From Glaciimonas sp. PCH181 (GTDB taxonomy: Bacteria > Pseudomonadota > Gammaproteobacteria > Burkholderiales > Burkholderiaceae_D), in NCBI RefSeq assembly GCF_003056055.1, contig NZ_PYFP01000001.1, positions 62,001-126,000 of the forward strand: 64,000 nt of DNA, given 5' to 3'. Shown here piece after piece: positions 1 through 64,000 of the stretch. The position numbers and the translations under genes are program-made. A model generated the notes under the pieces. It had not been told where the DNA came from and did no database searches. It worked only from the letters and a program-made list of their open reading frames with translations. Each line of letters opens with the position of its first letter. Position 1 is the stretch's first letter.

Positions 1-2
1 CC

Positions 3-1028
3 TGGTCTGTCGGTCAAACCGGCACAACATGCGGTAATGCCATTGCGGCCAGTGCTGATGTCGTTCTTTCAGTCGGTTGTCGTTTTACCGATTGGTCCGC
101 CTCAAGTTACCGCAAAGGTGCAAGTTTCTCATTCCCACCAGCCAAGCTAATTCATATAGACATCGATTTCCAGGAAATCGGCAAAAACTATCCGACCGAA
201 GTCGGTGTTGTCGCGGACGCCAAGAGTGCCCTGACGGATATATTGGCAGCGATCTCTGCAGAAGAATCCACACGCATACTCTCCCAGCGTGAAAGCTACT
301 TTAGCGATATTGAACGGTTGAAAGGTGAGTGGGAAGCTCTGCTTGCCAGACGTCGCGATAGTGATGCCGTTCCCTTTACTTCGCAGCGTCCGCTCGGCGA
401 ACTGCGAAAGTTGATGGATCGTGACGGTATCGTCGTTGTTGGTTCGGGTAATACCCAAGGTGCTGTGAAGCAGACTTTCCCCGTTTATTTGCCGCGGACC
501 CATTTGACTTCCGGTAGTTTTTCCTCAATGGGATGGGCAGTACCGGCGGCAATTGGCGCGAAATTGGCAATGCCGACCAGACAAGTTGTATGCATCGTTG
601 GCGATGGTGATTTCTTGCAGTCGCTTCAAGAAATGGCAGTTTGCGTTATGCACAATATCCCCGTTGTTTTCCTTGTGCAAAACAATAGCGGCTACATGTC
701 GATCCGTGGTGGTCAGCGCAAGATCATGGGACGTCACATTGGCAGCGAGTTCAATACACCGGACGGAAAACCGTATTCCCCGAACTTCACGGAAATTGCC
801 AGAAACTTCGGGCTTGAAGCGTGGCGTGTCGAACAAGTATCACAGCTTAATCCGGCACTGAAGAACGCCCTGGCTTGCAACGGACCTTCTTTGGTTGAGG
901 TAATCACTGCTCGGGATGCAGGTGGACCGTTTACGCCTGGTTGGTGGGATTTCCCTGTTCCGGCCTATGTCGAGGGAAGTGCGCATGATGAATATAACGA
1001 AGGTCGTGCGCTTGAGCAGCATTTGTAA
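3..1028 (+). CDS. ThDP-dependent enzyme, acetolactate-synthase-like (5' partial)
   Basis: The gene enters from the left edge; the frame is open from base 3, so about 340 C-terminal residues are present, against 550-600 for the whole family. The visible part covers the end of the middle domain (LIHIDIDFQEIGKNYP) and the whole ThDP-binding C-terminal domain. The ThDP/Mg motif GDGDF...QNNSGY lies near bases 600-695, with the usual spacing between GDG and NN. Such enzymes decarboxylate or ligate 2-oxo acids, but the substrate cannot be read here; acetolactate synthase, sulfoacetaldehyde acetyltransferase and glyoxylate carboligase share this fold. It ends 74 bp before a histidinol-dehydrogenase-family gene on the same strand, so the two probably form a catabolic operon rather than serving branched-chain amino acid synthesis. 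Fold assignment is firm; reaction is not. Confidence 0.85.
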   Translation, partial: WSVGQTGTTCGNAIAASADVVLSVGCRFTDWSASSYRKGASFSFPPAKLIHIDIDFQEIGKNYPTEVGVVADAKSALTDILAAISAEESTRILSQRESYFSDIERLKGEWEALLARRRDSDAVPFTSQRPLGELRKLMDRDGIVVVGSGNTQGAVKQTFPVYLPRTHLTSGSFSSMGWAVPAAIGAKLAMPTRQVVCIVGDGDFLQSLQEMAVCVMHNIPVVFLVQNNSGYMSIRGGQRKIMGRHIGSEFNTPDGKPYSPNFTEIARNFGLEAWRVEQVSQLNPALKNALACNGPSLVEVITARDAGGPFTPGWWDFPVPAYVEGSAHDEYNEGRALEQHL

Positions 1029-1102
1029 ACGCTTAAAGAAACTCGGGCAGCGCGTCCCGAAACAAATTAATCAGTCGAAATAAGCATTTAATAGGGAAGA
1101 AT

Positions 1103-2410
1103 ATGTCGTACAAATTAAAGTCAGCTACAGATCAACCTGCCGGCGAAGCGGATGTTTCAAAGGTCAGGGACACTGTTGAGTCAATGATCAAGGATATCTC
1201 CGTTCGAGGTGACGCTGGTGTCCGTACCTATTCCGCAATGTTTGATAAATGGGAGCCTAAGACTTTCCGTATGTCTCAGGCCGACATTGATGCATGCCTG
1301 GCGGAACTGACCCCACAGCAAATCGAAGACATCAAATTCGCACAGGCGCAAGTGCGAAATTTTGCGGAGCATCAACTCGCTTCAATGAAGGATATTGAGG
1401 TAGAGACATTCCCGGGTGTGATTCTGGGTCATAAGAACATCCCGATTGAGACTGTCGGATGTTACGTGCCAAGCGGTAAATATCCGCTAGTGGCTTCCGC
1501 CCACATGGGTATTGTGACGGCTAAAGTTGCCGGGGCAAAGCGCGTGATCGCTACTTCACCGCCATTTGACGGCCGTCCTAGTCCTGCCGTCATCGCCGCA
1601 ATTCACCTTGCCGGTGCAGACGAAATTTACTGCCTTGGCGGTGTACAGGCTATTGCTTCGATGGCTTTGGGCATTGGCGAGTTTCCGCAAGTGGACATGA
1701 TTGTGGGTCCTGGCAACGCCTATGTTGCCGAAGCCAAGCGCCAATTTTTTGGAAAAGTGGGGATCGATCTCGTTGCTGGCCCGACTGAAACGCTGGTCAT
1801 TGCCGACGATACAGTGGATGGAGAACTCGTTGCTACTGATTTGCTAGGACAGGCCGAGCATGGTCCTACTTCGCCAGCGGTGCTGATTACGACTTCCAAA
1901 CGTCTTGCGGACGAAACTTTAGTCGAGATTGAGCGCTTGCTTGGCTTATTGGATACGCAGGAAATCGCGCGTCAGGCATGGGACAACTACGGTGAAATTA
2001 TCGTTTGTGAAAATGATGAGGAAATGATTCGTGAATCTGACCTTATCGCATCTGAGCACGTTCAGGTGATGACAAAAAATCCCGATTTCTTCCTAGAGCG
2101 CTTGCAAAACTATGGGGCATTGTTTCTCGGCACCCGCACCAATGTGGCGTATGGCGATAAGGTTATCGGTACTAATCACACTTTGCCGACATCAGGCGCT
2201 GCGCGCTTCACTGGCGGACTGTGGGTAGGTAAGTTTCTTAAAACGTGCACATACCAGCGGATTTTAACTGATGAAGCTTCCTCAATGATTGGCGAATATT
2301 GCTCACGACTTTGCATCTTGGAAGGCTTCTCCGGACATGCCGAGCAAGCAAATATTCGCGTGCGCCGATTCGGGCACAAGGAAGTCGCCTTCGGTAAAGC
2401 TGTGGAGTAA
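1103..2410 (+). CDS. Histidinol dehydrogenase family protein (HpsN-like paralog)
   Basis: A 435-residue protein with the landmarks of the HisD family: [20 protein letters not shown], a catalytic-type [20 protein letters not shown], and a C-terminal [13 protein letters not shown] carrying the zinc-ligand-type histidine. HisD performs an NAD-dependent four-electron oxidation of a primary alcohol to a carboxylate; the HpsN branch does this on sulfopropanediol. The start is supported by GGGAAG just upstream. It lies outside any histidine operon, after a ThDP enzyme and before a broken HisN-like gene, so a catabolic alcohol-to-acid step is more likely than histidine synthesis. True HisD cannot be excluded without checking for a second copy elsewhere in the genome. 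Confidence 0.85.
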
Positions 2411-2506
2411 CGGTCGAGGGGGACCGGGTAACACAGGGGTGATAAGAAAGTTGCGGTGTTTTCCGTTAAGCAGGTTGGGCGTTACAAGTTTGTACGCAAA
2501 CAAAAG

Positions 2507-2865
2507 ATGGACTATTCACTGACAGCTTTCACTAGTGATTTCCACGATTTGCAAGTTTGCTGAAGAACTGGCAGACCTGATTCGCGGAATTTCCGGCGCT
2601 TACTTTCGAAGCCCGATCGAGGTCGAGTACAAGCACGACGATTCACCCGTTACCGTTTACGGCTCAGGAAATAGAGGCGATTTTCGGGGATGGGTGGAGT
2701 TGTCGGTGACTTGCAAGGCAATCCGTTGACTCTTTTTCGGTCGGTAGAGTCATCGCGGTAGCGACTCGGGAACTTCATGGCCTGGCGTTAGCGGTGCTGA
2801 GTGGGGCCGCTCCGATTTACATGAAGTTCGGTATTGAGGGGATGTCGTCGACATTCCTGGAATGA
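2507..2865 (+). pseudogene. Inositol-monophosphatase/HisN-like phosphatase remnant
   Basis: Pieces of one protein appear in successive frames. MDYSLTAF starts at 2507. After a frameshift comes a stretch ending in YFRSPIEVEYKHDDSPVT (about 2535-2660), which matches the N-terminus of HisN-type histidinol phosphatases. AQEIEAIF follows in another frame, where the family has the ADREAE-type segment. The sequence then jumps to the family C-terminus: QGNPLTL (near 2715-2735) and, after another shift, GRVIAVATRELHGLALAVLS, ending at the TGA of 2863-2865. The metal-binding core between these ends is missing, so this is an internally deleted, frameshifted pseudogene. It follows the HisD-like gene directly, suggesting a former HisD-like/HisN-like pair. 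Confidence 0.75.
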
Positions 2866-2916
2866 AGTAAGTAGTTTGTTAAACCTTAACCTTGGCAGTT
2901 TGAATGGAGGAGCTGT

Positions 2917-4320
2917 ATGAAAAACGTTTATAAAAAAATCGAATTTGGCGCACTGTCGAGAATTGCTGCAGCGGCGCTGATGGTTTGCGTATCAGCGGCA
3001 AGTTACGCTGCGGGTGCAGATGACCTCGGAAAAGACCTGACACCTGTTGGCGCCGAAATGGCGGGCAATAAGGACGGCACAATTCCTAAGTGGGACGGCA
3101 AGGATGTGCCTCTCCCAGGCTGGTCACAAGGTAAATATCGCGGCGATTATTGGAGCCATAAGGGTGAGAAACCGCTTTTCAGTATCGACGCTTCGAATGT
3201 CAGTAAATATGCGGACAAGCTTTCGCCGGGTCAGGTTGAACTGATCAAGCAAACGAAAGGCTACACGATGGATGTGTATCAAACGCATCGGAACTGCGGC
3301 TACCCTGAGTGGGTAGAGGAGAACACGAAGAAGAACGTTGGATTTGCCAAACTCGCTGCGAACGGCTACGACATCAAAGACGCTTACCTGCCGGGCGTGC
3401 CGTTTCCGATACCAGAAAATGGCGCAGAGGCAATCTGGAATCACAAGCTGCGCTACACCGGATTAGGTTGGGAAATCGATTCCCTCACGACACTTGCATC
3501 GCCACGTAAAGGCTCGACCGAGTGGATCGATGCAAGCGCCTATCAGATTTTCTATTACCCATGGGGTGGTAAAGGTAGTAAGAAAATCAGCGAGTTGCCG
3601 ATGCAGGACTCGATGACTTACTTTAAGTACCTCAAACCGGCAGCGTTTGCAGGCCAGGCTGCTATATTAAATACGGTATATAACGCGGATTCCGAGTCAT
3701 ATTATTATTTCCCAGGACAACGTCGGGTACGCCGCTTGCCTTCGTATGCCTACGATGCGCCTTCGATCGGATGGGAAAGCGAATATCCGGTTGACATCAT
3801 CTCGGGCTATTACGGCCGTATCGATCGGTACGATTGGAAGTTGGTCGGGAAAAAAGAGATGTACGTTTCTTATAACGATTTCGGAGCCTACGATTTCCGT
3901 AAAGACAAGGCGACCGCCTTTAAGCCGGATATGCCTAACAAAGCGATGCATCGTTATGAATTGCACCGCGTGTGGGTGGTCCAGGGTACTGTGAAGAGCG
4001 GCGTGCGACATAGTTCGCCGAAGAGAACTTTCTATCTGGATGAGGATACCTGGAACTTGGTGGCCGCTGAAGACTACGACGCACAAGGCAAGTTGTGGAT
4101 GGTGCGCGAGACTGAGATGATCCCGGCCTGGGATGCGAACAATGCATGTATGTTCTCAGCCTTTGTCAACTATGACCTGGTAACTGGACGTTACCTCACC
4201 GACCAGCAACCGATTGGTTCGAACAAGGACGTCAAGTTCTTCGGCGAACCTGGAAACATCCGGGCGTTAAAAACGGATTTCTATACGCCTGAAAACTTGC
4301 GTTCACAAAGCGAGCGTTAA
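2917..4320 (+). CDS. DUF1329 domain-containing exported protein
   Basis: A 467-residue protein with a signal peptide (MKNVYKK, then a hydrophobic stretch ending ASYA-A, cleavage near residue 32) and the body of a DUF1329 protein, including conserved WDGKD, many aromatic residues and RRVRRLPSYAYD. The family is thought to be periplasmic with a LolA/LolB-like fold for hydrophobic ligands, but has no proven reaction. GGAGG upstream supports the start. It leads a block with an MMPL transporter and a YCF48-like protein, with a DUF1302 protein further on. These four families often co-occur beside catabolic genes for hydrophobic substrates, so a role in moving a hydrophobic compound across the envelope is an inference from context. 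Confidence 0.85.
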   Translation: MKNVYKKIEFGALSRIAAAALMVCVSAASYAAGADDLGKDLTPVGAEMAGNKDGTIPKWDGKDVPLPGWSQGKYRGDYWSHKGEKPLFSIDASNVSKYADKLSPGQVELIKQTKGYTMDVYQTHRNCGYPEWVEENTKKNVGFAKLAANGYDIKDAYLPGVPFPIPENGAEAIWNHKLRYTGLGWEIDSLTTLASPRKGSTEWIDASAYQIFYYPWGGKGSKKISELPMQDSMTYFKYLKPAAFAGQAAILNTVYNADSESYYYFPGQRRVRRLPSYAYDAPSIGWESEYPVDIISGYYGRIDRYDWKLVGKKEMYVSYNDFGAYDFRKDKATAFKPDMPNKAMHRYELHRVWVVQGTVKSGVRHSSPKRTFYLDEDTWNLVAAEDYDAQGKLWMVRETEMIPAWDANNACMFSAFVNYDLVTGRYLTDQQPIGSNKDVKFFGEPGNIRALKTDFYTPENLRSQSER

Positions 4321-4329
4321 TCGAAAAAC

Positions 4330-4375
4330 GGCTGCACTATCGCCACGAAGTCGCAATGACGCGATGGTCGCAGCC
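4330..4375 (+). other. Interrupted hairpin between DUF1329 and MMPL genes
   Basis: GGCTGC and ATCGC on the left pair with GCGAT and GCAGCC on the right, giving a two-part stem just after the DUF1329 stop codon. There is no T-run, so it is not a standard terminator. It could be an attenuator or an mRNA-stability element in an operon, or mean nothing. Confidence 0.3.
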
Positions 4376-4561
4376 GCTAAAATAAGTGTGAACACATGCT
4401 CTAGCTGACTAGCGACTGGATCCAAATCCAGTTGCGTCGGTATTGTCGCGTCTTGCTGGAAGAGTCGTCTTACTCCGGTGGATGCAAGTCGGATCGGATC
4501 GCAGGCGGCGATAGTCAATCGGTACCGTTTCTCAAAAGTAGAATAAGTAAAGGATGGGACA

Positions 4562-6922
4562 ATGTTAATGAAACTTGTAGGTTGGCTTGAAAACTTTTTT
4601 TTCAGCCATCGCAAGCTGACGTTAGGCGCGATCGCGGTGTTTACCGGGATCATGGCCATATTCGCTTTGCAGTTACGCATGGAAGCGGGCTTTGAAAAGC
4701 AAATGCCGCTCGGTCATGAATACATAGAAACGTTTCAGAAATATCGTTCGGATTTGCTAGGTGCGAACCGGCTGACCATTGTCGTCAAGCCACGATCCGG
4801 ATCAATTTGGACCAAAGAATCCCTCAAGCGTCTGTATGACGTCACGCAGGCAGTGGTGTATCTGCCGAGCGTCGATCGTGCCGGTGTGCAGTCTCTCTGG
4901 ACGCCAAACAGTAACGTAAACGAAATTACGGAAGAAGGATTCAGCGCGAATCCTGTTATTCCAAGCACCATCACGCCAGAAAATCTGACACCGGCGATCA
5001 TTGCCGCGATTCAGCGCTCAACCAGTCAGGGTGGCTTTGTCGGGACGCTAGTTGCGCGAGATCAGACGAGTGCGATGATCACGGCTGAATTAAATGAAGT
5101 AGACAGAGACGGGCAGAAGCTCGACTACATTGCGTATAACCATCTGCTAGAAGACCGGATACGTAAAAAATTCGAAGACGGTCAGTTCGAAATCCAGATT
5201 ATTGGTTTTGCCAAACAAATTGGCGATATCGCCGATGGCGCCAAGGGTGTTCTGGTTTTCTGCGGCATCGCCCTGTTATTAACGGCATTAGCCATTTACT
5301 GGTATTGCCATTCTTTGCGCTTTACCATCTTGCCGATCGCCTGTTCGCTTACCTCGCTGATCTGGCAGTTTGGTACATTGAGATTATTTGGTTATGGGCT
5401 TGATCCGTTGGGGGTACTGGTCCCCTTTCTGGTATTTGCTATCGGCGCTTCGCATGGGGTGCAGCAGATCAACTTTATTGTGCGTGAATTGTCGCACGGA
5501 AAAAGTACGATGGCGGCGGCGCGCTCAAGCTTTACCGGCTTGCTGGTTCCTGGCACGCTGGCCTTGATCACGGCATTCGTCTCCTTCATCACGCTGATTC
5601 TGATTCCGATTCCGATGGTGCGCGAATTGGCCGTCACGGCGTCAATCGGTGTTGGCTACAAGATTGTGACGAACTTGATCATGTTACCGGTGGCTGCATC
5701 CTGCTTTCATTTCACCAAAGAATATGCCGAGAAAGCAATGCTCAAGCGCGAGCAGCGTTCGAAATGGTTGCGTACTTTGTCCCGCGTAGCGGAGCCGCGC
5801 AACGCGGTCATCGTGTTGGTATTGGTAGCTGGTGTGTTCGGTGTGGCTGTATGGCAAAGTCGCGATAGAGTAATCGGTACGTTGCAAGCAGGTGCGCCGG
5901 AATTGCGCCCGGAAGCCCGTTACAACCGCGACGCAGTATCGATTTCGAGCAATTATGATATGGGTCTGGACTGGCTCAGCGTCGTATTCGAAGCACCACC
6001 TGATTCTTGCGGCAATGTGGCGCTGGGTGCCTATCAGGATGACTTTACCTGGCACATACAGAACGTGCCGGGCATCATTTCTGCATCTTCATACGCATCC
6101 CAACTACGGACCTTTAATGAGGGCTATAACGAGGGTAATCCCAAAATGTCGGTTGTGCCGATCGACTCGGGCAACTATGGCGGCCTGAGTGCAGAAATCG
6201 GACGAATACACGGTTATATGAACAAGGATTGCAGCATGACCGCAGCCCATTTCTTTTTGACGGATCACAAGGCAACCACCATCAATCGCATCATCGATAC
6301 GGTGAAGGAATTCAGAGCAGCCAATAAGATGCCAGGCGTCACTATCCGGCTTGCTGCTGGTAATGCCGGTGTGATGGCAGCTATCGACGATGAAGTCGAA
6401 AAGAGCGAATTACCAATGATGCTGTATGTATATGCGGCCATTGTGATACTGGTATTTCTGGCGTATCGCGATTTCCGTGCAGTGTTGGCCTGCTGCCTCC
6501 CTTTGATGGTCGGTACTTTCATCGGTTATTGGTTCATGAAGGAGCTGCAAATTGGCCTGACCGTCGCCACGCTTCCGGTCATGGTGTTGGCGGTTGGTGT
6601 CGGCGTGGACTATGCCTTCTATATTTATAACCGCTTGCAACTCCATCTGGCTGCCGGTGTGCCGATCGTGAAGGCCCTGGAAAAATCTATCCTTGAGGTC
6701 GGCATGGCCACGATCTTTACCGCAATTACCTTAGCGGTCGGTGTTGCTACCTGGGCATTTTCCGATTTGAAATTTCAGGCCGATATGGGCAAGCTGCTGG
6801 CATTCATGTTCATCGTGAATCTGGTGATGGCGTTGACAGCATTGCCCGCTTTGGCGGTGGTGTTGGAAATCGTCTTTCCGCGGCGCGGTCCGGTGCGCGC
6901 ACCGGGCATCATGGCTCACTGA
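4562..6922 (+). CDS. MMPL/RND-superfamily transporter
   Basis: A 786-residue inner-membrane protein with the RND plan of two repeats, each one transmembrane helix, a large periplasmic loop and five further helices. Helix 1 is near residues 20-40; a helix bundle near 230-380 is followed by a second repeat starting near 410 and ending in helices near 620-775. The second repeat has the proton-relay type motif GVGVDYAFYIYNRL; the matching place in the first repeat reads GASHGVQQIN, without the acidic residue. The length fits the COG1033/MMPL group, which moves lipids and other hydrophobic compounds. AAGGA precedes the start. It sits between the DUF1329 and YCF48-like genes, 13 bp before the latter, so they are very likely co-transcribed. 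Direction of transport is unknown. Confidence 0.88.
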   Translation: MLMKLVGWLENFFFSHRKLTLGAIAVFTGIMAIFALQLRMEAGFEKQMPLGHEYIETFQKYRSDLLGANRLTIVVKPRSGSIWTKESLKRLYDVTQAVVYLPSVDRAGVQSLWTPNSNVNEITEEGFSANPVIPSTITPENLTPAIIAAIQRSTSQGGFVGTLVARDQTSAMITAELNEVDRDGQKLDYIAYNHLLEDRIRKKFEDGQFEIQIIGFAKQIGDIADGAKGVLVFCGIALLLTALAIYWYCHSLRFTILPIACSLTSLIWQFGTLRLFGYGLDPLGVLVPFLVFAIGASHGVQQINFIVRELSHGKSTMAAARSSFTGLLVPGTLALITAFVSFITLILIPIPMVRELAVTASIGVGYKIVTNLIMLPVAASCFHFTKEYAEKAMLKREQRSKWLRTLSRVAEPRNAVIVLVLVAGVFGVAVWQSRDRVIGTLQAGAPELRPEARYNRDAVSISSNYDMGLDWLSVVFEAPPDSCGNVALGAYQDDFTWHIQNVPGIISASSYASQLRTFNEGYNEGNPKMSVVPIDSGNYGGLSAEIGRIHGYMNKDCSMTAAHFFLTDHKATTINRIIDTVKEFRAANKMPGVTIRLAAGNAGVMAAIDDEVEKSELPMMLYVYAAIVILVFLAYRDFRAVLACCLPLMVGTFIGYWFMKELQIGLTVATLPVMVLAVGVGVDYAFYIYNRLQLHLAAGVPIVKALEKSILEVGMATIFTAITLAVGVATWAFSDLKFQADMGKLLAFMFIVNLVMALTALPALAVVLEIVFPRRGPVRAPGIMAH

Positions 6923-6935
6923 TAGGAAAATTACT

Positions 6936-7958
6936 ATGAAAACAACGATACCGATGATTCTGTGGGTAAGAGCGTGCTTGGTAAGTAGTCTGGCGGTATT
7001 GCTGGTGGCACCAGCGTTTGCGCAACAAGCAACACCTGGCGCTGGACCAGCACCAACGGCGCTGAAAATGCAGGCTGCGGAAAATTCTTCTGGTTCCCTG
7101 AATGCATCAATTCTGGCGGCGACCAAGGCTGGCCGTCGTATCGTCGCAGTAGGCGATCATGGCGTGGTGCTGTTATCAGACGATGACGGCGCCCATTTCA
7201 GGCAGGCTAAATCAGTCCCGGTCCGTGCGACGTTGACAGGGGTGAGTTTCGCCGACGATAAAAATGGTTGGGCGGTGGGCCAGTGGGGAGTGGTGCTCAA
7301 TACGGCAGATGGCGGAGAGAGCTGGAAAGTGCAGCGCTCGGACACGACGATTGATCAGCCCTTGTTCTCGGTCTACTTCAAAGATAAAAATGAAGGATGG
7401 GCGGTGGGGTTATGGTCGCTGGTCTTGACTACGCAGGATGGCGGTAAGAGCTGGACCACGATCAAGTTGCCTGAGCCACCAGGCGGCGGAAAGATTGACC
7501 GTAATCTGTACAAGATTTTTGCCAATAGCAAAGGGACGCTGTTCGTCACGGCAGAGCAGGGAATGGTATTGCGCTCGTTGGATGGCGGTGCCAACTGGAC
7601 GTATTTGACGACAGGTTATAAAGGGTCGTTCTGGGCCGGGCTTGCCAATACGGATGGCACGTTGCTGGTGGGCGGTTTGCGTGGATCGATTTATCTGAGC
7701 AAGGATGATGGCGATACCTGGCAAGCAATAGCGTCGAACAATAAAAGCTCTATCACCGATTTTGCGCAGATTGGATCGAAGACCTTTGCAGTCGGGTTGG
7801 ATGGCGTAACGTTGGAGAGCGATGACATGGAGCAGACGTTTAAGGCAAGCCAACGGGAAGACCGGCAAGCCCTGACTGCCGCGATTGCCAGCAACGCAAA
7901 CAAATTGATCATTTTTTCGAAGAAAGGCCTCTTGTCCGATAACAATCAATCTAAGTGA
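6936..7958 (+). CDS. YCF48/BNR-repeat exported protein
   Basis: A 340-residue protein with a signal peptide (cleavage near APAFA-QQ, residue 30) and repeated beta-propeller blades of the YCF48/Hcf136 type: GWAVGQWGVVLNTADGGESW, then GWAVGLWSLVLTTQDGGKSW and GMVLRSLDGGANW. Non-photosynthetic bacteria use such propellers as periplasmic scaffolds. It starts 13 bp after the MMPL gene with TAGGAAAA upstream. In Burkholderiales this family is often found beside MMPL, DUF1329 and DUF1302 genes, as here. Probably an accessory subunit of the transporter; no enzymatic role can be inferred. Confidence 0.85.
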   Translation: MKTTIPMILWVRACLVSSLAVLLVAPAFAQQATPGAGPAPTALKMQAAENSSGSLNASILAATKAGRRIVAVGDHGVVLLSDDDGAHFRQAKSVPVRATLTGVSFADDKNGWAVGQWGVVLNTADGGESWKVQRSDTTIDQPLFSVYFKDKNEGWAVGLWSLVLTTQDGGKSWTTIKLPEPPGGGKIDRNLYKIFANSKGTLFVTAEQGMVLRSLDGGANWTYLTTGYKGSFWAGLANTDGTLLVGGLRGSIYLSKDDGDTWQAIASNNKSSITDFAQIGSKTFAVGLDGVTLESDDMEQTFKASQREDRQALTAAIASNANKLIIFSKKGLLSDNNQSK

Positions 7959-8197
7959 TGGCAGCAGGAAGACAGTAACGGTGCAGGGCTGTGGGTGAAT
8001 ACATACATTGTCTGAAAATCGGGTTCGCAAATTTCCGTATCTAACGGATTTTTGCGGCTCTCTTGATTCAGATCAAGACGGGAATATCGGATGATTAGAT
8101 GATCCAAGCAAGGGAGCCATTTTAAGCGGACGTATCCCATTAGCTACCAAGCACAGTAGACCAATCGAAAGCAGTTAATCACAGGATGTAATAAAAC

Positions 8198-9079
8198 ATG
8201 TTGAAAAAAAATATGTTAACCATGCACTCCACCGTCACAAAGCACGCCAATCTTGTGATGGATATAGATGTCGCGAAAACCGCAGGATTTGATGCGATGG
8301 AGATAACGACAGATAAGCTGAAGGGCTATTTGGCCGCGGGGTATTCCGAGCAAGATTTACGTGATTTATTGAAGGATATTACGGTTCCTGGCATCGGGTT
8401 TTTAGTCGACATAGAACGGCAGGGAGAAGAATCCACGGCTCTCTACGATCAAGCCGAAGAGATGTTTAGGCTCGCAAATATTGCGGGAGCAAAAGGCATA
8501 GAAGTTATTACCGGTCCTTTGGAAGTGCAAGCGGTGATAGATCACCGGCAGGGTAAGGCGCCCACTTTGTATTCCGGTTTGCTCGGGCATAGTGAGAGCG
8601 AGCAAATGCGTCTGACTGCGAAAAATCTTGCAGCACTCGCAGACAAGGCGCAGGAGCATGGACTGTTGCTATATCTGGAAGCGCTGGCCTGGACCCCGAT
8701 CGGTAGCATAGCGAAGGCTTTGCAGCTTATAGACCGCGCCGAACGTAGCAACGTGAAGGTGGTAATCGACTACTGGCATGGCTATGCGGCGGGCGACAAG
8801 CCAGAGGAAATTTCGAAAATAAATAAAGAGTTGATTTACGGCGTGCATATATGCGATTCACTGTTGTTTGAAAGTGGCGTACCCAACGAGGCGGTGCTTA
8901 GAAATGTGGCTACAGGCCAAGGCGTGTTGAATCTCCAGGAGTGGACTGATGCAGTAAAGGCCACAGGATATGACGGATGGTGGGGGTGCGAACTATTTTC
9001 TAAAAAACAACAGCAGCAGAATAGTTATAGTGTTGCGCATGCGCTGAAAGCGCTGATGGAAAAATTGGTCGGGAAATAA
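8198..9079 (+). CDS. TIM-barrel sugar phosphate isomerase/epimerase family protein
   Basis: A 293-residue protein of the xylose-isomerase-like TIM-barrel family (AP endonuclease 2 type). Supporting motifs are the N-terminal GFDAMEITTDKL strand, the metal-ligand regions LYLEALAW and VVIDYWHGY, VHICDSLL, and the C-terminal YDGWWGCELFS, where the last acidic ligand lies. Members isomerise sugars or inosose, or act as hydroxypyruvate isomerase; the substrate is not readable. In-frame ATGs at 8213 and 8222 are alternative starts. It lies 240 bp after the YCF48-like gene and upstream of the IS remnant, and may belong to the catabolic block with the ThDP and HisD-like enzymes. Confidence 0.8.
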   Translation: MLKKNMLTMHSTVTKHANLVMDIDVAKTAGFDAMEITTDKLKGYLAAGYSEQDLRDLLKDITVPGIGFLVDIERQGEESTALYDQAEEMFRLANIAGAKGIEVITGPLEVQAVIDHRQGKAPTLYSGLLGHSESEQMRLTAKNLAALADKAQEHGLLLYLEALAWTPIGSIAKALQLIDRAERSNVKVVIDYWHGYAAGDKPEEISKINKELIYGVHICDSLLFESGVPNEAVLRNVATGQGVLNLQEWTDAVKATGYDGWWGCELFSKKQQQQNSYSVAHALKALMEKLVGK

Positions 9080-9436
9080 TAGACTCATACGGCTTGTTAA
9101 AAATGGCGTCGTCACGTTGATGTGATGGCGGCGAACTTGAGCGGATGATGTGCTTTCGGTCAGAAATAAGTAGACGGATTTTGGGCAATATCAGTGGTCG
9201 ATGTGAGGCGCAAAAGCGTGCATCGAGCTGTTTGCAATAACGCGGAGACGCTCTCTTTTGCGGATGATTGTTTTCAGCTCGGTTGTGCATTGGCTTTAAC
9301 GAAAACGTGTTTCACATCGGTCAGTTCGGAGATGTCGGCCTTTTACATACCTACTTTTGATACCCCTACCGGATAGTCGGGCGGTGGGTCGATAACTAAC
9401 TTGCACCGCCTTTCAGGACATACGGCAAGCAACGGA

Positions 9437-9797
9437 TTAAAAGCATTTGGCAGCAGCTTTATCGTGACGTTTTTGTCTCAGGATATCGCGCTCGCGCCTG
9501 TGCTGATCAACTGCTTGCCGCAGCGCGTAAGGTTCGTCGCGAAACATCACAAACACTTTATTGAAATGCATGGTGTGCAGGGTTTGCCGCAAGCAGTCTT
9601 GATGCGATGGATAATGCCCCGCCAAACTTGTCGTACCAGCGCCGAATCGTTTCATCGCTGACGGCAACCTTGCGCTCGAACAACAACTTTTTGCCATCAC
9701 GTTGGTGCAACCGAAATCGAAAATGCCAGCGCGGCACAACTGCCGGTACGGCCAAAAAGCGGCGAGCGGGATAGAGCGATTTCGATTTCGTTATCAC
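9437..9797 (-). mobile_element. Degenerate IS6-family transposase remnant
   Basis: On the minus strand two overlapping frames carry pieces of an IS6/IS26-type transposase. The upstream frame (from 9797) has FRFRLHQRDGKKLLFE and VSDETIRRWYDKFG, matching the N-terminal helix-turn-helix region. The downstream frame (to 9437) has NKVFVMFRDEPYALRQAVDQ and DILRQKRHDKAAAKCF, matching the start of the catalytic domain. A frameshift separates them, the first catalytic aspartate (normally HLDEVF) reads HFNKVF, and the C-terminal part with the remaining DDE residues is gone. No terminal inverted repeats were found. It is dead, and lies in the 1.3-kb gap separating the DUF1302 gene from the rest of its set. 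Confidence 0.75.
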
Positions 9798-10386
9798 GTG
9801 ATTTTACCCAGCAGGCTCGGCAACGTCACAGATACGTGAAAAATACGTTGCTGATCTGGCTGGGAGGTAAATTGCAGCAGGCTATGCGATCTTCTAAGCC
9901 TCCATGACAGCGGCAGTCAGGGACATCTCAGGAAGGTTATTGCTTCCATGGCCACAAATAAATGGCGATCACTTTGTTGCATTTTGCGCTCTTTCATATT
10001 GAGCTTTTATCACTCGTGAATTTTCAAACGGACGCTCATATTTTCATTCGCGCGGCCAGCGAAGTGCGTCAAGTTCGTGCGTCACTGTGCGTCGAAAATG
10101 ATCTTGATGCGAAATTGATCTCTGGTGTTTGCCATACGATACTTATTGCTAGACATAGCACTTTGGTGCCGCAACAGATCATAAAAAATGCGTCTATTTA
10201 GGTAAGTCAGAGCCTGCGTTTGAAAGACAGTTATTTTAATTCGGAACGCCTGCGAGCGATTGGCGAACGCCGATTGGATGTCCCGGATTTAGGAAGGAAT
10301 TTTGGTAGTGGCCTGCATTTGAAACTGGGCTGAGCTGAGATGCTGGAGCATGCTTGATCATTCATAAAATTTGGGGATAGTTAGAA
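9798..10386. other. Intergenic stretch, no gene recognised
   Basis: About 590 bp between the transposase remnant and the DUF1302 gene. A 79-codon open frame at 9962-10201 has no recognisable motif and no good ribosome-binding site. The promoter of the DUF1302 gene is probably here, but no clear -35/-10 pair stood out. It may be further decayed mobile-element DNA. Confidence 0.4.
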
Positions 10387-12207
10387 ATGAAAAAAACAAT
10401 GATTCAGATAGTCGGAGCTGGCGCTTGCCTGATGTTTGTCTACGGACAAGCACAGGCAGACGAATCCGACTCATTACTAAAGGACATAGACTACTCGCTA
10501 ACGTCTAATGTGACAGCCGGGATCGGTGTGCGGACCAAGAGTCCGAGTTGTACGTTAACCGGGGACCCTAATGCCAACGGCTGCGGCAGTTCAGCCAACA
10601 CCGCCCAGTGGGCGAACGGCGACAACGGCGATCTGAATTACAAAAAAGGACAGCCCTACACCGCCTATGCCAGTTTCACCAGCGAACTGCTCATGACGAT
10701 GCCATCGCAGGGATACAAATTTCTGATCCGCGGCACCGGCATGTATGACTTCGCGGCCGACCACACGCAGCGCACGCCGCTGGCGTCGGACGCCAAGAGT
10801 CAGGCAGTCGATAGCCTTCAATTGCTCGACTTCTGGGCCGAGAAGGACTTTTCTATTGGCAACCAGAACGCTCATTTCCGACTGGGTAATCAGGTCATCA
10901 ACTGGGGCGAAAGCTATTTTGCTTCGGGCGGCATTAATGCCACCAATTCGCTCGACATCCAGAAACTGTTTGTTCCGGGAACCCAGCTTAAGCAGGCCTT
11001 ACTGCCAGCGCCGATGCTCGCGTTTGCCAGCAGTCTGCCGGGCGGCTTTTCCACAGAGGCCTACTACCAATTCCAATGGAATGGCAACAAGTACCCGCCG
11101 GTCGGTACTTACTGGTCGGGTTCGAACACCTTCGGGCGTGGCGCAAGTCCTGCCTCAATCAATTCGCAGAACTTCAACGTCGCTAGTATTGATGCCGGCA
11201 CTATCGCCGGACCGAATAGCAACAACGCTCAGTTTCTGAATGGTGTTAACCAGAATTTGCTCGCCGGGGTGTATGCCGGTCCGCCGAACAATGCAGTCGG
11301 TGGCGCTTATACCACGGTGCTGCCGGGCAACAGGCCGCAGATCGGGTTGAAGCTCGGATACAAGCCGCCAGGGGCTGACATCAACTTCGGTTTCTACTAC
11401 GAGAATTACACCGACAAGTCGCCGGTGTTGTCTTTCTTGTCGAACGGTGTGTCGCAATGGTCTTACTTGCAAAATCGTAGTTTGTTCGGCGTCAGCACCA
11501 ATTTCGCGCTGGGCGAATGGGCTATCGGTTCCGAGTTGTCGTACCGGCCGCACGATGCAGTGGCGATGTCTGGATGCTACGGCGCCGGTGGACTACCTGA
11601 TGCGAATACCAATGCACCGGCCGGACTCAACTGCGCGGCCTATAAGGATTTCCATAAGATCCAGTTCGACATCAATGGCCAGTTGAACATGACGAAGACC
11701 TCACAACCTTTGCTCAAGCTAATCGGCGCGGATCTTGGCGTACTGACGACAGAACTGACGGTGATCAGATATCCTGGCGTCAATGCGAACACCCAATATA
11801 ACAGTACCGTGAATGGGCAGCAGGTGTATCAAATAGCCGCTGCAGGATATGGCGCCTGGTTGAACAACAATTCCGGCACTGGTTATCCGATTGCCGCGGC
11901 GCAGGGTACGTCGAACTCAGTGGGACTCACAATTGACTTCAATGCGACCTATGACGGCACTCTGATTCCGGGCTGGCAAGTGACGCCGGGTGTTACGTTC
12001 TATGATGCGGTCTCTGGCTACACGCCGACCTTCTCTGCTAACTATGAGTCGGGTGCCAAATCGGCCAACTTCTACGTTCTGTTCAACCAGAATCCGCTGA
12101 AGTGGCAGGGCGGTATCAACTTTACGGCGTACTGGGGTGGTAATGCAGTGTCGCAGCCGTTTTCCGACCGCAATGTCATCGGCGCATTCGTGACACGCAA
12201 TTTTTAA
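10387..12207 (+). CDS. DUF1302 outer-membrane protein
   Basis: A 606-residue protein with a signal peptide (cleavage near AQA-DESD, residue 24). Its sequence is rich in alternating aromatic/polar strands and glycine/asparagine loops, and it ends in GAFVTRNF; a terminal phenylalanine is typical of outer-membrane beta barrels. Conserved DUF1302 segments include NVTAGIGVRT, FRLGNQVINWGESYFASGGIN and LGEWAIGSELSYRP. Family members lie beside DUF1329, MMPL and YCF48 genes in catabolic regions and probably form the outer-membrane element for a hydrophobic substrate. Here it is separated from its partners by the TIM-barrel gene and a dead IS. An internal cysteine pair (SCTLTGDPNANGC) may form a disulfide loop. 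Confidence 0.87.
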   Translation: MKKTMIQIVGAGACLMFVYGQAQADESDSLLKDIDYSLTSNVTAGIGVRTKSPSCTLTGDPNANGCGSSANTAQWANGDNGDLNYKKGQPYTAYASFTSELLMTMPSQGYKFLIRGTGMYDFAADHTQRTPLASDAKSQAVDSLQLLDFWAEKDFSIGNQNAHFRLGNQVINWGESYFASGGINATNSLDIQKLFVPGTQLKQALLPAPMLAFASSLPGGFSTEAYYQFQWNGNKYPPVGTYWSGSNTFGRGASPASINSQNFNVASIDAGTIAGPNSNNAQFLNGVNQNLLAGVYAGPPNNAVGGAYTTVLPGNRPQIGLKLGYKPPGADINFGFYYENYTDKSPVLSFLSNGVSQWSYLQNRSLFGVSTNFALGEWAIGSELSYRPHDAVAMSGCYGAGGLPDANTNAPAGLNCAAYKDFHKIQFDINGQLNMTKTSQPLLKLIGADLGVLTTELTVIRYPGVNANTQYNSTVNGQQVYQIAAAGYGAWLNNNSGTGYPIAAAQGTSNSVGLTIDFNATYDGTLIPGWQVTPGVTFYDAVSGYTPTFSANYESGAKSANFYVLFNQNPLKWQGGINFTAYWGGNAVSQPFSDRNVIGAFVTRNF

Positions 12208-12329
12208 AGACGGTAACGGTGAGCTGATATCCGATGGAAGGGCAGGGGTATAAGGTTTTTTGCTCCTGTTTTACCTTCACTGTGGATGGATGTTAGTTGC
12301 ACTGGGTCTAACTGGAACGTTTCGCCGTA

Positions 12330-12410
12330 CTGAACGGTGCTCTTTCTTTCTCCTCCTCCACCACTCATCTTGTGGGGGATTTTCAACCCGCTTTCGAGCG
12401 GGTTTTTTTT
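12330..12410 (+). ncRNA. Candidate anti-Shine-Dalgarno small RNA, copy 1
   Basis: The CU-rich run CTCCTCCTCCACCAC at 12350-12364 contains CCUCC, the complement of the Shine-Dalgarno sequence. It can pair with GTGGGGGA at 12371-12378 to form a hairpin, and lies 20 bp before a strong UUCG-capped terminator. That layout is seen in regulatory small RNAs of the anti-SD (CcsR-like) type. I could not define a promoter, so the 5' end is a guess. It could also be just the 3' UTR of the DUF1302 transcript. See the second copy near 12.74 kb. Confidence 0.45.
12385..12410 (+). terminator. Rho-independent terminator with UUCG loop
   Basis: AACCCGCT and AGCGGGTT form a perfect 8-bp stem around TTCG, followed by a run of T to 12410. 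It ends either the DUF1302 transcript or the candidate small RNA. Confidence 0.9.
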
Positions 12411-12625
12411 ATTCCAGCTAAGTGCTCCGATGCCTCACCGGCAGGTAGCGGCATGGTCTGCTCACTTTTTATTTCGGAGGACCCGCTGGAATACAAGTTG
12501 TGTGCCACCGTCTCCTTCACGAATACAGAAGCCCTTGATGTCAGGACGGTTAATACTAGAGCTGATTCGTTAAATGCGGGGCCACTTTTCAGATGAAACT
12601 GCGCTTTGGAAATCATCGCCTGTAT

Positions 12626-12677
12626 GACAAATGAAAAAGCCTTGTGGTTAAATCAGTCTGAGACTTTTTCATTTGTC
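12626..12677. repeat. Perfect 14-bp inverted repeat
   Basis: GACAAATGAAAAAG at 12626-12639 and its exact reverse complement at 12664-12677 flank a 24-bp loop. The right arm is not followed by a T-run, so it is not an ordinary terminator, though a transcript would fold strongly. It separates the two candidate small RNAs. Confidence 0.7.
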
Positions 12678-12712
12678 GATGTAAGAAATTGTAAATAGAA
12701 GTTGTTGAAGGG

Positions 12713-12769
12713 ATGAGCCTTGATATATTAAATACGTCTCCTCCAACACCTCCTAAGGATTGGATTTAG
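12713..12769 (+). CDS. Possible 18-residue peptide ORF
   Basis: ATG at 12713 opens a frame encoding MSLDILNTSPPTPPKDWI, and its TAG overlaps the first bases of the terminator stem. GAAGGG lies directly against the ATG, too close for normal initiation. The proline-rich middle follows from the CCT/CCA-rich anti-SD motifs, so the frame may be accidental within a small RNA. It is recorded because it ends exactly at a terminator, as leader-peptide and dual-function RNA genes do. No homolog is recognised. Confidence 0.2.
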   Translation: MSLDILNTSPPTPPKDWI

Positions 12770-12802
12770 CCCGCTACCGAAAGGTACTGCGGGCTTTTTT
12801 TT
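12728..12802 (+). ncRNA. Candidate anti-Shine-Dalgarno small RNA, copy 2
   Basis: TCTCCTCC at 12737-12744 and ACCTCCT at 12748-12754, the latter identical to part of the 16S rRNA anti-SD tail, lie just before a strong terminator. The arrangement repeats that of copy 1 about 390 bp upstream: pyrimidine-rich CCUCC motifs, a short purine-rich pairing segment (GGATTGGA), then a GC-rich terminator. A weak promoter (TTGAAG at 12705, TTAAAT at 12728, 17-bp spacer) would start transcription near 12740. An 18-codon ORF overlaps it. Confidence 0.45.
12768..12802 (+). terminator. Rho-independent terminator
   Basis: AGCCCGC at 12768-12774 pairs perfectly with GCGGGCT at 12789-12795. The inner TACC/GGTA pairs close a GAAA loop, and a T-run follows. 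Confidence 0.9.
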
Positions 12803-12957
12803 AGATCAAGTAATCCCGCATTAATGACGAGTGCGGTAGCAATCTTCTTGCGCTTTTTTTGCGGAGTTTGCTACCGGATTCTTGTTGCGTATAGGCCGCC
12901 TGTGAAAGCGCAATCGATCTCCCGGCGTCTTAAGTCCCTCTTTCGCTAATTGCTCTG

Positions 12958-13353
12958 TTACAGCATCGCGTCGATAAGTAACTCGGATGATAACAAGCGA
13001 ATTCTGCGGTCAACAAAATATCCTCCTGCTTCTGTATAGCGTAAAAAGTAGCGTTCGCAAGCCAGGCATTTCGCAACTATGCAACGGTTGTATGGAAAAT
13101 AGCGTGGCGCAATGGGTGCATCTGGCGAGTCGTAGCGAGTGCCTGAAGGATGGAACTCGACGAATGTCGGTTCTACAAAAGGATCTTCGAGTAAGGTGCC
13201 AACCTCTTGAAAATTGGACTCAACTAAGGATAATGGAACACTCTCCCAGCTTACTAAAGGGACGGAAGAACATGTGCACCCGGCGCTAATGTGAGCAGAT
13301 TCTTTAGCCAAAGCGGCCAGAGTTGAAAAATCCAGTTTTGGTAATTCTGTCAT
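12958..13353 (-). CDS. Hypothetical protein with CxxC pair
   Basis: A 131-residue protein, not secreted and without membrane segments. It has an early CTC, a central FHPSGTRYDSPDAPIAPRYFPYNRC, then CLACERYFLRYTEAGGYFVD and RIRLL near the end. The CxxC spacing suggests a zinc or redox site. The pattern resembles a conserved hypothetical protein of Burkholderiales that I recognise but whose function I do not know. The Shine-Dalgarno is weak (AGG upstream of ATG at 13353). It stands alone, convergent with the small-RNA region and divergent from the LysR gene. Confidence 0.65.
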   Translation of the reverse strand: MTELPKLDFSTLAALAKESAHISAGCTCSSVPLVSWESVPLSLVESNFQEVGTLLEDPFVEPTFVEFHPSGTRYDSPDAPIAPRYFPYNRCIVAKCLACERYFLRYTEAGGYFVDRRIRLLSSELLIDAML

Positions 13354-13797
13354 AGATAAAACCTATTTTTCAATTGAAATTGGAGGGATGCTAGATTCAG
13401 TTCGAATACTACCAATAATATCTTTCGACGCTGAAGAAATTGGTGTCGGACAATATGGCGGAACCTCCGATATGCGAAATCATCAGCGTGACGACGGTCG
13501 CGATGGCTTGAAGTAGTCCGCGCGACGATCTTTGGATAGACGAGGCCACCGCCGCGCTGCTCCTGACCCGGCAGGACTCATCCTTACCATTCATAAATAC
13601 TCTATTATCTTTCCCATTACAGGTTCTTGTTACGTGAAGCGCAAGGGCTGCCGATAGTTCTCGTGTAGTTTTTATGTGCCAGTGCAGAAGTATCCAGATC
13701 CCTGATGGAAACGACAAATTAATCGATATATCATCACATCCTTTACGTGTCCGACAATGGTTAATCCCGGCGAGACATGCAGGAAACGGAGGTCACC
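13354..13797. other. Intergenic region between hypothetical protein and LysR
   Basis: About 440 bp, presumably carrying divergent promoters. The palindrome GATATATC occurs near 13723-13731 and resembles the inverted repeat upstream of the reductase gene at 14892. A 102-codon minus-strand frame here has no supporting features. Confidence 0.4.
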
Positions 13798-14682
13798 GTG
13801 ACATTGCAGCAGCTTGAAACTTTTTTCTGGGTAGTCAACCTTGGCAGCTTCGCGGCGGCGGCTGAGCGACTGTATGCGACCCAGTCAACTATATCGATGC
13901 GGGTACGAGAGTTGGAAAAGAGCCTCGGTGTCGAGTTGTTCGACCGCACTCATCGAACCGCACAGTTGACGCCTAAGGGTCGCGAATTGATGGATTACGC
14001 TGGCCGTATCCTCGACCTTTCGACGGAGCTGGAGCATCGAATCTCTGCGCCGGAAGCAGTGTCCGGTTCAGTCCGATTCGGCGTGGCGGAGGTCGTCACA
14101 ACGACGTGGTTGCCTGAATTGATCAAGCTTATTGCTACACGCTATCCAAACGTCCGACTCGAAATTGAAGAGGCGTTGACTAGCGAACTTATGGATGATC
14201 TTCATGAGGGGCAATTGGAACTCGTGCTCGCACCGGGACATACACGGATACGAAATTTCTCTACGATATCGCTCGGCACGATCGCTTTCGCGTGGATGGC
14301 GAGCCCTGCGCTGAAAGTCGAGAAGCGCACCTATCGACCATCTGAATTGGCATTGTGGCCGGTCATCGGTCTTCAGTCCAAGTCATTTCATTACTCGGCG
14401 ATTGAAGATTGGTTTCAACGCGACCATGTTCGGTGCCGGTATCTTGCACGCTGCAAGAGCCTTGCCGTTGCCGCATCAATGACGATTGCCGGGATGGGTG
14501 TTTCCTTTTTGCCGGTGCGTAGCTATAAGGACGAACTGACACAAGGAAAACTCGAGATCATCGATGTCGAGTTGCCGCTTCCGCCGGTCGAGTTCATTGC
14601 TGCGTTTCCGTTTGGACATTCATATTCGCTTGCCCGTGCTGTGGCTGAGCTGGCGCAAGAGGTCAGCGACTTCGATAAATAG
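13798..14682 (+). CDS. LysR-family transcriptional regulator
   Basis: The N-terminal winged helix-turn-helix reads LQQLETFFWVVNLGSFAAAA then STISMRVRELEKSLGVELFD, followed by an effector-binding domain from about residue 85. The GTG at 13798 is preferred over ATG at 13777 because GGAGG lies 5 bp before it; this gives 294 residues, normal for the family. It stands 354 bp upstream of, and in the same direction as, the reductase and Rieske oxygenase genes, and probably controls them in response to substrate. The substrate-binding half gives no specific ligand clue. Confidence 0.9.
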   Translation: MTLQQLETFFWVVNLGSFAAAAERLYATQSTISMRVRELEKSLGVELFDRTHRTAQLTPKGRELMDYAGRILDLSTELEHRISAPEAVSGSVRFGVAEVVTTTWLPELIKLIATRYPNVRLEIEEALTSELMDDLHEGQLELVLAPGHTRIRNFSTISLGTIAFAWMASPALKVEKRTYRPSELALWPVIGLQSKSFHYSAIEDWFQRDHVRCRYLARCKSLAVAASMTIAGMGVSFLPVRSYKDELTQGKLEIIDVELPLPPVEFIAAFPFGHSYSLARAVAELAQEVSDFDK

Positions 14683-14891
14683 TTCTCCTGAATTCATTGC
14701 TGCGAAGTAAATCGGGCGATTCAGCGCAATTGCCCCCATCCGTATCCCCCCGTCTGCTGCGTTGCAATGACGTCCGGCACATAAAAAAATCCATTCCGAA
14801 ACATAGCGAGACAGTAGCCGAAAGCAAGGTCGGCTTAGGCGAATAGGCGATTTGAAATGCTGCAAAGCAGCGCCGACTGTTCAAGAAAATT

Positions 14892-14915
14892 GATATAAAA
14901 AGGCGTAAATATATC
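14892..14915. promoter_or_regulatory. Candidate LysR binding site
   Basis: GATATA and TATATC form an interrupted palindrome with a 12-bp centre, upstream of the reductase gene in an AT-rich stretch. LysR regulators bind similar T-N11-A dyads. A related GATATATC occurs upstream of the LysR gene. The 354-bp gap holds no other recognised element. Confidence 0.35.
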
Positions 14916-15036
14916 GTTTTACTTCTCTATTACTGCGACCTACACTTCTTTCGAAGCAACGGGAAGATCAGAGGACGTGAGCAAATTTCTGCTCAAAATA
15001 TCCCGGAAATATTCGATCCCGCACACGGAGGAAGAC

Positions 15037-16062
15037 ATGAGTTCACACGTAATGAGCGAGGAGACGCTTGCGCGTCCACAGCCCAAAACCCAATCAAAAA
15101 TTAACGTGCTTTTGCGTGCGATAACGCATCTGGCGGAAAACATTTCTAGTTTTGAGTTTGTCGCTGGCGAAGGAAATATGCTTCCTGTTTTTTCCGCCGG
15201 GTCGCATATCGATGTCCATTTGCCGAATGGGATCATCCGCCAGTATTCGTTGTGCAATGACGCTTCAGAGCAGCATCGGTACGTGGTCGCGGTGCTACGC
15301 GATGCGCATGGCCGCGGAGGGTCGAAGGCGATGCATGATGCGCTTAGGGTCGGTGCTCAAGTCACCATTTCGGTTCCACGCAATCACTTTGCACTAGCCA
15401 ACGGCGTATCAAAACACGTTTTTATAGCAGGCGGCATTGGCATCACGCCGATCATGTCTATGATTGCGCAAGCGCGCGCCCAGCAGCATGATTTTCATCT
15501 GTACTACTGTGCTCGCTCGCCTCAACGTACGGCGTTTCTTGCTGAATTGGCGCCGCTGATCGCAAGTGGCTACGTGACACTACATTACGACGGCGGCGAG
15601 CTTTCAAATAGCTTAGACCTAAAAGCCGCGCTTCGTAATTATGACCCCGGTACACACTTGTACTACTGTGGCCCTGCGGGCCTTCTTAATGCAGTGGAAG
15701 CTGCGAGTGCTCACTGGCCAGCGCAAGCGTTACATTGCGAACGCTTTTCCGGACCGGCAATGCCAGCAGCAGTGTTGAGTTGTGTGCCGGAAGCGCCTGA
15801 AATGTCATTCGACATAGAGTTGGCCAGAGCCGGTAAGCGCTTTACGGTAAAGCCGGGCCAGACCATCGTCGACGTTCTCAAAGCGAATGGTATTGAAGTT
15901 GATGTCTCTTGCAAGCGCGGTTATTGCGGGACATGCATGACGCGCTATCTATCTGGTAAACCACACCATCGCGATTCCGTTCTAGATGAAGAAGATCGCG
16001 AAGAATTCGTGATGATCTGCTGCAGCCGCGCTAAAACAGAAACGCTGGTTCTCGATCTTTAG
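15037..16062 (+). CDS. VanB-like oxygenase reductase (FMN/NAD, 2Fe-2S)
   Basis: A 341-residue electron-transfer protein of the phthalate-dioxygenase-reductase/VanB type. An N-terminal flavin domain (RQYSLCND) is followed by an NAD-binding domain (FIAGGIGITPIMSM, then HLYYCGPAGLL) and a C-terminal plant-type ferredoxin with CKRGYCGTC and a later cysteine in MICCSR. It passes electrons from NAD(P)H to a Rieske oxygenase, here the next gene 60 bp downstream. GGAGG 5 bp before ATG 15037 supports this start over the longer GTG 14977 frame. Gene order reductase-oxygenase is reversed compared with the usual vanAB. Confidence 0.88.
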   Translation: MSSHVMSEETLARPQPKTQSKINVLLRAITHLAENISSFEFVAGEGNMLPVFSAGSHIDVHLPNGIIRQYSLCNDASEQHRYVVAVLRDAHGRGGSKAMHDALRVGAQVTISVPRNHFALANGVSKHVFIAGGIGITPIMSMIAQARAQQHDFHLYYCARSPQRTAFLAELAPLIASGYVTLHYDGGELSNSLDLKAALRNYDPGTHLYYCGPAGLLNAVEAASAHWPAQALHCERFSGPAMPAAVLSCVPEAPEMSFDIELARAGKRFTVKPGQTIVDVLKANGIEVDVSCKRGYCGTCMTRYLSGKPHHRDSVLDEEDREEFVMICCSRAKTETLVLDL

Positions 16063-16122
16063 CCGCACCGGCCATCGTGTAACAAACCTCATTCGACACA
16101 ACAAACAGGAGACGACGCCATT

Positions 16123-17238
16123 ATGAGTAAATTCGAATATGTTAAAGATTGCTGGTATCCGATAGGTTTTTCGGCAGAATTTCCAGAAGGAAAGCTGCAG
16201 GGACACAAAATCGCGAATCAACCAATCGTAATGTGGCGCTCAGACAAAGGCGAGGTTGTCGCTTTCGATGACCGCTGCTGCCATAAACGTTTTCCGCTGT
16301 CGGAAAGTAAGCTGCTCGACAGTGGGCGATTAGAGTGTGCTTATCACGGACTGTGTTATGACACGAGCGGCAAGTGCATTGCGATACCTTCGCAGCCGGA
16401 TAAGGCCATTCCACCGCAGGTAAGGCTCAGTGTTATCCCGGTCACGGAACAGGATGGTGTGGTCTGGGTCTGGCCAGGAAAACCGGAAAATGCGCATAGA
16501 TTGTCACCACCACGCACGCCGGAAATCGTCGACAGTACCAACCTGTCTATCGGCTCTCCCGAGCCGTTGCGCGTACCGGCAAACTATCTGCTTTTAATCG
16601 AGAACCTACTCGACATTACGCACTTCTATCCTTTACATGACGGCAATATCGGTGACAAGGAAAATAGCCGGATACCTGCTGAGTTTGAAGAGGGTGAAAG
16701 TGAAGGGCAGACGTATGTCAAAACGACGCGCCGCGTCGACCACTACCGCCAGCCGCCTTACTTGAAAGAATGGTTTCTATATGACGATGTAGAGCGCATC
16801 CATACGCATTGCATGGTAAGTCCTGGCTTAACACGCGTCGTGATGCGGGTAGCGCCTCCTGGAAAACTCGGCACCGAGGAGGAACGCGGCTACACGTTGT
16901 TGCATCTGCATATGCCTGTCGATGAACGTAATCTGATATGGCGCTGGTCGGTGTCGTGCAAGGACTGGCACAGAACATTGAGCGATCCAAACATGCCCAC
17001 CGCGAAGAAGGTCGCAGAGATGTTCCCGGAGGTTGTCGCGCAAGATCAATGGGCGTTGGAGCGTCAGCAGAAAATGATGGAGTATCCAGACAATGGATAT
17101 TCCGAACTTTTCCTCAAAACTGACAAGGCGTTACGCCGCGCCCGTCAGATCCTAATGGCGTTGCAGCGCAAAGAACGCGAGCCTCAAATGACAGAGGTGG
17201 AGCGCGCCAAGGTGCTTGACCTGGATGCAAATACCTAA
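16123..17238 (+). CDS. Rieske non-heme iron oxygenase, VanA-like
   Basis: A 371-residue oxygenase subunit. The Rieske cluster motif is C52-x-H54 with 17 residues to C72-x2-H75 (CAYHG). The mononuclear iron site is in LLDITHFYPLHDGN, with the expected aspartate and two histidines. Related enzymes demethylate vanillate and other methoxy-aromatics, hydroxylate aromatics, or demethylate quaternary amines; the substrate here is unknown. GGAG upstream supports the start. With the reductase it makes a two-component system. Its place just ahead of a short-chain-acid transporter, CoA-transferase and crotonase is unusual for vanillate degradation. Confidence 0.88.
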   Translation: MSKFEYVKDCWYPIGFSAEFPEGKLQGHKIANQPIVMWRSDKGEVVAFDDRCCHKRFPLSESKLLDSGRLECAYHGLCYDTSGKCIAIPSQPDKAIPPQVRLSVIPVTEQDGVVWVWPGKPENAHRLSPPRTPEIVDSTNLSIGSPEPLRVPANYLLLIENLLDITHFYPLHDGNIGDKENSRIPAEFEEGESEGQTYVKTTRRVDHYRQPPYLKEWFLYDDVERIHTHCMVSPGLTRVVMRVAPPGKLGTEEERGYTLLHLHMPVDERNLIWRWSVSCKDWHRTLSDPNMPTAKKVAEMFPEVVAQDQWALERQQKMMEYPDNGYSELFLKTDKALRRARQILMALQRKEREPQMTEVERAKVLDLDANT

Positions 17239-17577
17239 AATTTGGGGTCGACGCTGTTCCTCCGTGCTCGACCCAAATGACAAGCAAAATAGTTGGCATT
17301 CAGTAGAAGGATTTCTTATAAATCATTCGATAGTAAAAACAGGAAAAGTCTATCGATGCAGGGCGCGAGGCGTAACGCGTTGATCCTTGCGTTGATCCTT
17401 GGACCGTGGCTTCAGATTTCGCGGTGTTTGCCGAGGGGCAACGCTCAGCACATCTGGCAGCGGTTGCCGGCATAACATGAATGGACAAGTGAAGTGGTAG
17501 GACAGGATTGATGGACACAGCGAAAGTTGATCCGATTCCCAAATTATAACTACTCGGCTTAAGCCTGGAGACAAATC
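17239..17577. other. Intergenic stretch
   Basis: About 340 bp between the Rieske gene and the AtoE-type gene. No convincing gene or terminator is seen. A short direct repeat of TTGATCCTTG occurs near 17380-17400. A separate promoter for the transporter-CoA-transferase-crotonase block may lie here. Confidence 0.35.
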
Positions 17578-19026
17578 GTGGAATTTCAAAAATCACCGGC
17601 ATCGAACATCGGACCGGAGCACCAAGCATTGCCTGCATCACCTATTATGACGACACATAAATCGCTGTTGCAGCGGTGTGTCGGATATTGCGTGTATCTT
17701 TTCGAACGACTTATGCCAGATCCGTTCGTGATTGTGATTCTGCTCTCGGTGTTCACTGCAGTGTGCGCGCTTGTATTTGCGCCACGGGGCACGCCATCGA
17801 ATATTCTCGCCGGTTGGTATAAAGGTATTTTTGGCATTTTCACATTCGCCTTTCAGATGGTATTAGTGCTGGTGACCGGTTACGCGCTGGCAAATGCACC
17901 GGTGATTAAAGCCGGGCTACGTCGGCTTAGCCTTCTTGCGACTGGCCCTTGCTCGGCGGTCGTGCTTGTCTTCACCATTGGGGCCGTCGCGACTTTCCTT
18001 AATTGGGGTTTCGGTTTGGTCGTCGGTGCGATGCTGGCCAAGCAAGTCGCTCAGCGAGTACGGGTCGATTTCGCTTGGCTGGTTGCCGCTGGCTATAGCG
18101 CGTGGGTGATTTGGGCGTTCACCGGCCTTTCGAGCTCGATTGCATTGTCGATCGCCTCACCGGGCAACCCGTTGAATCTGGTCGAACAAATAACGCACGC
18201 AGTAGCACCCCTGTCACAGACGGTGTTTGCTGCCTGGAACTTGATCCCGGGATTAGTCGCAATGGTGCTGATCCCGTTGATATTCATCCTGATGCGACCA
18301 GCCGATGCAGACATCATCGCGGCAGATCCTGATGCTCTGGCAGCCGCTGATGAGGCGGCCGCTAAACCTGTCGTGCGTGGCAATACGCCGGCCGGTATAG
18401 TGGAAAACTCCCGAATCTGCGGGCTGGCGTTCGTCCTCGCAGGCGCTGCTTATCTAGCGATGGAGTGGCGTCAGCATGGCGTAAGTCTCGATATCAACAC
18501 CGTAATATTTATTTTCCTTCTTGCCGGCTTGGGTCTGCATGGCAGCCCGGTCAGGTACGTGTTTGCAGTCACTGAAGCTGCGAAAGTCACCGGGCCTATG
18601 CTGCTGCAATACCCGTTCTATGGCGGCATCATGGGCATTATGTCGGCCACTGGATTGGCCGATGCCCTGGCGTCGACATATATCCATTTTGCATCGAGCA
18701 CAACCTTGCCGTTCTTCAGCTATCTGGGCTCGGTGCTGATCACGCTGTTCATCCCGAGCGGCGGGGGACATTGGGCGGTGCAAGGTCCTTTCACTATTCC
18801 TGCAGCAGTGACACTTGGAGCCTCAATACCGGGCACCTCAATGGCGATTGCAGCGGGTGAATTAGCCGGAAGTTTACTGCAACCGTTTTGGGCTATCCCG
18901 GTAGTCGCAATTGCCGGCATTGGTGTGCAGCGCGTACTCGGGTTCACGCTCGTCATATTTCTCACGATAGGAAGCTTGTTTGCCCTAAGTTATCTTTTTA
19001 TCGTACCCGTATTTGCTGCGCCCTAA
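17578..19026 (+). CDS. AtoE/TIGR00366-type short-chain fatty acid transporter, copy 1
   Basis: A 482-residue inner-membrane protein with about 12 hydrophobic segments and family motifs FERLMPDPFVIVILLSVF, NWGFGLVVGAMLAKQVAQR, YPFYGGIMGIMSATGLADAL and FIPSGGGHWAVQGPF. The family (E. coli AtoE) takes up short-chain fatty acids. GTG at 17578 has GGAG about 7 bp upstream. Copy 2 at 22.2 kb shares these motifs. The end of this gene overlaps the longest frame of the CoA-transferase, whose likely start is 35 bp beyond the stop, so they are co-transcribed. A short 2-enoic or hydroxy acid substrate is inferred from neighbours. Confidence 0.9.
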   Translation: MEFQKSPASNIGPEHQALPASPIMTTHKSLLQRCVGYCVYLFERLMPDPFVIVILLSVFTAVCALVFAPRGTPSNILAGWYKGIFGIFTFAFQMVLVLVTGYALANAPVIKAGLRRLSLLATGPCSAVVLVFTIGAVATFLNWGFGLVVGAMLAKQVAQRVRVDFAWLVAAGYSAWVIWAFTGLSSSIALSIASPGNPLNLVEQITHAVAPLSQTVFAAWNLIPGLVAMVLIPLIFILMRPADADIIAADPDALAAADEAAAKPVVRGNTPAGIVENSRICGLAFVLAGAAYLAMEWRQHGVSLDINTVIFIFLLAGLGLHGSPVRYVFAVTEAAKVTGPMLLQYPFYGGIMGIMSATGLADALASTYIHFASSTTLPFFSYLGSVLITLFIPSGGGHWAVQGPFTIPAAVTLGASIPGTSMAIAAGELAGSLLQPFWAIPVVAIAGIGVQRVLGFTLVIFLTIGSLFALSYLFIVPVFAAP

Positions 19027-19060
19027 GCGCGACACAACAGTCCCACGGATAGGAAAGCAC

Positions 19061-20230
19061 ATGGACCAAACTCTCGCATTAGATAGTATTCAAGTCATCG
19101 AAATCTGCAACGTCGCTGCCGGTCCCTATTGCGGCATGCTGCTCGCAGACATGGGCGCAGACGTCATTAAAATAGAGCATCCGGAGGGCGGTGATACATT
19201 GCGCGCGTGGCCGCCGATTACCGATGGTTTCAGCGAGAATTTCGCCTCGCTTAATCGCAACAAGCGGTCAGTCGCACTTGATCTGAAAAACGACGATGAT
19301 GTGCAGCTCGCACGCGAATTAATCCGCTATGCGGACGTGCTTATCGAGAATAATCGACCCGGTGTAATGGATCGGTTAGGCCTCGGCTACGCGGCGATGA
19401 ACGAGCTTAATCCGCGGCTTGTGTATTGCTCGATTTCTGCTTACGGCCAGTCAGGCCCACGTGCGCAGGAAGGCGGTTTCGATCTGACCATTCAGGCAAT
19501 GAGCGGGATCATGAGCATCACAGGGGAGCCGGATGGCGCGCCCGCAAAGTGCGGTGTTCCGCTTGCCGATTTCTCGGCTGGTTTGTATGCGGCTTTTTCG
19601 ATCGCCTCGGTATTGCGCACGGTCGAGCAGACGGGCTGCGGCACACATATCGATATATCCATGCTCGGAGCAACATTGGGCATTGCAGCGTTGCAGACAT
19701 CCGAATATTTTGGCAGCGGACGTGACCCTGTTAAGTTGGGGTCTGCACATCCCCGTAACGCTCCCTACCAAGCGTTTCGGTGCCGCGATGGATATTTCGG
19801 CATGGCGGCTGGCAACAACGCGCTATGGAAATGCGTTTGCGTTGCGCTTGACCATCCGGAATGGTTGTCCGATGACCGTTTCAGCACGCCTACCACTCGC
19901 GCCCGGCATCAGAATGAACTTAGAGAGATGCTAGAAGCGCTATTTGTCGGCGACGATGCAGCTTCCTGGTTGGTACTGTTTCGCGCCGCTGGCGTTCCAT
20001 GCGCACCGATAAATCGGTATTCCGACGTGCTGGCAGACATCCAGGTAGATCACATGGGGTGGGTCCAACCGCTCACTTTGCCAAATGGCGCTCAAACGCA
20101 GACGTTTGGTTCACCCATCCGTTTATCGGGCCACAATTTGCCTATTCGTCGTCCGCCACCGGCGCTTGGGGAGCATAGCGCTGAAATCCTCGCATCCCTA
20201 TTCCCGGTCGTTGCGAAGGAAGCGTCATGA
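19061..20230 (+). CDS. CaiB/BaiF class III CoA-transferase
   Basis: A 389-residue enzyme transferring CoA between carboxylic acids. Family motifs are ICNVAAGPYCGMLLADMGADVIKIE near the N-terminus, LNRNKRSVALDLK, ENNRPGVMDRLGLGY and GGFDLTIQAMSG, where D141 is the expected catalytic aspartate that carries the acyl anhydride. The ATG at 19061 is preferred because GATAGGAAAG precedes it; an upstream in-frame ATG would overlap the transporter. The downstream crotonase overlaps by ATGA. The family includes crotonobetainyl-CoA and formyl-CoA transferases and AcuN-like acrylate CoA-transferases. Activation of the acid imported by the adjacent transporter is the likely role. Confidence 0.9.
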   Translation: MDQTLALDSIQVIEICNVAAGPYCGMLLADMGADVIKIEHPEGGDTLRAWPPITDGFSENFASLNRNKRSVALDLKNDDDVQLARELIRYADVLIENNRPGVMDRLGLGYAAMNELNPRLVYCSISAYGQSGPRAQEGGFDLTIQAMSGIMSITGEPDGAPAKCGVPLADFSAGLYAAFSIASVLRTVEQTGCGTHIDISMLGATLGIAALQTSEYFGSGRDPVKLGSAHPRNAPYQAFRCRDGYFGMAAGNNALWKCVCVALDHPEWLSDDRFSTPTTRARHQNELREMLEALFVGDDAASWLVLFRAAGVPCAPINRYSDVLADIQVDHMGWVQPLTLPNGAQTQTFGSPIRLSGHNLPIRRPPPALGEHSAEILASLFPVVAKEAS

Positions 20231-20946
20231 CAGACTTACTCGAAATTGATCGGGATCAAGACTGCTGGACGTTTACGCTGAACCGCCCGGACAAGATGAA
20301 TGCACTTAGCGCGCCGTTGGTGGAGGCGCTCCTTGAGGGGGTTGAGAATGCACATGTTAGCGGTGCTCGGGTATTGGTGTTTCGTGGATGCGGCAAGAAT
20401 CTTAGCGCGGGCTTTGATTTCGGTGGCCTTGATAGCCAGAGTGATGGCGATCTCTTGTTGCGCTTTGTCAGGATCGAGACCTTGCTGCATACAGTCGCTT
20501 CCTCGCCATGCCTGACAGTCGCATTCGCCCACGGTAGAAATTTTGGCGCCGGTGTTGATCTGTTCGCCGTATGCAGGCAGCGCTATAGCACCGCAGACGC
20601 GCGCTTCCGAATGCCAGGACTCAAGTTTGGGCTGGTTTTGGGGTCTCGACGCTTTGCCGATCTGGTAGGGCTGGAAAAAGCGCTGGAAATTCTACAGCAA
20701 GGGCGCATCATCCTTGCAGGCGAGGCCATTGAGATTGGGCTGGCGACGCATCTGCTTGAGGAGGGAGAATGGTCGGATGCCATCACGGATGCGCAACGCG
20801 TTGCGCGGGGACTTGATCGGACTACGCAACAACAGCTATATCAGGCGCTTGACAAAGAAATGCCTGACCGCGATCTCGCGTCGGTCGTGCGATCTGCGGC
20901 AAGACCGGGTTTAAAAAGCCGCATCACGGATTATTTAACTCAGTAA
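20227..20946 (+). CDS. Enoyl-CoA hydratase/isomerase family protein, atypical active site
   Basis: A 239-residue crotonase-fold protein starting in an ATGA overlap with the CoA-transferase, so the two are translationally coupled. The oxyanion-hole region LSAGFDFGGL is present. Where standard hydratases have their two catalytic glutamates, this protein has GAGVDLFAVCR (Asp instead of the first Glu) and FRMPGLKFG (Gly instead of the second). It is also shorter than the usual 255-260. It may therefore be an isomerase, hydrolase or lyase rather than a water-adding hydratase, or a non-catalytic partner. Confidence 0.85.
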   Translation: MTDLLEIDRDQDCWTFTLNRPDKMNALSAPLVEALLEGVENAHVSGARVLVFRGCGKNLSAGFDFGGLDSQSDGDLLLRFVRIETLLHTVASSPCLTVAFAHGRNFGAGVDLFAVCRQRYSTADARFRMPGLKFGLVLGSRRFADLVGLEKALEILQQGRIILAGEAIEIGLATHLLEEGEWSDAITDAQRVARGLDRTTQQQLYQALDKEMPDRDLASVVRSAARPGLKSRITDYLTQ

Positions 20947-21071
20947 TAGTCCAGTCATCTACGTTGCGGTAAGCACCAGGCGGCGCGATTGATCCGGCTC
21001 AAATGTTAGCCAAATGCATCAGAAAACGTCTCCTAATGCATCTTGGCTTAAGCCAGGCTATCGCACCTGTT

Positions 21072-21713
21072 TCAACTCGTTGCGTTCTCTGGCTTAATCG
21101 GCTGTAAATGCTTGAGGTGCTCAATGAAAGCATTGCTTGCATCGTCTAGAGGTGCGCTGGATTTCTCAAGCTTCGAGCACAGCACAGCCCCTTCCCAGGC
21201 GATCCAGAAATAGCGCGCAAGTGCCTCACTGTTGGCATCGGCCCGTAGATGGCCTGTTACTTTTGCTTCGTCAAGGCAGGCTTGAATACGTTGACGCCAA
21301 TCCGTCAGTACGCTAAGGAGCGCGAGTCGAAATTTATCGTCCAATGCGGCCAGCTCCTGGCCCAAATTTCCGATCAGGCAACCTCGCTTGTAATCAAATC
21401 GCGCCATTCCTGCTGTAGCATCTAATGTGAAAGCCTTGATACGGTCTAAAGGTTGAATTGATGAGTCCGTCAGTATGCGATCAAGCTTGTGCGCAAAATA
21501 ATCGGCATACCCCTCAATCACCGCGAGCGTGTAGGTTTCTTTGTTTTCGAAGTAGTAATAAAAAGATCCTTTCGGAACGCCAGCAGCTTTAACGACTTCG
21601 TCGAGCGGTGTGTTGTGGAAACCTTTTTCCGTAAAGATTTCGACGCCAATGCGAATGAGTTCCGCGCGTTTTCCTTTATCACGGGGTGCAGATGCTGCGG
21701 GATTTTTAGCCAT
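21072..21713 (-). CDS. TetR-family regulator, AcuR-like
   Basis: A 213-residue repressor. The N-terminal helix-turn-helix reads FTEKGFHNTPLDEVVKAAGVPKGSFYYYF in segments, and the ligand domain includes RGCLIGNLGQELAA, typical of the TetR_C_13 type that includes AcuR, the acrylate-responsive repressor. It is divergent from the second AtoE-type gene. Two inverted copies of an 18-bp operator lie in the gap, and a third precedes the acuI-like gene, so autoregulation and control of both are expected. AcuR identity is inferred from fold, operators and the neighbouring acuI; the inducer is not proven. Confidence 0.88.
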   Translation of the reverse strand: MAKNPAASAPRDKGKRAELIRIGVEIFTEKGFHNTPLDEVVKAAGVPKGSFYYYFENKETYTLAVIEGYADYFAHKLDRILTDSSIQPLDRIKAFTLDATAGMARFDYKRGCLIGNLGQELAALDDKFRLALLSVLTDWRQRIQACLDEAKVTGHLRADANSEALARYFWIAWEGAVLCSKLEKSSAPLDDASNAFIEHLKHLQPIKPENATS

Positions 21714-21959
21714 TTGTGGTTCCGGTTGGCGATGCCATCAGGTGGGCGATTGTATGAGCGGTCATGCGTAAAATTTAGGCATAGTTTCCGCATTCAAATC
21801 CGATCAAGGACTCCGCATTTATTTTTTCTGCGTTGTAGGCGTCGAATCGCTTTTCCGTTTTCAATGCTAGGTTGTATTCATTTCCCCCGGGCAAGGTCTC
21901 GCACGGAAAACCCAGCAACTCAAACATCAAATATTTTCTTGAGGAATCATAATAGTTTA

Positions 21960-21977
21960 TAACTGACTGGTCAACTA
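21960..21977. promoter_or_regulatory. TetR operator site O1
   Basis: TAACTGACTGGTCAACTA is the exact reverse complement of site O2 at 22093-22110. It is a near-palindrome around TTGACyrGTCAA and lies about 250 bp upstream of the TetR start codon, in the divergent gap. Confidence 0.75.
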
Positions 21978-22092
21978 AATCTAGAAATTCGGTTGAATCC
22001 GTTATTGTGAGTGGCTTGGAACAGAGGCAAGATGCACAGCATCCTCTCGATAGCATAGCTAAATCCCCTCTGTACCTGTCTTTGAAAATCTA

Positions 22093-22110
22093 TAGTTGAC
22101 CAGTCAGTTA
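22093..22110. promoter_or_regulatory. TetR operator site O2
   Basis: TAGTTGACCAGTCAGTTA, the inverted copy of O1, lies about 130 bp upstream of the second AtoE-type gene and just ahead of an AT-rich stretch (TATAAATATG) that may hold its promoter. The 525-bp gap between the divergent genes holds no convincing ORF. Confidence 0.75.
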
Positions 22111-22238
22111 TTAGTGGGTATAAATATGCCCAGTGGCTGATTTAGATTTGCTCGTTAGAAGCGAACTGTCGGCCACTAGCTCAAACAAGCTCGTCAAGTT
22201 TGAGTAAAAACCCACATTCATAAATATTAAGGAGACAA

Positions 22239-23642
22239 GTGGTGGAAAAAATAATTTCGGACAACGCGTCGCGGCGAGATGGCGACGGATTTCTCAGCGC
22301 CGCACTGCAGCGGTTTGCAAGAATTTGCGTAATGATCGTCGAACGGATCATGCCTGATCCCTTTGTCATTGCCATTTTGCTGACAGTGCTGACCTGCGTT
22401 TTGGCTTATTTTTTAGCGCCGCATGCCTCGGTTCCCCAAGTATTGACAAGCTGGGTCGACGGTGTTTTCAAAATCGCCAGCTTTGCCTTTCTGGTCGCGC
22501 TGACACTGGTAACCGGTCACGCCCTATCGACCTCCAAACCGGTGGCTAGTCTTCTTAAAACGATTGCACAGATCCCGACTACAAAACAAGGGGCGATGAC
22601 CCTGACATTCTTGGTTTCGATGACGGCTGGCCTGTTGAATTGGGCTGTTGGCCTCGTTGTCTCGGCGCTATTTGCGCGAGAAATAGCGAAACGTATGCGT
22701 GTAGATTTTGCATGGTTGGTAGCGGCCGCTTATGCTGGCTGGTCATTCTATGTGTGCGGCATTTCCAGCTCGATCGCGCTGGTGAGTGCTAGCAAAGGTT
22801 CGCCTCTCAATGTGATAGAGAAAATCACGGGAAACGTGCTTCCGATGAAGGAGTTTTTGTTTTCTCCGTTGAACTACATACCTTTGATTATTCTGGCGAT
22901 CGTTCTTCCCCTGGTATTTCGCGCAATGATGCCCAGCGATGCGGAGACGATTGCAGCAGACCCAGTCCGTCTTAAAGCTGAAGATGCGGTGATCCCGGAA
23001 GAAAGTGCATCGCATACTATTGCCGGAATGCTCGACCATGCATGGATACTTAATCTTGCGCTGGTAGGGCTTGGCCTGGCATACATTGGGCTGAAAATAT
23101 CAGAGGGCGCATTTGCGATGGATTTGAATATGTTAGTTCTCATATTTCTGTTGCTGGGCTTGTTGATGCATTGGACGCCAAAGGCTTATGTACGCGCCAT
23201 AAACAATGCGGCTCGTGTGACAGGACCGATTCTGCTGCAGTTCCCTATTTACGGCGGAATTATGGGCATCATGTCGGCCACCGGATTGGCGGACGTTATC
23301 GCCCAATGGTTCATTAGTTTTTCAACGACGCAAACGCTGCCATTTTGGAGTTTTGTATCGTCCGTGATCATTAGTATGTTCATACCGAGCGCGGGTGGTC
23401 ACTGGGTAGTTCAGGCACCGTTTGTGGTTGCGGCTGCAGAGCATCTACATGTTGCGCAGGGTGCGGTGGCGATTGCAGTTGCACTAGGCGAGAGCGCTGC
23501 CGACATGATTCAGCCTATGTGGGTCATTCCGCTGTTGGCAATTGCCGGTGTGGGCATGGGGCGTGTCATGGGTTATACCGTCGTGGCTTTTTTCATCATG
23601 TGCGCAGTAATGGGCGGCACTTTACTTTTTTTCCCGAATTAG
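22239..23642 (+). CDS. AtoE/TIGR00366-type short-chain fatty acid transporter, copy 2
   Basis: A 467-residue inner-membrane protein with the same motifs as copy 1: VERIMPDPFVIAILLTVL, LNWAVGLVVSALFAREIAKR, FPIYGGIMGIMSATGLADVI and FIPSAGGHWVVQAPF. Two consecutive GTG codons (22239, 22242) could start it; AAGGAG lies 7 bp before the second, which is favoured by spacing. It is divergent from the TetR gene and behind operator O2. The two copies differ clearly in sequence, so this is not a recent duplication; they may import different short acids or respond to different signals. Confidence 0.9.
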   Translation: MVEKIISDNASRRDGDGFLSAALQRFARICVMIVERIMPDPFVIAILLTVLTCVLAYFLAPHASVPQVLTSWVDGVFKIASFAFLVALTLVTGHALSTSKPVASLLKTIAQIPTTKQGAMTLTFLVSMTAGLLNWAVGLVVSALFAREIAKRMRVDFAWLVAAAYAGWSFYVCGISSSIALVSASKGSPLNVIEKITGNVLPMKEFLFSPLNYIPLIILAIVLPLVFRAMMPSDAETIAADPVRLKAEDAVIPEESASHTIAGMLDHAWILNLALVGLGLAYIGLKISEGAFAMDLNMLVLIFLLLGLLMHWTPKAYVRAINNAARVTGPILLQFPIYGGIMGIMSATGLADVIAQWFISFSTTQTLPFWSFVSSVIISMFIPSAGGHWVVQAPFVVAAAEHLHVAQGAVAIAVALGESAADMIQPMWVIPLLAIAGVGMGRVMGYTVVAFFIMCAVMGGTLLFFPN

Positions 23643-23766
23643 GCCGCAGTTGTACGATTAATGATTTATCTAAAAGTGACGTAAAAAATGGACGAGTTCA
23701 ACTGCTCGTGAATTTCAAAGGATAGCAATGTTGACATCACTTGAAGCCAAACTCTGTCCAAATAAA

Positions 23767-23784
23767 TATTTGACTAGTCAACTA
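23767..23784. promoter_or_regulatory. TetR operator site O3 upstream of acuI-like gene
   Basis: TATTTGACTAGTCAACTA contains the perfect palindrome TTGACTAGTCAA at 23770-23781 and matches O1 at 15 of 18 positions. It lies about 92 bp before the acuI-like start codon, within the 233-bp gap after the transporter, indicating a second regulated promoter inside the block. Confidence 0.8.
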
Positions 23785-23875
23785 GCAAGTTGCATATAGT
23801 GGTGGGTGCTGCGCAAATACGCCTGCATCTGCCTCTTTTCCGGGATAAATCCCACTTAAAATTAAGGAGACTCTA

Positions 23876-24877
23876 ATGTCGCAAAACAAATTTCAAGCCC
23901 TGGTTCTTCGCGAAGAAGACAAGAAAACCAATGCCTCCATTGAGACACTAGCTCTTGACGCGCTGCCTGATGAAGATACGCTGATTAAAGTTGACTATTC
24001 CACGCTGAACTACAAAGATGCGCTGGCGATCACCGGCAAGGGCAAGATTGTACGGACCTGGCCAATGGTGCCGGGAGTCGACTTTGCCGGGACTGTCGTT
24101 GAATCCAGTAACCCGCAATACAAGCCGGGGACCAGAGTGGTACTGACCGGATGGAGTGTCGGTGAAAAATATTGGGGCGGTTACAGCCAGTACCAGCGTG
24201 TCAAAAGCGACTGGTTAGTCCCGCTGCCGGAAGGACTCACTACGCGGCAGGCGATGATGATCGGTACTGCAGGTTTCACGGCAATGCTCTGCGTTAATGC
24301 GCTGCAAGCGGCCAATATCACGCCGCAAAGCGGGCCAGTGCTAGTCACAGGTGCTGCCGGGGGAGTCGGGAGCGTAGCGGTCGCCATTCTCACAAATCTT
24401 GGCTATTCGGTTACCGCGCTCACGGGCGATCCCGACAAACATACTTATGTAAAACAACTCGGCGCAACCGCATTTGCGGATGGACCGGAGTGGAGCGAGG
24501 CTCCTCGTGCCTTGGAAGCGCAACGGTGGGCTGCCGCGATCGACACTGTAGGCTCTAAAGTGCTGGCACGTGTTCTGGCGGAAATGCACTACGGCGGCGT
24601 TGTCGCTGCGTGTGGTTTAGCTGGCGGGGCCGATCTGTCGACCACCGTCATGCCGTTCATTCTGCGCAGTGTCAGACTGATCGGCGTTGACTCCGTGATG
24701 CTGCCAACCAAAGATCGCGTTAGTGCATGGCAGCGTATCGTCAACGATTTGCCAATGGAAGTGTTGAATGGTATTACGGCGACGACTGTTTCACTGACCG
24801 ACGTTAAGGACGCCGCGGAAGACATGCTGGGCGGAAAACTCAAAGGACGCGTGCTAGTTGATGTTAACGCTGTCTGA
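23876..24877 (+). CDS. acuI: Acrylyl-CoA reductase AcuI/YhdH family
   Basis: A 333-residue zinc-free medium-chain reductase of the YhdH/YhfP/AcuI group. YSTLNYKDALAITGKGKI and PMVPGVDFAGTV in the N-terminal domain are followed by the NADPH-binding VTGAAGGVGSVAV. AcuI reduces the toxic electrophile acrylyl-CoA to propionyl-CoA. AAGGAG precedes the ATG. It has its own operator O3 and is followed 59 bp later by an acyl-CoA ligase. In other bacteria acuI is controlled by AcuR, which fits the TetR gene and operators here. A broader 2-enoyl-CoA reductase role is possible. Confidence 0.85.
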   Translation: MSQNKFQALVLREEDKKTNASIETLALDALPDEDTLIKVDYSTLNYKDALAITGKGKIVRTWPMVPGVDFAGTVVESSNPQYKPGTRVVLTGWSVGEKYWGGYSQYQRVKSDWLVPLPEGLTTRQAMMIGTAGFTAMLCVNALQAANITPQSGPVLVTGAAGGVGSVAVAILTNLGYSVTALTGDPDKHTYVKQLGATAFADGPEWSEAPRALEAQRWAAAIDTVGSKVLARVLAEMHYGGVVAACGLAGGADLSTTVMPFILRSVRLIGVDSVMLPTKDRVSAWQRIVNDLPMEVLNGITATTVSLTDVKDAAEDMLGGKLKGRVLVDVNAV

Positions 24878-24936
24878 TCATTGTGCAGGTAACGCAATGA
24901 TATAAAACCGCTCTAAAAAACAGGATGGAGACTGCT

Positions 24937-26439
24937 GTGCAAATAAAATTAAACATGGGCCTGGGAAATGCGTTGAACAGTGCGTGCGGCAAGTTTGACG
25001 ATGCTGTCGCGCTCACTGGCAAGCATGGTTCGTTGTCATATGCGGCGCTGGCGCGCGAGGCGGAACGCGTATCAGATGCGCTGCGCAACATTGGGATCGG
25101 ACCCAATGAGCCGGTGCATGTCCACGTGTCGAATCATCCACTGGATATAGCGGCATTGCTAGGGGTATGGAATGCGGGCGGTGTCGTGGTTCCGGTACAT
25201 CGCAGCACGCCTGCGGCAGTGGCGGCTAAGGTTCTGGATAAAACCAAGGCGCGATTGATGATTGACATGCAGGCAGCAGCCAACTCTGCAAGCGTCGTGA
25301 CGATGATCACAACGACGTGCCCACCGGACAGGCCGCTGTTGGAGAATGCCGCATTCATTATCTTTACTTCGGGATCCACCGGCACGCCGAAAGGAGTTGT
25401 GGTCTCGCATGATGCGTTTTACGGCAAGATTCAGCAGATCGATAGCTTACTTAATTTTCAACCGTATGAGAATACGTTGCTGGTATTGAATATTACTTTT
25501 AGTTTCGGTCTCTGGATAAGTTTGCTGACATTGATGCGGGGCGGCACGCTAGTCATGGCTGAAAAATTTGATCCAACAACCTTCCTGGGATCACTGGTCG
25601 ATAACAACATCACGCGTGTCGGGATGGTGCCGACAATGATGCGTGTTCTGTTTTCTGATTCAGGATTGCTATCAGAAATCGATCGAGTAGTTACGCAAGA
25701 TAAATTGCGCCAGATTTTAATCGGGGGAGAATCGCTGGGCCATTCGCTTGCATCTACCATCAGACAGCGCTTTTCACGTACTGACCTGATCGACATTTAC
25801 GGATTGACCGAAACGGCGACCTGTGACTTTTTTTCTTTCCCAGAAGATTATGCGAAATATCCTGGCTGCATCGGTCGGCCTTCGCCCAACGTTGGTTTCC
25901 GCATAGTCGACGCTTATGATGCAGCGGTGCCATCGGGCACCTTGGGCGAACTGCAAATACACAGTCCCTATTTGATGAACGGCTATCTGGATGAACCAGA
26001 CCTTACGACCTCGGCCCTTTCGGATGGCTGGCTCAAAACTGGCGACTTAGCGCGACTAGTAGACGACTCGGTGGTTGAACTGATGGGGCGAAGCAAGGAA
26101 ATAATTAGCCGGGGAGGGAACAAGGTTACTCCAGGAGAATTGGAACAATTGTTATGCTCGCACCCCGATATTTCGGCCGCCATGGCCGTGGGCCTTGCGG
26201 ATGCCGTTCTCGGAGAACGTATTCACGTGTTGGTTGTGCCGCGAACTGGTACTTCTCTTGAAATTTCGGCTTTAAAAAAATATCTTGAAAGCCGGTTGGA
26301 AAAATTCAAGCAGCCCGACACTTATTACATATCGGATGAGCTGCCATTAGGACGTACCGGCAAGGCGGATAGAGGGCAGCTCAAGATGATGATCCAATCC
26401 GGTGCCATCGCATCGGCCTCAGCAGCGACTTCGGCTTAA
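24937..26439 (+). CDS. AMP-forming acyl-CoA synthetase
   Basis: A 500-residue member of the adenylate-forming family. It has the P-loop-like FTSGSTGTPKGVV, the adenine-binding DIYGLTETATCDF, the hinge region LKTGDLARL, and the C-terminal LGRTGKADRGQL with the catalytic lysine. It forms an acyl-CoA from acid, ATP and CoA. GTG at 24937 has GGAG 6 bp upstream and is preferred to ATG at 24925, which lacks a spaced ribosome-binding site. Between AcuI and a crotonase it most likely activates acrylate or a similar short acid, a second route beside the CoA-transferase at 19 kb. Confidence 0.88.
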   Translation: MQIKLNMGLGNALNSACGKFDDAVALTGKHGSLSYAALAREAERVSDALRNIGIGPNEPVHVHVSNHPLDIAALLGVWNAGGVVVPVHRSTPAAVAAKVLDKTKARLMIDMQAAANSASVVTMITTTCPPDRPLLENAAFIIFTSGSTGTPKGVVVSHDAFYGKIQQIDSLLNFQPYENTLLVLNITFSFGLWISLLTLMRGGTLVMAEKFDPTTFLGSLVDNNITRVGMVPTMMRVLFSDSGLLSEIDRVVTQDKLRQILIGGESLGHSLASTIRQRFSRTDLIDIYGLTETATCDFFSFPEDYAKYPGCIGRPSPNVGFRIVDAYDAAVPSGTLGELQIHSPYLMNGYLDEPDLTTSALSDGWLKTGDLARLVDDSVVELMGRSKEIISRGGNKVTPGELEQLLCSHPDISAAMAVGLADAVLGERIHVLVVPRTGTSLEISALKKYLESRLEKFKQPDTYYISDELPLGRTGKADRGQLKMMIQSGAIASASAATSA

Positions 26440-26461
26440 CGCGCACATTAAAAGGACCACT

Positions 26462-27289
26462 ATGTCTGACTTCACCACGATCCAATATACGTCCCAAGAC
26501 GGTATCGCACACATCATCTTTAACCGGCCCGAGCGCCTGAATGCATTAGACAAAACGATGCTGCATGAGATTAACGACGCTGTTGATCGCGCTGAATCTG
26601 ACGATACTGTGCGCGTTATCTTGGTGAGCGGATCTGGCCGTGCCTTTTCATCTGGCTTCGATTTAAAGGCCCAAATGGAAAGCCAACCGCAAGGGTCGAA
26701 AATCTGGCGTGACATTCTCGATCTCGACTTTAATACCACGATGCGCTTTTGGAATAGTCCCAAACCGACTATTGCCGCCGTTCATGGCGCGTGCATGGCA
26801 GGCGCGTTTGAAATAGCCCTCTCTTGCGATATTACAATCGCCGCAGAAGATGCTATTTTTGGTGAGCCTGAACTGAAATTTGGTGCAGGGATCGTGACCA
26901 TGTTGTTGCCTTGGATGACAGGGCCGAAACAGGCAAAGGACATCATTTTTACTGGCGCAGACAGAATCAATGCGCAAGATGCACTTCGCATGGGATTTAT
27001 CAGCCGTATTGTTCCGCAAGGCACGCATGTTGAGACGGGGCTTAGCATTGCTCGCGGGATTGCATTGGTAGATCCAGTCCTTGTCAGTCAAACAAAAAAG
27101 GCGCTGAATCGGACCTATGAACTTCAGGGAATGCAAAATGCGCTGAAAGAAGCGCTGGACATCGATCACGCGATTGAATCGAAGGGTTCACCGGATAAAC
27201 GCGCATTCATGGACATCGCGCGAGAGCGCGGGATGCGGGCAGCGATCGCATGGCGTGATGCGCGCTTTGCTGAAGCACAGTCTACATGA
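26462..27289 (+). CDS. Enoyl-CoA hydratase, canonical active site
   Basis: A 275-residue crotonase. The oxyanion-hole segment SSGFDLKAQ and both catalytic glutamates are in place: [10 protein letters not shown] and [11 protein letters not shown]. It should hydrate a 2-enoyl-CoA; for acrylyl-CoA this gives 3-hydroxypropionyl-CoA. ATG 26462 with AAAGGA upstream is the natural start, 22 bp after the ligase stop; a longer in-frame start would overlap the ligase. The MFS gene begins inside its last codons (ATGA overlap). Confidence 0.88.
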
Positions 27290-28479
27290 ACAAGCCGATT
27301 GCCACTATTGTTCTGGCGCAACTATTCGGTACATCGCTCTGGTTTAGCGCGAACAGTGCAGCAGACGATTTAATACGCCTCTGGGGATTAAGTGCAGCGG
27401 ATATCGGTTGGTTAACCAATGCTGTTCAAGCCGGTTTTATCGTGGGGACGTTGGTTTTTGCTTTTACGGGTTTTGCGGATCGTTTCGCTGCCAGCAAGAT
27501 ATTTGCGGTCTGCTGCATCCTCGGCGCCATTTTTAACGGTCTCTTTGCTCTTTTGAGTACAGGGCTGGAAAGCGCCTTGTGGTTCCGGTTCGTCGTCGGT
27601 TTGTCTCTTGCCGGAATATATCCGTTGGGAATGAAACTTGTTGTCAGCTGGAATCCGCAAAGCGCCGGACGAAGTCTTGGCCTACTAGTTGGCATGCTAA
27701 CGCTGGGCACGGCGTTGCCGCATGGAATACGGATGGTTGGCGGGATGGTTTCCTGGCAAGCGGTTATCCTGACATCCTCCGCGTTGGCGCTTGTCGGCGC
27801 GTTGATGGTTGGCTGGCTAGGCGATGGTCCGCACCTTCAACTGCGTGTCGATTCATCAAGCTCAATCGGTAACGTCATGGATGCATTCCGCGTAAAAGAA
27901 TTTCGGGCATCCGCCTTCGGTTACTTTGGCCATATGTGGGAATTATATGCATTCTGGACCTTGGTGCCTGTCCTGCTTCTGGATGTGCTGTCCTCATCGG
28001 GATTGCCAACGCATCAAAGTATTTCTGGTTGGGCATTCGCGGTAATCGGTATCGGTGCGGTGGGCTGTATCGCCGGTGGCCTACTCAGCGAAAGAGTGGG
28101 CAGCGCACGCGTGGCATGGTGGGCGTTGGCGACCTCGGGCGCGATATGCCTGCTGTTTCCGCTTTTGCAAACTTTGCCGGTGTTCTGGAAGCTTGCATTA
28201 ATGCTCCTGTGGGGCGTGGCAGTGGTCGCCGACTCGCCGCAGTTCTCAGCGATGTCAGTCAAGGCTTGTCCACCTGGATTAGTTGGCAGCGCGTTGGCAA
28301 TTCAAAACAGCCTGGGATTTCTCCTCACAACCTTCGCGATTCTGATTACCACGTCGGCTTACCCAATAATCGGCAGCAAAGTCGCGTGGATTTTACTGCC
28401 AGGACCGATTTTTGGACTGATGAGTATGCGTTTATTATTGCGAGGAGCTTCAGTGGTTTTGCCTGTTCGTTGTGAGTAA
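27286..28479 (+). CDS. MFS transporter
   Basis: A 397-residue protein with about 12 hydrophobic segments in two halves and a central polar loop near residue 190. [19 protein letters not shown] in helix 4 is typical of the major facilitator superfamily. It overlaps the crotonase by ATGA, so it belongs to the same operon. Substrate unknown; it could export a toxic intermediate or import the growth substrate alongside the AtoE-type transporter. Confidence 0.85.
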
Positions 28480-28569
28480 CGCTCTGCTAAATAGCCGAGA
28501 TATGCTTTAAAACATACATAACCTGACGTCAAATTGCCGCAGCTAAATACGATGACGTGACACCACATC

Positions 28570-29481
28570 TCACGTCAATTCAATCAAATACGGCGTGAGG
28601 ATGTCCGTCATCCAGCGCATTACCGCCTGAACGCGGGGTGCAAGCTGGTGGCGGTTGGCGTATAGCAGGGAAACAGGCATCGGGCACGCGGTGAACTCTG
28701 GCAGCACCAGAACTAATGATCCTTGATCAACCAATCGCTGCAGGCCGAGCGTCGGTGCCTGAATGAAGCCTAAACCAGCCAGAGCGGCCGCCTGATAGGC
28801 ATCGGTGCCATTTACCGAGACCGCAGCGGGCATCGGTAAAGTTTTGTAGGCGTTATTCGCACGGTCGAAGTACTCCCATCCGGCATCGTTCGACGTCAGC
28901 TTTGGCGTGTAGTGCACGATGCGGTGTTGCGTCAGATCAGCGAGTGTCTGAGGCACGCCGTATTGGCTTAGGTAGTCTGGACTAGCGGCGTTTGACATTT
29001 GCATCAGCCCGATAGGACGGGCGACCAGATCGGCGTTTCCCAATACGCCTACGCGCAAGATGCAGTCGAATCCTTCTTGGATCAGATCTACGCGGCGGTC
29101 GGTTGTGCTAATGCCGATTTCCAGCAGCGGATGCGCGCTCAGGAATTCTGGCAGACGCGGAATGATGACATCGCGGGCGAAGACGTTCGGCATGTCGATT
29201 CTGAGCCGTCCTGTGAGGCCTCCCGACGCTGGTTGAAACATGACCTGAAGTTGTTCCGTTTCAATGAGCAACTCTTTGCAGCGATCAAGGAAGCGTTTGC
29301 CATCTTCGGTCAGACGCACACTACGCGTCGTTCGTTGTAGCAGGCGAGTACCGAGGCGCGCTTCTAGCTGCTGGATCGACGTCGATACATGGCCCTTTGC
29401 CAGCCCCAATTGTTCTGCGGCACGGCTGAAACTGGCTAAATCGGCCACTCTTGAAAAAATCCGAAGTTCATCAAAATCCAT
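28570..29481 (-). CDS. LysR-family transcriptional regulator
   Basis: A 303-residue regulator starting MDFDELRIFSRVADLASFSR, with helix-turn-helix HVSTSIQQLEARLGTRLLQR and a substrate domain from about residue 90. The longer frame from 29526 adds 15 residues (MVTLFFYKNNQGRAA) not typical of the family, so the internal ATG is preferred. It is divergent from the SDR gene with a shared 123-bp promoter gap and is of the AaeR/CrgA type often paired with one neighbouring oxidoreductase. Confidence 0.88.
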   Translation of the reverse strand: MDFDELRIFSRVADLASFSRAAEQLGLAKGHVSTSIQQLEARLGTRLLQRTTRSVRLTEDGKRFLDRCKELLIETEQLQVMFQPASGGLTGRLRIDMPNVFARDVIIPRLPEFLSAHPLLEIGISTTDRRVDLIQEGFDCILRVGVLGNADLVARPIGLMQMSNAASPDYLSQYGVPQTLADLTQHRIVHYTPKLTSNDAGWEYFDRANNAYKTLPMPAAVSVNGTDAYQAAALAGLGFIQAPTLGLQRLVDQGSLVLVLPEFTACPMPVSLLYANRHQLAPRVQAVMRWMTDILTPYLIELT

Positions 29482-29604
29482 GGCTGCACGACCTTGATTG
29501 TTTTTATAAAAGAACAGTGTAACCAATTTTGATGGCTTTATCCTCGCTCAGGAAATGATTAAAGTTCATCTATCGCAACCTGTTTCGACAACTAAGGATT
29601 TTCA

Positions 29605-30372
29605 ATGACTAATCAAACTTCTTCTGTAGCGCTCATTACTGGTGCTAGTCGCGGTCTCGGACGCAACACGGCGCTGAAGCTGGCCGAACGCGGCGTTGAT
29701 GTAATCGTTACCTACAAGGGCAACGACGTTGAGGCACAAGCCGTGGTTCAGCAGATTCAGGCGCAAGGGCGTCGTGCAGTGGCTTTGCAACTTGATGTCG
29801 GCGACGCGAAGTCGTTTGCCGCGTTTGCCGAAACGGTAAAGACCGCGCTGGCGAATACTTGGCAGCGGGATCGCTTCGATTATCTCGTCAACAACGCCGG
29901 TGTTGGTTACCATGCGAGCCTGGAGGAAACCACGGAAGAACAGTTCGACATGCTGTTTAATATTCATCTGAAGGGCCCATTTTTCCTGACGCAAAAATTG
30001 CTGCCGCTGATGAATGATGGCGGTCGTATCGTGAATATCTCATCCGGTCTGACCCGTTTTACGTTTCCCGGACTTGCTGCCTATGCTGCAATGAAGGGCG
30101 GCGTCGAGGTGCTGACGCGGTACATGGCTAAAGAGCTTGGCGTGCGCGGCATCGCCGTCAATACGTTGGCACCGGGGGCGATCGAAACTGATTTCAGCGG
30201 TGGCATGGTGCGTGATAACGTCGAGATGAACACGGCTATAGCGAGCCAGACGGCGCTGGGACGCGTCGGTTTGCCCGATGACATCGGTGGGGCTGTCGCA
30301 GCCTTGCTCTCTGAGGACAATCGCTGGGTTAATGCACAGCGCGTCGAAGTCTCGGGCGGCATCTTCATCTAA
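29605..30372 (+). CDS. SDR-family NAD(P)-dependent oxidoreductase
   Basis: A 255-residue short-chain dehydrogenase. It has the cofactor motif TGASRGLG near residue 13, NNAG near residue 96, and the catalytic serine with YAAMK. The C-terminal GRVGLPDDIGGAVAALLS is standard for the classical family. AAGGA precedes the ATG. Its expression is probably controlled by the divergent LysR gene. Substrate unknown. Confidence 0.88.
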   Translation: MTNQTSSVALITGASRGLGRNTALKLAERGVDVIVTYKGNDVEAQAVVQQIQAQGRRAVALQLDVGDAKSFAAFAETVKTALANTWQRDRFDYLVNNAGVGYHASLEETTEEQFDMLFNIHLKGPFFLTQKLLPLMNDGGRIVNISSGLTRFTFPGLAAYAAMKGGVEVLTRYMAKELGVRGIAVNTLAPGAIETDFSGGMVRDNVEMNTAIASQTALGRVGLPDDIGGAVAALLSEDNRWVNAQRVEVSGGIFI

Positions 30373-30520
30373 TCTACTGGCTGGAATTTCGGTGGGTTTT
30401 TAAGCGCCCAGCCTGAGTGGTTCTTTTTTTTTTGCGTGCAAAAGTGAGACCAAAACCTTGGCTTTGTTTGGCTGAAGAGTGATGATGTCTAAGGCTGTAT
30501 TTAAAAGTTGAACGTATCTG

Positions 30521-30546
30521 AAAGCCCGCTTAAACGCGGGCTTTTT
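30521..30546 (+). terminator. Rho-independent terminator after SDR gene
   Basis: AAAGCCCGC at 30521-30529 pairs with GCGGGCTTT at 30536-30544 around a 6-base loop, followed by T residues. Confidence 0.85.
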
Positions 30547-30788
30547 TGTGTGAATTTGATCGAATTGCAGACTTGAAGATCCTGAATAGTACGCAATAGA
30601 GTAAAGCATCAAGAGATTGTTGAAAATGCAATATTTCGAACTGTGTTAGATCAAGCCCCCAAATTTTATCTATTCGAGGCCTGAGGCTGGTTGCTTCGCA
30701 AAGCAACACAGTGTCACGCGTATCATCTTCTGTCTTGACCTGAACACGCGTCTTCAAACGCAATGCAGATTTGTATTTATACTAATCT

Positions 30789-30911
30789 ATGGGAAAAATT
30801 GTCATCGGCATATCCGGCTGGCGTCATCCACCCTGGCGCTGCGTATTTTATCCAGAAGGCCTGAGGCAATAATGCAAACAATTGCTTTTGAGGAACTGCA
30901 TCGATATGCAT
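30789..30911 (+). pseudogene. DUF72 (YecE-like) N-terminal remnant
   Basis: ATG 30789 opens 27 codons containing GKIVIGISGWRHPPWRCVFYP, the N-terminus of DUF72 proteins, then stops at 30870. In the next frame FEELHRYA resembles the RELEYAS segment that should follow. The rest of the roughly 250-residue protein is absent and the next gene begins within the stub. A complete DUF72 gene is at 45.5 kb. The rest of the 530-bp gap holds only the terminator near 30.5 kb. Confidence 0.7.
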
Positions 30912-31508
30912 GAACAATTTTCATTGCCGGGCTTTGAGGCGGCGCTCCAGCCAACGGATCGTTTATTCTTCGCAATCATTCCAACGAAGGAGGCCGCCGC
31001 TCGCATTATTTATCAGGGAGAACATTTGCGTGATGAATACGGATTGAAAGGCAAATTATTTGGGGCGGGGCGCTTGCACGTGACTCTAAGTTATTTAGGT
31101 GATTATGTGGGGTTGTCGCCAGAGGTAGTAGAAGTGGCGATGGCGGCGGCTACAAGTGTCAATATGGCGCCATTTGATGTGACGTTTGATCGCGTCGCAA
31201 GTTTTCAGGGAAGACCGCGCAACCGTCCGTTTGTGATGCTGGCTGAGCAAGATAGCGAGAAAAATGCTTTATTGAAGGTTTTTCAGGCGTCGCTATCTGG
31301 CGCGCTGGACATCGCGCTAGAAAAAGTTGGTATCCGAATCGCACATCCGCATTACACACCGCACGTCACTTTGCTGTACGACAACCGCTTTGTTTCTAGT
31401 CGATCGATTGAGCCTATCAGTTGGACAGTGCGTGAATTCATTCTGGTCCACAGTTTACTCGGACGTACTCGCCATGTTCCGCTGGCGCGGTGGACGCTTT
31501 TGCCTTGA
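30906..31508 (+). CDS. 2'-5' RNA ligase family protein (ThpR-like)
   Basis: About 200 residues with the two HxT motifs of the 2H phosphoesterase superfamily: RLHVTLSYLG near residue 55 and TPHVTLLYD near residue 150, which together form the active site. Such proteins open cyclic phosphates or ligate RNA ends with 2'-5' linkage in vitro; their role in cells is unclear. ATG 30906 (MHEQFSLPGF) fits the family start better than the upstream codon at 30882. It begins inside the DUF72 stub. Confidence 0.85.
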   Translation: MHEQFSLPGFEAALQPTDRLFFAIIPTKEAAARIIYQGEHLRDEYGLKGKLFGAGRLHVTLSYLGDYVGLSPEVVEVAMAAATSVNMAPFDVTFDRVASFQGRPRNRPFVMLAEQDSEKNALLKVFQASLSGALDIALEKVGIRIAHPHYTPHVTLLYDNRFVSSRSIEPISWTVREFILVHSLLGRTRHVPLARWTLLP

Positions 31509-31852
31509 TGCATCAAGGCGCGTCTACGCTTTCTTTACTCGCCATTAACATTTCTTTCTAAAGCATATTCGATGCAACGTGAATTGCATCGGACGTGTGC
31601 GAACGCGTAAAAAAATCTATAACTGGAATTTATTAATTTATAAAAATTACACAATATACTTTATTGTTTCGATCAAGAATAATGGGTGTGTCGGCTAAGC
31701 GATGCATGCGATGCGTTGATTCAATAAAGATGGCTTTCTTCGTCTGCCGATAAGAACAGATCGCTTTCTATCAAGAATGTCTGGCGCTAGTTAAACGCCT
31801 TATTTTTGTAAAAATCAGATTTCAACATTCTTTTTTGAGCAACTCTTCCAAC
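31509..31852. other. AT-rich intergenic stretch
   Basis: About 340 bp, notably AT-rich around 31.6-31.7 kb, preceding the truncated 2-hydroxyacid dehydrogenase. No gene, repeat or clear terminator was found; it may hold the promoter of the now broken genes. Confidence 0.4.
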
Positions 31853-32263
31853 ATGACCTACACCATTTTTGTTACCGCCTCAAAGTTAGCGCCGGCAGGC
31901 ATGCAGCGGCTTGAAAACGCCGGTTGCCGCGTACTGTTTTTAGATAAAACGCAAGATGCTGCGGAGGTCGAATCGATACTTGCGACAAATGCTGTTGATG
32001 CGGTGATTTCTCGTACCGTCGATTTGTCAGCCTTGGCAATCCGATCTTGCCCGACGTTGAAGGTGATTTCCAAGCATGGCGTCGGTGTCAGTAATATCGC
32101 TGTTAGTGCGGCAACCGAGCGGGCTATTCCCGTCTACGTAACACCCGGTGCCAACGCGCAATCGGTCGCCGAAATGACGATCGGTTTGATGCTTTCTGCC
32201 GCACGACGGATTCCGTGGATGGATCAGGAATTGCGTGCCGGTCGCTGGACGGACACTGGATAA
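31853..32263 (+). pseudogene. 2-hydroxyacid dehydrogenase, 3'-truncated
   Basis: The first 136 residues match the N-terminal half of D-isomer-specific 2-hydroxyacid dehydrogenases (phosphoglycerate dehydrogenase-like): VISRTVDLSALAIRSCPTLK, KHGVGVSNI, then TPGANAQSVAEMTIGLMLS. The frame leaves the family at ELRAGRW, just before the NAD-binding Rossmann domain, and stops four codons later. The catalytic and NAD-binding parts are missing, so the fragment cannot work. The break coincides with the start of flavoprotein sequence. Confidence 0.8.
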
Positions 32264-33203
32264 CACTACTGCAATAGCATTAATTATTGCAGAAGATGGC
32301 AGCATTCAAGGCGTGACGGTGGTCGGTGCGGATGGCTTGCGCAGAAAATTGCACGCGGGTGCAACCATTCTCGCCAGCGGTGGCTATCAAGGCAATCCAG
32401 AAATGTTGACGCGTTACATGGGGACGCGTGCGCGCTATATCCGTCCGGTGGCAAGTGGCGGTTATTACGATAAAGGCGAGGGCATTCGTATGGCGCTGGC
32501 GGCTGGCGCGGCACCTGCCGGTGATTTTTCTTCCTATCATTCTGAACCGATTGATCCACGCTCACGCCAACCTGGCGCGGTCGTTTTTATCTATCCCTAC
32601 GGCATCTTGGTCAATACATCCGGCGAACGTTTTCTGGACGAGGCACCTGGTGCCAGCGATGCCAGCTACGATAATATTACGCGTGCCATCGCCGAGCAAA
32701 AAGAGGGCATTAGTTATGTCATCTTCGATGCGCAAGTTGAAGAAATTCCGCGCTGGAAAACCAGTATTCGATCCGAGGTTGCGCCGTTGTCAGCATCGAG
32801 TCTGGAATCGTTGTTGGCGCAATTAGGTTTGCCGCTCAGCGAAACATTGTCGACGATCGCACGGTATAACGCCGGATGCACATCGCAGCGTGCGTATTCG
32901 CCGCTGGAACTGGATGGTGTGGCAACTTCAGACGTGATTCCGCCAAAAAGTAACTGGGCGCGTCCGATTGAAAAAGGTCCGTTCTATGCATTTCCGATTA
33001 TCTCTGGAAATTGCTTTACCTTTGGCGGGGTCAAGGTGAATGTCCACGCGCAAGTGCTGGACAACGATGGCAAGGTGTTATCAGGGCTGTATGCCGCAGG
33101 TGAAACCGTCGGCTTGTATCACCAGGTATATACCGGCTCAACTTCAGTATTACGTGGACTGGTCTTCGGTAGGTTGGCGGCGCAACATATCGCGCAACTG
33201 TAA
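32264..33203 (+). pseudogene. Fumarate-reductase/TcuA-like FAD flavoprotein, 5'-truncated
   Basis: The open frame (from 32235) becomes flavoprotein-like at ALIIAEDGSIQGVTV and continues to a normal C-terminus: ATILASGGYQGNPEML, GEGIRMALAAGAA, then GLYAAGETVGLYHQVYTGSTS and GRLAAQHIAQL. This is the C-terminal two thirds of a FAD-dependent fumarate reductase/tricarballylate dehydrogenase-type protein. The N-terminal FAD-binding GxGxxG segment, normally about 30 residues from the start, is missing. A deletion has joined it to the preceding dehydrogenase fragment. Translation from the internal ATG 32235 is possible but the product could not hold FAD normally. Confidence 0.8.
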
Positions 33204-33349
33204 CGGGTTTTGTTGCAGATATTCTTCTAGCCGCTGATTGCTGCGTTGATTCTACGCAGCGGTTACTTGGCCATTACATTTTTTTAAATTTATATTGCTG
33301 GTTGATCGGCATCCTTTCAACCAGGAATATTTCTTTGAATTGTTTCGAT

Positions 33350-33847
33350 ATGACAGCACCTGAACCATACCTGTTTGGTAACCAGCAATTGCATCACGGT
33401 TTGGGGACACTTACCCGTATCCTCGGTGGTTTGGCGGCGGATGCGCCTCACGCAGTGCGGATCAATCGTATCCGGGAATATTGCGATTACTCTCGGGTGG
33501 GATTTGGCACGGCGTGGGCGTCGCTGGTGAAATCCAATTTGGTTCGTCGCGATGAGCAACAACCTGATCATTGGCGGCTTGCCCACGATCTTGGTGCTAT
33601 CACGCTGGAAGACCTTGTGCATTGCGTTTTTGCGCAGAGTAGAAAGGACGACGATGAAACGCTGGCAGAGATAAGTACATCAGAGCGATTGTCGAAGGAT
33701 GTGGATATTTTCTTATCGCAAGCCACAATAGAAATTAATCAGCAGGCTTTTAAGTATCTGCGCTGTACTTCGTTGGAGCGGCTTAAACGCAGAACACAGG
33801 TGCTGCATTCGTTTGCCGCGCCAATGTGTTGGAACAAAAAAATATAG
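33350..33847 (+). CDS. Putative winged-helix (Rrf2-like) regulator
   Basis: About 165 residues. The segment from LTRILGGLAADAPHAVRINRIREYCDYSRVGF to SLVKSNLVRRDE looks like a winged-helix DNA-binding domain, and ITLEDLVHCVF resembles the Rrf2 linker (normally ITLLDVV). The Rrf2 cysteine cluster is not evident, so it would not bind an iron-sulfur cluster in the usual way. The start is uncertain: ATG 33350, or upstream TTG codons. Function is inference. Confidence 0.55.
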   Translation: MTAPEPYLFGNQQLHHGLGTLTRILGGLAADAPHAVRINRIREYCDYSRVGFGTAWASLVKSNLVRRDEQQPDHWRLAHDLGAITLEDLVHCVFAQSRKDDDETLAEISTSERLSKDVDIFLSQATIEINQQAFKYLRCTSLERLKRRTQVLHSFAAPMCWNKKI

Positions 33848-33900
33848 CTATCCCGGCCTGATTTTATTTGTTTTTGGTCACGCGGAATTGGTCGGATTAT

Positions 33901-36900
33901 TTAGTGATATTTGATCAGTGCCGCGCGCAGCGATTCGCGCTCGGAAGGTTCCGGTTCGACTAAATAATGCAGCTTCCCTGCAATCATCGTCGCTACCGCC
34001 AGGCCATCGCGGAATAACACGCGATTGCCCGTTAGCGCCGGGACTTTTTCACCCGACAGTAACGTTCCTGATAGATTGAGCGGATCGACTCCCGAGACGC
34101 AAACCAGACTGGCATCGGCTGGCCGTCTACGGACTTCACGTAGTAGTGGAATGGCTTCCGGCAACGCAAATTGCTCACCTGCCAAACCACCGACGAAACG
34201 GCCGCCGCGGATGTCGCCGCGTGCTTCCAGGCGATGAAAAACTGGCAGCAATTCGCGCCATGGCGGTAGCCATTCTGCTTCCCTCTCCAGCATTCGCCAG
34301 AACACGACACCGTAGCGGCGCAGCAAGGTCAGGGCAATGTGTTCTAGGACTTTTGGATCGGTGCGCGGTTTTCTGTGCGAGATCGGTAGTAGCGTGGTGT
34401 CCGTATCGTTGTCAGGGCTCGTCTTATCGCGCCGTACCGAGGCCCAGCGGCCAGCTTCATCCATGCGGTTAGCCATCGCAACGCCATGATGCCGACGTCT
34501 GCTATGGCTAGTGCGTTTGTTGGCCGACGGCAGCAGCGCCCGCAACCCGGCAAAACTATCGGCGTTGACTAGGCCGAGCGAGACTAATTCACCTAGCGCG
34601 TTCTCTAACTCAATGGGTAGTAAACGGGTATCGGTCAGCAGTTCATCGAAAAACATCGCACCGTCGCGCAACAGAGCCGCGTGTACGCGTTCGGCGCGGG
34701 CCGCTATGTCAGGCTTGCTATTTCCGCTCCCTTTCTCGTTGAGCAGCGCATTCCAGATGGCCCGATTGCGTCGTGGTAGTAATACAATCGGCGTCGTACG
34801 AACCGGACCGCCAGTTGTGCTGCCAGCTCTGCTCACAGGGATGCGGGCCCAGACAACTTTTCCCGCACGACATAGTTCATCCAGCCAAGGTGCTGAATAG
34901 TCTTCCAGTCTGACTGGTAGGATGTCGCTTTCCCAAGCACCCGCGGCGGCTTCAAATCCTTCCAGTTGAGTGATGATTTCCGATAGTGCGTCACGTCCTT
35001 GCAATTGCGAACCCGGCGTCAAGTGTTGCCAGTCGAACAGAAAACGCATGAAATCTTGTCGTTCGACAGGTTCGATTTCTCGCCGCAAACGTTTGATGGT
35101 GTAACGATGGATGCGCGCCAGCAAGTGTCGTTCACACCATTCTTCAGCGGTTGCGCCGGGGGTGAAATGGCCGCGCATGATATGGCCTTCGGTTTCAAGA
35201 TGTGCCAAAGCGATTGCCGCCGTCGTGGTTTGCATCGCGAGCGGCTGCGCAATTGCAGACAGTGACTGCGGGCCGAAACAGGTCAGGCGGGCACGTAAAA
35301 TATCGTTGATCGCCTCATCTCGATCCCATTCAATACGGCAAATTTCGGGCAATTTTAGCGACGGCTGAAAGTTTGCTTCCGGGTAGATTGCCTGCATGCA
35401 CGTCACCCTTTCGACCGGCAGCCATAAAGATATTTCTTTCCATTGCATCTGCGTTGCCCGACCGCTTTCAGCGAGTGCGTTCAGCCATTCCTCCCAGCCA
35501 TCGTACTGATTGACTTCTGCTTGCGTTACACAAGCCAGACTCATCAGCGCTTCGTGCATTTCATCGGTATCGCGCACGCGTGGCCAGGCTTCCTCACGCA
35601 CGCTTGCAATGGCATCTGCATCCAGCGCGCCCAAATCGTCAGCCGAATGGGGATCGGTCCAGCGACGATTAATAACGGCTTGTGTGCGGCGTTCTTCCAA
35701 CGGCGCGTCATCCAAAAAAGCATACGGACGAGCATTCAATATTTCCATCGCCAGCGGTGACGGCGCAGGCAGATCGCGGGCGATCAATGTGAGCTGACCT
35801 TGTTCCATGCGCCGTAGGATCGCTAGCCAGCCGTCGCTGTCCATTGCATCGTGCAGGCAATCGGTGATGGTCTGCTCTACCAAAGGATGATCTGGCAGAG
35901 TACGTTCGCCAACGACGTTTTCCAGACAGGCTGCCTGATCGGGAAATACCGCAGCCAGCAGGTCTTCGCTTTTCATTCGTTGCAACTGTGGCGGTACTTT
36001 GCGGCCGCCGCTGTAGCGCGGCAGTGCCAGCGCGGTCGTCGCGTTCCAGCGCCAGCGTACATTAAACAGCGGGGCATCCAGCACTGCCTGAATCAGCAGA
36101 TGCTCTGCATTGCCAGAGCGCAAGTAACGCCATACTTCGTCCAGCCCAAAACTATGATTGCCCGATAGCGATAAGACGATGGCATCTTCGGTCGCCGCAG
36201 CTTGCAATTCAAAATTAAAAGTGCGGCAAAATCGCTTGCGCAGCGCCAGACCCCAGGCACGATTAATACGGCTGCCAAAGGGTAAATGCAATACCAATTG
36301 CATGCCGCCGGATTCGTCGAAAAAGCGTTCCATCACCAAAGTGTCTTGCGTTGGCAGCGCCCCCAGCGCGGCGCGTGCGCGGGCCAGATAATCGACGATC
36401 TGGCGTGCGGCAACGTCATCTATGCCGACATGATCTACCAACCAATCGATGGCAGCGTTTAAGTTTTGGGGCGCGCGAATTAACGGCTGGGCAGTGGCGT
36501 CGTCATTCACGGGCATCGCCGTTGAGACTAGCGTCACTTCAGGGATTGAGAGCCGGCGATCGATTTCTCCGCGTAGCCGGGCGACGCCAGCTGAAAGTTC
36601 GTCGCTGCGGCCCGGCGCTTCGCCCAGCCAAAAGGGAATATTCGGCGCAGCGCCATGGGCGTCCTCAACGCGCACGCGTCCTGCTTCTATGCGCAGGATG
36701 CGGTACGACGTATTGCCTAATTGAAAAACATCGCCTGCCAGACTTTCTACCGCGAAATCTTCGTTGACGGTGCCGATGATGTGGCCCTGCGGTTCTAGTA
36801 ATACCGTGTAGTCGGCATTGTCCGGAATCGTGCCGCCCGATGTGACGGCGGTTAGTTTGCTGCCACGTCGACCGCGCAGCGTACCGGCAATCGCATCGCG

Positions 36901-38337
36901 GTGAAGATAGACGCCGCGCACGCCATTGCGACCGGTATAGCCATCGGCCAGCATCCTTAAGACCGCATTATATTGGGTGCGCGTCAATTCTGCGTAGGGT
37001 TCGGCACAGCGGATCAGCGCGAATAACGCATCTTCAGACCATTCCTGACAAGCGACCTCCGCCACGATTTGTTGCGATAAAACGTCTAACGGCGCACGCG
37101 GGACATGGAGCGCATCGAGTTCGTTGCGCCGCACGCAATCTAATAGCGCCGCGCATTCAATCAAGTCATCACGGGAGGTTGGGAAAAGGCGGCCTTTGGG
37201 TACGCCGCCAACTTGATGTCCCGAGCGGCCCACGCGTTGTAGCAGTGCGGCTATGTTACGGGGCGAGCCGACCTGACAGACCAGATCGACATCGCCGATA
37301 TCGATACCTAACTCTAGCGAGGCGGTGGCAATCAATACTCGCAATTCACCGCGCTTAAGTCGTTGTTCCGCGTCTAGACGGTATTCTTTCGCCAGACTGC
37401 CATGATGGGCAGCGACGGCCGCCGTACCGAGACGTTCGGACAAATGGCGTGCAGCACGTTCCGCCATGCGTCGTGTGTTGACGAATACCAGCGTTGTACG
37501 ATGCAATACAGCCAATTCGGCCATGCGGTCATAGACGCGTTCCCAAACGTCGTTCGCCATGACTGCTTCAAGTGGTATCGGCGGTAATTCAAGCGCCAGA
37601 TCACGCCGATGAACACGGCCCACGTCGACAATGGCACATTCGCCATTGCCTGTACGTCCAACCAGAAATCGCGCTACCAAATCCAGTGGCTTTTGGGTTG
37701 CCGACAACCCGATGCGGGTAGGCCGTTGCGCACAAAGCGCGTCCAATCGTTCCAGGCTGAGCGCCAGATGGCTGCCGCGTTTACTGCCAGCAACGGCATG
37801 GATTTCGTCGACGATAACGGTGCGGGTGTTGCTCAACATAGCGCGACCGCTATCCGAGCACAGCAGCACATACAGAGATTCGGGTGTCGTCACCAGAATA
37901 TGTGGCGCACGCTTGCGCATTGCCTGCCGTTCCTGTGCCGTGGTGTCGCCGGTGCGCACGGCGGTGCGAATGCCGGGATCGGGCAAACCCATGCGGGCTA
38001 GCTCACGGGTTATACCTTCCAGCGGTGCTTGCAAATTCACGCGGATATCGTTGGAGAGGGCTTTTAATGGGGAAATATAGATGACGGTGGTGGCGTCTGG
38101 CAGTACGCCGCCGTTTGCGACGGCTTGATGGACCAGTTCGTCAATGGCAGCTAAAAAAGCGGTAAAGGTTTTGCCTGATCCGGTCGGGGCTGCGACTAAG
38201 GTCGGGCGTCCGCTGCGGATTAAGGGCCACGCCCGCTGTTGCGCTTCCGTTGCCCGTGGAAACGCGCTGCGGAACCATGCAGCGACAGCGGGGTGGAAAT
38301 TATCCCAGTTGTCTACGGCGGGGTGTGGGGTAGCCAT
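33901..38337 (-). CDS. lhr: Lhr-family ATP-dependent helicase
   Basis: A 1478-residue superfamily 2 helicase, close to E. coli Lhr (about 1540). N-terminal motifs: a Q-like TEAQQRAWPLI, Walker A APTGSGKT (residues 50-57), Walker B VDEIH (176-180), SAT in GLSATQKPL, and motif VI LLQRVGRSGHQVGG. A winged-helix and beta-barrel core and a long C-terminal extension follow, as in full-length Lhr. Lhr translocates 3'-5' on single-stranded DNA and is linked to DNA repair. It is followed on the same strand by nothing closer than the gene at 33.8 kb, which is convergent; pyrD lies 150 bp upstream on the same strand. Confidence 0.92.
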   Translation of the reverse strand: MATPHPAVDNWDNFHPAVAAWFRSAFPRATEAQQRAWPLIRSGRPTLVAAPTGSGKTFTAFLAAIDELVHQAVANGGVLPDATTVIYISPLKALSNDIRVNLQAPLEGITRELARMGLPDPGIRTAVRTGDTTAQERQAMRKRAPHILVTTPESLYVLLCSDSGRAMLSNTRTVIVDEIHAVAGSKRGSHLALSLERLDALCAQRPTRIGLSATQKPLDLVARFLVGRTGNGECAIVDVGRVHRRDLALELPPIPLEAVMANDVWERVYDRMAELAVLHRTTLVFVNTRRMAERAARHLSERLGTAAVAAHHGSLAKEYRLDAEQRLKRGELRVLIATASLELGIDIGDVDLVCQVGSPRNIAALLQRVGRSGHQVGGVPKGRLFPTSRDDLIECAALLDCVRRNELDALHVPRAPLDVLSQQIVAEVACQEWSEDALFALIRCAEPYAELTRTQYNAVLRMLADGYTGRNGVRGVYLHRDAIAGTLRGRRGSKLTAVTSGGTIPDNADYTVLLEPQGHIIGTVNEDFAVESLAGDVFQLGNTSYRILRIEAGRVRVEDAHGAAPNIPFWLGEAPGRSDELSAGVARLRGEIDRRLSIPEVTLVSTAMPVNDDATAQPLIRAPQNLNAAIDWLVDHVGIDDVAARQIVDYLARARAALGALPTQDTLVMERFFDESGGMQLVLHLPFGSRINRAWGLALRKRFCRTFNFELQAAATEDAIVLSLSGNHSFGLDEVWRYLRSGNAEHLLIQAVLDAPLFNVRWRWNATTALALPRYSGGRKVPPQLQRMKSEDLLAAVFPDQAACLENVVGERTLPDHPLVEQTITDCLHDAMDSDGWLAILRRMEQGQLTLIARDLPAPSPLAMEILNARPYAFLDDAPLEERRTQAVINRRWTDPHSADDLGALDADAIASVREEAWPRVRDTDEMHEALMSLACVTQAEVNQYDGWEEWLNALAESGRATQMQWKEISLWLPVERVTCMQAIYPEANFQPSLKLPEICRIEWDRDEAINDILRARLTCFGPQSLSAIAQPLAMQTTTAAIALAHLETEGHIMRGHFTPGATAEEWCERHLLARIHRYTIKRLRREIEPVERQDFMRFLFDWQHLTPGSQLQGRDALSEIITQLEGFEAAAGAWESDILPVRLEDYSAPWLDELCRAGKVVWARIPVSRAGSTTGGPVRTTPIVLLPRRNRAIWNALLNEKGSGNSKPDIAARAERVHAALLRDGAMFFDELLTDTRLLPIELENALGELVSLGLVNADSFAGLRALLPSANKRTSHSRRRHHGVAMANRMDEAGRWASVRRDKTSPDNDTDTTLLPISHRKPRTDPKVLEHIALTLLRRYGVVFWRMLEREAEWLPPWRELLPVFHRLEARGDIRGGRFVGGLAGEQFALPEAIPLLREVRRRPADASLVCVSGVDPLNLSGTLLSGEKVPALTGNRVLFRDGLAVATMIAGKLHYLVEPEPSERESLRAALIKYH

Positions 38338-38493
38338 GAAATATTATAGAGCGGAGCAGCGATTCGCATATCGCGTAATCCTGTTTTTTGTAGGTTTTGT
38401 CGGGCTACCACCGACAAAACCCACTGCGGCTTGCTAACTGTCTAATCAACCGTCAACCAAAAACCTTGTCTAAATTGCTGGCGAGAATGCAAC

Positions 38494-39534
38494 TTAATTT
38501 TTTCGGAGTGCGTTGGCGCACTCGCGCACCAACGCCGGTCCGCGATAAATTAGCCCACTATAAAGTTGCACTAATGCTGCGCCTGCCGCCATTTTTTCTT
38601 TTGCATCAGCGCCGTTTAAAATCCCGCCAACGCCAATAATTGGGATCGCCTCGCCTAATTCAGCGCGCAACTGGCGGATAACGGCGTTAGACAACGCAAA
38701 TACTGGCGCGCCGGATAAGCCACCTGCCTCGTTTTCGTGCGGCAATCCTTTGACTGCATCCCGGGTAATGGTGGTGTTGGTGGCGATCACGCCATCCATT
38801 TTGTGGCGCAATAGGGCATCAGCAATGGCTTTAATTTGTTCTGCATCGATATCCGGTGCAATTTTTAACGCTACAGGAACGTAACGCTTATGTTGATCTG
38901 CTAACTTTTGCTGCGCCTGCTTGAGCTGCGACAACAACGCATCTAGCTCAGACGCACCTTGCAATTGACGCAGGTTTTTTGTGTTTGGCGATGAGATGTT
39001 GACGGTGACATATGTTGCGTACGGATAGACTTTTTCGAGACAATACAGATAATCGTCCGCCGCATTTTCTATCGGTGTGGCGGCATTCTTCCCGATATTC
39101 AGGCCGAGTACACCAACGCGCTCTTGATAGAATTTTGATGATTGCACGTTGCGGACAAACGCATCCACGCCGCCATTGTTGAATCCCATGCGATTAATGA
39201 TGGCTTGCGCTGCTGGCAGCCGAAACATGCGCGGGCGAGGATTGCCAGGTTGTGGTTTTGGAGTGACGGTGCCGATTTCAATTGACCCAAATCCCAGCGC
39301 CGCCAAGCCGTCGATAGTAGCGCCATCTTTATCCAGACCCGCGGCTAATCCAACCGGATTTGGGAAGGTAATCCCCATGACAACTCGTGGATCTGGCGCT
39401 GGTTTTGGCAATAATCCGGTAAGGCCCATGGCTTGCGCGCGGCGTAAGGCCGTCATCGTCAGGTGATGGGCAGATTCTGGATCTAACGAGAATAGGGCAG
39501 GACGGGCGAGGTTATACAGGAGTTTGGATGGCAC
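38494..39534 (-). CDS. pyrD: Dihydroorotate dehydrogenase (quinone), class 2
   Basis: A 346-residue enzyme oxidising dihydroorotate to orotate in pyrimidine synthesis, with electrons passed to the quinone pool at the inner membrane. The N-terminal amphipathic helix ([20 protein letters not shown]) typical of class 2 is present, as are [23 protein letters not shown] and [11 protein letters not shown], the last two contributing FMN and substrate contacts. Length is normal. It lies downstream of bpt and aat on the same strand. Confidence 0.95.
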
Positions 39535-39617
39535 GATTTTGAATGGTAGTGGTGATTAGAGTGCGTTGGCGGATGCTGAAATGCGCCAAATAGCATGGAA
39601 CGCGCATCAGCAGCCGA

Positions 39618-40343
39618 CTATTCTAACGCACCCCATTCGTTTTCTCGTAGCGCTTCCAACGGTCTGAAGTTGATTTTATAGGCCATTTTCGGACTATTTT
39701 TGATCCAATAGCCCAGATATACGTAATCCATCTCAAGTTGTTGCGCCTGTTTGATCTGCCACAAAATACTGTAAGTCCCAAACGATGCACCTGCGACATC
39801 AGGATCATAGAAGGTGTAGACCGAGGACAGGCCGTCGCTGAGCACGTCGATAATGCTGACGATGCGCAAGGTGCCGTCAGGTTCGCGAAACTCTACTAAT
39901 CGCGTATTTACTTTGCTCTGCAACAGAAATTGGGCGTATTGATCGCGGCTGTCCTGATCCATGCCACCACCGGCATGGCGAGAAATTTGATAGCGCAGAT
40001 ATAGTTCGTAATGCTCGTGCACATACGCCAGATTGGTCACTAATCCGGTCAAATTATGATGCTTGTCCCAGGCGCGACGTTGACTACGATTGGGCGTAAA
40101 TGCACTTACTTGTGTACGCACGGGTGTGCAGGCCTGACACCCATCGCAACAAGGGCGGTAGGTGAATATCCCACTGCGTCGAAAGCCATTTTTGACCAGC
40201 TCAGAATAGACATCGGCGTTGATCAAATGCGATGGCGTGGCCACCAGCGAACGGGCTTGGTGACCGCTCAGATAGCTGCATGCATAAGGCGCTGTTGCGT
40301 AGAACTGCAGGGTGGAAAATGGAAGGTCTTTTAAGTGCGTCAT
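39618..40343 (-). CDS. bpt: Aspartate/glutamate leucyltransferase (arginyltransferase family)
   Basis: A 241-residue enzyme adding leucine from Leu-tRNA to N-terminal Asp or Glu, marking proteins for ClpS/ClpAP degradation. The N-terminal cysteine cluster [11 protein letters not shown] and the central SRHAGGGMD segment are typical of the bacterial ATE family. It lies 114 bp downstream of aat, which serves the same N-end rule pathway, and 83 bp upstream of pyrD. Confidence 0.93.
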
Positions 40344-40457
40344 AAGTATCCTGACAGATTCGATAAATGTAATTTACACCGTAAGAGTGATGTCGTGTTA
40401 TTTCAACCACGCCAAAAATCCCTATTCGATGGACCATTGATTTACATTCAGCACCCT

Positions 40458-41186
40458 TTATGCCGGGAATAACGGAAGCGGTCGCCAGTCATCAATTTGC
40501 GGATAGTTTATCGCCAGGCGCAGATGCCGCATAAAGACATCGCGGGAAATCGGTGCCGCACCGAGGGACGCGAGATGCGGGGTTTCTTGCTGACAGTCAA
40601 TCATGGTGACGCCATTTTGATGCAAGAAGCGGACCAAATAAGCCAGTGCAATTTTGGAAGCATCGGTGACGCGGGCGAACATTGATTCGCCGTAAAACAT
40701 CCTGCCAATGCTGACGCCATAGGCACCGCCGACCAGCGCGCCATCTAGCCAGACTTCAACTGAATGCGCATAACCAAGGCGATGCAGCGCCCGATAGCCA
40801 ACGATGATGTCGTCTGAAATCCAGGTGCCTTGACCGTCTCGGCGCGGTCCCGCACAGGCGCGCATGACGTCTTCAAAAGCGGAATCGAAACGGACTTCCC
40901 AACGGCCATCGGTCTGTGTACTGCGGTGAATTTTGCGCAACGTTTTTTGTAAACTGGCGGATATTTGAAAGTGTTCGGTTTGCAGCACCATGCGTGGATT
41001 GGTACTCCACCAAAGGATAGGCTGACCTTCGGAAAACCAAGGGAAAATCCCGTGTTGATAGGCTTTGAGCAGACGATGCGGCGACAAATCCGCGCCAGCG
41101 GCGAGCAGTCCTGGCGCGCCGTCTTCTTCGCCCAACGCCCTCGATACATCAGGGAAAGGCGTATCAATTTCTAACCACGGAATCAT
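40458..41186 (-). CDS. aat: Leucyl/phenylalanyl-tRNA-protein transferase
   Basis: A 242-residue enzyme attaching Leu or Phe to N-terminal Arg or Lys of proteins for N-end rule degradation. Family signatures are [21 protein letters not shown], the [20 protein letters not shown] segment, GYAHSVEVW and [10 protein letters not shown]. It is first in the aat-bpt-pyrD block, an order common in Burkholderiales. Confidence 0.95.
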
Positions 41187-41657
41187 TGCAGAGGCCTAAA
41201 AGTAATGGTGATAGCAATGTTATCTGTTATGCCCTATGCGGGCGAATGTCAAAGATTTGCGTCGCATATTTAATTATTTTAAAGTCAATGGACGGCCTTA
41301 AGTAACTTTATTGATAAGTTTTAAGTAGATGTGATGACTCTGAAACGCTTTTCATTAAGCCATGCTGGCAGCTAAGGGTAATCGTGCGCCGACAAATATG
41401 GAGAAAATGCCCGCCACACTTATTAACAATATTTACCTCCTTTGCCCGTCCAATTATTCCTTATTTGCGGGCTATTTGCAGACTTCACAGTTATCTTCAT
41501 GCGGGGGGAAATGGTGCAAATAGATTAACTCGCTCTATTTTGGTGCATTTTTTTGGCTTGTAGGCCGCCGTCCGGCTAAAACTTCGCTTTAATGGCACAT
41601 TGCGATGGCCTGCTATTTGCTGAGGATAAATATTATTAAATAGCATTATCTGAAAGA
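41187..41657. other. Intergenic region between aat and GGDEF-EAL gene
   Basis: About 470 bp between divergent genes. It should hold both promoters. It is AT-rich with several T runs, but no reliable promoter, riboswitch or ORF was identified. Confidence 0.4.
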
Positions 41658-43997
41658 ATGGAGATGTTAGCCACCATGCATGACTCAGCTTCCCCGGCTT
41701 GCCCAGTCCCCATTATTTCAGAAAGGATTCACACGTCTACTCCACCGATATCTTTTTCTCTGCGCGCTGCATTGACGCAGGTAAGCACGCCTGATTTTGT
41801 CGAGCAGGCTGCCTCTTTTGGACGTTGGTGGCACGATGTTGAAACCGGCCAGCTGGTGTTGTCAGTTAGCGCGGCCGAAATGCTAGGCGTTGAAGCCGGC
41901 TGGCAACCTACCTTGGAAAGTTGTTCGAGGTATGTCTTGCCGGATGATGTCTTAATGCTGGTGTCAGCGCTAACAACAAGCGGCACAACTGGCATGCACG
42001 ATGAGTGCGAGTTTCGCGTCATGAATGAAAGCGGTGGCTTACGTTGGTTGCGCCTGATGCCGTTGCCGCAAACAGCGGTGAAGCAGGATGTTCGCAGCGG
42101 CATTTTATTGGAGACTACTTCTTCGAAACATGCGGCAATACGTGAACGGCTGAGTATCGAATCCACACAGTTTTTAGTCGGCACCGATACCTTGGGCGAT
42201 GCCGTGACGAAGGTGATTCAGCTTGTATGCGAAAACCTCGGATGGGAGTGGGGCGCTTATTGGGCAGTGGAATCGGATCAGATCGAGACGCAGCAACTTG
42301 CCTGCAAATATTTTTGGCACGACCCCCAATATCCGCTGAGTGCGTTCACCGATGAGAGCTGTACCCTGCGGATGGCATCCGGTGCGGGATTGGTGGGGCA
42401 GGTTTGGCAATCCGGCGAAGCACGCTGGATAGAAGATTTGGTACGCAATCAGGGTTTTTTGCGCTACAACAGCGCTGAGGAATGTCGCTTGCGCTCAGGC
42501 TATGTTTTTCCCGTTGTTTACGTCACCGAGGACGGGCACCGCCACAGTCCTGGCGTGCTGGAATTTTATAGCCGACTATCGCGTCAGCGCGAAGCGCAAT
42601 TGCCGCATCTTTCAGCGACTATCGGCGCGCTGATTGCGCAGACGGCACAACGTCTCGAACAGCAAGAAACTATCCGCCAACTAGCGCAGATCGACGGCTT
42701 GACCGAGCTTGCCAACCGTACGCATTTTTATCGGATGCTAGATAAAAAATGCGCAGACACGGCCACTTCGGATGCGACTTTTGGGTTGATATTTATCGAT
42801 CTGGACCGCTTCAAGCCTGTGAACGATGCTTTCGGTCACGAAGCCGGGAACGTGGTGTTGCAGGAGTTTGCGCAACGCTTGTCAGCACTGGCGCCAGCCG
42901 GGAGCTATGTGGGACGTCTTGGTGGCGATGAATTCGCGATTCTGTTGATTCCCGAGGATGCAATATTGCCGCTCGATACATTGTTGGATGTACTTGGTCA
43001 GCGCGTATTGCAGGCGGCGCGGCTGCCGTTCATGTTTGAGAACAATGAGATAACAGTGTCAGCCAGTATCGGCATTAGCATGTTCCCTGAAAATGGCATG
43101 ACTAGCCCAGAACTATTGCGTAGCGCGGACGCGGCAATGTATCGGATCAAAAAAACGGGGCGTAATGCGCTCAGTTTTTTTTCTACCAGCACCTCGCATA
43201 CGCTTGCTGTGGAACAGTCGGACGTGGCGCAACGATTGACAATGGAAGCGCAGTTGCATCAGGCATTGGCGGACAATGCGTTCTTCCTGGAATATCAGCC
43301 GATCTTCGATAGCAGCGGGCAACATATCCACGCAGTCGAAGCGCTTATTCGGTGGCGTCGGCCAAATGGGGAGGTTGTGCGTCCCGATATTTTTATTCCG
43401 ATTGCAGAGCAAAGCAGTTTGATTGTGCATATCGGGCGCTGGGTCCTGCGGCAAGCTTGCAACGATCTTGCGCAATTACATCGGTCCGGATTCAGCGGTT
43501 TACAAATGCATGTCAATATGGCCGCATCGGAATTTACCGATAGCGATCTGCCGAATGAATTGAGCGCAATTTTGAAGGCGTCGGGCATCCATTCAAGCCA
43601 TCTATGTCTGGAGTTAACCGAGGGAATGGTGATGCAGCAACCGGGCCGCGTTATCCCGGTGATGCGGGCCTTGCGACAACTCGGCGTGGACATCAGTCTT
43701 GATGATTTTGGGATGGGCTATTCTTCGCTATCGCGCTTAAAAAATCTTCCTATTTCGTCGATCAAGATTGATCGCTCATTCGTGAGCGGTTTGCCGAATC
43801 AAAAAGAAGATAAAGCGATTGTGCGTACCATTCTTGAGTTAGGCCGACACATGAATTTACGGGTTATCGCCGAGGGCGTTGAAACCGATGCGCAGTTGGC
43901 CTATTTACGTCAATATGGCTGTAGCCTGATTCAGGGTTTTGTACTGAGTCGACCACGACCGATTGATACTTTGATTGCTTTGTATCAACGTGTTTAA
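41658..43997 (+). CDS. GAF-GGDEF-EAL cyclic di-GMP protein
   Basis: A 779-residue soluble protein. A PAS-like region (about residues 45-150) and a GAF domain (about 170-335) precede a GGDEF domain with intact GGDEF near residue 422 and an EAL domain beginning EYQPIFDSSG with EALIRW near residue 561. DDFGMGYSSLSRL and IKIDRSFV of the EAL active site are also intact. It could both make and break cyclic di-GMP; the GAF/PAS part probably decides which. No transmembrane segment or RxxD inhibitory site was noted. Alternative in-frame ATGs lie at 41664 and 41676. Confidence 0.92.
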   Translation: MEMLATMHDSASPACPVPIISERIHTSTPPISFSLRAALTQVSTPDFVEQAASFGRWWHDVETGQLVLSVSAAEMLGVEAGWQPTLESCSRYVLPDDVLMLVSALTTSGTTGMHDECEFRVMNESGGLRWLRLMPLPQTAVKQDVRSGILLETTSSKHAAIRERLSIESTQFLVGTDTLGDAVTKVIQLVCENLGWEWGAYWAVESDQIETQQLACKYFWHDPQYPLSAFTDESCTLRMASGAGLVGQVWQSGEARWIEDLVRNQGFLRYNSAEECRLRSGYVFPVVYVTEDGHRHSPGVLEFYSRLSRQREAQLPHLSATIGALIAQTAQRLEQQETIRQLAQIDGLTELANRTHFYRMLDKKCADTATSDATFGLIFIDLDRFKPVNDAFGHEAGNVVLQEFAQRLSALAPAGSYVGRLGGDEFAILLIPEDAILPLDTLLDVLGQRVLQAARLPFMFENNEITVSASIGISMFPENGMTSPELLRSADAAMYRIKKTGRNALSFFSTSTSHTLAVEQSDVAQRLTMEAQLHQALADNAFFLEYQPIFDSSGQHIHAVEALIRWRRPNGEVVRPDIFIPIAEQSSLIVHIGRWVLRQACNDLAQLHRSGFSGLQMHVNMAASEFTDSDLPNELSAILKASGIHSSHLCLELTEGMVMQQPGRVIPVMRALRQLGVDISLDDFGMGYSSLSRLKNLPISSIKIDRSFVSGLPNQKEDKAIVRTILELGRHMNLRVIAEGVETDAQLAYLRQYGCSLIQGFVLSRPRPIDTLIALYQRV

Positions 43998-44003
43998 TGT
44001 AAC

Positions 44004-44576
44004 TTAATCGGTGCGCATCGGCTTGTAGATATCTTCAGTATGAAGACTGAAGCTGGCACCATTTTCTTGCACCCGTTTGAGGTCATCAAAAAAAGCTTTT
44101 AATGTATAAGCAACGGTTGGAAAAGCGATGTTTTCCCAAGGGATTTGCGCTTCGGTGAACATTTCGACTTCCAGACTTTCGATGCCAGCGGCGTAGTCAA
44201 GATCGAGTAATGTAGCGCGATAAAATAAATGGACCTGATGCACGTGCGGGACATTGATCATGGAGAAGAGGCCGTGCAGCTGAATTTTGGCACCGGCTTC
44301 TTCTTCTGTCTCGCGGCGCGCTGCGTCTTCGGTGGTTTCGTTGTTTTCCATGAAACCCGCTGGCAACGTCCAGTATCCATGGCGCGGTTCAATGGCGCGT
44401 TTGCAGAGCAAAATGCTGACTTGGCCCTCGTGCTCCCATACTGGAATTGAGCCGACGACCATCTTTGGATTCTGATAATGGATAGTGCCGCAATTGCTGC
44501 ATACAAAGCGCATGCGCGTGTCGTCAGGTGGGATTTGCAGAGATACAGGATGTGCGCATTCGGAGCAGAATTTCAT
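44004..44576 (-). CDS. NUDIX hydrolase with zinc ribbon
   Basis: A 190-residue protein. An N-terminal zinc ribbon (CSECAHPV near residue 4, CSNCG near residue 27) precedes a NUDIX domain whose box reads GFMENNETTEDAARRETEEE, continuing AGA, a full match. NudC-type enzymes with such ribbons split NADH or nucleotide derivatives, but this protein is shorter than NudC, so the substrate is open. It is convergent with the GGDEF-EAL gene, 6 bp away. Confidence 0.88.
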   Translation of the reverse strand: MKFCSECAHPVSLQIPPDDTRMRFVCSNCGTIHYQNPKMVVGSIPVWEHEGQVSILLCKRAIEPRHGYWTLPAGFMENNETTEDAARRETEEEAGAKIQLHGLFSMINVPHVHQVHLFYRATLLDLDYAAGIESLEVEMFTEAQIPWENIAFPTVAYTLKAFFDDLKRVQENGASFSLHTEDIYKPMRTD

Positions 44577-44742
44577 AGGTAGCGTATCAAAGGTCTGGGC
44601 ACAATGTTTTTAATGGCGCTTCATTGTGCGTTGAAATGAATTGTTACCCTAGATCAGGGGCCTGATTACCGGTATTTAGTTTTAATGCCGAACACGGCAG
44701 TGTATCACCGCAGCATTGAAATGGACTTTCTACCTATAAGAT

Positions 44743-44771
44743 TTGCTATATCGATCAATAAGCCTTATACT
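44743..44771 (+). promoter_or_regulatory. Sigma-70 promoter of initiator tRNA cluster
   Basis: TTGCTA (-35) at 44743-44748 and TATACT (-10) at 44766-44771 are separated by 17 bp. Transcription would start near 44778, about 7 bp before the first tRNA. Confidence 0.65.
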
Positions 44772-44784
44772 CTCATTCCTCAGA

Positions 44785-44861
<77 letters not shown>

Positions 44862-44908
44862 GATTCAAAATGTCAGAAAATATCCTGATATTGTTTTAAA
44901 GATACAGA

Positions 44909-44985
<77 letters not shown>

Positions 44986-45034
44986 GTTGTAAAAATGTCG
45001 GAAAATATCCTGACATTGTTTTAAAAAGTACAGA

Positions 45035-45111
<77 letters not shown>

Positions 45112-45119
45112 ATAAGTCG

Positions 45120-45154
45120 AAACCGTTGATCAGCTTAGCTGTTCAGCGGTTTTT
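45120..45154 (+). terminator. Terminator of tRNA cluster
   Basis: AAACCGTTGATCAGC and GCTGTTCAGCGGTTT pair around a TTA loop with one mismatch and one G-T pair, followed by T residues, 8 bp after the last tRNA. Confidence 0.85.
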
Positions 45155-45177
45155 GCTTTTGTGCGTGTGTTTTACAC

Positions 45178-45381
45178 ATGGATGTTTCCTATCAACATGA
45201 TGGTGTTCGCTATCAGTCATCTGTTCTATTTTCCGCAGCGTCGAATCTTCTTCAGTTGCTGCGTACTTCAGATGTGAGTGGCTTACGCAAGATCCGTTTA
45301 GGCGAGCCGCGCAGCATCGTTATTAAGTTGGCCGTCCTTATCCCCCATATCCTTGAAATCCGTCTTTCCGTATGGTTTTGA
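45178..45381 (+). CDS. Possible small hypothetical protein
   Basis: A 67-codon frame beginning MDVSYQHDGVRYQSS. Its first 50 residues have a soluble-protein composition. No clear Shine-Dalgarno is seen, no family is recognised, and the last part becomes hydrophobic (LAVLIPHILEIRLSVW). It lies in the 360-bp gap between the tRNA terminator and the DUF72 gene and may be fortuitous. Confidence 0.25.
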   Translation: MDVSYQHDGVRYQSSVLFSAASNLLQLLRTSDVSGLRKIRLGEPRSIVIKLAVLIPHILEIRLSVWF

Positions 45382-45471
45382 TCTGTCGCAGTGGGGTGCG
45401 CGTTATCAGTCCACATTGCTTAAGCCTTCGTTGGTAATATATCAAAATCGTCGTTTCGAGATGGAGCGGAT

Positions 45472-46299
45472 ATGAACAAGCGCAAGCGGTTTATTCGTAT
45501 CGGAATCGGAGGCTGGACTTATGCTCCGTGGAGTGACAACTTTTATCCTGCTGATCTGACGCATGCACGTGAACTGGAATACGCTAGTCGAAAAGTCACG
45601 GCGATTGAAATCAACGGCACTTATTACAGCGCGCAAAAGCCAGCGACATTTGCGCGATGGGCTGCCGAAACGCCGGACGATTTTATTTTTTCTGTAAAGG
45701 CCTCGCGATATGCGACCAACCGGCGCGTACTAGCTGAAGCCGGAGAGTCGGTGGAGCGCTTCGTCGGCAGTGGCATAGCTGAGTTGGGCGTAAAATTAGG
45801 TCCCATTTTGTGGCAGTTTGCGCCTACCAAACAATTCGATGCAGCTGATTTTTCCGCTTTTCTGGCATTGCTTCCACAAAAAATCGACGGCCTGCCGTTA
45901 CGCCATGTAATGGACGTGCGACATGATAGTTTCATGACGCCGGAATTCTTTAAGTTGATGCGTAAATATAAGGTTGCCAGCGTTTTTACTGACTCTGCGG
46001 ACTATCCATCATTTGCCGATTTCAGTACTGATTTTGTGTATGCAAGACTAATGTGTAGTCAGTCAGAAGTGGCATCTGGTTATCCTCCGAAGGCACTCGA
46101 TGCCTGGGCTGCACGCATCCAAGCTGTGGTGGAGGGCAGAACGATTGATCGTGCTGATGGATTTCCTCAAATAACTTCTGAGAGCAAGCAAGATGTGGCA
46201 CGCGATATGTTTGTATTTTTCATTAACGGGGCTAAAGAACGTGCGCCCAGTGGCGCGATGGCTTTGTTGCAACGGCTAGTTAAGCTGGCGGATGTTTGA
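45472..46299 (+). CDS. DUF72 domain-containing protein (YecE-like)
   Basis: A complete 275-residue DUF72 protein: IRIGIGGWTYAPWSDNFYP at the N-terminus, ELEYASRKVTAIEINGTYY, FIFSVKASRYATNRR, and a C-terminal VFFINGAKERAPSGAMALLQ. The family has a TIM-barrel-like fold; no activity is established. GGAG precedes the ATG. A stub of a related gene lies at 30.8 kb. Confidence 0.9.
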   Translation: MNKRKRFIRIGIGGWTYAPWSDNFYPADLTHARELEYASRKVTAIEINGTYYSAQKPATFARWAAETPDDFIFSVKASRYATNRRVLAEAGESVERFVGSGIAELGVKLGPILWQFAPTKQFDAADFSAFLALLPQKIDGLPLRHVMDVRHDSFMTPEFFKLMRKYKVASVFTDSADYPSFADFSTDFVYARLMCSQSEVASGYPPKALDAWAARIQAVVEGRTIDRADGFPQITSESKQDVARDMFVFFINGAKERAPSGAMALLQRLVKLADV

Positions 46300-46412
46300 T
46301 CTGGAAACTAGCTTAGCCGGCGTGCAAATTGCCGTATCGGGCAAGACTTAATTTGTCGCCCGGCATTTTGTTCATCTGACAAAAAACCCCACTATTGAGC
46401 GCATCAAGCAAA

Positions 46413-46449
46413 AAAATCCCCTCGCAGTATTACTGCAAGGGGATTTTTA
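46413..46449. terminator. Bidirectional terminator
   Basis: ATCCCCT pairs with AGGGGAT and an inner GCAGT with ACTGC. The stem has an A-run on the left and a T-run on the right, so it can end both the DUF72 transcript and the convergent YXWGXW gene. Confidence 0.85.
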
Positions 46450-46528
46450 TTGGTAGCGCTGTATTGTTCTGAGGAGATCAGATTGTTATCACGCTTCGTT
46501 AATGTGTGTGCCTGATGTACTTCGGAAG

Positions 46529-46948
46529 TTAATGACGACCGCCACCGTGGCCACGATCATTGCCACGATTATCATGGCGACCGTTATTGCCGTTATTACG
46601 GTGATCGCGATAACCGCCACCACGATGATCGCCGCGTCCTCTTTCCCAGCCGCCACGGTTCAGTTGCCAGCCGCGATTGCCTTGTTCCCAACGTGGGCGT
46701 TGATATTGATAACCGGGTCGCGCCCGATCCCAATAACCTTGTCGCCAGACGTGACGACCGCCCGCCCAGTTCCAGTATCCTGGTGCCCAGATATAACCCG
46801 CACGCGGCGGGGGCGGGCGCTCATAGCGTGGTGGTGGCGGTCGCGAGCCGATGATGATGTTGACGCCGACCTGCGCGTTAGCTTGCGCCGAGATAAACGC
46901 GGTACAGCTAATCGCGGCAAATATTATTGCACTGAGTAAGCGTTTCAT
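46529..46948 (-). CDS. YXWGXW repeat-containing exported protein
   Basis: A 139-residue protein with a signal peptide (cleavage near ANA-QVG, residue 25), a proline-rich stretch (RPPPPRYERPPPPR), two YXWGXW-like units (YIWAPGYWNW, HVWRQGYWDR), and a long Arg/Gly/His/Asn-rich tail. It should be periplasmic or outer-membrane associated. The repeat family has no assigned function. AAGG lies 6 bp before the ATG. The histidine-rich tail could bind metal (inference). Confidence 0.85.
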   Translation of the reverse strand: MKRLLSAIIFAAISCTAFISAQANAQVGVNIIIGSRPPPPRYERPPPPRAGYIWAPGYWNWAGGRHVWRQGYWDRARPGYQYQRPRWEQGNRGWQLNRGGWERGRGDHRGGGYRDHRNNGNNGRHDNRGNDRGHGGGRH

Positions 46949-47143
46949 GAATGCCTTAAAAGAAGGTAATAATGCACTATACCTGTATAAATAATGACGG
47001 CAAGAAACGATTCAACTCGTTACAAAATCCCTTTTAGCTAAATTTTGTCCCGCGCCGTCGATGCATGGAAGAATAAAAGGAGGCGTGCCGACATCTCGCA
47101 GCCGGTAGCGATAAAATTGATCTTTTAAAATAACGGAGTCTGT

Positions 47144-47452
47144 ATGCCACGACCAACACTTATCGGCGCTTCTGCTGCATTACAGACATTGTCTGGCTGG
47201 ACAGCGGCAGATGACCGAGATGCGATTGAAAAAACGTTTTTGTTTGCCGACTTCAACGCTGCATTTGGTTTTATGACGCGAGTCGCTTTATTTGCAGAAA
47301 AATTGGATCATCATCCCGAGTGGTCAAATGTTTATAATCGTGTGATTGTATTGCTCACTACCCATGATGCAAACGGAGTGACGGAACTGGATGTGCGGAT
47401 GGCGCAATTCATGGACCGCACTTCAGCTATTAATAGTAAGCCCCTCTCTTAA
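47144..47452 (+). CDS. phhB: 4a-hydroxytetrahydrobiopterin dehydratase
   Basis: A 102-residue pterin-4a-carbinolamine dehydratase, recycling the cofactor of phenylalanine hydroxylase. The motif [15 protein letters not shown] carries the catalytic histidines, and [12 protein letters not shown] precedes it as in the family. CGGAG precedes the start. The next gene, 17 bp on, is a pteridine-reductase-like SDR, supporting a pterin role. The N-terminal segment is slightly diverged. Confidence 0.88.
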
Positions 47453-47469
47453 AACCTAAAAAAATCAAC

Positions 47470-48240
47470 ATGACGCAACCAGTAGTATTGATTACCGGCG
47501 CCGCAAAGCGCGTTGGCCGGGTGATTGCCGAACGCTTTGCGCAAGCTGGCTATGCGGTGGTGGTGCACTATGGCAATTCACAATTAGAGGCGCAGGAAAC
47601 TGTCGCAATGATTCAAGCAGCCGGGCACAAAGCTGTAGCTCACCGTGCCGATCTGGCTAATCCCGCTGAATTATCGGACATGATCTTGGCAATATATGCC
47701 ACATTCGAAAGATTGGATGTATTGGTTAATTGTGCCGCGATATTTTTTCCTGACACACTGGCTGATTTCACGCTGGAAGACCTGGAACGATCATGGCAAA
47801 TAAATTGCCGCGCGCCGCTATTACTAACGCAGGCTTTTTACCAGCAGGCAAAGCAGCGCGGCCAGCAGGGTGTCGTGGTGAATGTCGTCGACCAAAAAGT
47901 GCGCGCCAACTTTCATCCCGAGGATTTTAGTTATACCGTGGCGAAAGCTGCGCTAGGAAATCTGACCGCTATGCTGGCGATATCCGGCGGCGCGGTATTG
48001 CGGGCGAATGCGCTCTATCCCGGCTTGATGACGCCCAGCGGTGATCAGACCCAGGCCGATTTTGAGTATTCGTCGGAGCGCTCGACTCCGCTTGGCTACA
48101 TTGCGCCATTGGCTGAGATAGCGGAGGCGATTTTAATGCTAACGCGCCCCTCATTTAATGGTGCCGAATTTGTTGTTGACGCCGGGCAAAATCTGATTCG
48201 GGTAGATCGCGACGTGGTTAATTTGTATCGGGCACCTTAA
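47470..48240 (+). CDS. SDR oxidoreductase, pteridine reductase/FolM-like
   Basis: A 256-residue short-chain dehydrogenase with TGAAKRVGR at the N-terminus, NCAAIFFPDTLADF, and the active-site segment VVDQKVRANFHPEDFSYTVAKAAL (Y-x3-K). The Arg in TGAAKRVGR and the NVVDQ segment are typical of pteridine reductase/FolM enzymes that reduce dihydromonapterin or dihydrofolate. It is 17 bp after the PhhB-like gene, so they probably share a transcript and a pterin pathway. Confidence 0.85.
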   Translation: MTQPVVLITGAAKRVGRVIAERFAQAGYAVVVHYGNSQLEAQETVAMIQAAGHKAVAHRADLANPAELSDMILAIYATFERLDVLVNCAAIFFPDTLADFTLEDLERSWQINCRAPLLLTQAFYQQAKQRGQQGVVVNVVDQKVRANFHPEDFSYTVAKAALGNLTAMLAISGGAVLRANALYPGLMTPSGDQTQADFEYSSERSTPLGYIAPLAEIAEAILMLTRPSFNGAEFVVDAGQNLIRVDRDVVNLYRAP

Positions 48241-48351
48241 TCGAAAGCCTGGCATTTTGGGGAGGCATGGTTTCAGCGTATTGAGGTTGATGATGTAAGG
48301 AAGTGACGATAATGGCGACCAACGGACATCATCATCTTGCAGGAGCTTCCC

Positions 48352-49158
48352 GTGCGCATCTATAACGTCATTTCAGCAGTCTCAAAATACGTCCTTCTAT
48401 TGGTGTTTTCTTCTGGCGCAATGGCCGTGGCGCAGGCCGCTGAAATCACCGCAAAAAGTCCCGCTCACCGTGTGGCGCTCGTGGAGCTTTACTCAAGCGA
48501 AGGCTGCAACAGTTGTCCACCCGCCGATGCATGGCTGGCAAAAATAGGTGCTAAAACCAATGCGGAGTTAGTCGTGCCATTAGCATTGCACGTCGATTAC
48601 TGGGATGGACTGGGATGGAAAGATCGTTTTGGCGATCATAAATTTACGCTGCGTCAACAGGCGTTGGCCGATTTTGCCAGCAGCAAGGTTGTTTATACAC
48701 CGGAAGTATTTGCCGGCGGACGCGAACTTCGGCATTGGAACTCGGCAAGTGCAGCGGACGGCGCAATACAGGCTATTACAGCGCAAGCATCTCCCGCCGA
48801 TATCACGATTAAATTATCCCCGAAAGGTGCGCGTTTGTTTGACTTGTCTGCCAGCGTCAAGCTACGCAGCGATTCCAGGCAACCGCATAGCGCTTATGTT
48901 GCCGTATATCAAAACAAATTAGTTTCCAAGGTAGCCGCTGGCGAAAATGGCGGAGTGACGTTGCATCACGAATACGTTGTTCGCCGTTGGCTCGGGCCAT
49001 TTGCATTAAAGGACGGCGCGGTAGAAGTTCAGGAAAAAATTGCTCTCGATAGTATTGGTATCGATGTTCCGGCGGATCAGATTGGAATAGTAACGTTTGT
49101 GCAGAACGGGGTGACTGGCGAGGTGCTGCAAGTGGCGCGACTGGCATTAAATCACTGA
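48352..49158 (+). CDS. DUF1223 exported thioredoxin-like protein
   Basis: About 268 residues. The signal peptide is MRIYNVIS followed by a hydrophobic core, with cleavage near AQA-AEIT. The mature part opens with VALVELYSSEGCNSCPPADAW, a CxxC in the thioredoxin-like position, followed by HVDYWDGLGWKDRF, the DUF1223 signature. GTG 48352 has AGGAG 6 bp upstream and is preferred to TTG 48337. Function of the family is unknown; a periplasmic redox role is inferred from CxxC. Confidence 0.85.
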   Translation: MRIYNVISAVSKYVLLLVFSSGAMAVAQAAEITAKSPAHRVALVELYSSEGCNSCPPADAWLAKIGAKTNAELVVPLALHVDYWDGLGWKDRFGDHKFTLRQQALADFASSKVVYTPEVFAGGRELRHWNSASAADGAIQAITAQASPADITIKLSPKGARLFDLSASVKLRSDSRQPHSAYVAVYQNKLVSKVAAGENGGVTLHHEYVVRRWLGPFALKDGAVEVQEKIALDSIGIDVPADQIGIVTFVQNGVTGEVLQVARLALNH

Positions 49159-49333
49159 GATGGATTGCAGTCTGATGTTTGGATGGTTGTTTGAATTTAA
49201 ATTAGCGCGTTTGATAGATGAACGTCGCACGGCAGTTTTCTGGCTGGGATGTTATTTGATATAGCGCTGCTAATGTGAGGCGGGGATAATGGACTATTTT
49301 TTGCGCGTGTAATTTTGAATTTATTACGCTGTC

Positions 49334-51604
49334 TTAGCTACGATCGCGCAATATTCGGGTAACACCGTGAATCCTGCGAACGTTACGCAGCAGACGGGCC
49401 AGATGAACGCGGTCTTCAACCTGAATTGTAAAGATTAATTGCGTCATCATCAGATCTTTATCGTCATCCATATTGACGTAGGTAATGTTGGCGTCTGACT
49501 CGCCGATATCAGCGGCCACCCTTGCCAGAATTCCCTTGTCGTTATGCACTAATACTTTGATACGACAATCAAAACGGCGGTTTAGGTCAGTGGCCCAGCG
49601 TACTTCAATCCAGCGTTCAGGATCTTTGCTACGCTGGCGTTTGGCGACGTTGCAATCTTCGGTATGAACAATCAAACCTTGATCGCGCTTGAGTTGACCG
49701 ATCAGCAAGTCCCCTGGGATCGGTTGGCAACAAGGTGCCAATTGGATCGATACACCTTCGCTGCCATTGATCACTACTGGATCGGCTTTGGTTGGTAATG
49801 CCAACCCTTCCATATCTAGTAATGGCAATGAAATCGGTTGGTTTTCCAGCAGACCCATGATGTGGCGCGCCACCAATGCCGCCATACGTTTACCGACCCC
49901 GATATCGGCATAAATTTCCTCTAATGAATTCGCGCTTGATTCGTTCAGCAATCGTTCCACCACGACTGGTGCCAATGCGGGATTCAGATTAAGCGTCGCC
50001 AAGGCTTGCGATAGTAAACGTTTGCCGAGATCAACTGACTCATTCAAATTGACAGTGCGAAGGTGATGACGAATCGCCGAACGGGCTTTGCCGGTGCGTA
50101 CAAAGCTAAGCCAATTGGGGCTTGGTCGCGAACTGCTAGAAGTGATGATTTCGACGATATCGCCGTTGTGTAATTCTGAGCGTAACGGTGCCGGTTCGTG
50201 ATTAATCTTGGCGGCAACAGTTTGGTCGCCGACATCTGTATGAATGGTATACGCAAAATCAAGCGCGGTGGCACCACGGGGAAGGGCGATGATTTTCGAC
50301 TTAGGCGTGAACACGTAGACAGAATCGGGGAACAAGTCCACTTTGACGTGCTCTAAAAATTCAGCAGAGTCGCCAGTTTGTTTCTGAATATCCAGTAACG
50401 ATTGCAGCCACGCGTGCGTGCGTTGTTGCAACTCACTTAAATCGCCATCTTCGTCTTTGTATAGCCAATGTGCTGCAACGCCGGATTCTGCTACGCGATG
50501 CATATCTTGCGTTCTGATCTGGAACTCGACCGGTGTCCCATAGGGGCCGATTAGCGTCGTGTGCAGAGATTGATATCCGTTAAGTTTAGGGATAGCGATA
50601 TAGTCTTTGAACTTGCCCGGCATCGGCTTATACAGCGCGTGCAAGGTCCCCAGCGCGACATAGCAATTGGCAAACGTATCGACGACAATCCGAAATCCGT
50701 ACACATCCAACACTTGTGAAAATGACAGATGCTTGTTGCGCATCTTTCGATAAATCCCGTAAAGGGTTTTTTCCCGGCCATCGATTTGGGTGGGAATACC
50801 GGTAGCCAGTAGCGTCGTATTCACCGATTCCAGAATTTTGCTAACCACTTCGCGGCGATTGCCGCGGGCTGCTCTGACCGCTTTCAGCAGAGTGCGATGG
50901 CGCAATGGATGTAAATGCGAGAACGACAGCTCTTGCAATTCGCGATAAATATTGTTTAAACCAAGACGATGCGCAATTGGCACATACACTTCCATCGTTT
51001 CACGTGCAATGCGGCGCTTTTTCTCCGGGACCATGACGCCCAATGTGCGCATATTGTGCAGACGGTCAGCTAATTTGACCAGAATCACACGGACATCGCG
51101 TGCCATAGCCAGCAGCATTTTGCGGAAGTTTTCCGCTTGCGCTTCAATTTGACTTTGAAATTCGATTTTGTCGAGTTTGGAAAGACCATCTACCAAACTT
51201 GCGACGGGCGCACCGAAGCGCTCAATTAACTCTTCTTTTTTGACATCCTGATCTTCCATCACATCGTGCAGCAAGGCAGCCATAATCGCTTGCGCGTCTA
51301 GCTTCCAGTCGGCACAGATTTCAGCGACAGCAATCGGATGGGAAATATACGGTTCGCCTGATTTGCGCATCTGTCCCAGATGCATTTCATCTGAAAAGCG
51401 ATACGCTTCCTTGACCTTCTTCAGTTCGGAAGGATTCAGGTATTCGGCAAGTTTGGTGGTCAGGTGGGTGATCGATGCAACGCCCACATGGGGCGTTGGC
51501 TGATCAGATGGTGCAGGCTTACTAATTTTGACAGCGCGAGGCAATACGGCTCGTTTTACAGGAGCGGCTGATGGTAAGGTCGAATCTGGAGGAGTCAGGT
51601 TCAT
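49334..51604 (-). CDS. spoT: Bifunctional (p)ppGpp synthase/hydrolase SpoT
   Basis: A 756-residue RelA/SpoT homolog. The hydrolase domain is intact (HD at residues 113-114 in LLHDVMEDQD). The synthetase domain has YGFRIVVD and KDYIAIPKLNGYQSLHTTL. TGS (near 395-455) and a C-terminal ACT domain follow. It degrades and makes the stringent-response alarmone. The intact HD distinguishes it from RelA, in which the hydrolase is dead. It follows rpoZ and gmk on the same strand in the conserved order. Confidence 0.95.
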   Translation of the reverse strand: MNLTPPDSTLPSAAPVKRAVLPRAVKISKPAPSDQPTPHVGVASITHLTTKLAEYLNPSELKKVKEAYRFSDEMHLGQMRKSGEPYISHPIAVAEICADWKLDAQAIMAALLHDVMEDQDVKKEELIERFGAPVASLVDGLSKLDKIEFQSQIEAQAENFRKMLLAMARDVRVILVKLADRLHNMRTLGVMVPEKKRRIARETMEVYVPIAHRLGLNNIYRELQELSFSHLHPLRHRTLLKAVRAARGNRREVVSKILESVNTTLLATGIPTQIDGREKTLYGIYRKMRNKHLSFSQVLDVYGFRIVVDTFANCYVALGTLHALYKPMPGKFKDYIAIPKLNGYQSLHTTLIGPYGTPVEFQIRTQDMHRVAESGVAAHWLYKDEDGDLSELQQRTHAWLQSLLDIQKQTGDSAEFLEHVKVDLFPDSVYVFTPKSKIIALPRGATALDFAYTIHTDVGDQTVAAKINHEPAPLRSELHNGDIVEIITSSSSRPSPNWLSFVRTGKARSAIRHHLRTVNLNESVDLGKRLLSQALATLNLNPALAPVVVERLLNESSANSLEEIYADIGVGKRMAALVARHIMGLLENQPISLPLLDMEGLALPTKADPVVINGSEGVSIQLAPCCQPIPGDLLIGQLKRDQGLIVHTEDCNVAKRQRSKDPERWIEVRWATDLNRRFDCRIKVLVHNDKGILARVAADIGESDANITYVNMDDDKDLMMTQLIFTIQVEDRVHLARLLRNVRRIHGVTRILRDRS

Positions 51605-51637
51605 ACAGTATAGACAGCAGCCGCAGTATGTGAACGA

Positions 51638-51841
51638 TTAACCCGGTACCTTTTTTAGCATTTCAATGCCAACTTTACCAGCAGCGATTTCACGCAGAGC
51701 GATAACAGTCGGTTTATCTTTTGCATCTACTTTAGCAGTATGGCCTTGGAGTAGTTGACGTGCGCGATAAGTTGCGGAAAGAGTCAATTGAAAGCGGTTA
51801 GGGATGTGTTTAATGCAATCTTCAATGGTAATACGGGCCAT
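51638..51841 (-). CDS. rpoZ: RNA polymerase omega subunit
   Basis: A 67-residue protein beginning MARITIEDC with [16 protein letters not shown], the core that contacts beta-prime. The start at 51841 has CGGAG upstream; a six-residue longer frame exists but is not family-like. It is 33 bp upstream of spoT. Confidence 0.95.
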
Positions 51842-51919
51842 ACATTCTCCGAAAAACAATAATTGTCAATTTCGCAACAGCGTCGTTTTATCGTCGTTGT
51901 CAGCAAGGTTAACCAAGTG

Positions 51920-52546
51920 TTAGCTTAAGTTGGCATGAATGCCAAGTTGCGCAAATAAGGATGCATTACGTACTGCTTGTTGGGAGAAGCGGCAGCGAGT
52001 TGCTTTAACAATCGCGGTCAGTTCTGACAAAGCAGAGGAAAATTCTTGGTTGATAATAACATACTCAGACTCAGGGGCATGGGCGATTTCCCCGCCTGCC
52101 GCCAGAATCCTGCGCGTAATCACTTGCGGCTCATCCTGCCCGCGCTTCTTTAACCGATCTTCTAATGCCGCGATGGACGGCGGCAGTATAAAAATACCCA
52201 CCGCATGCGGGAATTGTTTCTTAACCTGTTGCGCACCTTGCCAGTCGATTTCTAACAACACATCAGTGCCAGCTTGCATCTGCTCACCAATCGACAAACG
52301 CGAAGTCCCATAATAATTGCCGTGGACTTCAGCCCATTCAAGAAATTCGCCCTGCTTATGCCGGGCACGGAAATCCTCGATAGAAGTGAAATGGTATTCC
52401 CGACCATTTTTTTCCTTAGGTCGTGGCGGGCGGGTGGTGTAGGAGATCGAGAGCTTAATTTCTGGTTCTTGCGCCAATAAAGCATTCACCAATGTTGATT
52501 TCCCAGCGCCCGATGGGGCGACCACCATAAATAAACTGCCGGACAT
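51920..52546 (-). CDS. gmk: Guanylate kinase
   Basis: Phosphorylates GMP to GDP. The P-loop [14 protein letters not shown], the GMP-binding [11 protein letters not shown] and GREYHF, and the [13 protein letters not shown] segment are all present. From the ATG at 52546 the protein has 208 residues, the usual size. The frame is open to ATG 52618 (232 residues, proline-rich extension) and to ATG 52564; none has a convincing Shine-Dalgarno, so the start is chosen on length alone. Confidence 0.93.
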
Positions 52547-52963
52547 GGGATGTTCATCGGGCATGGCGGCTAGGCTCAGAATTTCGCTGGGGGATGGGGG
52601 TAGTAGTGGCGGCGTCATGGCAGTGGGTTATTCGCAATCAAAGTGGGGCGGCTAGAGGCGTATTTTATTAATTTACGCTTAATATATGGCTAGCAGGTAG
52701 TGCAGCATTGTATCAGCGCAAGAGCTGAATTGCAGGTGGATGCGAGGGCTTGAGTCTTACAATCCGATAACATCGTTCCTTGGACTAGGTGTCCAGTTCG
52801 ATTATTTGTTAATAGTATTCAATTAAGGAAGTAACGATTTTTGCATTCTTAATTTGCAAGGATGGGTGACGATTTTGGTCAGGTGGGTGTACACGTAGAC
52901 GAATTTTGTCGATTTTTTGGGAGTAAACGGTTTGGTTTTAAGCCGTTGGGCGGTGTTTGGAGG

Positions 52964-52980
52964 TTGGCACGCTAACTGCT
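52964..52980 (+). promoter_or_regulatory. Sigma-54 promoter of pilin gene
   Basis: TTGGCACGCTAACTGCT has the invariant GG and GC of the -24/-12 elements 10 bp apart and matches most of the RpoN consensus. It lies about 44 bp before the pilin ATG. Pilin genes are commonly activated by PilR with sigma-54. The rest of the 400-bp gap probably holds the activator sites. Confidence 0.85.
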
Positions 52981-53023
52981 TTATGGTGGGGGTAGTTCCA
53001 ACCGAATCCAATGGGAGTTTTGC

Positions 53024-53458
53024 ATGAACAAATTTATCCGTCGTACATCAACACAAGCACAAAAAGGTTTCACGCTGATCGAATTGATGATCGTTGTTGC
53101 CATCATTGGTATCTTGGCTGCTATTGCGCTGCCAGCTTATAAAGACTACACAGTGCGTGCAAAGGTAACTGAACTGATCTTGGCTGCATCAAGTGGAAAG
53201 ACTCAGATTGCTGAGTATTGGCAAGTCAATGGGGCTTTTCCATCAGCTGCATCATTAGTTTTGACTCCCATGGCAACAACTTATGTAGCTAGTTTGGGGC
53301 AATCCGGTGGAACTATCACCGTCCAGGCGACTACGGCTGAAACTAATATCAGCGGGAAAACTATCACTTTGACACCGACTGATGCCGGTAACGGTGTGTT
53401 AACCTGGACATGCGGTGGAACCATTGCAACAAATTATCGTCCGGCTAGCTGCAAGTAA
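53024..53458 (+). CDS. pilA: Type IV major pilin
   Basis: A 144-residue prepilin. The leader ends at G15; after prepilin peptidase cleavage the mature protein starts [20 protein letters not shown] with the conserved Glu5. The C-terminal cysteine pair (WTCGG and ASCK) forms the usual D-loop disulfide. It is serine/threonine-rich, leaving many possible O-glycosylation sites. GGGAG precedes the ATG; it has a sigma-54 promoter and its own terminator. An oligosaccharyltransferase-like gene follows, suggesting glycosylated pili. Confidence 0.95.
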
Positions 53459-53492
53459 TCAGTTTCTTTACATGAAATTTTGATTCGCGTTT

Positions 53493-53519
53493 AAAAAGCC
53501 TCACGTTGTGAGGCTTTTT
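53493..53519 (+). terminator. Terminator after pilin gene
   Basis: AAAAAGCCTCAC and GTGAGGCTTTTT form a perfect 12-bp stem around GTT, with a T-run. It isolates pilin expression from the downstream ligase genes. Confidence 0.95.
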
Positions 53520-53680
53520 AATTTTAAGGCGAATGATGGCAGGTCTTTTTGAGTTTTTACTTTTGCCTCTATTGGGTATGTGCCATTGATCGCGACCGCC
53601 TCGTTATATCCAGACCTGTCAATTGAACTCTTTGTCGGACAATATGGGCAGAGCAGTGTCATCAGAAGATACTCAAATAT

Positions 53681-55375
53681 ATGTCTTTGAACAAAAAAGT
53701 TATCAGTCCTTTTTGGATGGTGATTGCTTCCTTAGCATTGTCATGTACCTGGCTTTTGCCTAATCATTACCCACCGTGGACGACCTTTCACAGCGACGCC
53801 TGGGCCTCAATTGTTTTAACAATGGTTGGCATGACGATCTTGCTGCTAAGGTTGCGTGAGCGGAACGAGTGGCATTGGCCCGAAATTGTAGTTGCGGTCT
53901 TGATTTTTATTCCTATTGCGCAATTCTTTTTTGGCATGTTGCCTTTCTGGGGAGTTGCATGGATCAATTCTATCTATTTGACTGGTCTGCTTTTGGCTTT
54001 ATTGGCGGGAACGCGATGGGAGAAAGCCGCAAACGGGGAGTGTGCTGATTTTTTGTTTTTAGGAATCGGCATCGCGGCGCTGATTTCTATGTACTTTCAG
54101 TTGCATCAACTATTGCGCTTTGACGGGTTCGATATTTGGATTTTAAAATCGAATGATTTTCGTCCAGGAGCGAATTTAGGACAACCCAATCAATTTGCTA
54201 CGCTACTTATTTTGGGAATGCTCGCGTCTGCCTGGGGATTTAAGCGACGGCAACTCTCGGCCCCTGTAGCTATCTTGATGACCTGCTTTCTTTTATTGGG
54301 TGTAGCGCTTACGCAATCCCGAACTGGATGGTTGAATGTTTTTGTTATTCTAGCTGCGCTATTGCTGTGGGCGTGGTTTTTAAGATCCAAACGTATGCTC
54401 GCAACTGCCATTGGATTGGGATTGTATTTCATCGCGTGCGTCATTAATCTCCCTTGGATAATTGATTCTTTATTATTCGAAGGGAATCGAGATTTAGCGG
54501 AGCGTTATCTGATCGGGGCCCGACCGCAGGTTTGGCGCATGTTTATTGATGCAGTACAGCACCAATCTCTTTTTGGATATGGATGGGGGCAGCTGACGCA
54601 TGCGCAATATCAGGTTGCAAATGAGCATCCTGATCTTGGTATGCTTTTCTTTCAATCTCACAACCTATTTCTGGATTTGATTCTTTGGAACGGCATACCG
54701 ATTGGCTTGTTAATTAGTGGATTAATTATTTGGTGGTTTTTGGCATGTGTACGTCGAATTAAAGACCATGAAGATGCAATTTTATTACTGTTTATAACAG
54801 TCTTGGCAACGCACGCGATGCTTGAACTCCCTTTACATTACGCGTATTTTTTATTGCCTGCTGGGCTGGTTGTTGGTGTGTTAAATGTGCGTCTTGGCTT
54901 TCGTTCTGTATTTGTGACGAGGTCATGGATAACCTTGACGCTATTTGTCTTATCGACCACCGCGCTCTCCATCACGATTCTTGATTACCTACGCGTGGAG
55001 TCCAGTTTTAATGTTTTGCGCTTTGAAAACGCACATGTAGGTAAAGTAACCGCGGCAGAGCCTCCCGACGTTCTTGCCTTGACGCAATTTCGTGAAATGA
55101 TCCGATACGCTCGCATTCAACCCAAAATGAAATTCGATGCGAAGGAGTTGAATTGGATGCGTGATGTTGTGGAAGCATCCCCTAGCCCATATGGTGTATA
55201 TCAATTGGCGCTCGCCCTTGCGGTAAATGGTAAACCAGATGAGGCACAACGCTGGCTTCAGAGACTTTGCAAAACGTCTCCCGATGAGCAATGTCAAGGT
55301 GCTAGAAACAGTTGGGAAATCGAAGCGCGTAAGAACAGGTTCATAGCCGCTGTCGCATGGCCAGTTAAGCGCTAA
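53681..55375 (+). CDS. Wzy/PglL-type O-oligosaccharyltransferase (pilin glycosylation)
   Basis: A 564-residue membrane protein with about 12 hydrophobic segments and a C-terminal soluble part. GANLGQPNQFATLLILGM and the periplasmic loop RPQVWRMFIDAVQHQSLFGYG and FFQSHNLFLDLILWNGIP are the marks of the Wzy_C/PglL family. The C-terminal soluble domain (from about residue 455) fits Wzy_C_2. PglL/TfpO enzymes transfer lipid-linked glycan to pilin serine/threonine. Its position just after pilA supports that role rather than O-antigen ligation. Confidence 0.85.
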   Translation: MSLNKKVISPFWMVIASLALSCTWLLPNHYPPWTTFHSDAWASIVLTMVGMTILLLRLRERNEWHWPEIVVAVLIFIPIAQFFFGMLPFWGVAWINSIYLTGLLLALLAGTRWEKAANGECADFLFLGIGIAALISMYFQLHQLLRFDGFDIWILKSNDFRPGANLGQPNQFATLLILGMLASAWGFKRRQLSAPVAILMTCFLLLGVALTQSRTGWLNVFVILAALLLWAWFLRSKRMLATAIGLGLYFIACVINLPWIIDSLLFEGNRDLAERYLIGARPQVWRMFIDAVQHQSLFGYGWGQLTHAQYQVANEHPDLGMLFFQSHNLFLDLILWNGIPIGLLISGLIIWWFLACVRRIKDHEDAILLLFITVLATHAMLELPLHYAYFLLPAGLVVGVLNVRLGFRSVFVTRSWITLTLFVLSTTALSITILDYLRVESSFNVLRFENAHVGKVTAAEPPDVLALTQFREMIRYARIQPKMKFDAKELNWMRDVVEASPSPYGVYQLALALAVNGKPDEAQRWLQRLCKTSPDEQCQGARNSWEIEARKNRFIAAVAWPVKR

Positions 55376-55520
55376 GACGCAATAGGGAAGTATTTTTGTT
55401 CTGATTCAACTCTCGAACACATGAATATCGGTTACTGTCGAAAATCGAATTTTGTAGTTTAAATAATCAGTTTAATTAATCTCAATTTTTTGGGGTTGAT
55501 CCAGATACCCCTAAAAAATT

Positions 55521-56999
55521 ATGCTGACTTTATTGTTGCGGCGAACGCCAATTATATTGATAGTCGTTTTGACATTAATAGTCAGCCCGTTCTTATTTTT
55601 TCCGTGGAGCGACATCGGGCCGCACGATAAGCAGCGCATTGTGGAGGTATTGGTGCTTTCATTAGGCGCGGTCTTGGCGCTTTTCCGATTCGTGCAATCA
55701 AAAGTACCATCCATGTTATCCCGCAAGACAATTTATTGGTTGGGATGTTTCTTTTTTTTAGGATTTTTATCGTCTTTGCAGGCCTACTCAATACGCCATG
55801 CGCTATATGAATGGTCGAGTTTTGGTCTATTACTATTGCTGGCCTGGACGATTGCTTTGGAATTGCGAGAAGCACCAGATGCATTGTTACGGAAAGTTCT
55901 GCTTATTTGTGGAATTGGATGCGTCTTATATTTTTATAAGGAATTTTTTCTATACATACTAGCCCTGCAAATCGATGGCCAGCCTAACCCGGAAGTTTTT
56001 ATTTTTGGCTTCGATAATTTACGGTTTTTTAATCATATTCAAACGATTAGTTTGCCGTTGCTGGGTTTATGGGCGGTGCACAGTGCTTTAAATCAACGCA
56101 ATGAATCTCGCTTCACTTCCCAAATTTTTCCTTTTATTGCTACATCCTTTTGGTGGATGATGTTATTCGTTTCAGCCGGACGGGGGACGTTTATCGGCGT
56201 TTTTGCCGGAATCATCGGGGCGTGGTTATTCCAGCGTCGTCTTGCCATGCCTTGGTGTCGAGTAATGATCATTACTTGTCTTGCGGGATTGTGCGCTTAC
56301 GCCATTTTCTTCGTTACATTACCAATTTTGGTCGGATTGCAGCCTTTCGGTTTCCTTTCCGAGTTAGGTAGCCGAACGTTGAGTGATCCGACTTCTAGCC
56401 GTCTTTCTTTATGGTGGCGCGCGTGGGAAATGATATTGGCGCATCCTATATTTGGTGCTGGGCCTTTGCATTTTGCGCACTACGCCACTAACGTACAGTT
56501 CGGCGCGCATCCACATAATTGGATATTGCAAATAGCATCGGAGTGGGGTGTGCCTGCAGTATTTTGTTTGATTGTTGTGATAGTGATCGCATTCCGTTCA
56601 CTGATGAGGACCGCGACAAAAATTAAACCGGGCGACGAAAAAAATCAGGCTGCGCTAGCAGCGTTTTTGGCAACCGGCATAGCCATTCTTGTAGATGGTT
56701 TGGTGTCAGGATTAATTGTGATGCCAACAAGCCAGTTATGGATCGTTTTATATGTTGGTTGCGCATGGGGATGGGTGTCGTCACTAAGCAATGAAACTAA
56801 GGCACTTCCTCCTGAAGGCTCTCAGGTTTTGCATAAAGCAGCATTGGCTTTGACGGTGCTTGTCTTATTGATATGTTTCGGGTGTGGATTGTGGCCAGAG
56901 ATCCTGAGTTTGCCCAAATATGAAGCTAAAGCGGTGGATAGTGGGGTTTATGTACGTAACGTTCTACGCCCGCGCTTATGGAAAGCAGGTTACTTTTAG
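55521..56999 (+). CDS. O-antigen ligase family protein
   Basis: A 492-residue protein with about 11-12 hydrophobic segments. The Wzy_C loop features are SRLSLWWRAWEMILAHPIFGAGPLHFAHY in segments and AHPHNWILQIASEWGVPAVF. It resembles the preceding protein in plan but lacks the soluble C-terminal domain. It may be a second glycan ligase or polymerase for pilin glycan or surface polysaccharide. It starts 146 bp after the first; no clear Shine-Dalgarno was noted. Confidence 0.82.
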   Translation: MLTLLLRRTPIILIVVLTLIVSPFLFFPWSDIGPHDKQRIVEVLVLSLGAVLALFRFVQSKVPSMLSRKTIYWLGCFFFLGFLSSLQAYSIRHALYEWSSFGLLLLLAWTIALELREAPDALLRKVLLICGIGCVLYFYKEFFLYILALQIDGQPNPEVFIFGFDNLRFFNHIQTISLPLLGLWAVHSALNQRNESRFTSQIFPFIATSFWWMMLFVSAGRGTFIGVFAGIIGAWLFQRRLAMPWCRVMIITCLAGLCAYAIFFVTLPILVGLQPFGFLSELGSRTLSDPTSSRLSLWWRAWEMILAHPIFGAGPLHFAHYATNVQFGAHPHNWILQIASEWGVPAVFCLIVVIVIAFRSLMRTATKIKPGDEKNQAALAAFLATGIAILVDGLVSGLIVMPTSQLWIVLYVGCAWGWVSSLSNETKALPPEGSQVLHKAALALTVLVLLICFGCGLWPEILSLPKYEAKAVDSGVYVRNVLRPRLWKAGYF

Positions 57000-57210
57000 T
57001 CGTTATGGATTTTTCCCGGATCCCGCATTGCCTGCTTGTTATATCCGTAACTTATTCGCAGGTATACGCGATCTAAAATTCAACCCTAGTCTGAGTGACG
57101 GCTATAATAGCTGTCGTTGATGTGGACGCAGGTCCAGCACCGATCAGGCAATTTCCAGCAATTTTTATATACCCTCTGCAAGCGCAGACTTATACAAATA
57201 CAATCATTCT

Positions 57211-58671
57211 ATGCAATACGTTTCCACGCGCGGCCATGCTACGGCACAATCCTTTTCGCACATTTTGCTCGGCGGTCTGGCACCTGACGGTGGTTTATAT
57301 CTGCCAGAAACATATCCTCAAGTCACCTCTGAAGAATTAAATCACTGGCGCACGCTGCCCTACGCTGATCTGGCGTTTGAAGTGCTGAAGAAGTTCGCCA
57401 CCGATATTCCGCAAGCCGATTTGAAGGCTTTGGCGCATAAAACCTATACCGGCGAAGTATATCGAAATGGACGCGCCGGAGAGAGCGCAGACCAAATTAC
57501 GCCGTTGCGAGTATTGGAAGAAGCCAACGGCTGCAAGCTTGTTTTGCAAGCGCTGTCGAATGGGCCGACGCTGGCGTTCAAGGATATGGCAATGCAGTTG
57601 CTGGGTAACTTGTTTGAGTACACGTTGGCCAAGGACGATGCTGCGCTGAATATTTTTGGTGCGACTTCTGGCGACACTGGTAGTGCGGCGGAGTACGCGA
57701 TGCGCGGCAAAAAGGGACTCCGTGTTTTTATGCTGTCGCCGCATAAAAAAATGAGTGCGTTTCAGTCTGCGCAAATGTTCAGTTTACAAGATCCGAACAT
57801 CTTTAATATCGCTGTTGAAGGCGTGTTCGATGATTGCCAGGATATGGTCAAAGCCGTATCTAACGATCATGCGTTCAAAGCAGCGCAAAAAATCGGCACC
57901 GTGAATTCGATCAACTGGGCGCGTGTTGTTGCGCAAGTTGTGTACTACTTCCGCGGTTATCTCAGCGCCACTACGAGCAACGAGCAAAAAGTATCGTTTA
58001 CTGTGCCGTCGGGCAACTTTGGGAATATTTGTGCCGGGCATATTGCTCGCATGATGGGTTTGCCGATCGATAAATTGGTGGCGGCTACGAATGAAAACGA
58101 CGTTTTGGACGAATTTTTCCGTACCGGGATTTATCGCGTGCGCAAATCGGCTGAAACCTACCATACCAGTAGCCCGAGTATGGATATCAGCAAAGCCTCC
58201 AATTTTGAACGTTTCGTATTCGACTTGCTAGGACGTGATCATGCGCGTTTGGCAGCGTTGTTTCATAAGGTTGAGACTGAAGGCGGCTTTGATTTGTCGG
58301 GAAATCCTGGTAGCGATGGCGACGAATTCCGCAAAATCGTGGAATACGGCTTTCAGTCTGGCAAGTCGACTCATCAAGATCGCTTAGATACTATTCGCGA
58401 TGTGGAGAAACAATACGGCATCACGATCGATACGCATACCGCCGACGGCGTTAAAGTCGCGCGCGACTATTTGACGCCCGGTGTTCCGATGATTGTGCTG
58501 GAAACCGCCTTACCCGCCAAATTTAACGAGACGATTCGCGAAGCCTTGGGCCGCGATGCAGAGCGCCCTGCGGGTTTTGAAAACATTGAGGCCTTGCCGC
58601 AGCGATTTGACGTGATGGCAGCGGATGTGGCGCAGGTTAAGGCCTATATCGCGGCACATACTGGCTTGTGA
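57211..58671 (+). CDS. thrC: Threonine synthase
   Basis: A 486-residue PLP enzyme making threonine from O-phosphohomoserine. N-terminal MQYVSTRGHATAQSF, the PLP-lysine segment GPTLAFKDMAMQLLG, GATSGDTGSAAEYAM and the phosphate-binding VPSGNFGNICAG are all intact; length fits the long bacterial type. Homoserine dehydrogenase, which commonly precedes thrC in Burkholderiales, is not in this window; the O-antigen-ligase-like gene is there instead. moeA follows 28 bp downstream. Confidence 0.95.
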   Translation: MQYVSTRGHATAQSFSHILLGGLAPDGGLYLPETYPQVTSEELNHWRTLPYADLAFEVLKKFATDIPQADLKALAHKTYTGEVYRNGRAGESADQITPLRVLEEANGCKLVLQALSNGPTLAFKDMAMQLLGNLFEYTLAKDDAALNIFGATSGDTGSAAEYAMRGKKGLRVFMLSPHKKMSAFQSAQMFSLQDPNIFNIAVEGVFDDCQDMVKAVSNDHAFKAAQKIGTVNSINWARVVAQVVYYFRGYLSATTSNEQKVSFTVPSGNFGNICAGHIARMMGLPIDKLVAATNENDVLDEFFRTGIYRVRKSAETYHTSSPSMDISKASNFERFVFDLLGRDHARLAALFHKVETEGGFDLSGNPGSDGDEFRKIVEYGFQSGKSTHQDRLDTIRDVEKQYGITIDTHTADGVKVARDYLTPGVPMIVLETALPAKFNETIREALGRDAERPAGFENIEALPQRFDVMAADVAQVKAYIAAHTGL

Positions 58672-58699
58672 TAACCGGGTAAAAACAGGCTAACGACAG

Positions 58700-59938
58700 A
58701 TGCAAAAACCACAAATGCTTACGGTCACTGAGGCGCTGGACGTGCTGCTGGCCGCTGCGCGGCCTTTGACGGAGGTTGAAGTGGTACCCACTTTGGCCGC
58801 AAATGGTCGCGTTCTTGTGAGTGCCCAAACCTCCCAAATGAACGTGCCGCCGTCTGACAATACACAAATGGATGGTTATGCCGTGCGGGCGGCGGAATGC
58901 GTGAGTGGTGCGGCGCGTTTGCCCGTTTCGCAGCGAATTCCTGCCGGGCATGTCGGGCAGCCATTGCAGGAAGGCAGCGCCGCACGCATATTTACCGGGG
59001 CGTTAATTCCGCCGGGTGCTGACGCTGTTGTGATGCAGGAAATGTGCGATGTCGATGGCGATGCTGTTGTCGTCCGTCACTCACCCGCATCCGGTGAATG
59101 GATTCGTCGGGCAGGTGAGGATATCCATGTCGGCAAAGAGATTTTGCCCGCTGGCACGCGGTTGCAGGCCCAACATCTTGGGTTAGCGGCATCTGTCGGT
59201 TTGGCAGAGTTGTCTGTACTGCGCAAATTGCGTGTCGCGGTATTTTTTACGGGCGACGAATTAACAATGCCGGGCGAGGTGTTGAAAGCTGGGGCAATCT
59301 ACAACTCAAACCGCTTTGTACTGCGTGGATTGTTAGAAAATTTAGGTTGCGAGCTGACGGACTACGGCATCGTTCCCGATTCGCTGACCGCTACACGCGA
59401 GACTTTGCGCATTGCCGCGCAACAACATGATTTGATCATTACTTCGGGCGGTGTTTCGGTCGGCGAAGAGGATCACGTTAAACCTGCAGTGGAAGCGGAA
59501 GGCCATCTGAATATGTGGCAAATCGCTATGAAACCGGGAAAACCGCTGGCTTTCGGTGAAATTAATCGGAATGCAGCCGATATTGGCCAGGCTGGTACGA
59601 CATTTTTTATAGGTTTACCCGGCAATCCGGTATCCAGTTTTGTGACGTTTTTGATGTTCGTGCGGCCTTTCATTTTACGATTGCAAGGATGCAGTAACGT
59701 GATGCCAGAGGTGTATATACTGCGCGCAGATTTTGATTGGCCGAAAGCTGATCGGCGACAGGAATTTTTACGTGTAAAAATGAATCTAAACGGTGGTCTG
59801 GATTTATTTCCGCATCAGGGTTCGGGCGTATTAACGTCCACCGTCTGGGGCGATGGATTGGTAGATAATCCGGCTGGCAATACTATTGCGGCTGGCGATG
59901 CGGTGCGTTTTCATCCATTTTCAGCGCTGATCCAATAA
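58700..59938 (+). CDS. moeA: Molybdopterin molybdotransferase
   Basis: A 412-residue enzyme inserting molybdate into adenylated molybdopterin. N-terminal PPSDNTQMDGYAV, FTGALIPPGADAVV, then FFTGDELTMPGE and ITSGGVSVGEEDHV of the central MoCF domain and GLPGNPVSSFVTF are family signatures. It sits between thrC and moaD. Confidence 0.95.
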   Translation: MQKPQMLTVTEALDVLLAAARPLTEVEVVPTLAANGRVLVSAQTSQMNVPPSDNTQMDGYAVRAAECVSGAARLPVSQRIPAGHVGQPLQEGSAARIFTGALIPPGADAVVMQEMCDVDGDAVVVRHSPASGEWIRRAGEDIHVGKEILPAGTRLQAQHLGLAASVGLAELSVLRKLRVAVFFTGDELTMPGEVLKAGAIYNSNRFVLRGLLENLGCELTDYGIVPDSLTATRETLRIAAQQHDLIITSGGVSVGEEDHVKPAVEAEGHLNMWQIAMKPGKPLAFGEINRNAADIGQAGTTFFIGLPGNPVSSFVTFLMFVRPFILRLQGCSNVMPEVYILRADFDWPKADRRQEFLRVKMNLNGGLDLFPHQGSGVLTSTVWGDGLVDNPAGNTIAAGDAVRFHPFSALIQ

Positions 59939-60030
59939 CGGCGAAATGTTGATGCACATCTGCGTATGTTCTGTGATCAGCATCCGGCAGCGTTAATATG
60001 GCATGTTGAATTTCAAAGTAGGAAAGCTTC

Positions 60031-60288
60031 ATGAAGATTCACTTACGTTTTTTTGCCAGCATGCGTGAAGCACTTAACGTTGCGCAGGAAACGCTCGAAC
60101 TGCCTGAAACGGTGCAAACCGTAGGCGATATCCGCGCCTATTTGCGTCAACGTGGCGGTATCTGGGAAGAAGTTCTTGGAGAGGGCCGTGCGCTAAGAAT
60201 GGCGTGCGATCAGGTCATCGCGACCAATGATTCTCCTGTGACCGCTGATGCTGAAGTGGCGTTCTTTCCGCCGGTGACAGGCGGTTAA
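60031..60288 (+). CDS. moaD: Molybdopterin synthase sulfur carrier subunit
   Basis: An 85-residue ubiquitin-like protein ending FFPPVTGG; the C-terminal GG is activated by MoeB and carries the thiocarboxylate sulfur. LRFFASMREAL at the N-terminus is typical. It lies 95 bp upstream of moaE, its catalytic partner. Confidence 0.94.
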   Translation: MKIHLRFFASMREALNVAQETLELPETVQTVGDIRAYLRQRGGIWEEVLGEGRALRMACDQVIATNDSPVTADAEVAFFPPVTGG

Positions 60289-60383
60289 TTGACGCTAATG
60301 GCTTACCGAGGCAGGCGGGCCTTTGCAACGGCTTGTCGCTAAGTCCTGTTTTATACCGACTTTCGAATCGTAAGGATTGACCT

Positions 60384-60833
60384 ATGCCCATACGCATTCA
60401 AACCGCAGACTTTGATGTTTCGACAGAATTGCTGGCCATGCGCCAGAACAACCCCAAAATTGGTGCCGTTGTGAGTTTTGTGGGAGCGGTGCGCGATATA
60501 AATGAAGGCAGCGCGATTGCCGAAATGACGTTAGAGCATTATCCCGGCATGACTGAAAAAGCGCTGGCCGCCATCATTGTGCAAGCGCAGGCGCGTTGGA
60601 ACATTTTCGATACGCTAGTGATTCATCGTGTCGGGCCATTGCAGCCGATGGACCAGATCGTATTAGTCGCGGTTGCGTCGGCACACCGTGGCGAGGCTTT
60701 TGCGGCCTGCGAATTTATCATCGACTATCTCAAAACGGAAGCGCCGTTCTGGAAAAAAGAACAAACTCCTGAAGGTGCACGTTGGGTTGACGCGCGTGAA
60801 AGTGACGATGCAGCGTTGAATAAATGGAAATAG
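60384..60833 (+). CDS. moaE: Molybdopterin synthase catalytic subunit
   Basis: A 149-residue subunit converting cyclic pyranopterin monophosphate to molybdopterin with MoaD. GAVVSFVGAVRDINEG, LEHYPGMTEKAL, HRVGPL, and the active-site segment AHRGEAFAACEFIIDYLK followed by APFWKKE with the catalytic lysines are present. Length is normal. Confidence 0.95.
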   Translation: MPIRIQTADFDVSTELLAMRQNNPKIGAVVSFVGAVRDINEGSAIAEMTLEHYPGMTEKALAAIIVQAQARWNIFDTLVIHRVGPLQPMDQIVLVAVASAHRGEAFAACEFIIDYLKTEAPFWKKEQTPEGARWVDARESDDAALNKWK

Positions 60834-60996
60834 CGTAAGAACGCATCCATCTCGGTGCTCAAATTCCAAAAAAGTCTTATATCAGCTAAGAGGCAAACTG
60901 CGGCTAGGCCATGCATTTGCGCTTGCAAAGCTCTCCTCATTTCACACTCCAAAACGCTACAGTGGTCCAAATAGGTGTCTAATTAAGTTTGGTATT

Positions 60997-61022
60997 CTTG
61001 AAATACGCCGTCAAGTCCCAAT
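60997..61022 (+). promoter_or_regulatory. Sigma-32 heat-shock promoter of clpB
   Basis: CTTGAAA at 60997-61003 exactly matches the RpoH -35 element. CCCAAT at 61017-61022, 13 bp later, matches most of the -10 element (CCCCAT). It lies 32 bp before the clpB ATG. Confidence 0.8.
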
Positions 61023-61053
61023 TTCCTGAGTAATAGACATATTGGAGGAAACA

Positions 61054-63648
61054 ATGCGTTTCGACAAACTCACTACAAAATTGCAAGAAGCTATTTCTGA
61101 CGCCCAAAGTCAGGCCGTTGGCAATGACAATCAATATATTGATCCTATACACGTCATTCTGGCATTGCTGAATCAGGATGACGGCAGCGCGCGTTCGCTT
61201 TTGCAACGTGCGGGCGTGAATATTGCCGCATTTTCGACCGGGTTAAAGGCGGCGCAGGAGCGTTTGCCGAAGGTTTCTGGCAACAGTGGAGAAGTGCAGA
61301 TTGGGCGTGAATTGCTGGGATTGCTTAATCTGGCAGACAAAGAAGCGCAAAAACATGGCGATCAGTTTATTGCTAGTGAAATGCTTCTTCTGGGACTGCT
61401 TGACGACAAGTCGGATGCCGGTCAATTGGCGCGCCAGCACGGTTTGACGCGCAAGGCGTTGGAGGCGGCCATCAGTGCGGTACGTGGCGGCGATAACGTC
61501 GCCTCCCAAGATGGTGACGGCCAACGCGAAGCATTGAAAAAATACACACTTGATCTGACTGAACGCGCACGCCAAGGCAAATTAGACCCTGTAATCGGTC
61601 GGGATGATGAGATTCGTCGGGCGATTCAGGTTTTACAACGCCGTAGCAAAAACAATCCTGTTTTGATAGGCGAGCCGGGCGTCGGTAAAACGGCCATCGT
61701 TGAAGGGCTGGCGCAACGTATCGTGAACGGCGAAGTGCCGGATAGCCTGAAATCCAAGCGAGTGCTATCGCTGGACATGGCTTCACTTTTGGCGGGCGCT
61801 AAATTCCGTGGCGAGTTTGAAGAGCGCCTGAAAGCGGTATTGAAAGAAATCGCCCTCGATGAAGGTCAGACCATCGTCTTTATCGATGAATTGCACACCA
61901 TGGTCGGCGCTGGCAAAGCCGAAGGTGCGATGGATGCCGGAAATATGCTGAAACCTGCGTTGGCGCGCGGGGAGTTGCATTGTGTGGGTGCAACGACGTT
62001 GGACGAATATCGCAAATATATTGAAAAAGATGCTGCCTTGGAACGTCGTTTCCAAAAAATTCTGGTGGACGAGCCTAGCGTTGAGGCGACCATCGCGATT
62101 TTGCGTGGCTTGCAAGAGAAATATGAAGTGCATCATGGCGTACAAATCACTGATCCCGCCATCGTCGCTGCGGCAGAATTATCGCATCGCTATATCACCG
62201 ATCGGTTTTTGCCAGATAAGGCGATTGACCTGATTGATGAGGCCGCTGCCAAGATCAAGATTGAAATCGATTCTAAACCCGAGGTGATGGATAAGCTTGA
62301 CCGCCGGTTGATTCAACTTAAAATCGAGCGCGAAGCGGTGAAAAAAGAAAAGGATGAGGCGTCTAAAAGACGTTTTGATCTGATCGAGCAGGAGATCGAG
62401 AAGCTAGAGCGCGAATATGCGGATCTGGAAGAAGTCTGGAAGTCCGAGAAGGCTAACGCCTTGGGCAGCCAGCATCTCAAAGAAGAAATCGAAAAACTGC
62501 GCTTGCAAATCGATGAAGCAACACGGAATAGCGATTGGCAGAAAGTCTCTGAACTGAAATACGGCAAATTGAATCCGCTGGAGCAGGCGCTGGAAGCGCA
62601 GCAAAAGCAGGACGCACTGGCCGATGCAAATCCTGATCCGAGCGTTAAACCGCGATTGGTGCGGACGCAAGTTGGGGCGGAAGAAATTGCAGAAATTGTG
62701 TCGCGCTCCACCGGTATTCCCGTCTCCAAGATGATGCAGGGCGAACGTGAAAAGTTACTGAAGATGGAAGACGAATTGCATCGCCGCGTAGTTGGGCAGG
62801 ATGAGGCGATTGCTGCGGTGTCGGATGCTATTCGGCGCTCTCGTGCTGGATTGAGCGATCCTGATCGGCCGTACGGATCGTTCATGTTTTTAGGACCAAC
62901 CGGGGTCGGTAAAACTGAATTGTGCAAGGCGCTGGCGGGCTTTTTGTTCGATACACAAGATGCGATGATACGTATCGATATGAGCGAATTTATGGAAAAA
63001 CATTCGGTCTCGCGTCTGATCGGTGCGCCTCCCGGCTATGTTGGTTACGAGGAGGGCGGTTATCTGACCGAAGCTGTGCGTCGGAAGCCGTACAGTGTGA
63101 TTTTGCTCGATGAAATTGAGAAGGCGCATCCGGATGTCTTCAATGTCTTGCTGCAAGTGCTTGATGATGGGCGTATGACTGATGGTCAGGGACGCACCGT
63201 AGATTTCAAAAATACGGTGATTGTGATGACATCGAATTTGGGATCGCATCGGATTCAGGCGATGGAGGGCAGCGATCCTGCCGAAGTAAGAACCGAGGTC
63301 ATGGCCGAAGTCAGAAATCACTTCCGTCCGGAGTTTATTAATCGGATCGATGAAATCGTCGTGTTTCATTCGTTGGACGAAAAGAATATTGGCGCCATCG
63401 CCAAGATCCAGTTGAAGATTTTGGAGCAGCGACTTGCTAAGCTGGAGATGCGACTCGAAATTTCGGAGGGCGGTCTGCAAAAGATCGCAGAAGCTGGTTT
63501 CGATCCCATCTATGGCGCGCGCCCATTGAAACGAGCGATCCAACAGCAAATTGAAAATCCATTATCAAAACTTATTTTAGAAGGTAAGTTTGGGCCGAAA
63601 GATGTTATTCACATAAGTGTGAACAATGGTGAAATAGTTTTCAATTAG
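61054..63648 (+). CDS. clpB: ATP-dependent disaggregase ClpB
   Basis: An 865-residue Hsp100 chaperone that resolubilises aggregates with DnaK. The N-terminal double Clp domain is followed by the first AAA+ module (Walker [14 protein letters not shown] near residue 207), the coiled-coil middle domain (about 400-520) that marks ClpB rather than ClpA, and the second AAA+ module ([13 protein letters not shown] near residue 614, then [20 protein letters not shown]). ATG 61054 has GGAGG upstream; the four-residue longer TTG frame is rejected. A sigma-32 promoter precedes it. Confidence 0.97.
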
Positions 63649-63720
63649 CCAGGTTAGGTAACTGTTTTAGTGTCGATAAGGGTAAAATCACGGGCAGCTT
63701 ACCAGTGCTTTAGAACAACA

Positions 63721-63757
63721 AAAAGAGCCACAAGGGAGACCGGGTGGCTTTTTTTTG
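63721..63757 (+). terminator. Terminator after clpB
   Basis: AGCCAC pairs with GTGGCT around a 12-base loop, with an A-run before and a long T-run after. It ends the clpB transcript. Confidence 0.8.
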
Positions 63758-63907
63758 CCTATCGGTAGGAGATTGCCGCGCTTGCTCGACGCCACTAATG
63801 CGTTATTGACAGAAAAGCTGGATGTATGGATCGTCAAGCGCAATTCCCTGTCAATTAATTGCGGGTGCAGGACCGTAAGTCCGATAAGCTTTCGCTTTGG
63901 GATAGAT

Positions 63908-64000
63908 GCATAACGCATTTTCTGGGAAAATTTTGAAGAAATATTCGCTACAACGGCTATTTATTCTGCCCTTTGTCATTCTGATACTGAGCCTTGCGGT
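63908..64000 (+). CDS. Membrane protein N-terminus (3' partial)
   Basis: ATG 63908 (GGGATAG upstream) opens a frame that runs off the right edge after 31 codons. It encodes a basic start (MHNAFSGKILKKYSLQR) followed by a hydrophobic helix (LFILPFVILILSLAV), typical of the first membrane anchor of a sensor, chemoreceptor or diguanylate cyclase. An internal TTG at 63935 is another possible start. The family cannot be told from this fragment. Confidence 0.55.

Follow-up and report, generated by a model that had tools for sequence, protein, structure and literature searches.

Comparative sequence analysis of positions 13798-28479 of the window, the whole 64,000-nt stretch of Glaciimonas sp. PCH181 DNA under study, resolves two gene groups split by a divergent acuR, and these are two independently inherited modules that meet at about position 21004 (Table 1). 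We tentatively propose that module 1 encodes an oxygen-dependent demethylase pathway that would convert 3-methylthiopropionate (MMPA) to 3-mercaptopropionate and then to a C3-CoA and inorganic sulfur, an aerobic counterpart of the methanogens' corrinoid route in which a crotonase would have turned C-S lyase or desulfinase. Module 2 appears to be an AcuR-type acrylyl-CoA module of the ordinary kind. The named genes are all present as open frames in the places where the initial annotation had described them, and the named proteins of both modules score well above the curated cut-offs of their Pfam families. The start it gave for the LysR gene, 13798, is probable and agrees with orthologues that begin at the corresponding residue; the starts of the reductase, the CoA-transferase and the second crotonase were set by eye from orthologues and are likewise probable.

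Table 1. Features of the two modules, in window coordinates.
Feature	Position	Strand	Basis or remark
Module 1	13798-20946		LysR, VanB-like reductase, Rieske oxygenase, AtoE-type carrier, class III CoA-transferase, atypical crotonase
LysR-type regulator	13798..14682	+	Pfam LysR_substrate/HTH_1; open frame from 13777
VanB-like FAD/NAD/[2Fe-2S] reductase	about 15037..16062	+	Fer2, NAD_binding_1, FAD_binding_6; open frame from 14977
Rieske oxygenase of the VanA_C family (probably an oxidative demethylase)	16123..17238	+	Rieske + VanA_C (Pfam)
AtoE-type (SCFA_trans) acid transporter, module 1	17578..19026	+	376.7 bits
Class III CoA-transferase	19061..20230	+	CoA_transf_3 413.3 bits; open frame from 19013
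Atypical crotonase	20227..20946	+	divergent, 73.4 bits
Left edge of DNA homology with congener G002 (join of modules)	21004		blastn
Module 2	21072-28479		AcuR, AtoE-type carrier, AcuI, ligase, crotonase, MFS
acuR, TetR-family regulator	21072..21713	-	NF051457 255.7 bits, above NCBIfam cut-off of 247
AcuR-type palindrome 1, putative operator	21960..21977
AcuR-type palindrome 2, putative operator	22093..22110
AtoE-type transporter, module 2	22239..23642	+	SCFA_trans 377 bits
AcuR-type palindrome 3, putative operator	23767..23784		upstream of acuI; same place in G004
acuI, acrylyl-CoA reductase (YhdH/AcuI family, MDR)	23876..24877	+	TIGR02823 442.4 bits, cut-off 297.25
AMP-forming acyl-CoA ligase	24925..26439	+	AMP-binding 226 bits
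Canonical crotonase	26462..27289	+	ECH_1 160.9 bits; open frame from 26402
MFS transporter	27286..28479	+	MFS_1 75 bits; syntenic

The separate inheritance can be followed from both sides of the join. The blastn homology of window 21004-29474 with G002 (89.6% over 8477 bp) starts 58 bp past the end of module 1, that with G004 starts at 21099, and module 2 occurs without an adjoining module 1 in two congeners. Module 1 recurs elsewhere, mostly in proteobacteria, which include Burkholderiaceae of soils as well as alpha- and gammaproteobacteria of marine origin. Within the stretches fetched around 81 Rieske oxygenase genes, many of which end early at contig ends, no module-2 gene was detected at orthologue-level thresholds; these counts leave out L099, a 33-residue match, and of the five plasmid records above 50% identity, three were fetched. 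Loci L053 and L062 are near-copies of one another. Since module 2 accompanies module 1 in none of the 81 loci, their meeting in this genome may be due to chance, and the single two-route system that had been proposed for both halves is not supported, given this separation and the restriction of close palindromes to module 2.

The identification of the second half as an AcuR/AcuI acrylyl-CoA module is upheld by an AcuR over its cut-off, a TIGR02823 match and syntenic relatives. In the family, 6 of 294 genomes have an AcuR above the cut-off, and the AcuI of module 2 falls just below that of the equivalog NF051456 (439.2 bits; cut-off 440). The transporter is 97% identical in G002, the ligase gene accompanies acuR in G002, G004, G109 and G012, and the crotonase retains both catalytic Glu; none of the scanned neighbours was recognised as a DMSP lyase. 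Module 2 resembles the AcuR-AcuI acrylate regulons of Rhodobacter, Alcaligenes and Halomonas in its AcuR over cut-off, its AcuI of the same group and its palindromic putative operators, and adds to them an AtoE-type transporter, an AMP ligase, a crotonase and an MFS protein. Under the control of AcuR, AcuI would reduce, the crotonase would hydrate and the ligase would activate exogenous acid. The 18-bp palindrome with at most two mismatches occurs at three places in the window, all within module 2, and correspondingly placed sites occur in G002 (2), G004 (3) and G109 (1), with none in the G012 stretch. At up to three mismatches the window holds four places vs eight for the reversed-pattern control, an operator count not above control, and the 12-bp core has nine matches vs 6.8 by chance. 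Binding of AcuR to these palindromes is a prediction.

Module 1 includes a Rieske oxygenase, in which the [2Fe-2S] ligands and the 2-His-1-Asp triad of the mononuclear iron are invariant in 30/30 aligned proteins; the metal-ligand roles of these residues are presumed by analogy with the family. The reductase gene lies 60 bp upstream in the window and is present in 47/81 Rieske loci at a median distance of 85 bp. The CoA-transferase is found in 47 of the same 81 loci, and a LysR match at 38% identity or above in 39. The AtoE-type carrier holds the same place in Burkholderiaceae, and TRAP or Liv-ABC genes occur in other loci. The top structural matches of the oxygenase are O-demethylases (nearest structure at 24% identity), the nearest PDB sequence is dicamba O-demethylase, and methoxy-aromatics are the substrates of the characterised Rieske enzymes closest to it. 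With the VanAB-type O-demethylases of vanillate, dicamba and guaiacol it has in common the metal-ligand residues, the VanA_C domain and a dedicated adjoining reductase gene; it differs from them in forming a separate subfamily, one that is coupled to transporters of short acids and to a CoA-transferase and a crotonase.

Formaldehyde or corrinoid methyl-transfer genes occur in 15/81 Rieske loci: FrmA, FghA or Gfa in 12, and a corrinoid protein with methyl-THF methyltransferase and activase in three. Locus L063 also carries a URO-D methyltransferase, which among PDB entries is matched best by a methylcobalamin:CoM methyltransferase (90.9 bits). FrmA is found in 11 of the 81 loci (1.32 Mb), from several lineages, vs roughly 0.5 expected, a rough figure derived from two over-cut-off copies in 5.3 Mb of the PCH181 genome that sets an identity threshold against a profile cut-off. 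These C1 genes in 15/81 loci make it very probable that the Rieske enzyme acts as an oxidative demethylase, for which release of formaldehyde is predicted; taken with the O-demethylase folds, they also make probable the earlier suggestion that the pair acts on a methylated precursor.

The crotonase of module 1 is atypical, as had been noticed: Asp111 and Gly131 occupy the positions of the two catalytic Glu of hydratases in 29/29 family members aligned (29 of 37 family frames), and its closest solved relative is the uncharacterised 3ISA. A family search at E 1e-30 found this crotonase in 5/392 genomes, Glaciimonas sp. PCH181 included. Loci were fetched from 34 of the 40 other crotonase-positive genomes of the order, together with four from the family search. 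Among these 38 loci, CoA-transferase and crotonase form a same-strand pair in 27, and this Rieske gene was seen in one (L214). A 3-mercaptopropionate-dioxygenase-type gene shares the strand of the crotonase and lies no more than 203 bp from it in 17/38; in 14 of those 17 it is also within 113 bp of the CoA-transferase, and 21/38 loci contain such a gene. Over 399 genomes of the order, the dioxygenase is present in 37/41 crotonase-positive vs 37/358 crotonase-negative genomes (p 5e-27), and by genus in 21/23 vs 16/136 (p 3e-14), both values being uncorrected for kinship and obtained with thresholds of E 1e-40 for the crotonase and E 1e-30 for the dioxygenase, on the assumption that both searches covered the same genomes. 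The CoA-transferase and crotonase, taken earlier as a route for acrylate or a similar acid, are tied to this dioxygenase-type gene.

Individual genomes illustrate the linkage. The L204 copy of the dioxygenase scores 239.6 bits to a named 3-mercaptopropionate dioxygenase, and that of C. ptereochthonis (L031), which directly follows the Rieske and AtoE genes in convergent orientation, 212.4 bits; chains named 'Cysteine dioxygenase type 1' reach at most 33.8 bits against the L031 copy. The best PDB match overall of the dioxygenase-type proteins is 4qma (256.8 and 241.7 bits), and since it was deposited as 'Cysteine dioxygenase type I', the substrate of these proteins is itself a prediction; we take 4qma-type enzymes to be 3-mercaptopropionate dioxygenases. 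In the L067 genome the CoA-transferase is present at the Rieske locus; the sole crotonase match (E 1e-30) stands beside a dioxygenase on another contig. The 3-mercaptopropionate dioxygenase gene is absent from module 1 of the window, and Glaciimonas sp. PCH181 holds one copy of this type on another contig (G000:C6:156791-157375). Across the Rieske genes the dioxygenase is close by in 1/82 loci and occurs in 14 of 42 genomes searched (28 without it), so the Rieske data do not call for 3-mercaptopropionate as product. A crotonase match is found in 34 of these 42 genomes and is missing from eight; the 42 were hand-picked from 79 loci, many already showing the crotonase in the locus.

MMPA is in our view the most likely substrate of module 1, a bold assignment that falls just short of an even chance; O-methyl substrates also fit, and the sequence data do not set S-methyl apart from O-methyl. 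Every reaction and substrate given here is predicted. The AtoE-type carrier would take up a small methylated acid, and the reductase and Rieske oxygenase would hydroxylate its methyl group, to be lost as formaldehyde; with MMPA the products would be 3-mercaptopropionate and formaldehyde. The idea of S-methyl hydroxylation was first prompted by a presumed parallel with methanesulfonate monooxygenase. The CoA-transferase would then form the CoA thioester and the crotonase remove the beta substituent by C-S cleavage, such that 3-mercaptopropionyl-CoA, or 3-sulfinopropionyl-CoA after the action of 3-mercaptopropionate dioxygenase, would give acrylyl- or propionyl-CoA and inorganic sulfur. Module 2 would be well placed to clear any acrylyl-CoA from module 1 via AcuI. 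It counts against the scheme that the second catalytic Glu, a residue expected to matter in elimination, is missing from the module-1 crotonase.

Known systems lend parallels to this proposal. A class III CoA-transferase is reported to act in the 3-mercaptopropionate catabolism of Variovorax paradoxus TBEA6 (PMC6370202). The 3-mercaptopropionate/thiodipropionate genes of that strain (mdo, act, acdA, ech) resemble the relatives of the module-1 pair, where a class III CoA-transferase and a crotonase stand with a dioxygenase-type gene, and share the chemistry of sulfur-bearing propionates; the likeness of the CoA-transferase to Act is one of family membership only. Module 1 differs in its probable Rieske demethylase upstream and in a dioxygenase located outside the module, elsewhere in the genome. 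For Methanosarcina, corrinoid/CoM-methyltransferase systems are reported to demethylate MMPA (PMC7374477). The same net step from MMPA to mercaptopropionate as that of mtpCAP and MtsAB would apply to module 1, and a corrinoid set with a URO-D methyltransferase adjoins the Rieske module in L063, whereas the module-1 route is proposed to be oxygen-dependent and formaldehyde-releasing.

Other readings were weighed against MMPA. It is unlikely that O-demethylation of 3-methoxypropionate, or of some other short beta-methoxy acid, by the Rieske enzyme yields 3-hydroxypropionate, which CoA transfer and dehydration would turn into acrylyl-CoA for reduction by AcuI. Such a route accords with the O-demethylase folds, the formaldehyde genes in Rieske loci, the URO-D-type methyltransferase set of L063 and the adjoining acrylate module, but leaves the strong crotonase-dioxygenase link unexplained; to our knowledge, 3-methoxypropionate is no abundant natural acid. 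We attach little probability to an oxidised thioether such as 3-(methylsulfonyl)propionate, which would yield 3-sulfinopropionate directly, to be desulfinated by CoA-transferase and crotonase. The dioxygenase would therefore be dispensable, in keeping with its presence in 14 of the 42 Rieske genomes searched, of which 34 have the crotonase, but we know of no precedent for a crotonase-family desulfinase of this sort. Demethylation of a methoxy-aromatic or hydroxycinnamate-type acid, with CoA-transferase and crotonase acting on the aromatic CoA ester, is in line with the VanA_C family, the dicamba O-demethylase match, the Liv/TRAP carriers of relatives and the BoxB and BoxA genes in 3/38 and 2/38 crotonase loci, of which BoxB hints at an aromatic role in some loci. 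It seems very improbable, as no ring-cleavage gene was identified among the recurrent neighbour clusters in the part of the neighbours scanned, AtoE-type carriers belong to a family for short-chain fatty acids, and the crotonase is linked to the dioxygenase.

Literature on acrylate bears on the view that both halves act on one imported acid, acrylate or a similar 2-enoic acid. Two routes have been proposed, AcuN-AcuK (CoA-transferase and hydratase) and PrpE-AcuI (ligase and reductase), while acuN, acuK, acuI and acuR share one Halomonas cluster (PMC13104084, PMC5651017). In light of these sources, the initial statement that no such system had been described was too strong for the acrylate part. 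As in Halomonas HTNK1/D47, a class III CoA-transferase gene adjoins a crotonase gene in module 1, a likeness of gene arrangement, and AcuI and AcuR are present as well in an analogous manner (PMC13104084). The AcuI gene of G707 (495.2 bits; cut-off 440) is separated by 2 bp from a dioxygenase gene and lies less than 10 kb from a CoA-transferase/crotonase pair, an arrangement that speaks for the MMPA reading as well. We nevertheless hold a shared acid to be highly doubtful: the modules are separable, both in the 81 loci, none with AcuR/AcuI, and in the congeners, palindromes with at most two mismatches are confined to module 2, and the module-1 crotonase lacks the Glu pair (Glu112/Glu132 in AcuH) reported as needed for acryloyl-CoA hydration (PMC5651017). 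It is hardly probable that the C1 genes stand there incidentally and that the Rieske reaction is a hydroxylation with no demethylation, for although 66/81 loci carry no C1 gene in the stretch fetched, many being cut by contig ends, the excess of FrmA spans several lineages and an alternative methyl-transfer set stands in three other loci.

The demethylation branch has a recognised place in sulfur cycling. MMPA is described as the demethylation product of DMSP and may also come from methionine (PMC5395565), and a review names its demethylation to mercaptopropionate as one branch of sulfur cycling in the sea (PMC9412504). No aerobic gene for the conversion of MMPA to mercaptopropionate was found in the portions of the open-licence literature consulted. 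If the proposal is true, module 1 may supply the missing genes of a long-known sulfur-cycling step, and the crotonase family of 3ISA would gain a function. A gene set would allow the MMPA demethylation branch to be followed in metagenomes and tested in culture.

All genes named in the initial annotation were recovered in the window as open frames and profile matches. Module 1 comprises, in order, a LysR regulator, a VanB-like reductase, a Rieske/VanA_C oxygenase, an SCFA_trans (AtoE-type) carrier, a class III CoA-transferase and a divergent crotonase, and module 2 continues after acuR with a second SCFA_trans carrier (atoE2), acuI, an AMP ligase, a crotonase retaining the catalytic Glu pair, and an MFS gene. 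Outside the two modules, the cluster to the left of module 1 was unmatched in the congener stretches compared, and the partial frames behind the LigT gene look like gene remnants, judging from their truncated domains.

Features of the window (G000:C1:62001-126000), of the genome (G000) and of the compared loci
Feature	Position	Strand	Remark
TPP-enzyme C-terminal part, histidinol-dehydrogenase family, DUF1329, MMPL/RND, YCF48-like, xylose-isomerase-like and DUF1302 genes	243-12207		left of module 1
Module 1	13798-20946	+	probable LysR start to crotonase stop
acuR	21072-21713	divergent	above family cut-off; opens module 2
Module 2	21072-28479		acuR to MFS gene
Palindrome sites, <=2 mismatches			two before atoE2, one before acuI
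LigT phosphoesterase	30882-31508		apparently intact frame
Partial frames	31835-33203		part only of 2-hydroxyacid dehydrogenase domain; TcuA-like FAD dehydrogenase profile positions 151-460 of 467
Three tRNA-Met genes	44785-45111		in tandem
Fourth palindrome	G000:C1:2017549-2017566		weaker, 3 mismatches
AcuR-family paralogue	G000:C1:2016774-2017352		~200 bp from fourth palindrome
AhpD/CMD-family gene	L053 9235-9792		Rieske locus
Arginine-deiminase/DDAH-like gene	L053 16240-17181; L062 16448-17389		between CoA-transferase and corrinoid set
Acetolactate-synthase-like TPP enzyme	L067 4567-6276; L070 3274-4962		adjoins Rieske module

Genome comparison indicates that modules 1 and 2 are inherited separately. 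The block from acuR to the MFS gene is syntenic with the window in two Glaciimonas congeners, G002 (protein identity 92-97%, with the following LysR and SDR genes included) and G004 (85-92%), and the genes to the left of acuR in both have no counterpart anywhere in the window. DNA homology starts at window position 21004 in G002, 58 bp past the module-1 crotonase stop, and at 21099 in G004. Across the four Glaciimonas genomes other than this one, the top-scoring matches reached 29-30% identity for the Rieske protein and 32-40% for the CoA-transferase, and the atypical crotonase was absent from all four at E 1e-30. Two further genomes, G109 and G012, likewise group ligase, crotonase, MFS, acuR and acuI; apart from a generic 30% LysR match in G109, neither has a module-1 gene in the 20 kb compared. 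Conversely, module-2 genes occurred in none of 81 Rieske loci at the thresholds used and within the stretch fetched.

Genome-wide, the 18-bp palindrome TAGTTGACYRGTCAACTA with two mismatches at most has three occurrences, each lying between module-2 genes. The two sites before atoE2 lie at the same place in G002 and G004, while the site before acuI is kept in G004 and G109 and missing in G002; none was detected within the G012 stretch. The number of sites was not above chance, with four places at up to three mismatches vs eight for a reversed-pattern control, and nine matches of the 12-bp core in the window vs 6.8 expected. The placement of the palindrome, and not its count, suggests that AcuR is probably a regulator of module 2 but not of module 1. 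The fourth, weaker copy lies near an AcuR-family paralogue.

By its distribution, module 1 is an operon that recurs in its own right. Scanning of the species-genome collection for the Rieske family yielded 79 loci, mostly proteobacterial, to which three plasmid loci were added. Among 81 loci with a Rieske match, the reductase was present in 47, the CoA-transferase in 47, LysR in 39, the crotonase in 37 and the AtoE-type carrier in 22, all of which are lower bounds since contig ends interrupt many of these loci; TRAP (DctM 15, DctP 15) or Liv-ABC (LivG 8) genes were found in others. On a Paraburkholderia graminis plasmid, the S-(hydroxymethyl)glutathione dehydrogenase gene comes after the ordered series LysR-reductase-Rieske-AtoE-CoA-transferase-crotonase. 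An AhpD/CMD-family gene was observed in 19 of the 81 loci, a DDAH-like gene in two gammaproteobacterial MAGs and an acetolactate-synthase-like TPP enzyme in two betaproteobacterial MAGs; an ilvX-like gene is likewise reported in the thiodipropionate cluster of V. paradoxus TBEA6.

The atypical crotonase served as a second probe for the acid substrate of module 1. Asp and Gly replace the two catalytic Glu in 29/29 aligned family members, and the sole close solved relative is an uncharacterised structure (3ISA). The gene was detected in 41 of the 399 genomes of the order, and 38 loci were fetched (34 from the order search and four from the family search). Of these loci, 27 pair the CoA-transferase with the crotonase, only one (L214) shows a Rieske gene, and 21 hold a 3-mercaptopropionate-dioxygenase-type cupin; in 17 the cupin shares the strand of the crotonase at a distance of at most 203 bp, and 14 of those 17 also have it no more than 113 bp from the CoA-transferase. 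The dioxygenase occurs in 37/41 crotonase-positive vs 37/358 crotonase-negative genomes (p 5e-27) and, by genus, in 21/23 vs 16/136 (p 3e-14), kinship being ignored in both comparisons. Owing to this linkage and co-occurrence, the CoA-transferase/crotonase pair most likely acts on 3-mercaptopropionate-related acids. The substrate of the dioxygenase itself is inferred, because the protein of crotonase locus L204 scores 239.6 bits against the named 3-mercaptopropionate dioxygenase and best matches 4qma (256.8 bits), deposited as 'Cysteine dioxygenase type I'. In V. paradoxus TBEA6, 3-mercaptopropionate catabolism is reported to involve the CoA-transferase Act and the dioxygenase Mdo, and growth on thiodipropionate to depend on, or be influenced by, crotonase-family genes clustered with theirs (PMC6370202); Act is a class III CoA-transferase according to a paper title cited in PMC8102459.

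Separately, eight crotonase loci (L202-L207, L210, L211) carry a nearby PIG3-type quinone-oxidoreductase/MDR gene, which might be an enoyl-CoA reductase in place of AcuI. Three others (L208, L209, L228) hold genes for benzoyl-CoA epoxidase subunits (BoxB 3/3, BoxA 2/3) at a distance of a few kb from the crotonase, and an AhpD/CMD-like gene lies nearby.

Links between the Rieske module and 3-mercaptopropionate were also observed. In Caballeronia ptereochthonis, a convergent dioxygenase-type gene directly follows Rieske-AtoE, its product scoring 212.4 bits against the named 3-mercaptopropionate dioxygenase, 241.7 against 4qma and at most 33.8 against chains named 'Cysteine dioxygenase type 1'. 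The Rieske locus L067 has the CoA-transferase and lacks the crotonase, and the sole crotonase match of that genome adjoins a dioxygenase on a different contig; a second crotonase of Pusillimonas caeni lies 16 bp from a dioxygenase, and the crotonase is present in 34 of 42 hand-picked Rieske genomes. In another genome, G707, 2 bp separate AcuI (which exceeds the equivalog cut-off) from the dioxygenase, and a ligase, another crotonase and a CoA-transferase/crotonase pair lie within 10 kb; this is an independent assembly of the window's functions, minus the Rieske pair.

In the proposed scheme, the acid would be taken up, the Rieske enzyme would hydroxylate the S-methyl of 3-methylthiopropionate (MMPA) with loss of formaldehyde, CoA would be transferred to the resulting acid, and cleavage of the C-S bond would give a C3-CoA. 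Against this, the dioxygenase is found in only 14 of the 42 Rieske genomes searched and near only 1 of 82 Rieske loci; owing to this scarcity, either 3-mercaptopropionyl-CoA undergoes direct cleavage or the Rieske enzyme makes a different product. An O-methyl substrate for module 1 is possible. The missing second catalytic Glu of the atypical crotonase is unexpected if the reaction is an elimination, and the scheme gives no account of the Box genes in 3/38 crotonase loci or of the DDAH-like gene that L053 and L062 carry next to their corrinoid set.

Overall, the acrylate half belongs to a known type: AcuR/AcuI have been described, as have CoA-transferase and ligase routes (PMC13104084, PMC3338564, PMC5651017). 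No description of the Rieske half was found in the open-licence literature searched; PMC9412504 counts the conversion of MMPA to mercaptopropionate as one branch of the marine sulfur cycle, and growth on MMPA is reported to need the methanogen genes mtpCAP-msrH (PMC7374477). What would be new is a proposed Rieske demethylase, the substrate of which we infer, coupled to thio-acid CoA catabolism as a variant on known systems. Where acrylyl-CoA arises, AcuI would reduce it, and judging from adjacency in one genome, this clearance of acrylyl-CoA may be the reason that module 1 settled beside module 2.
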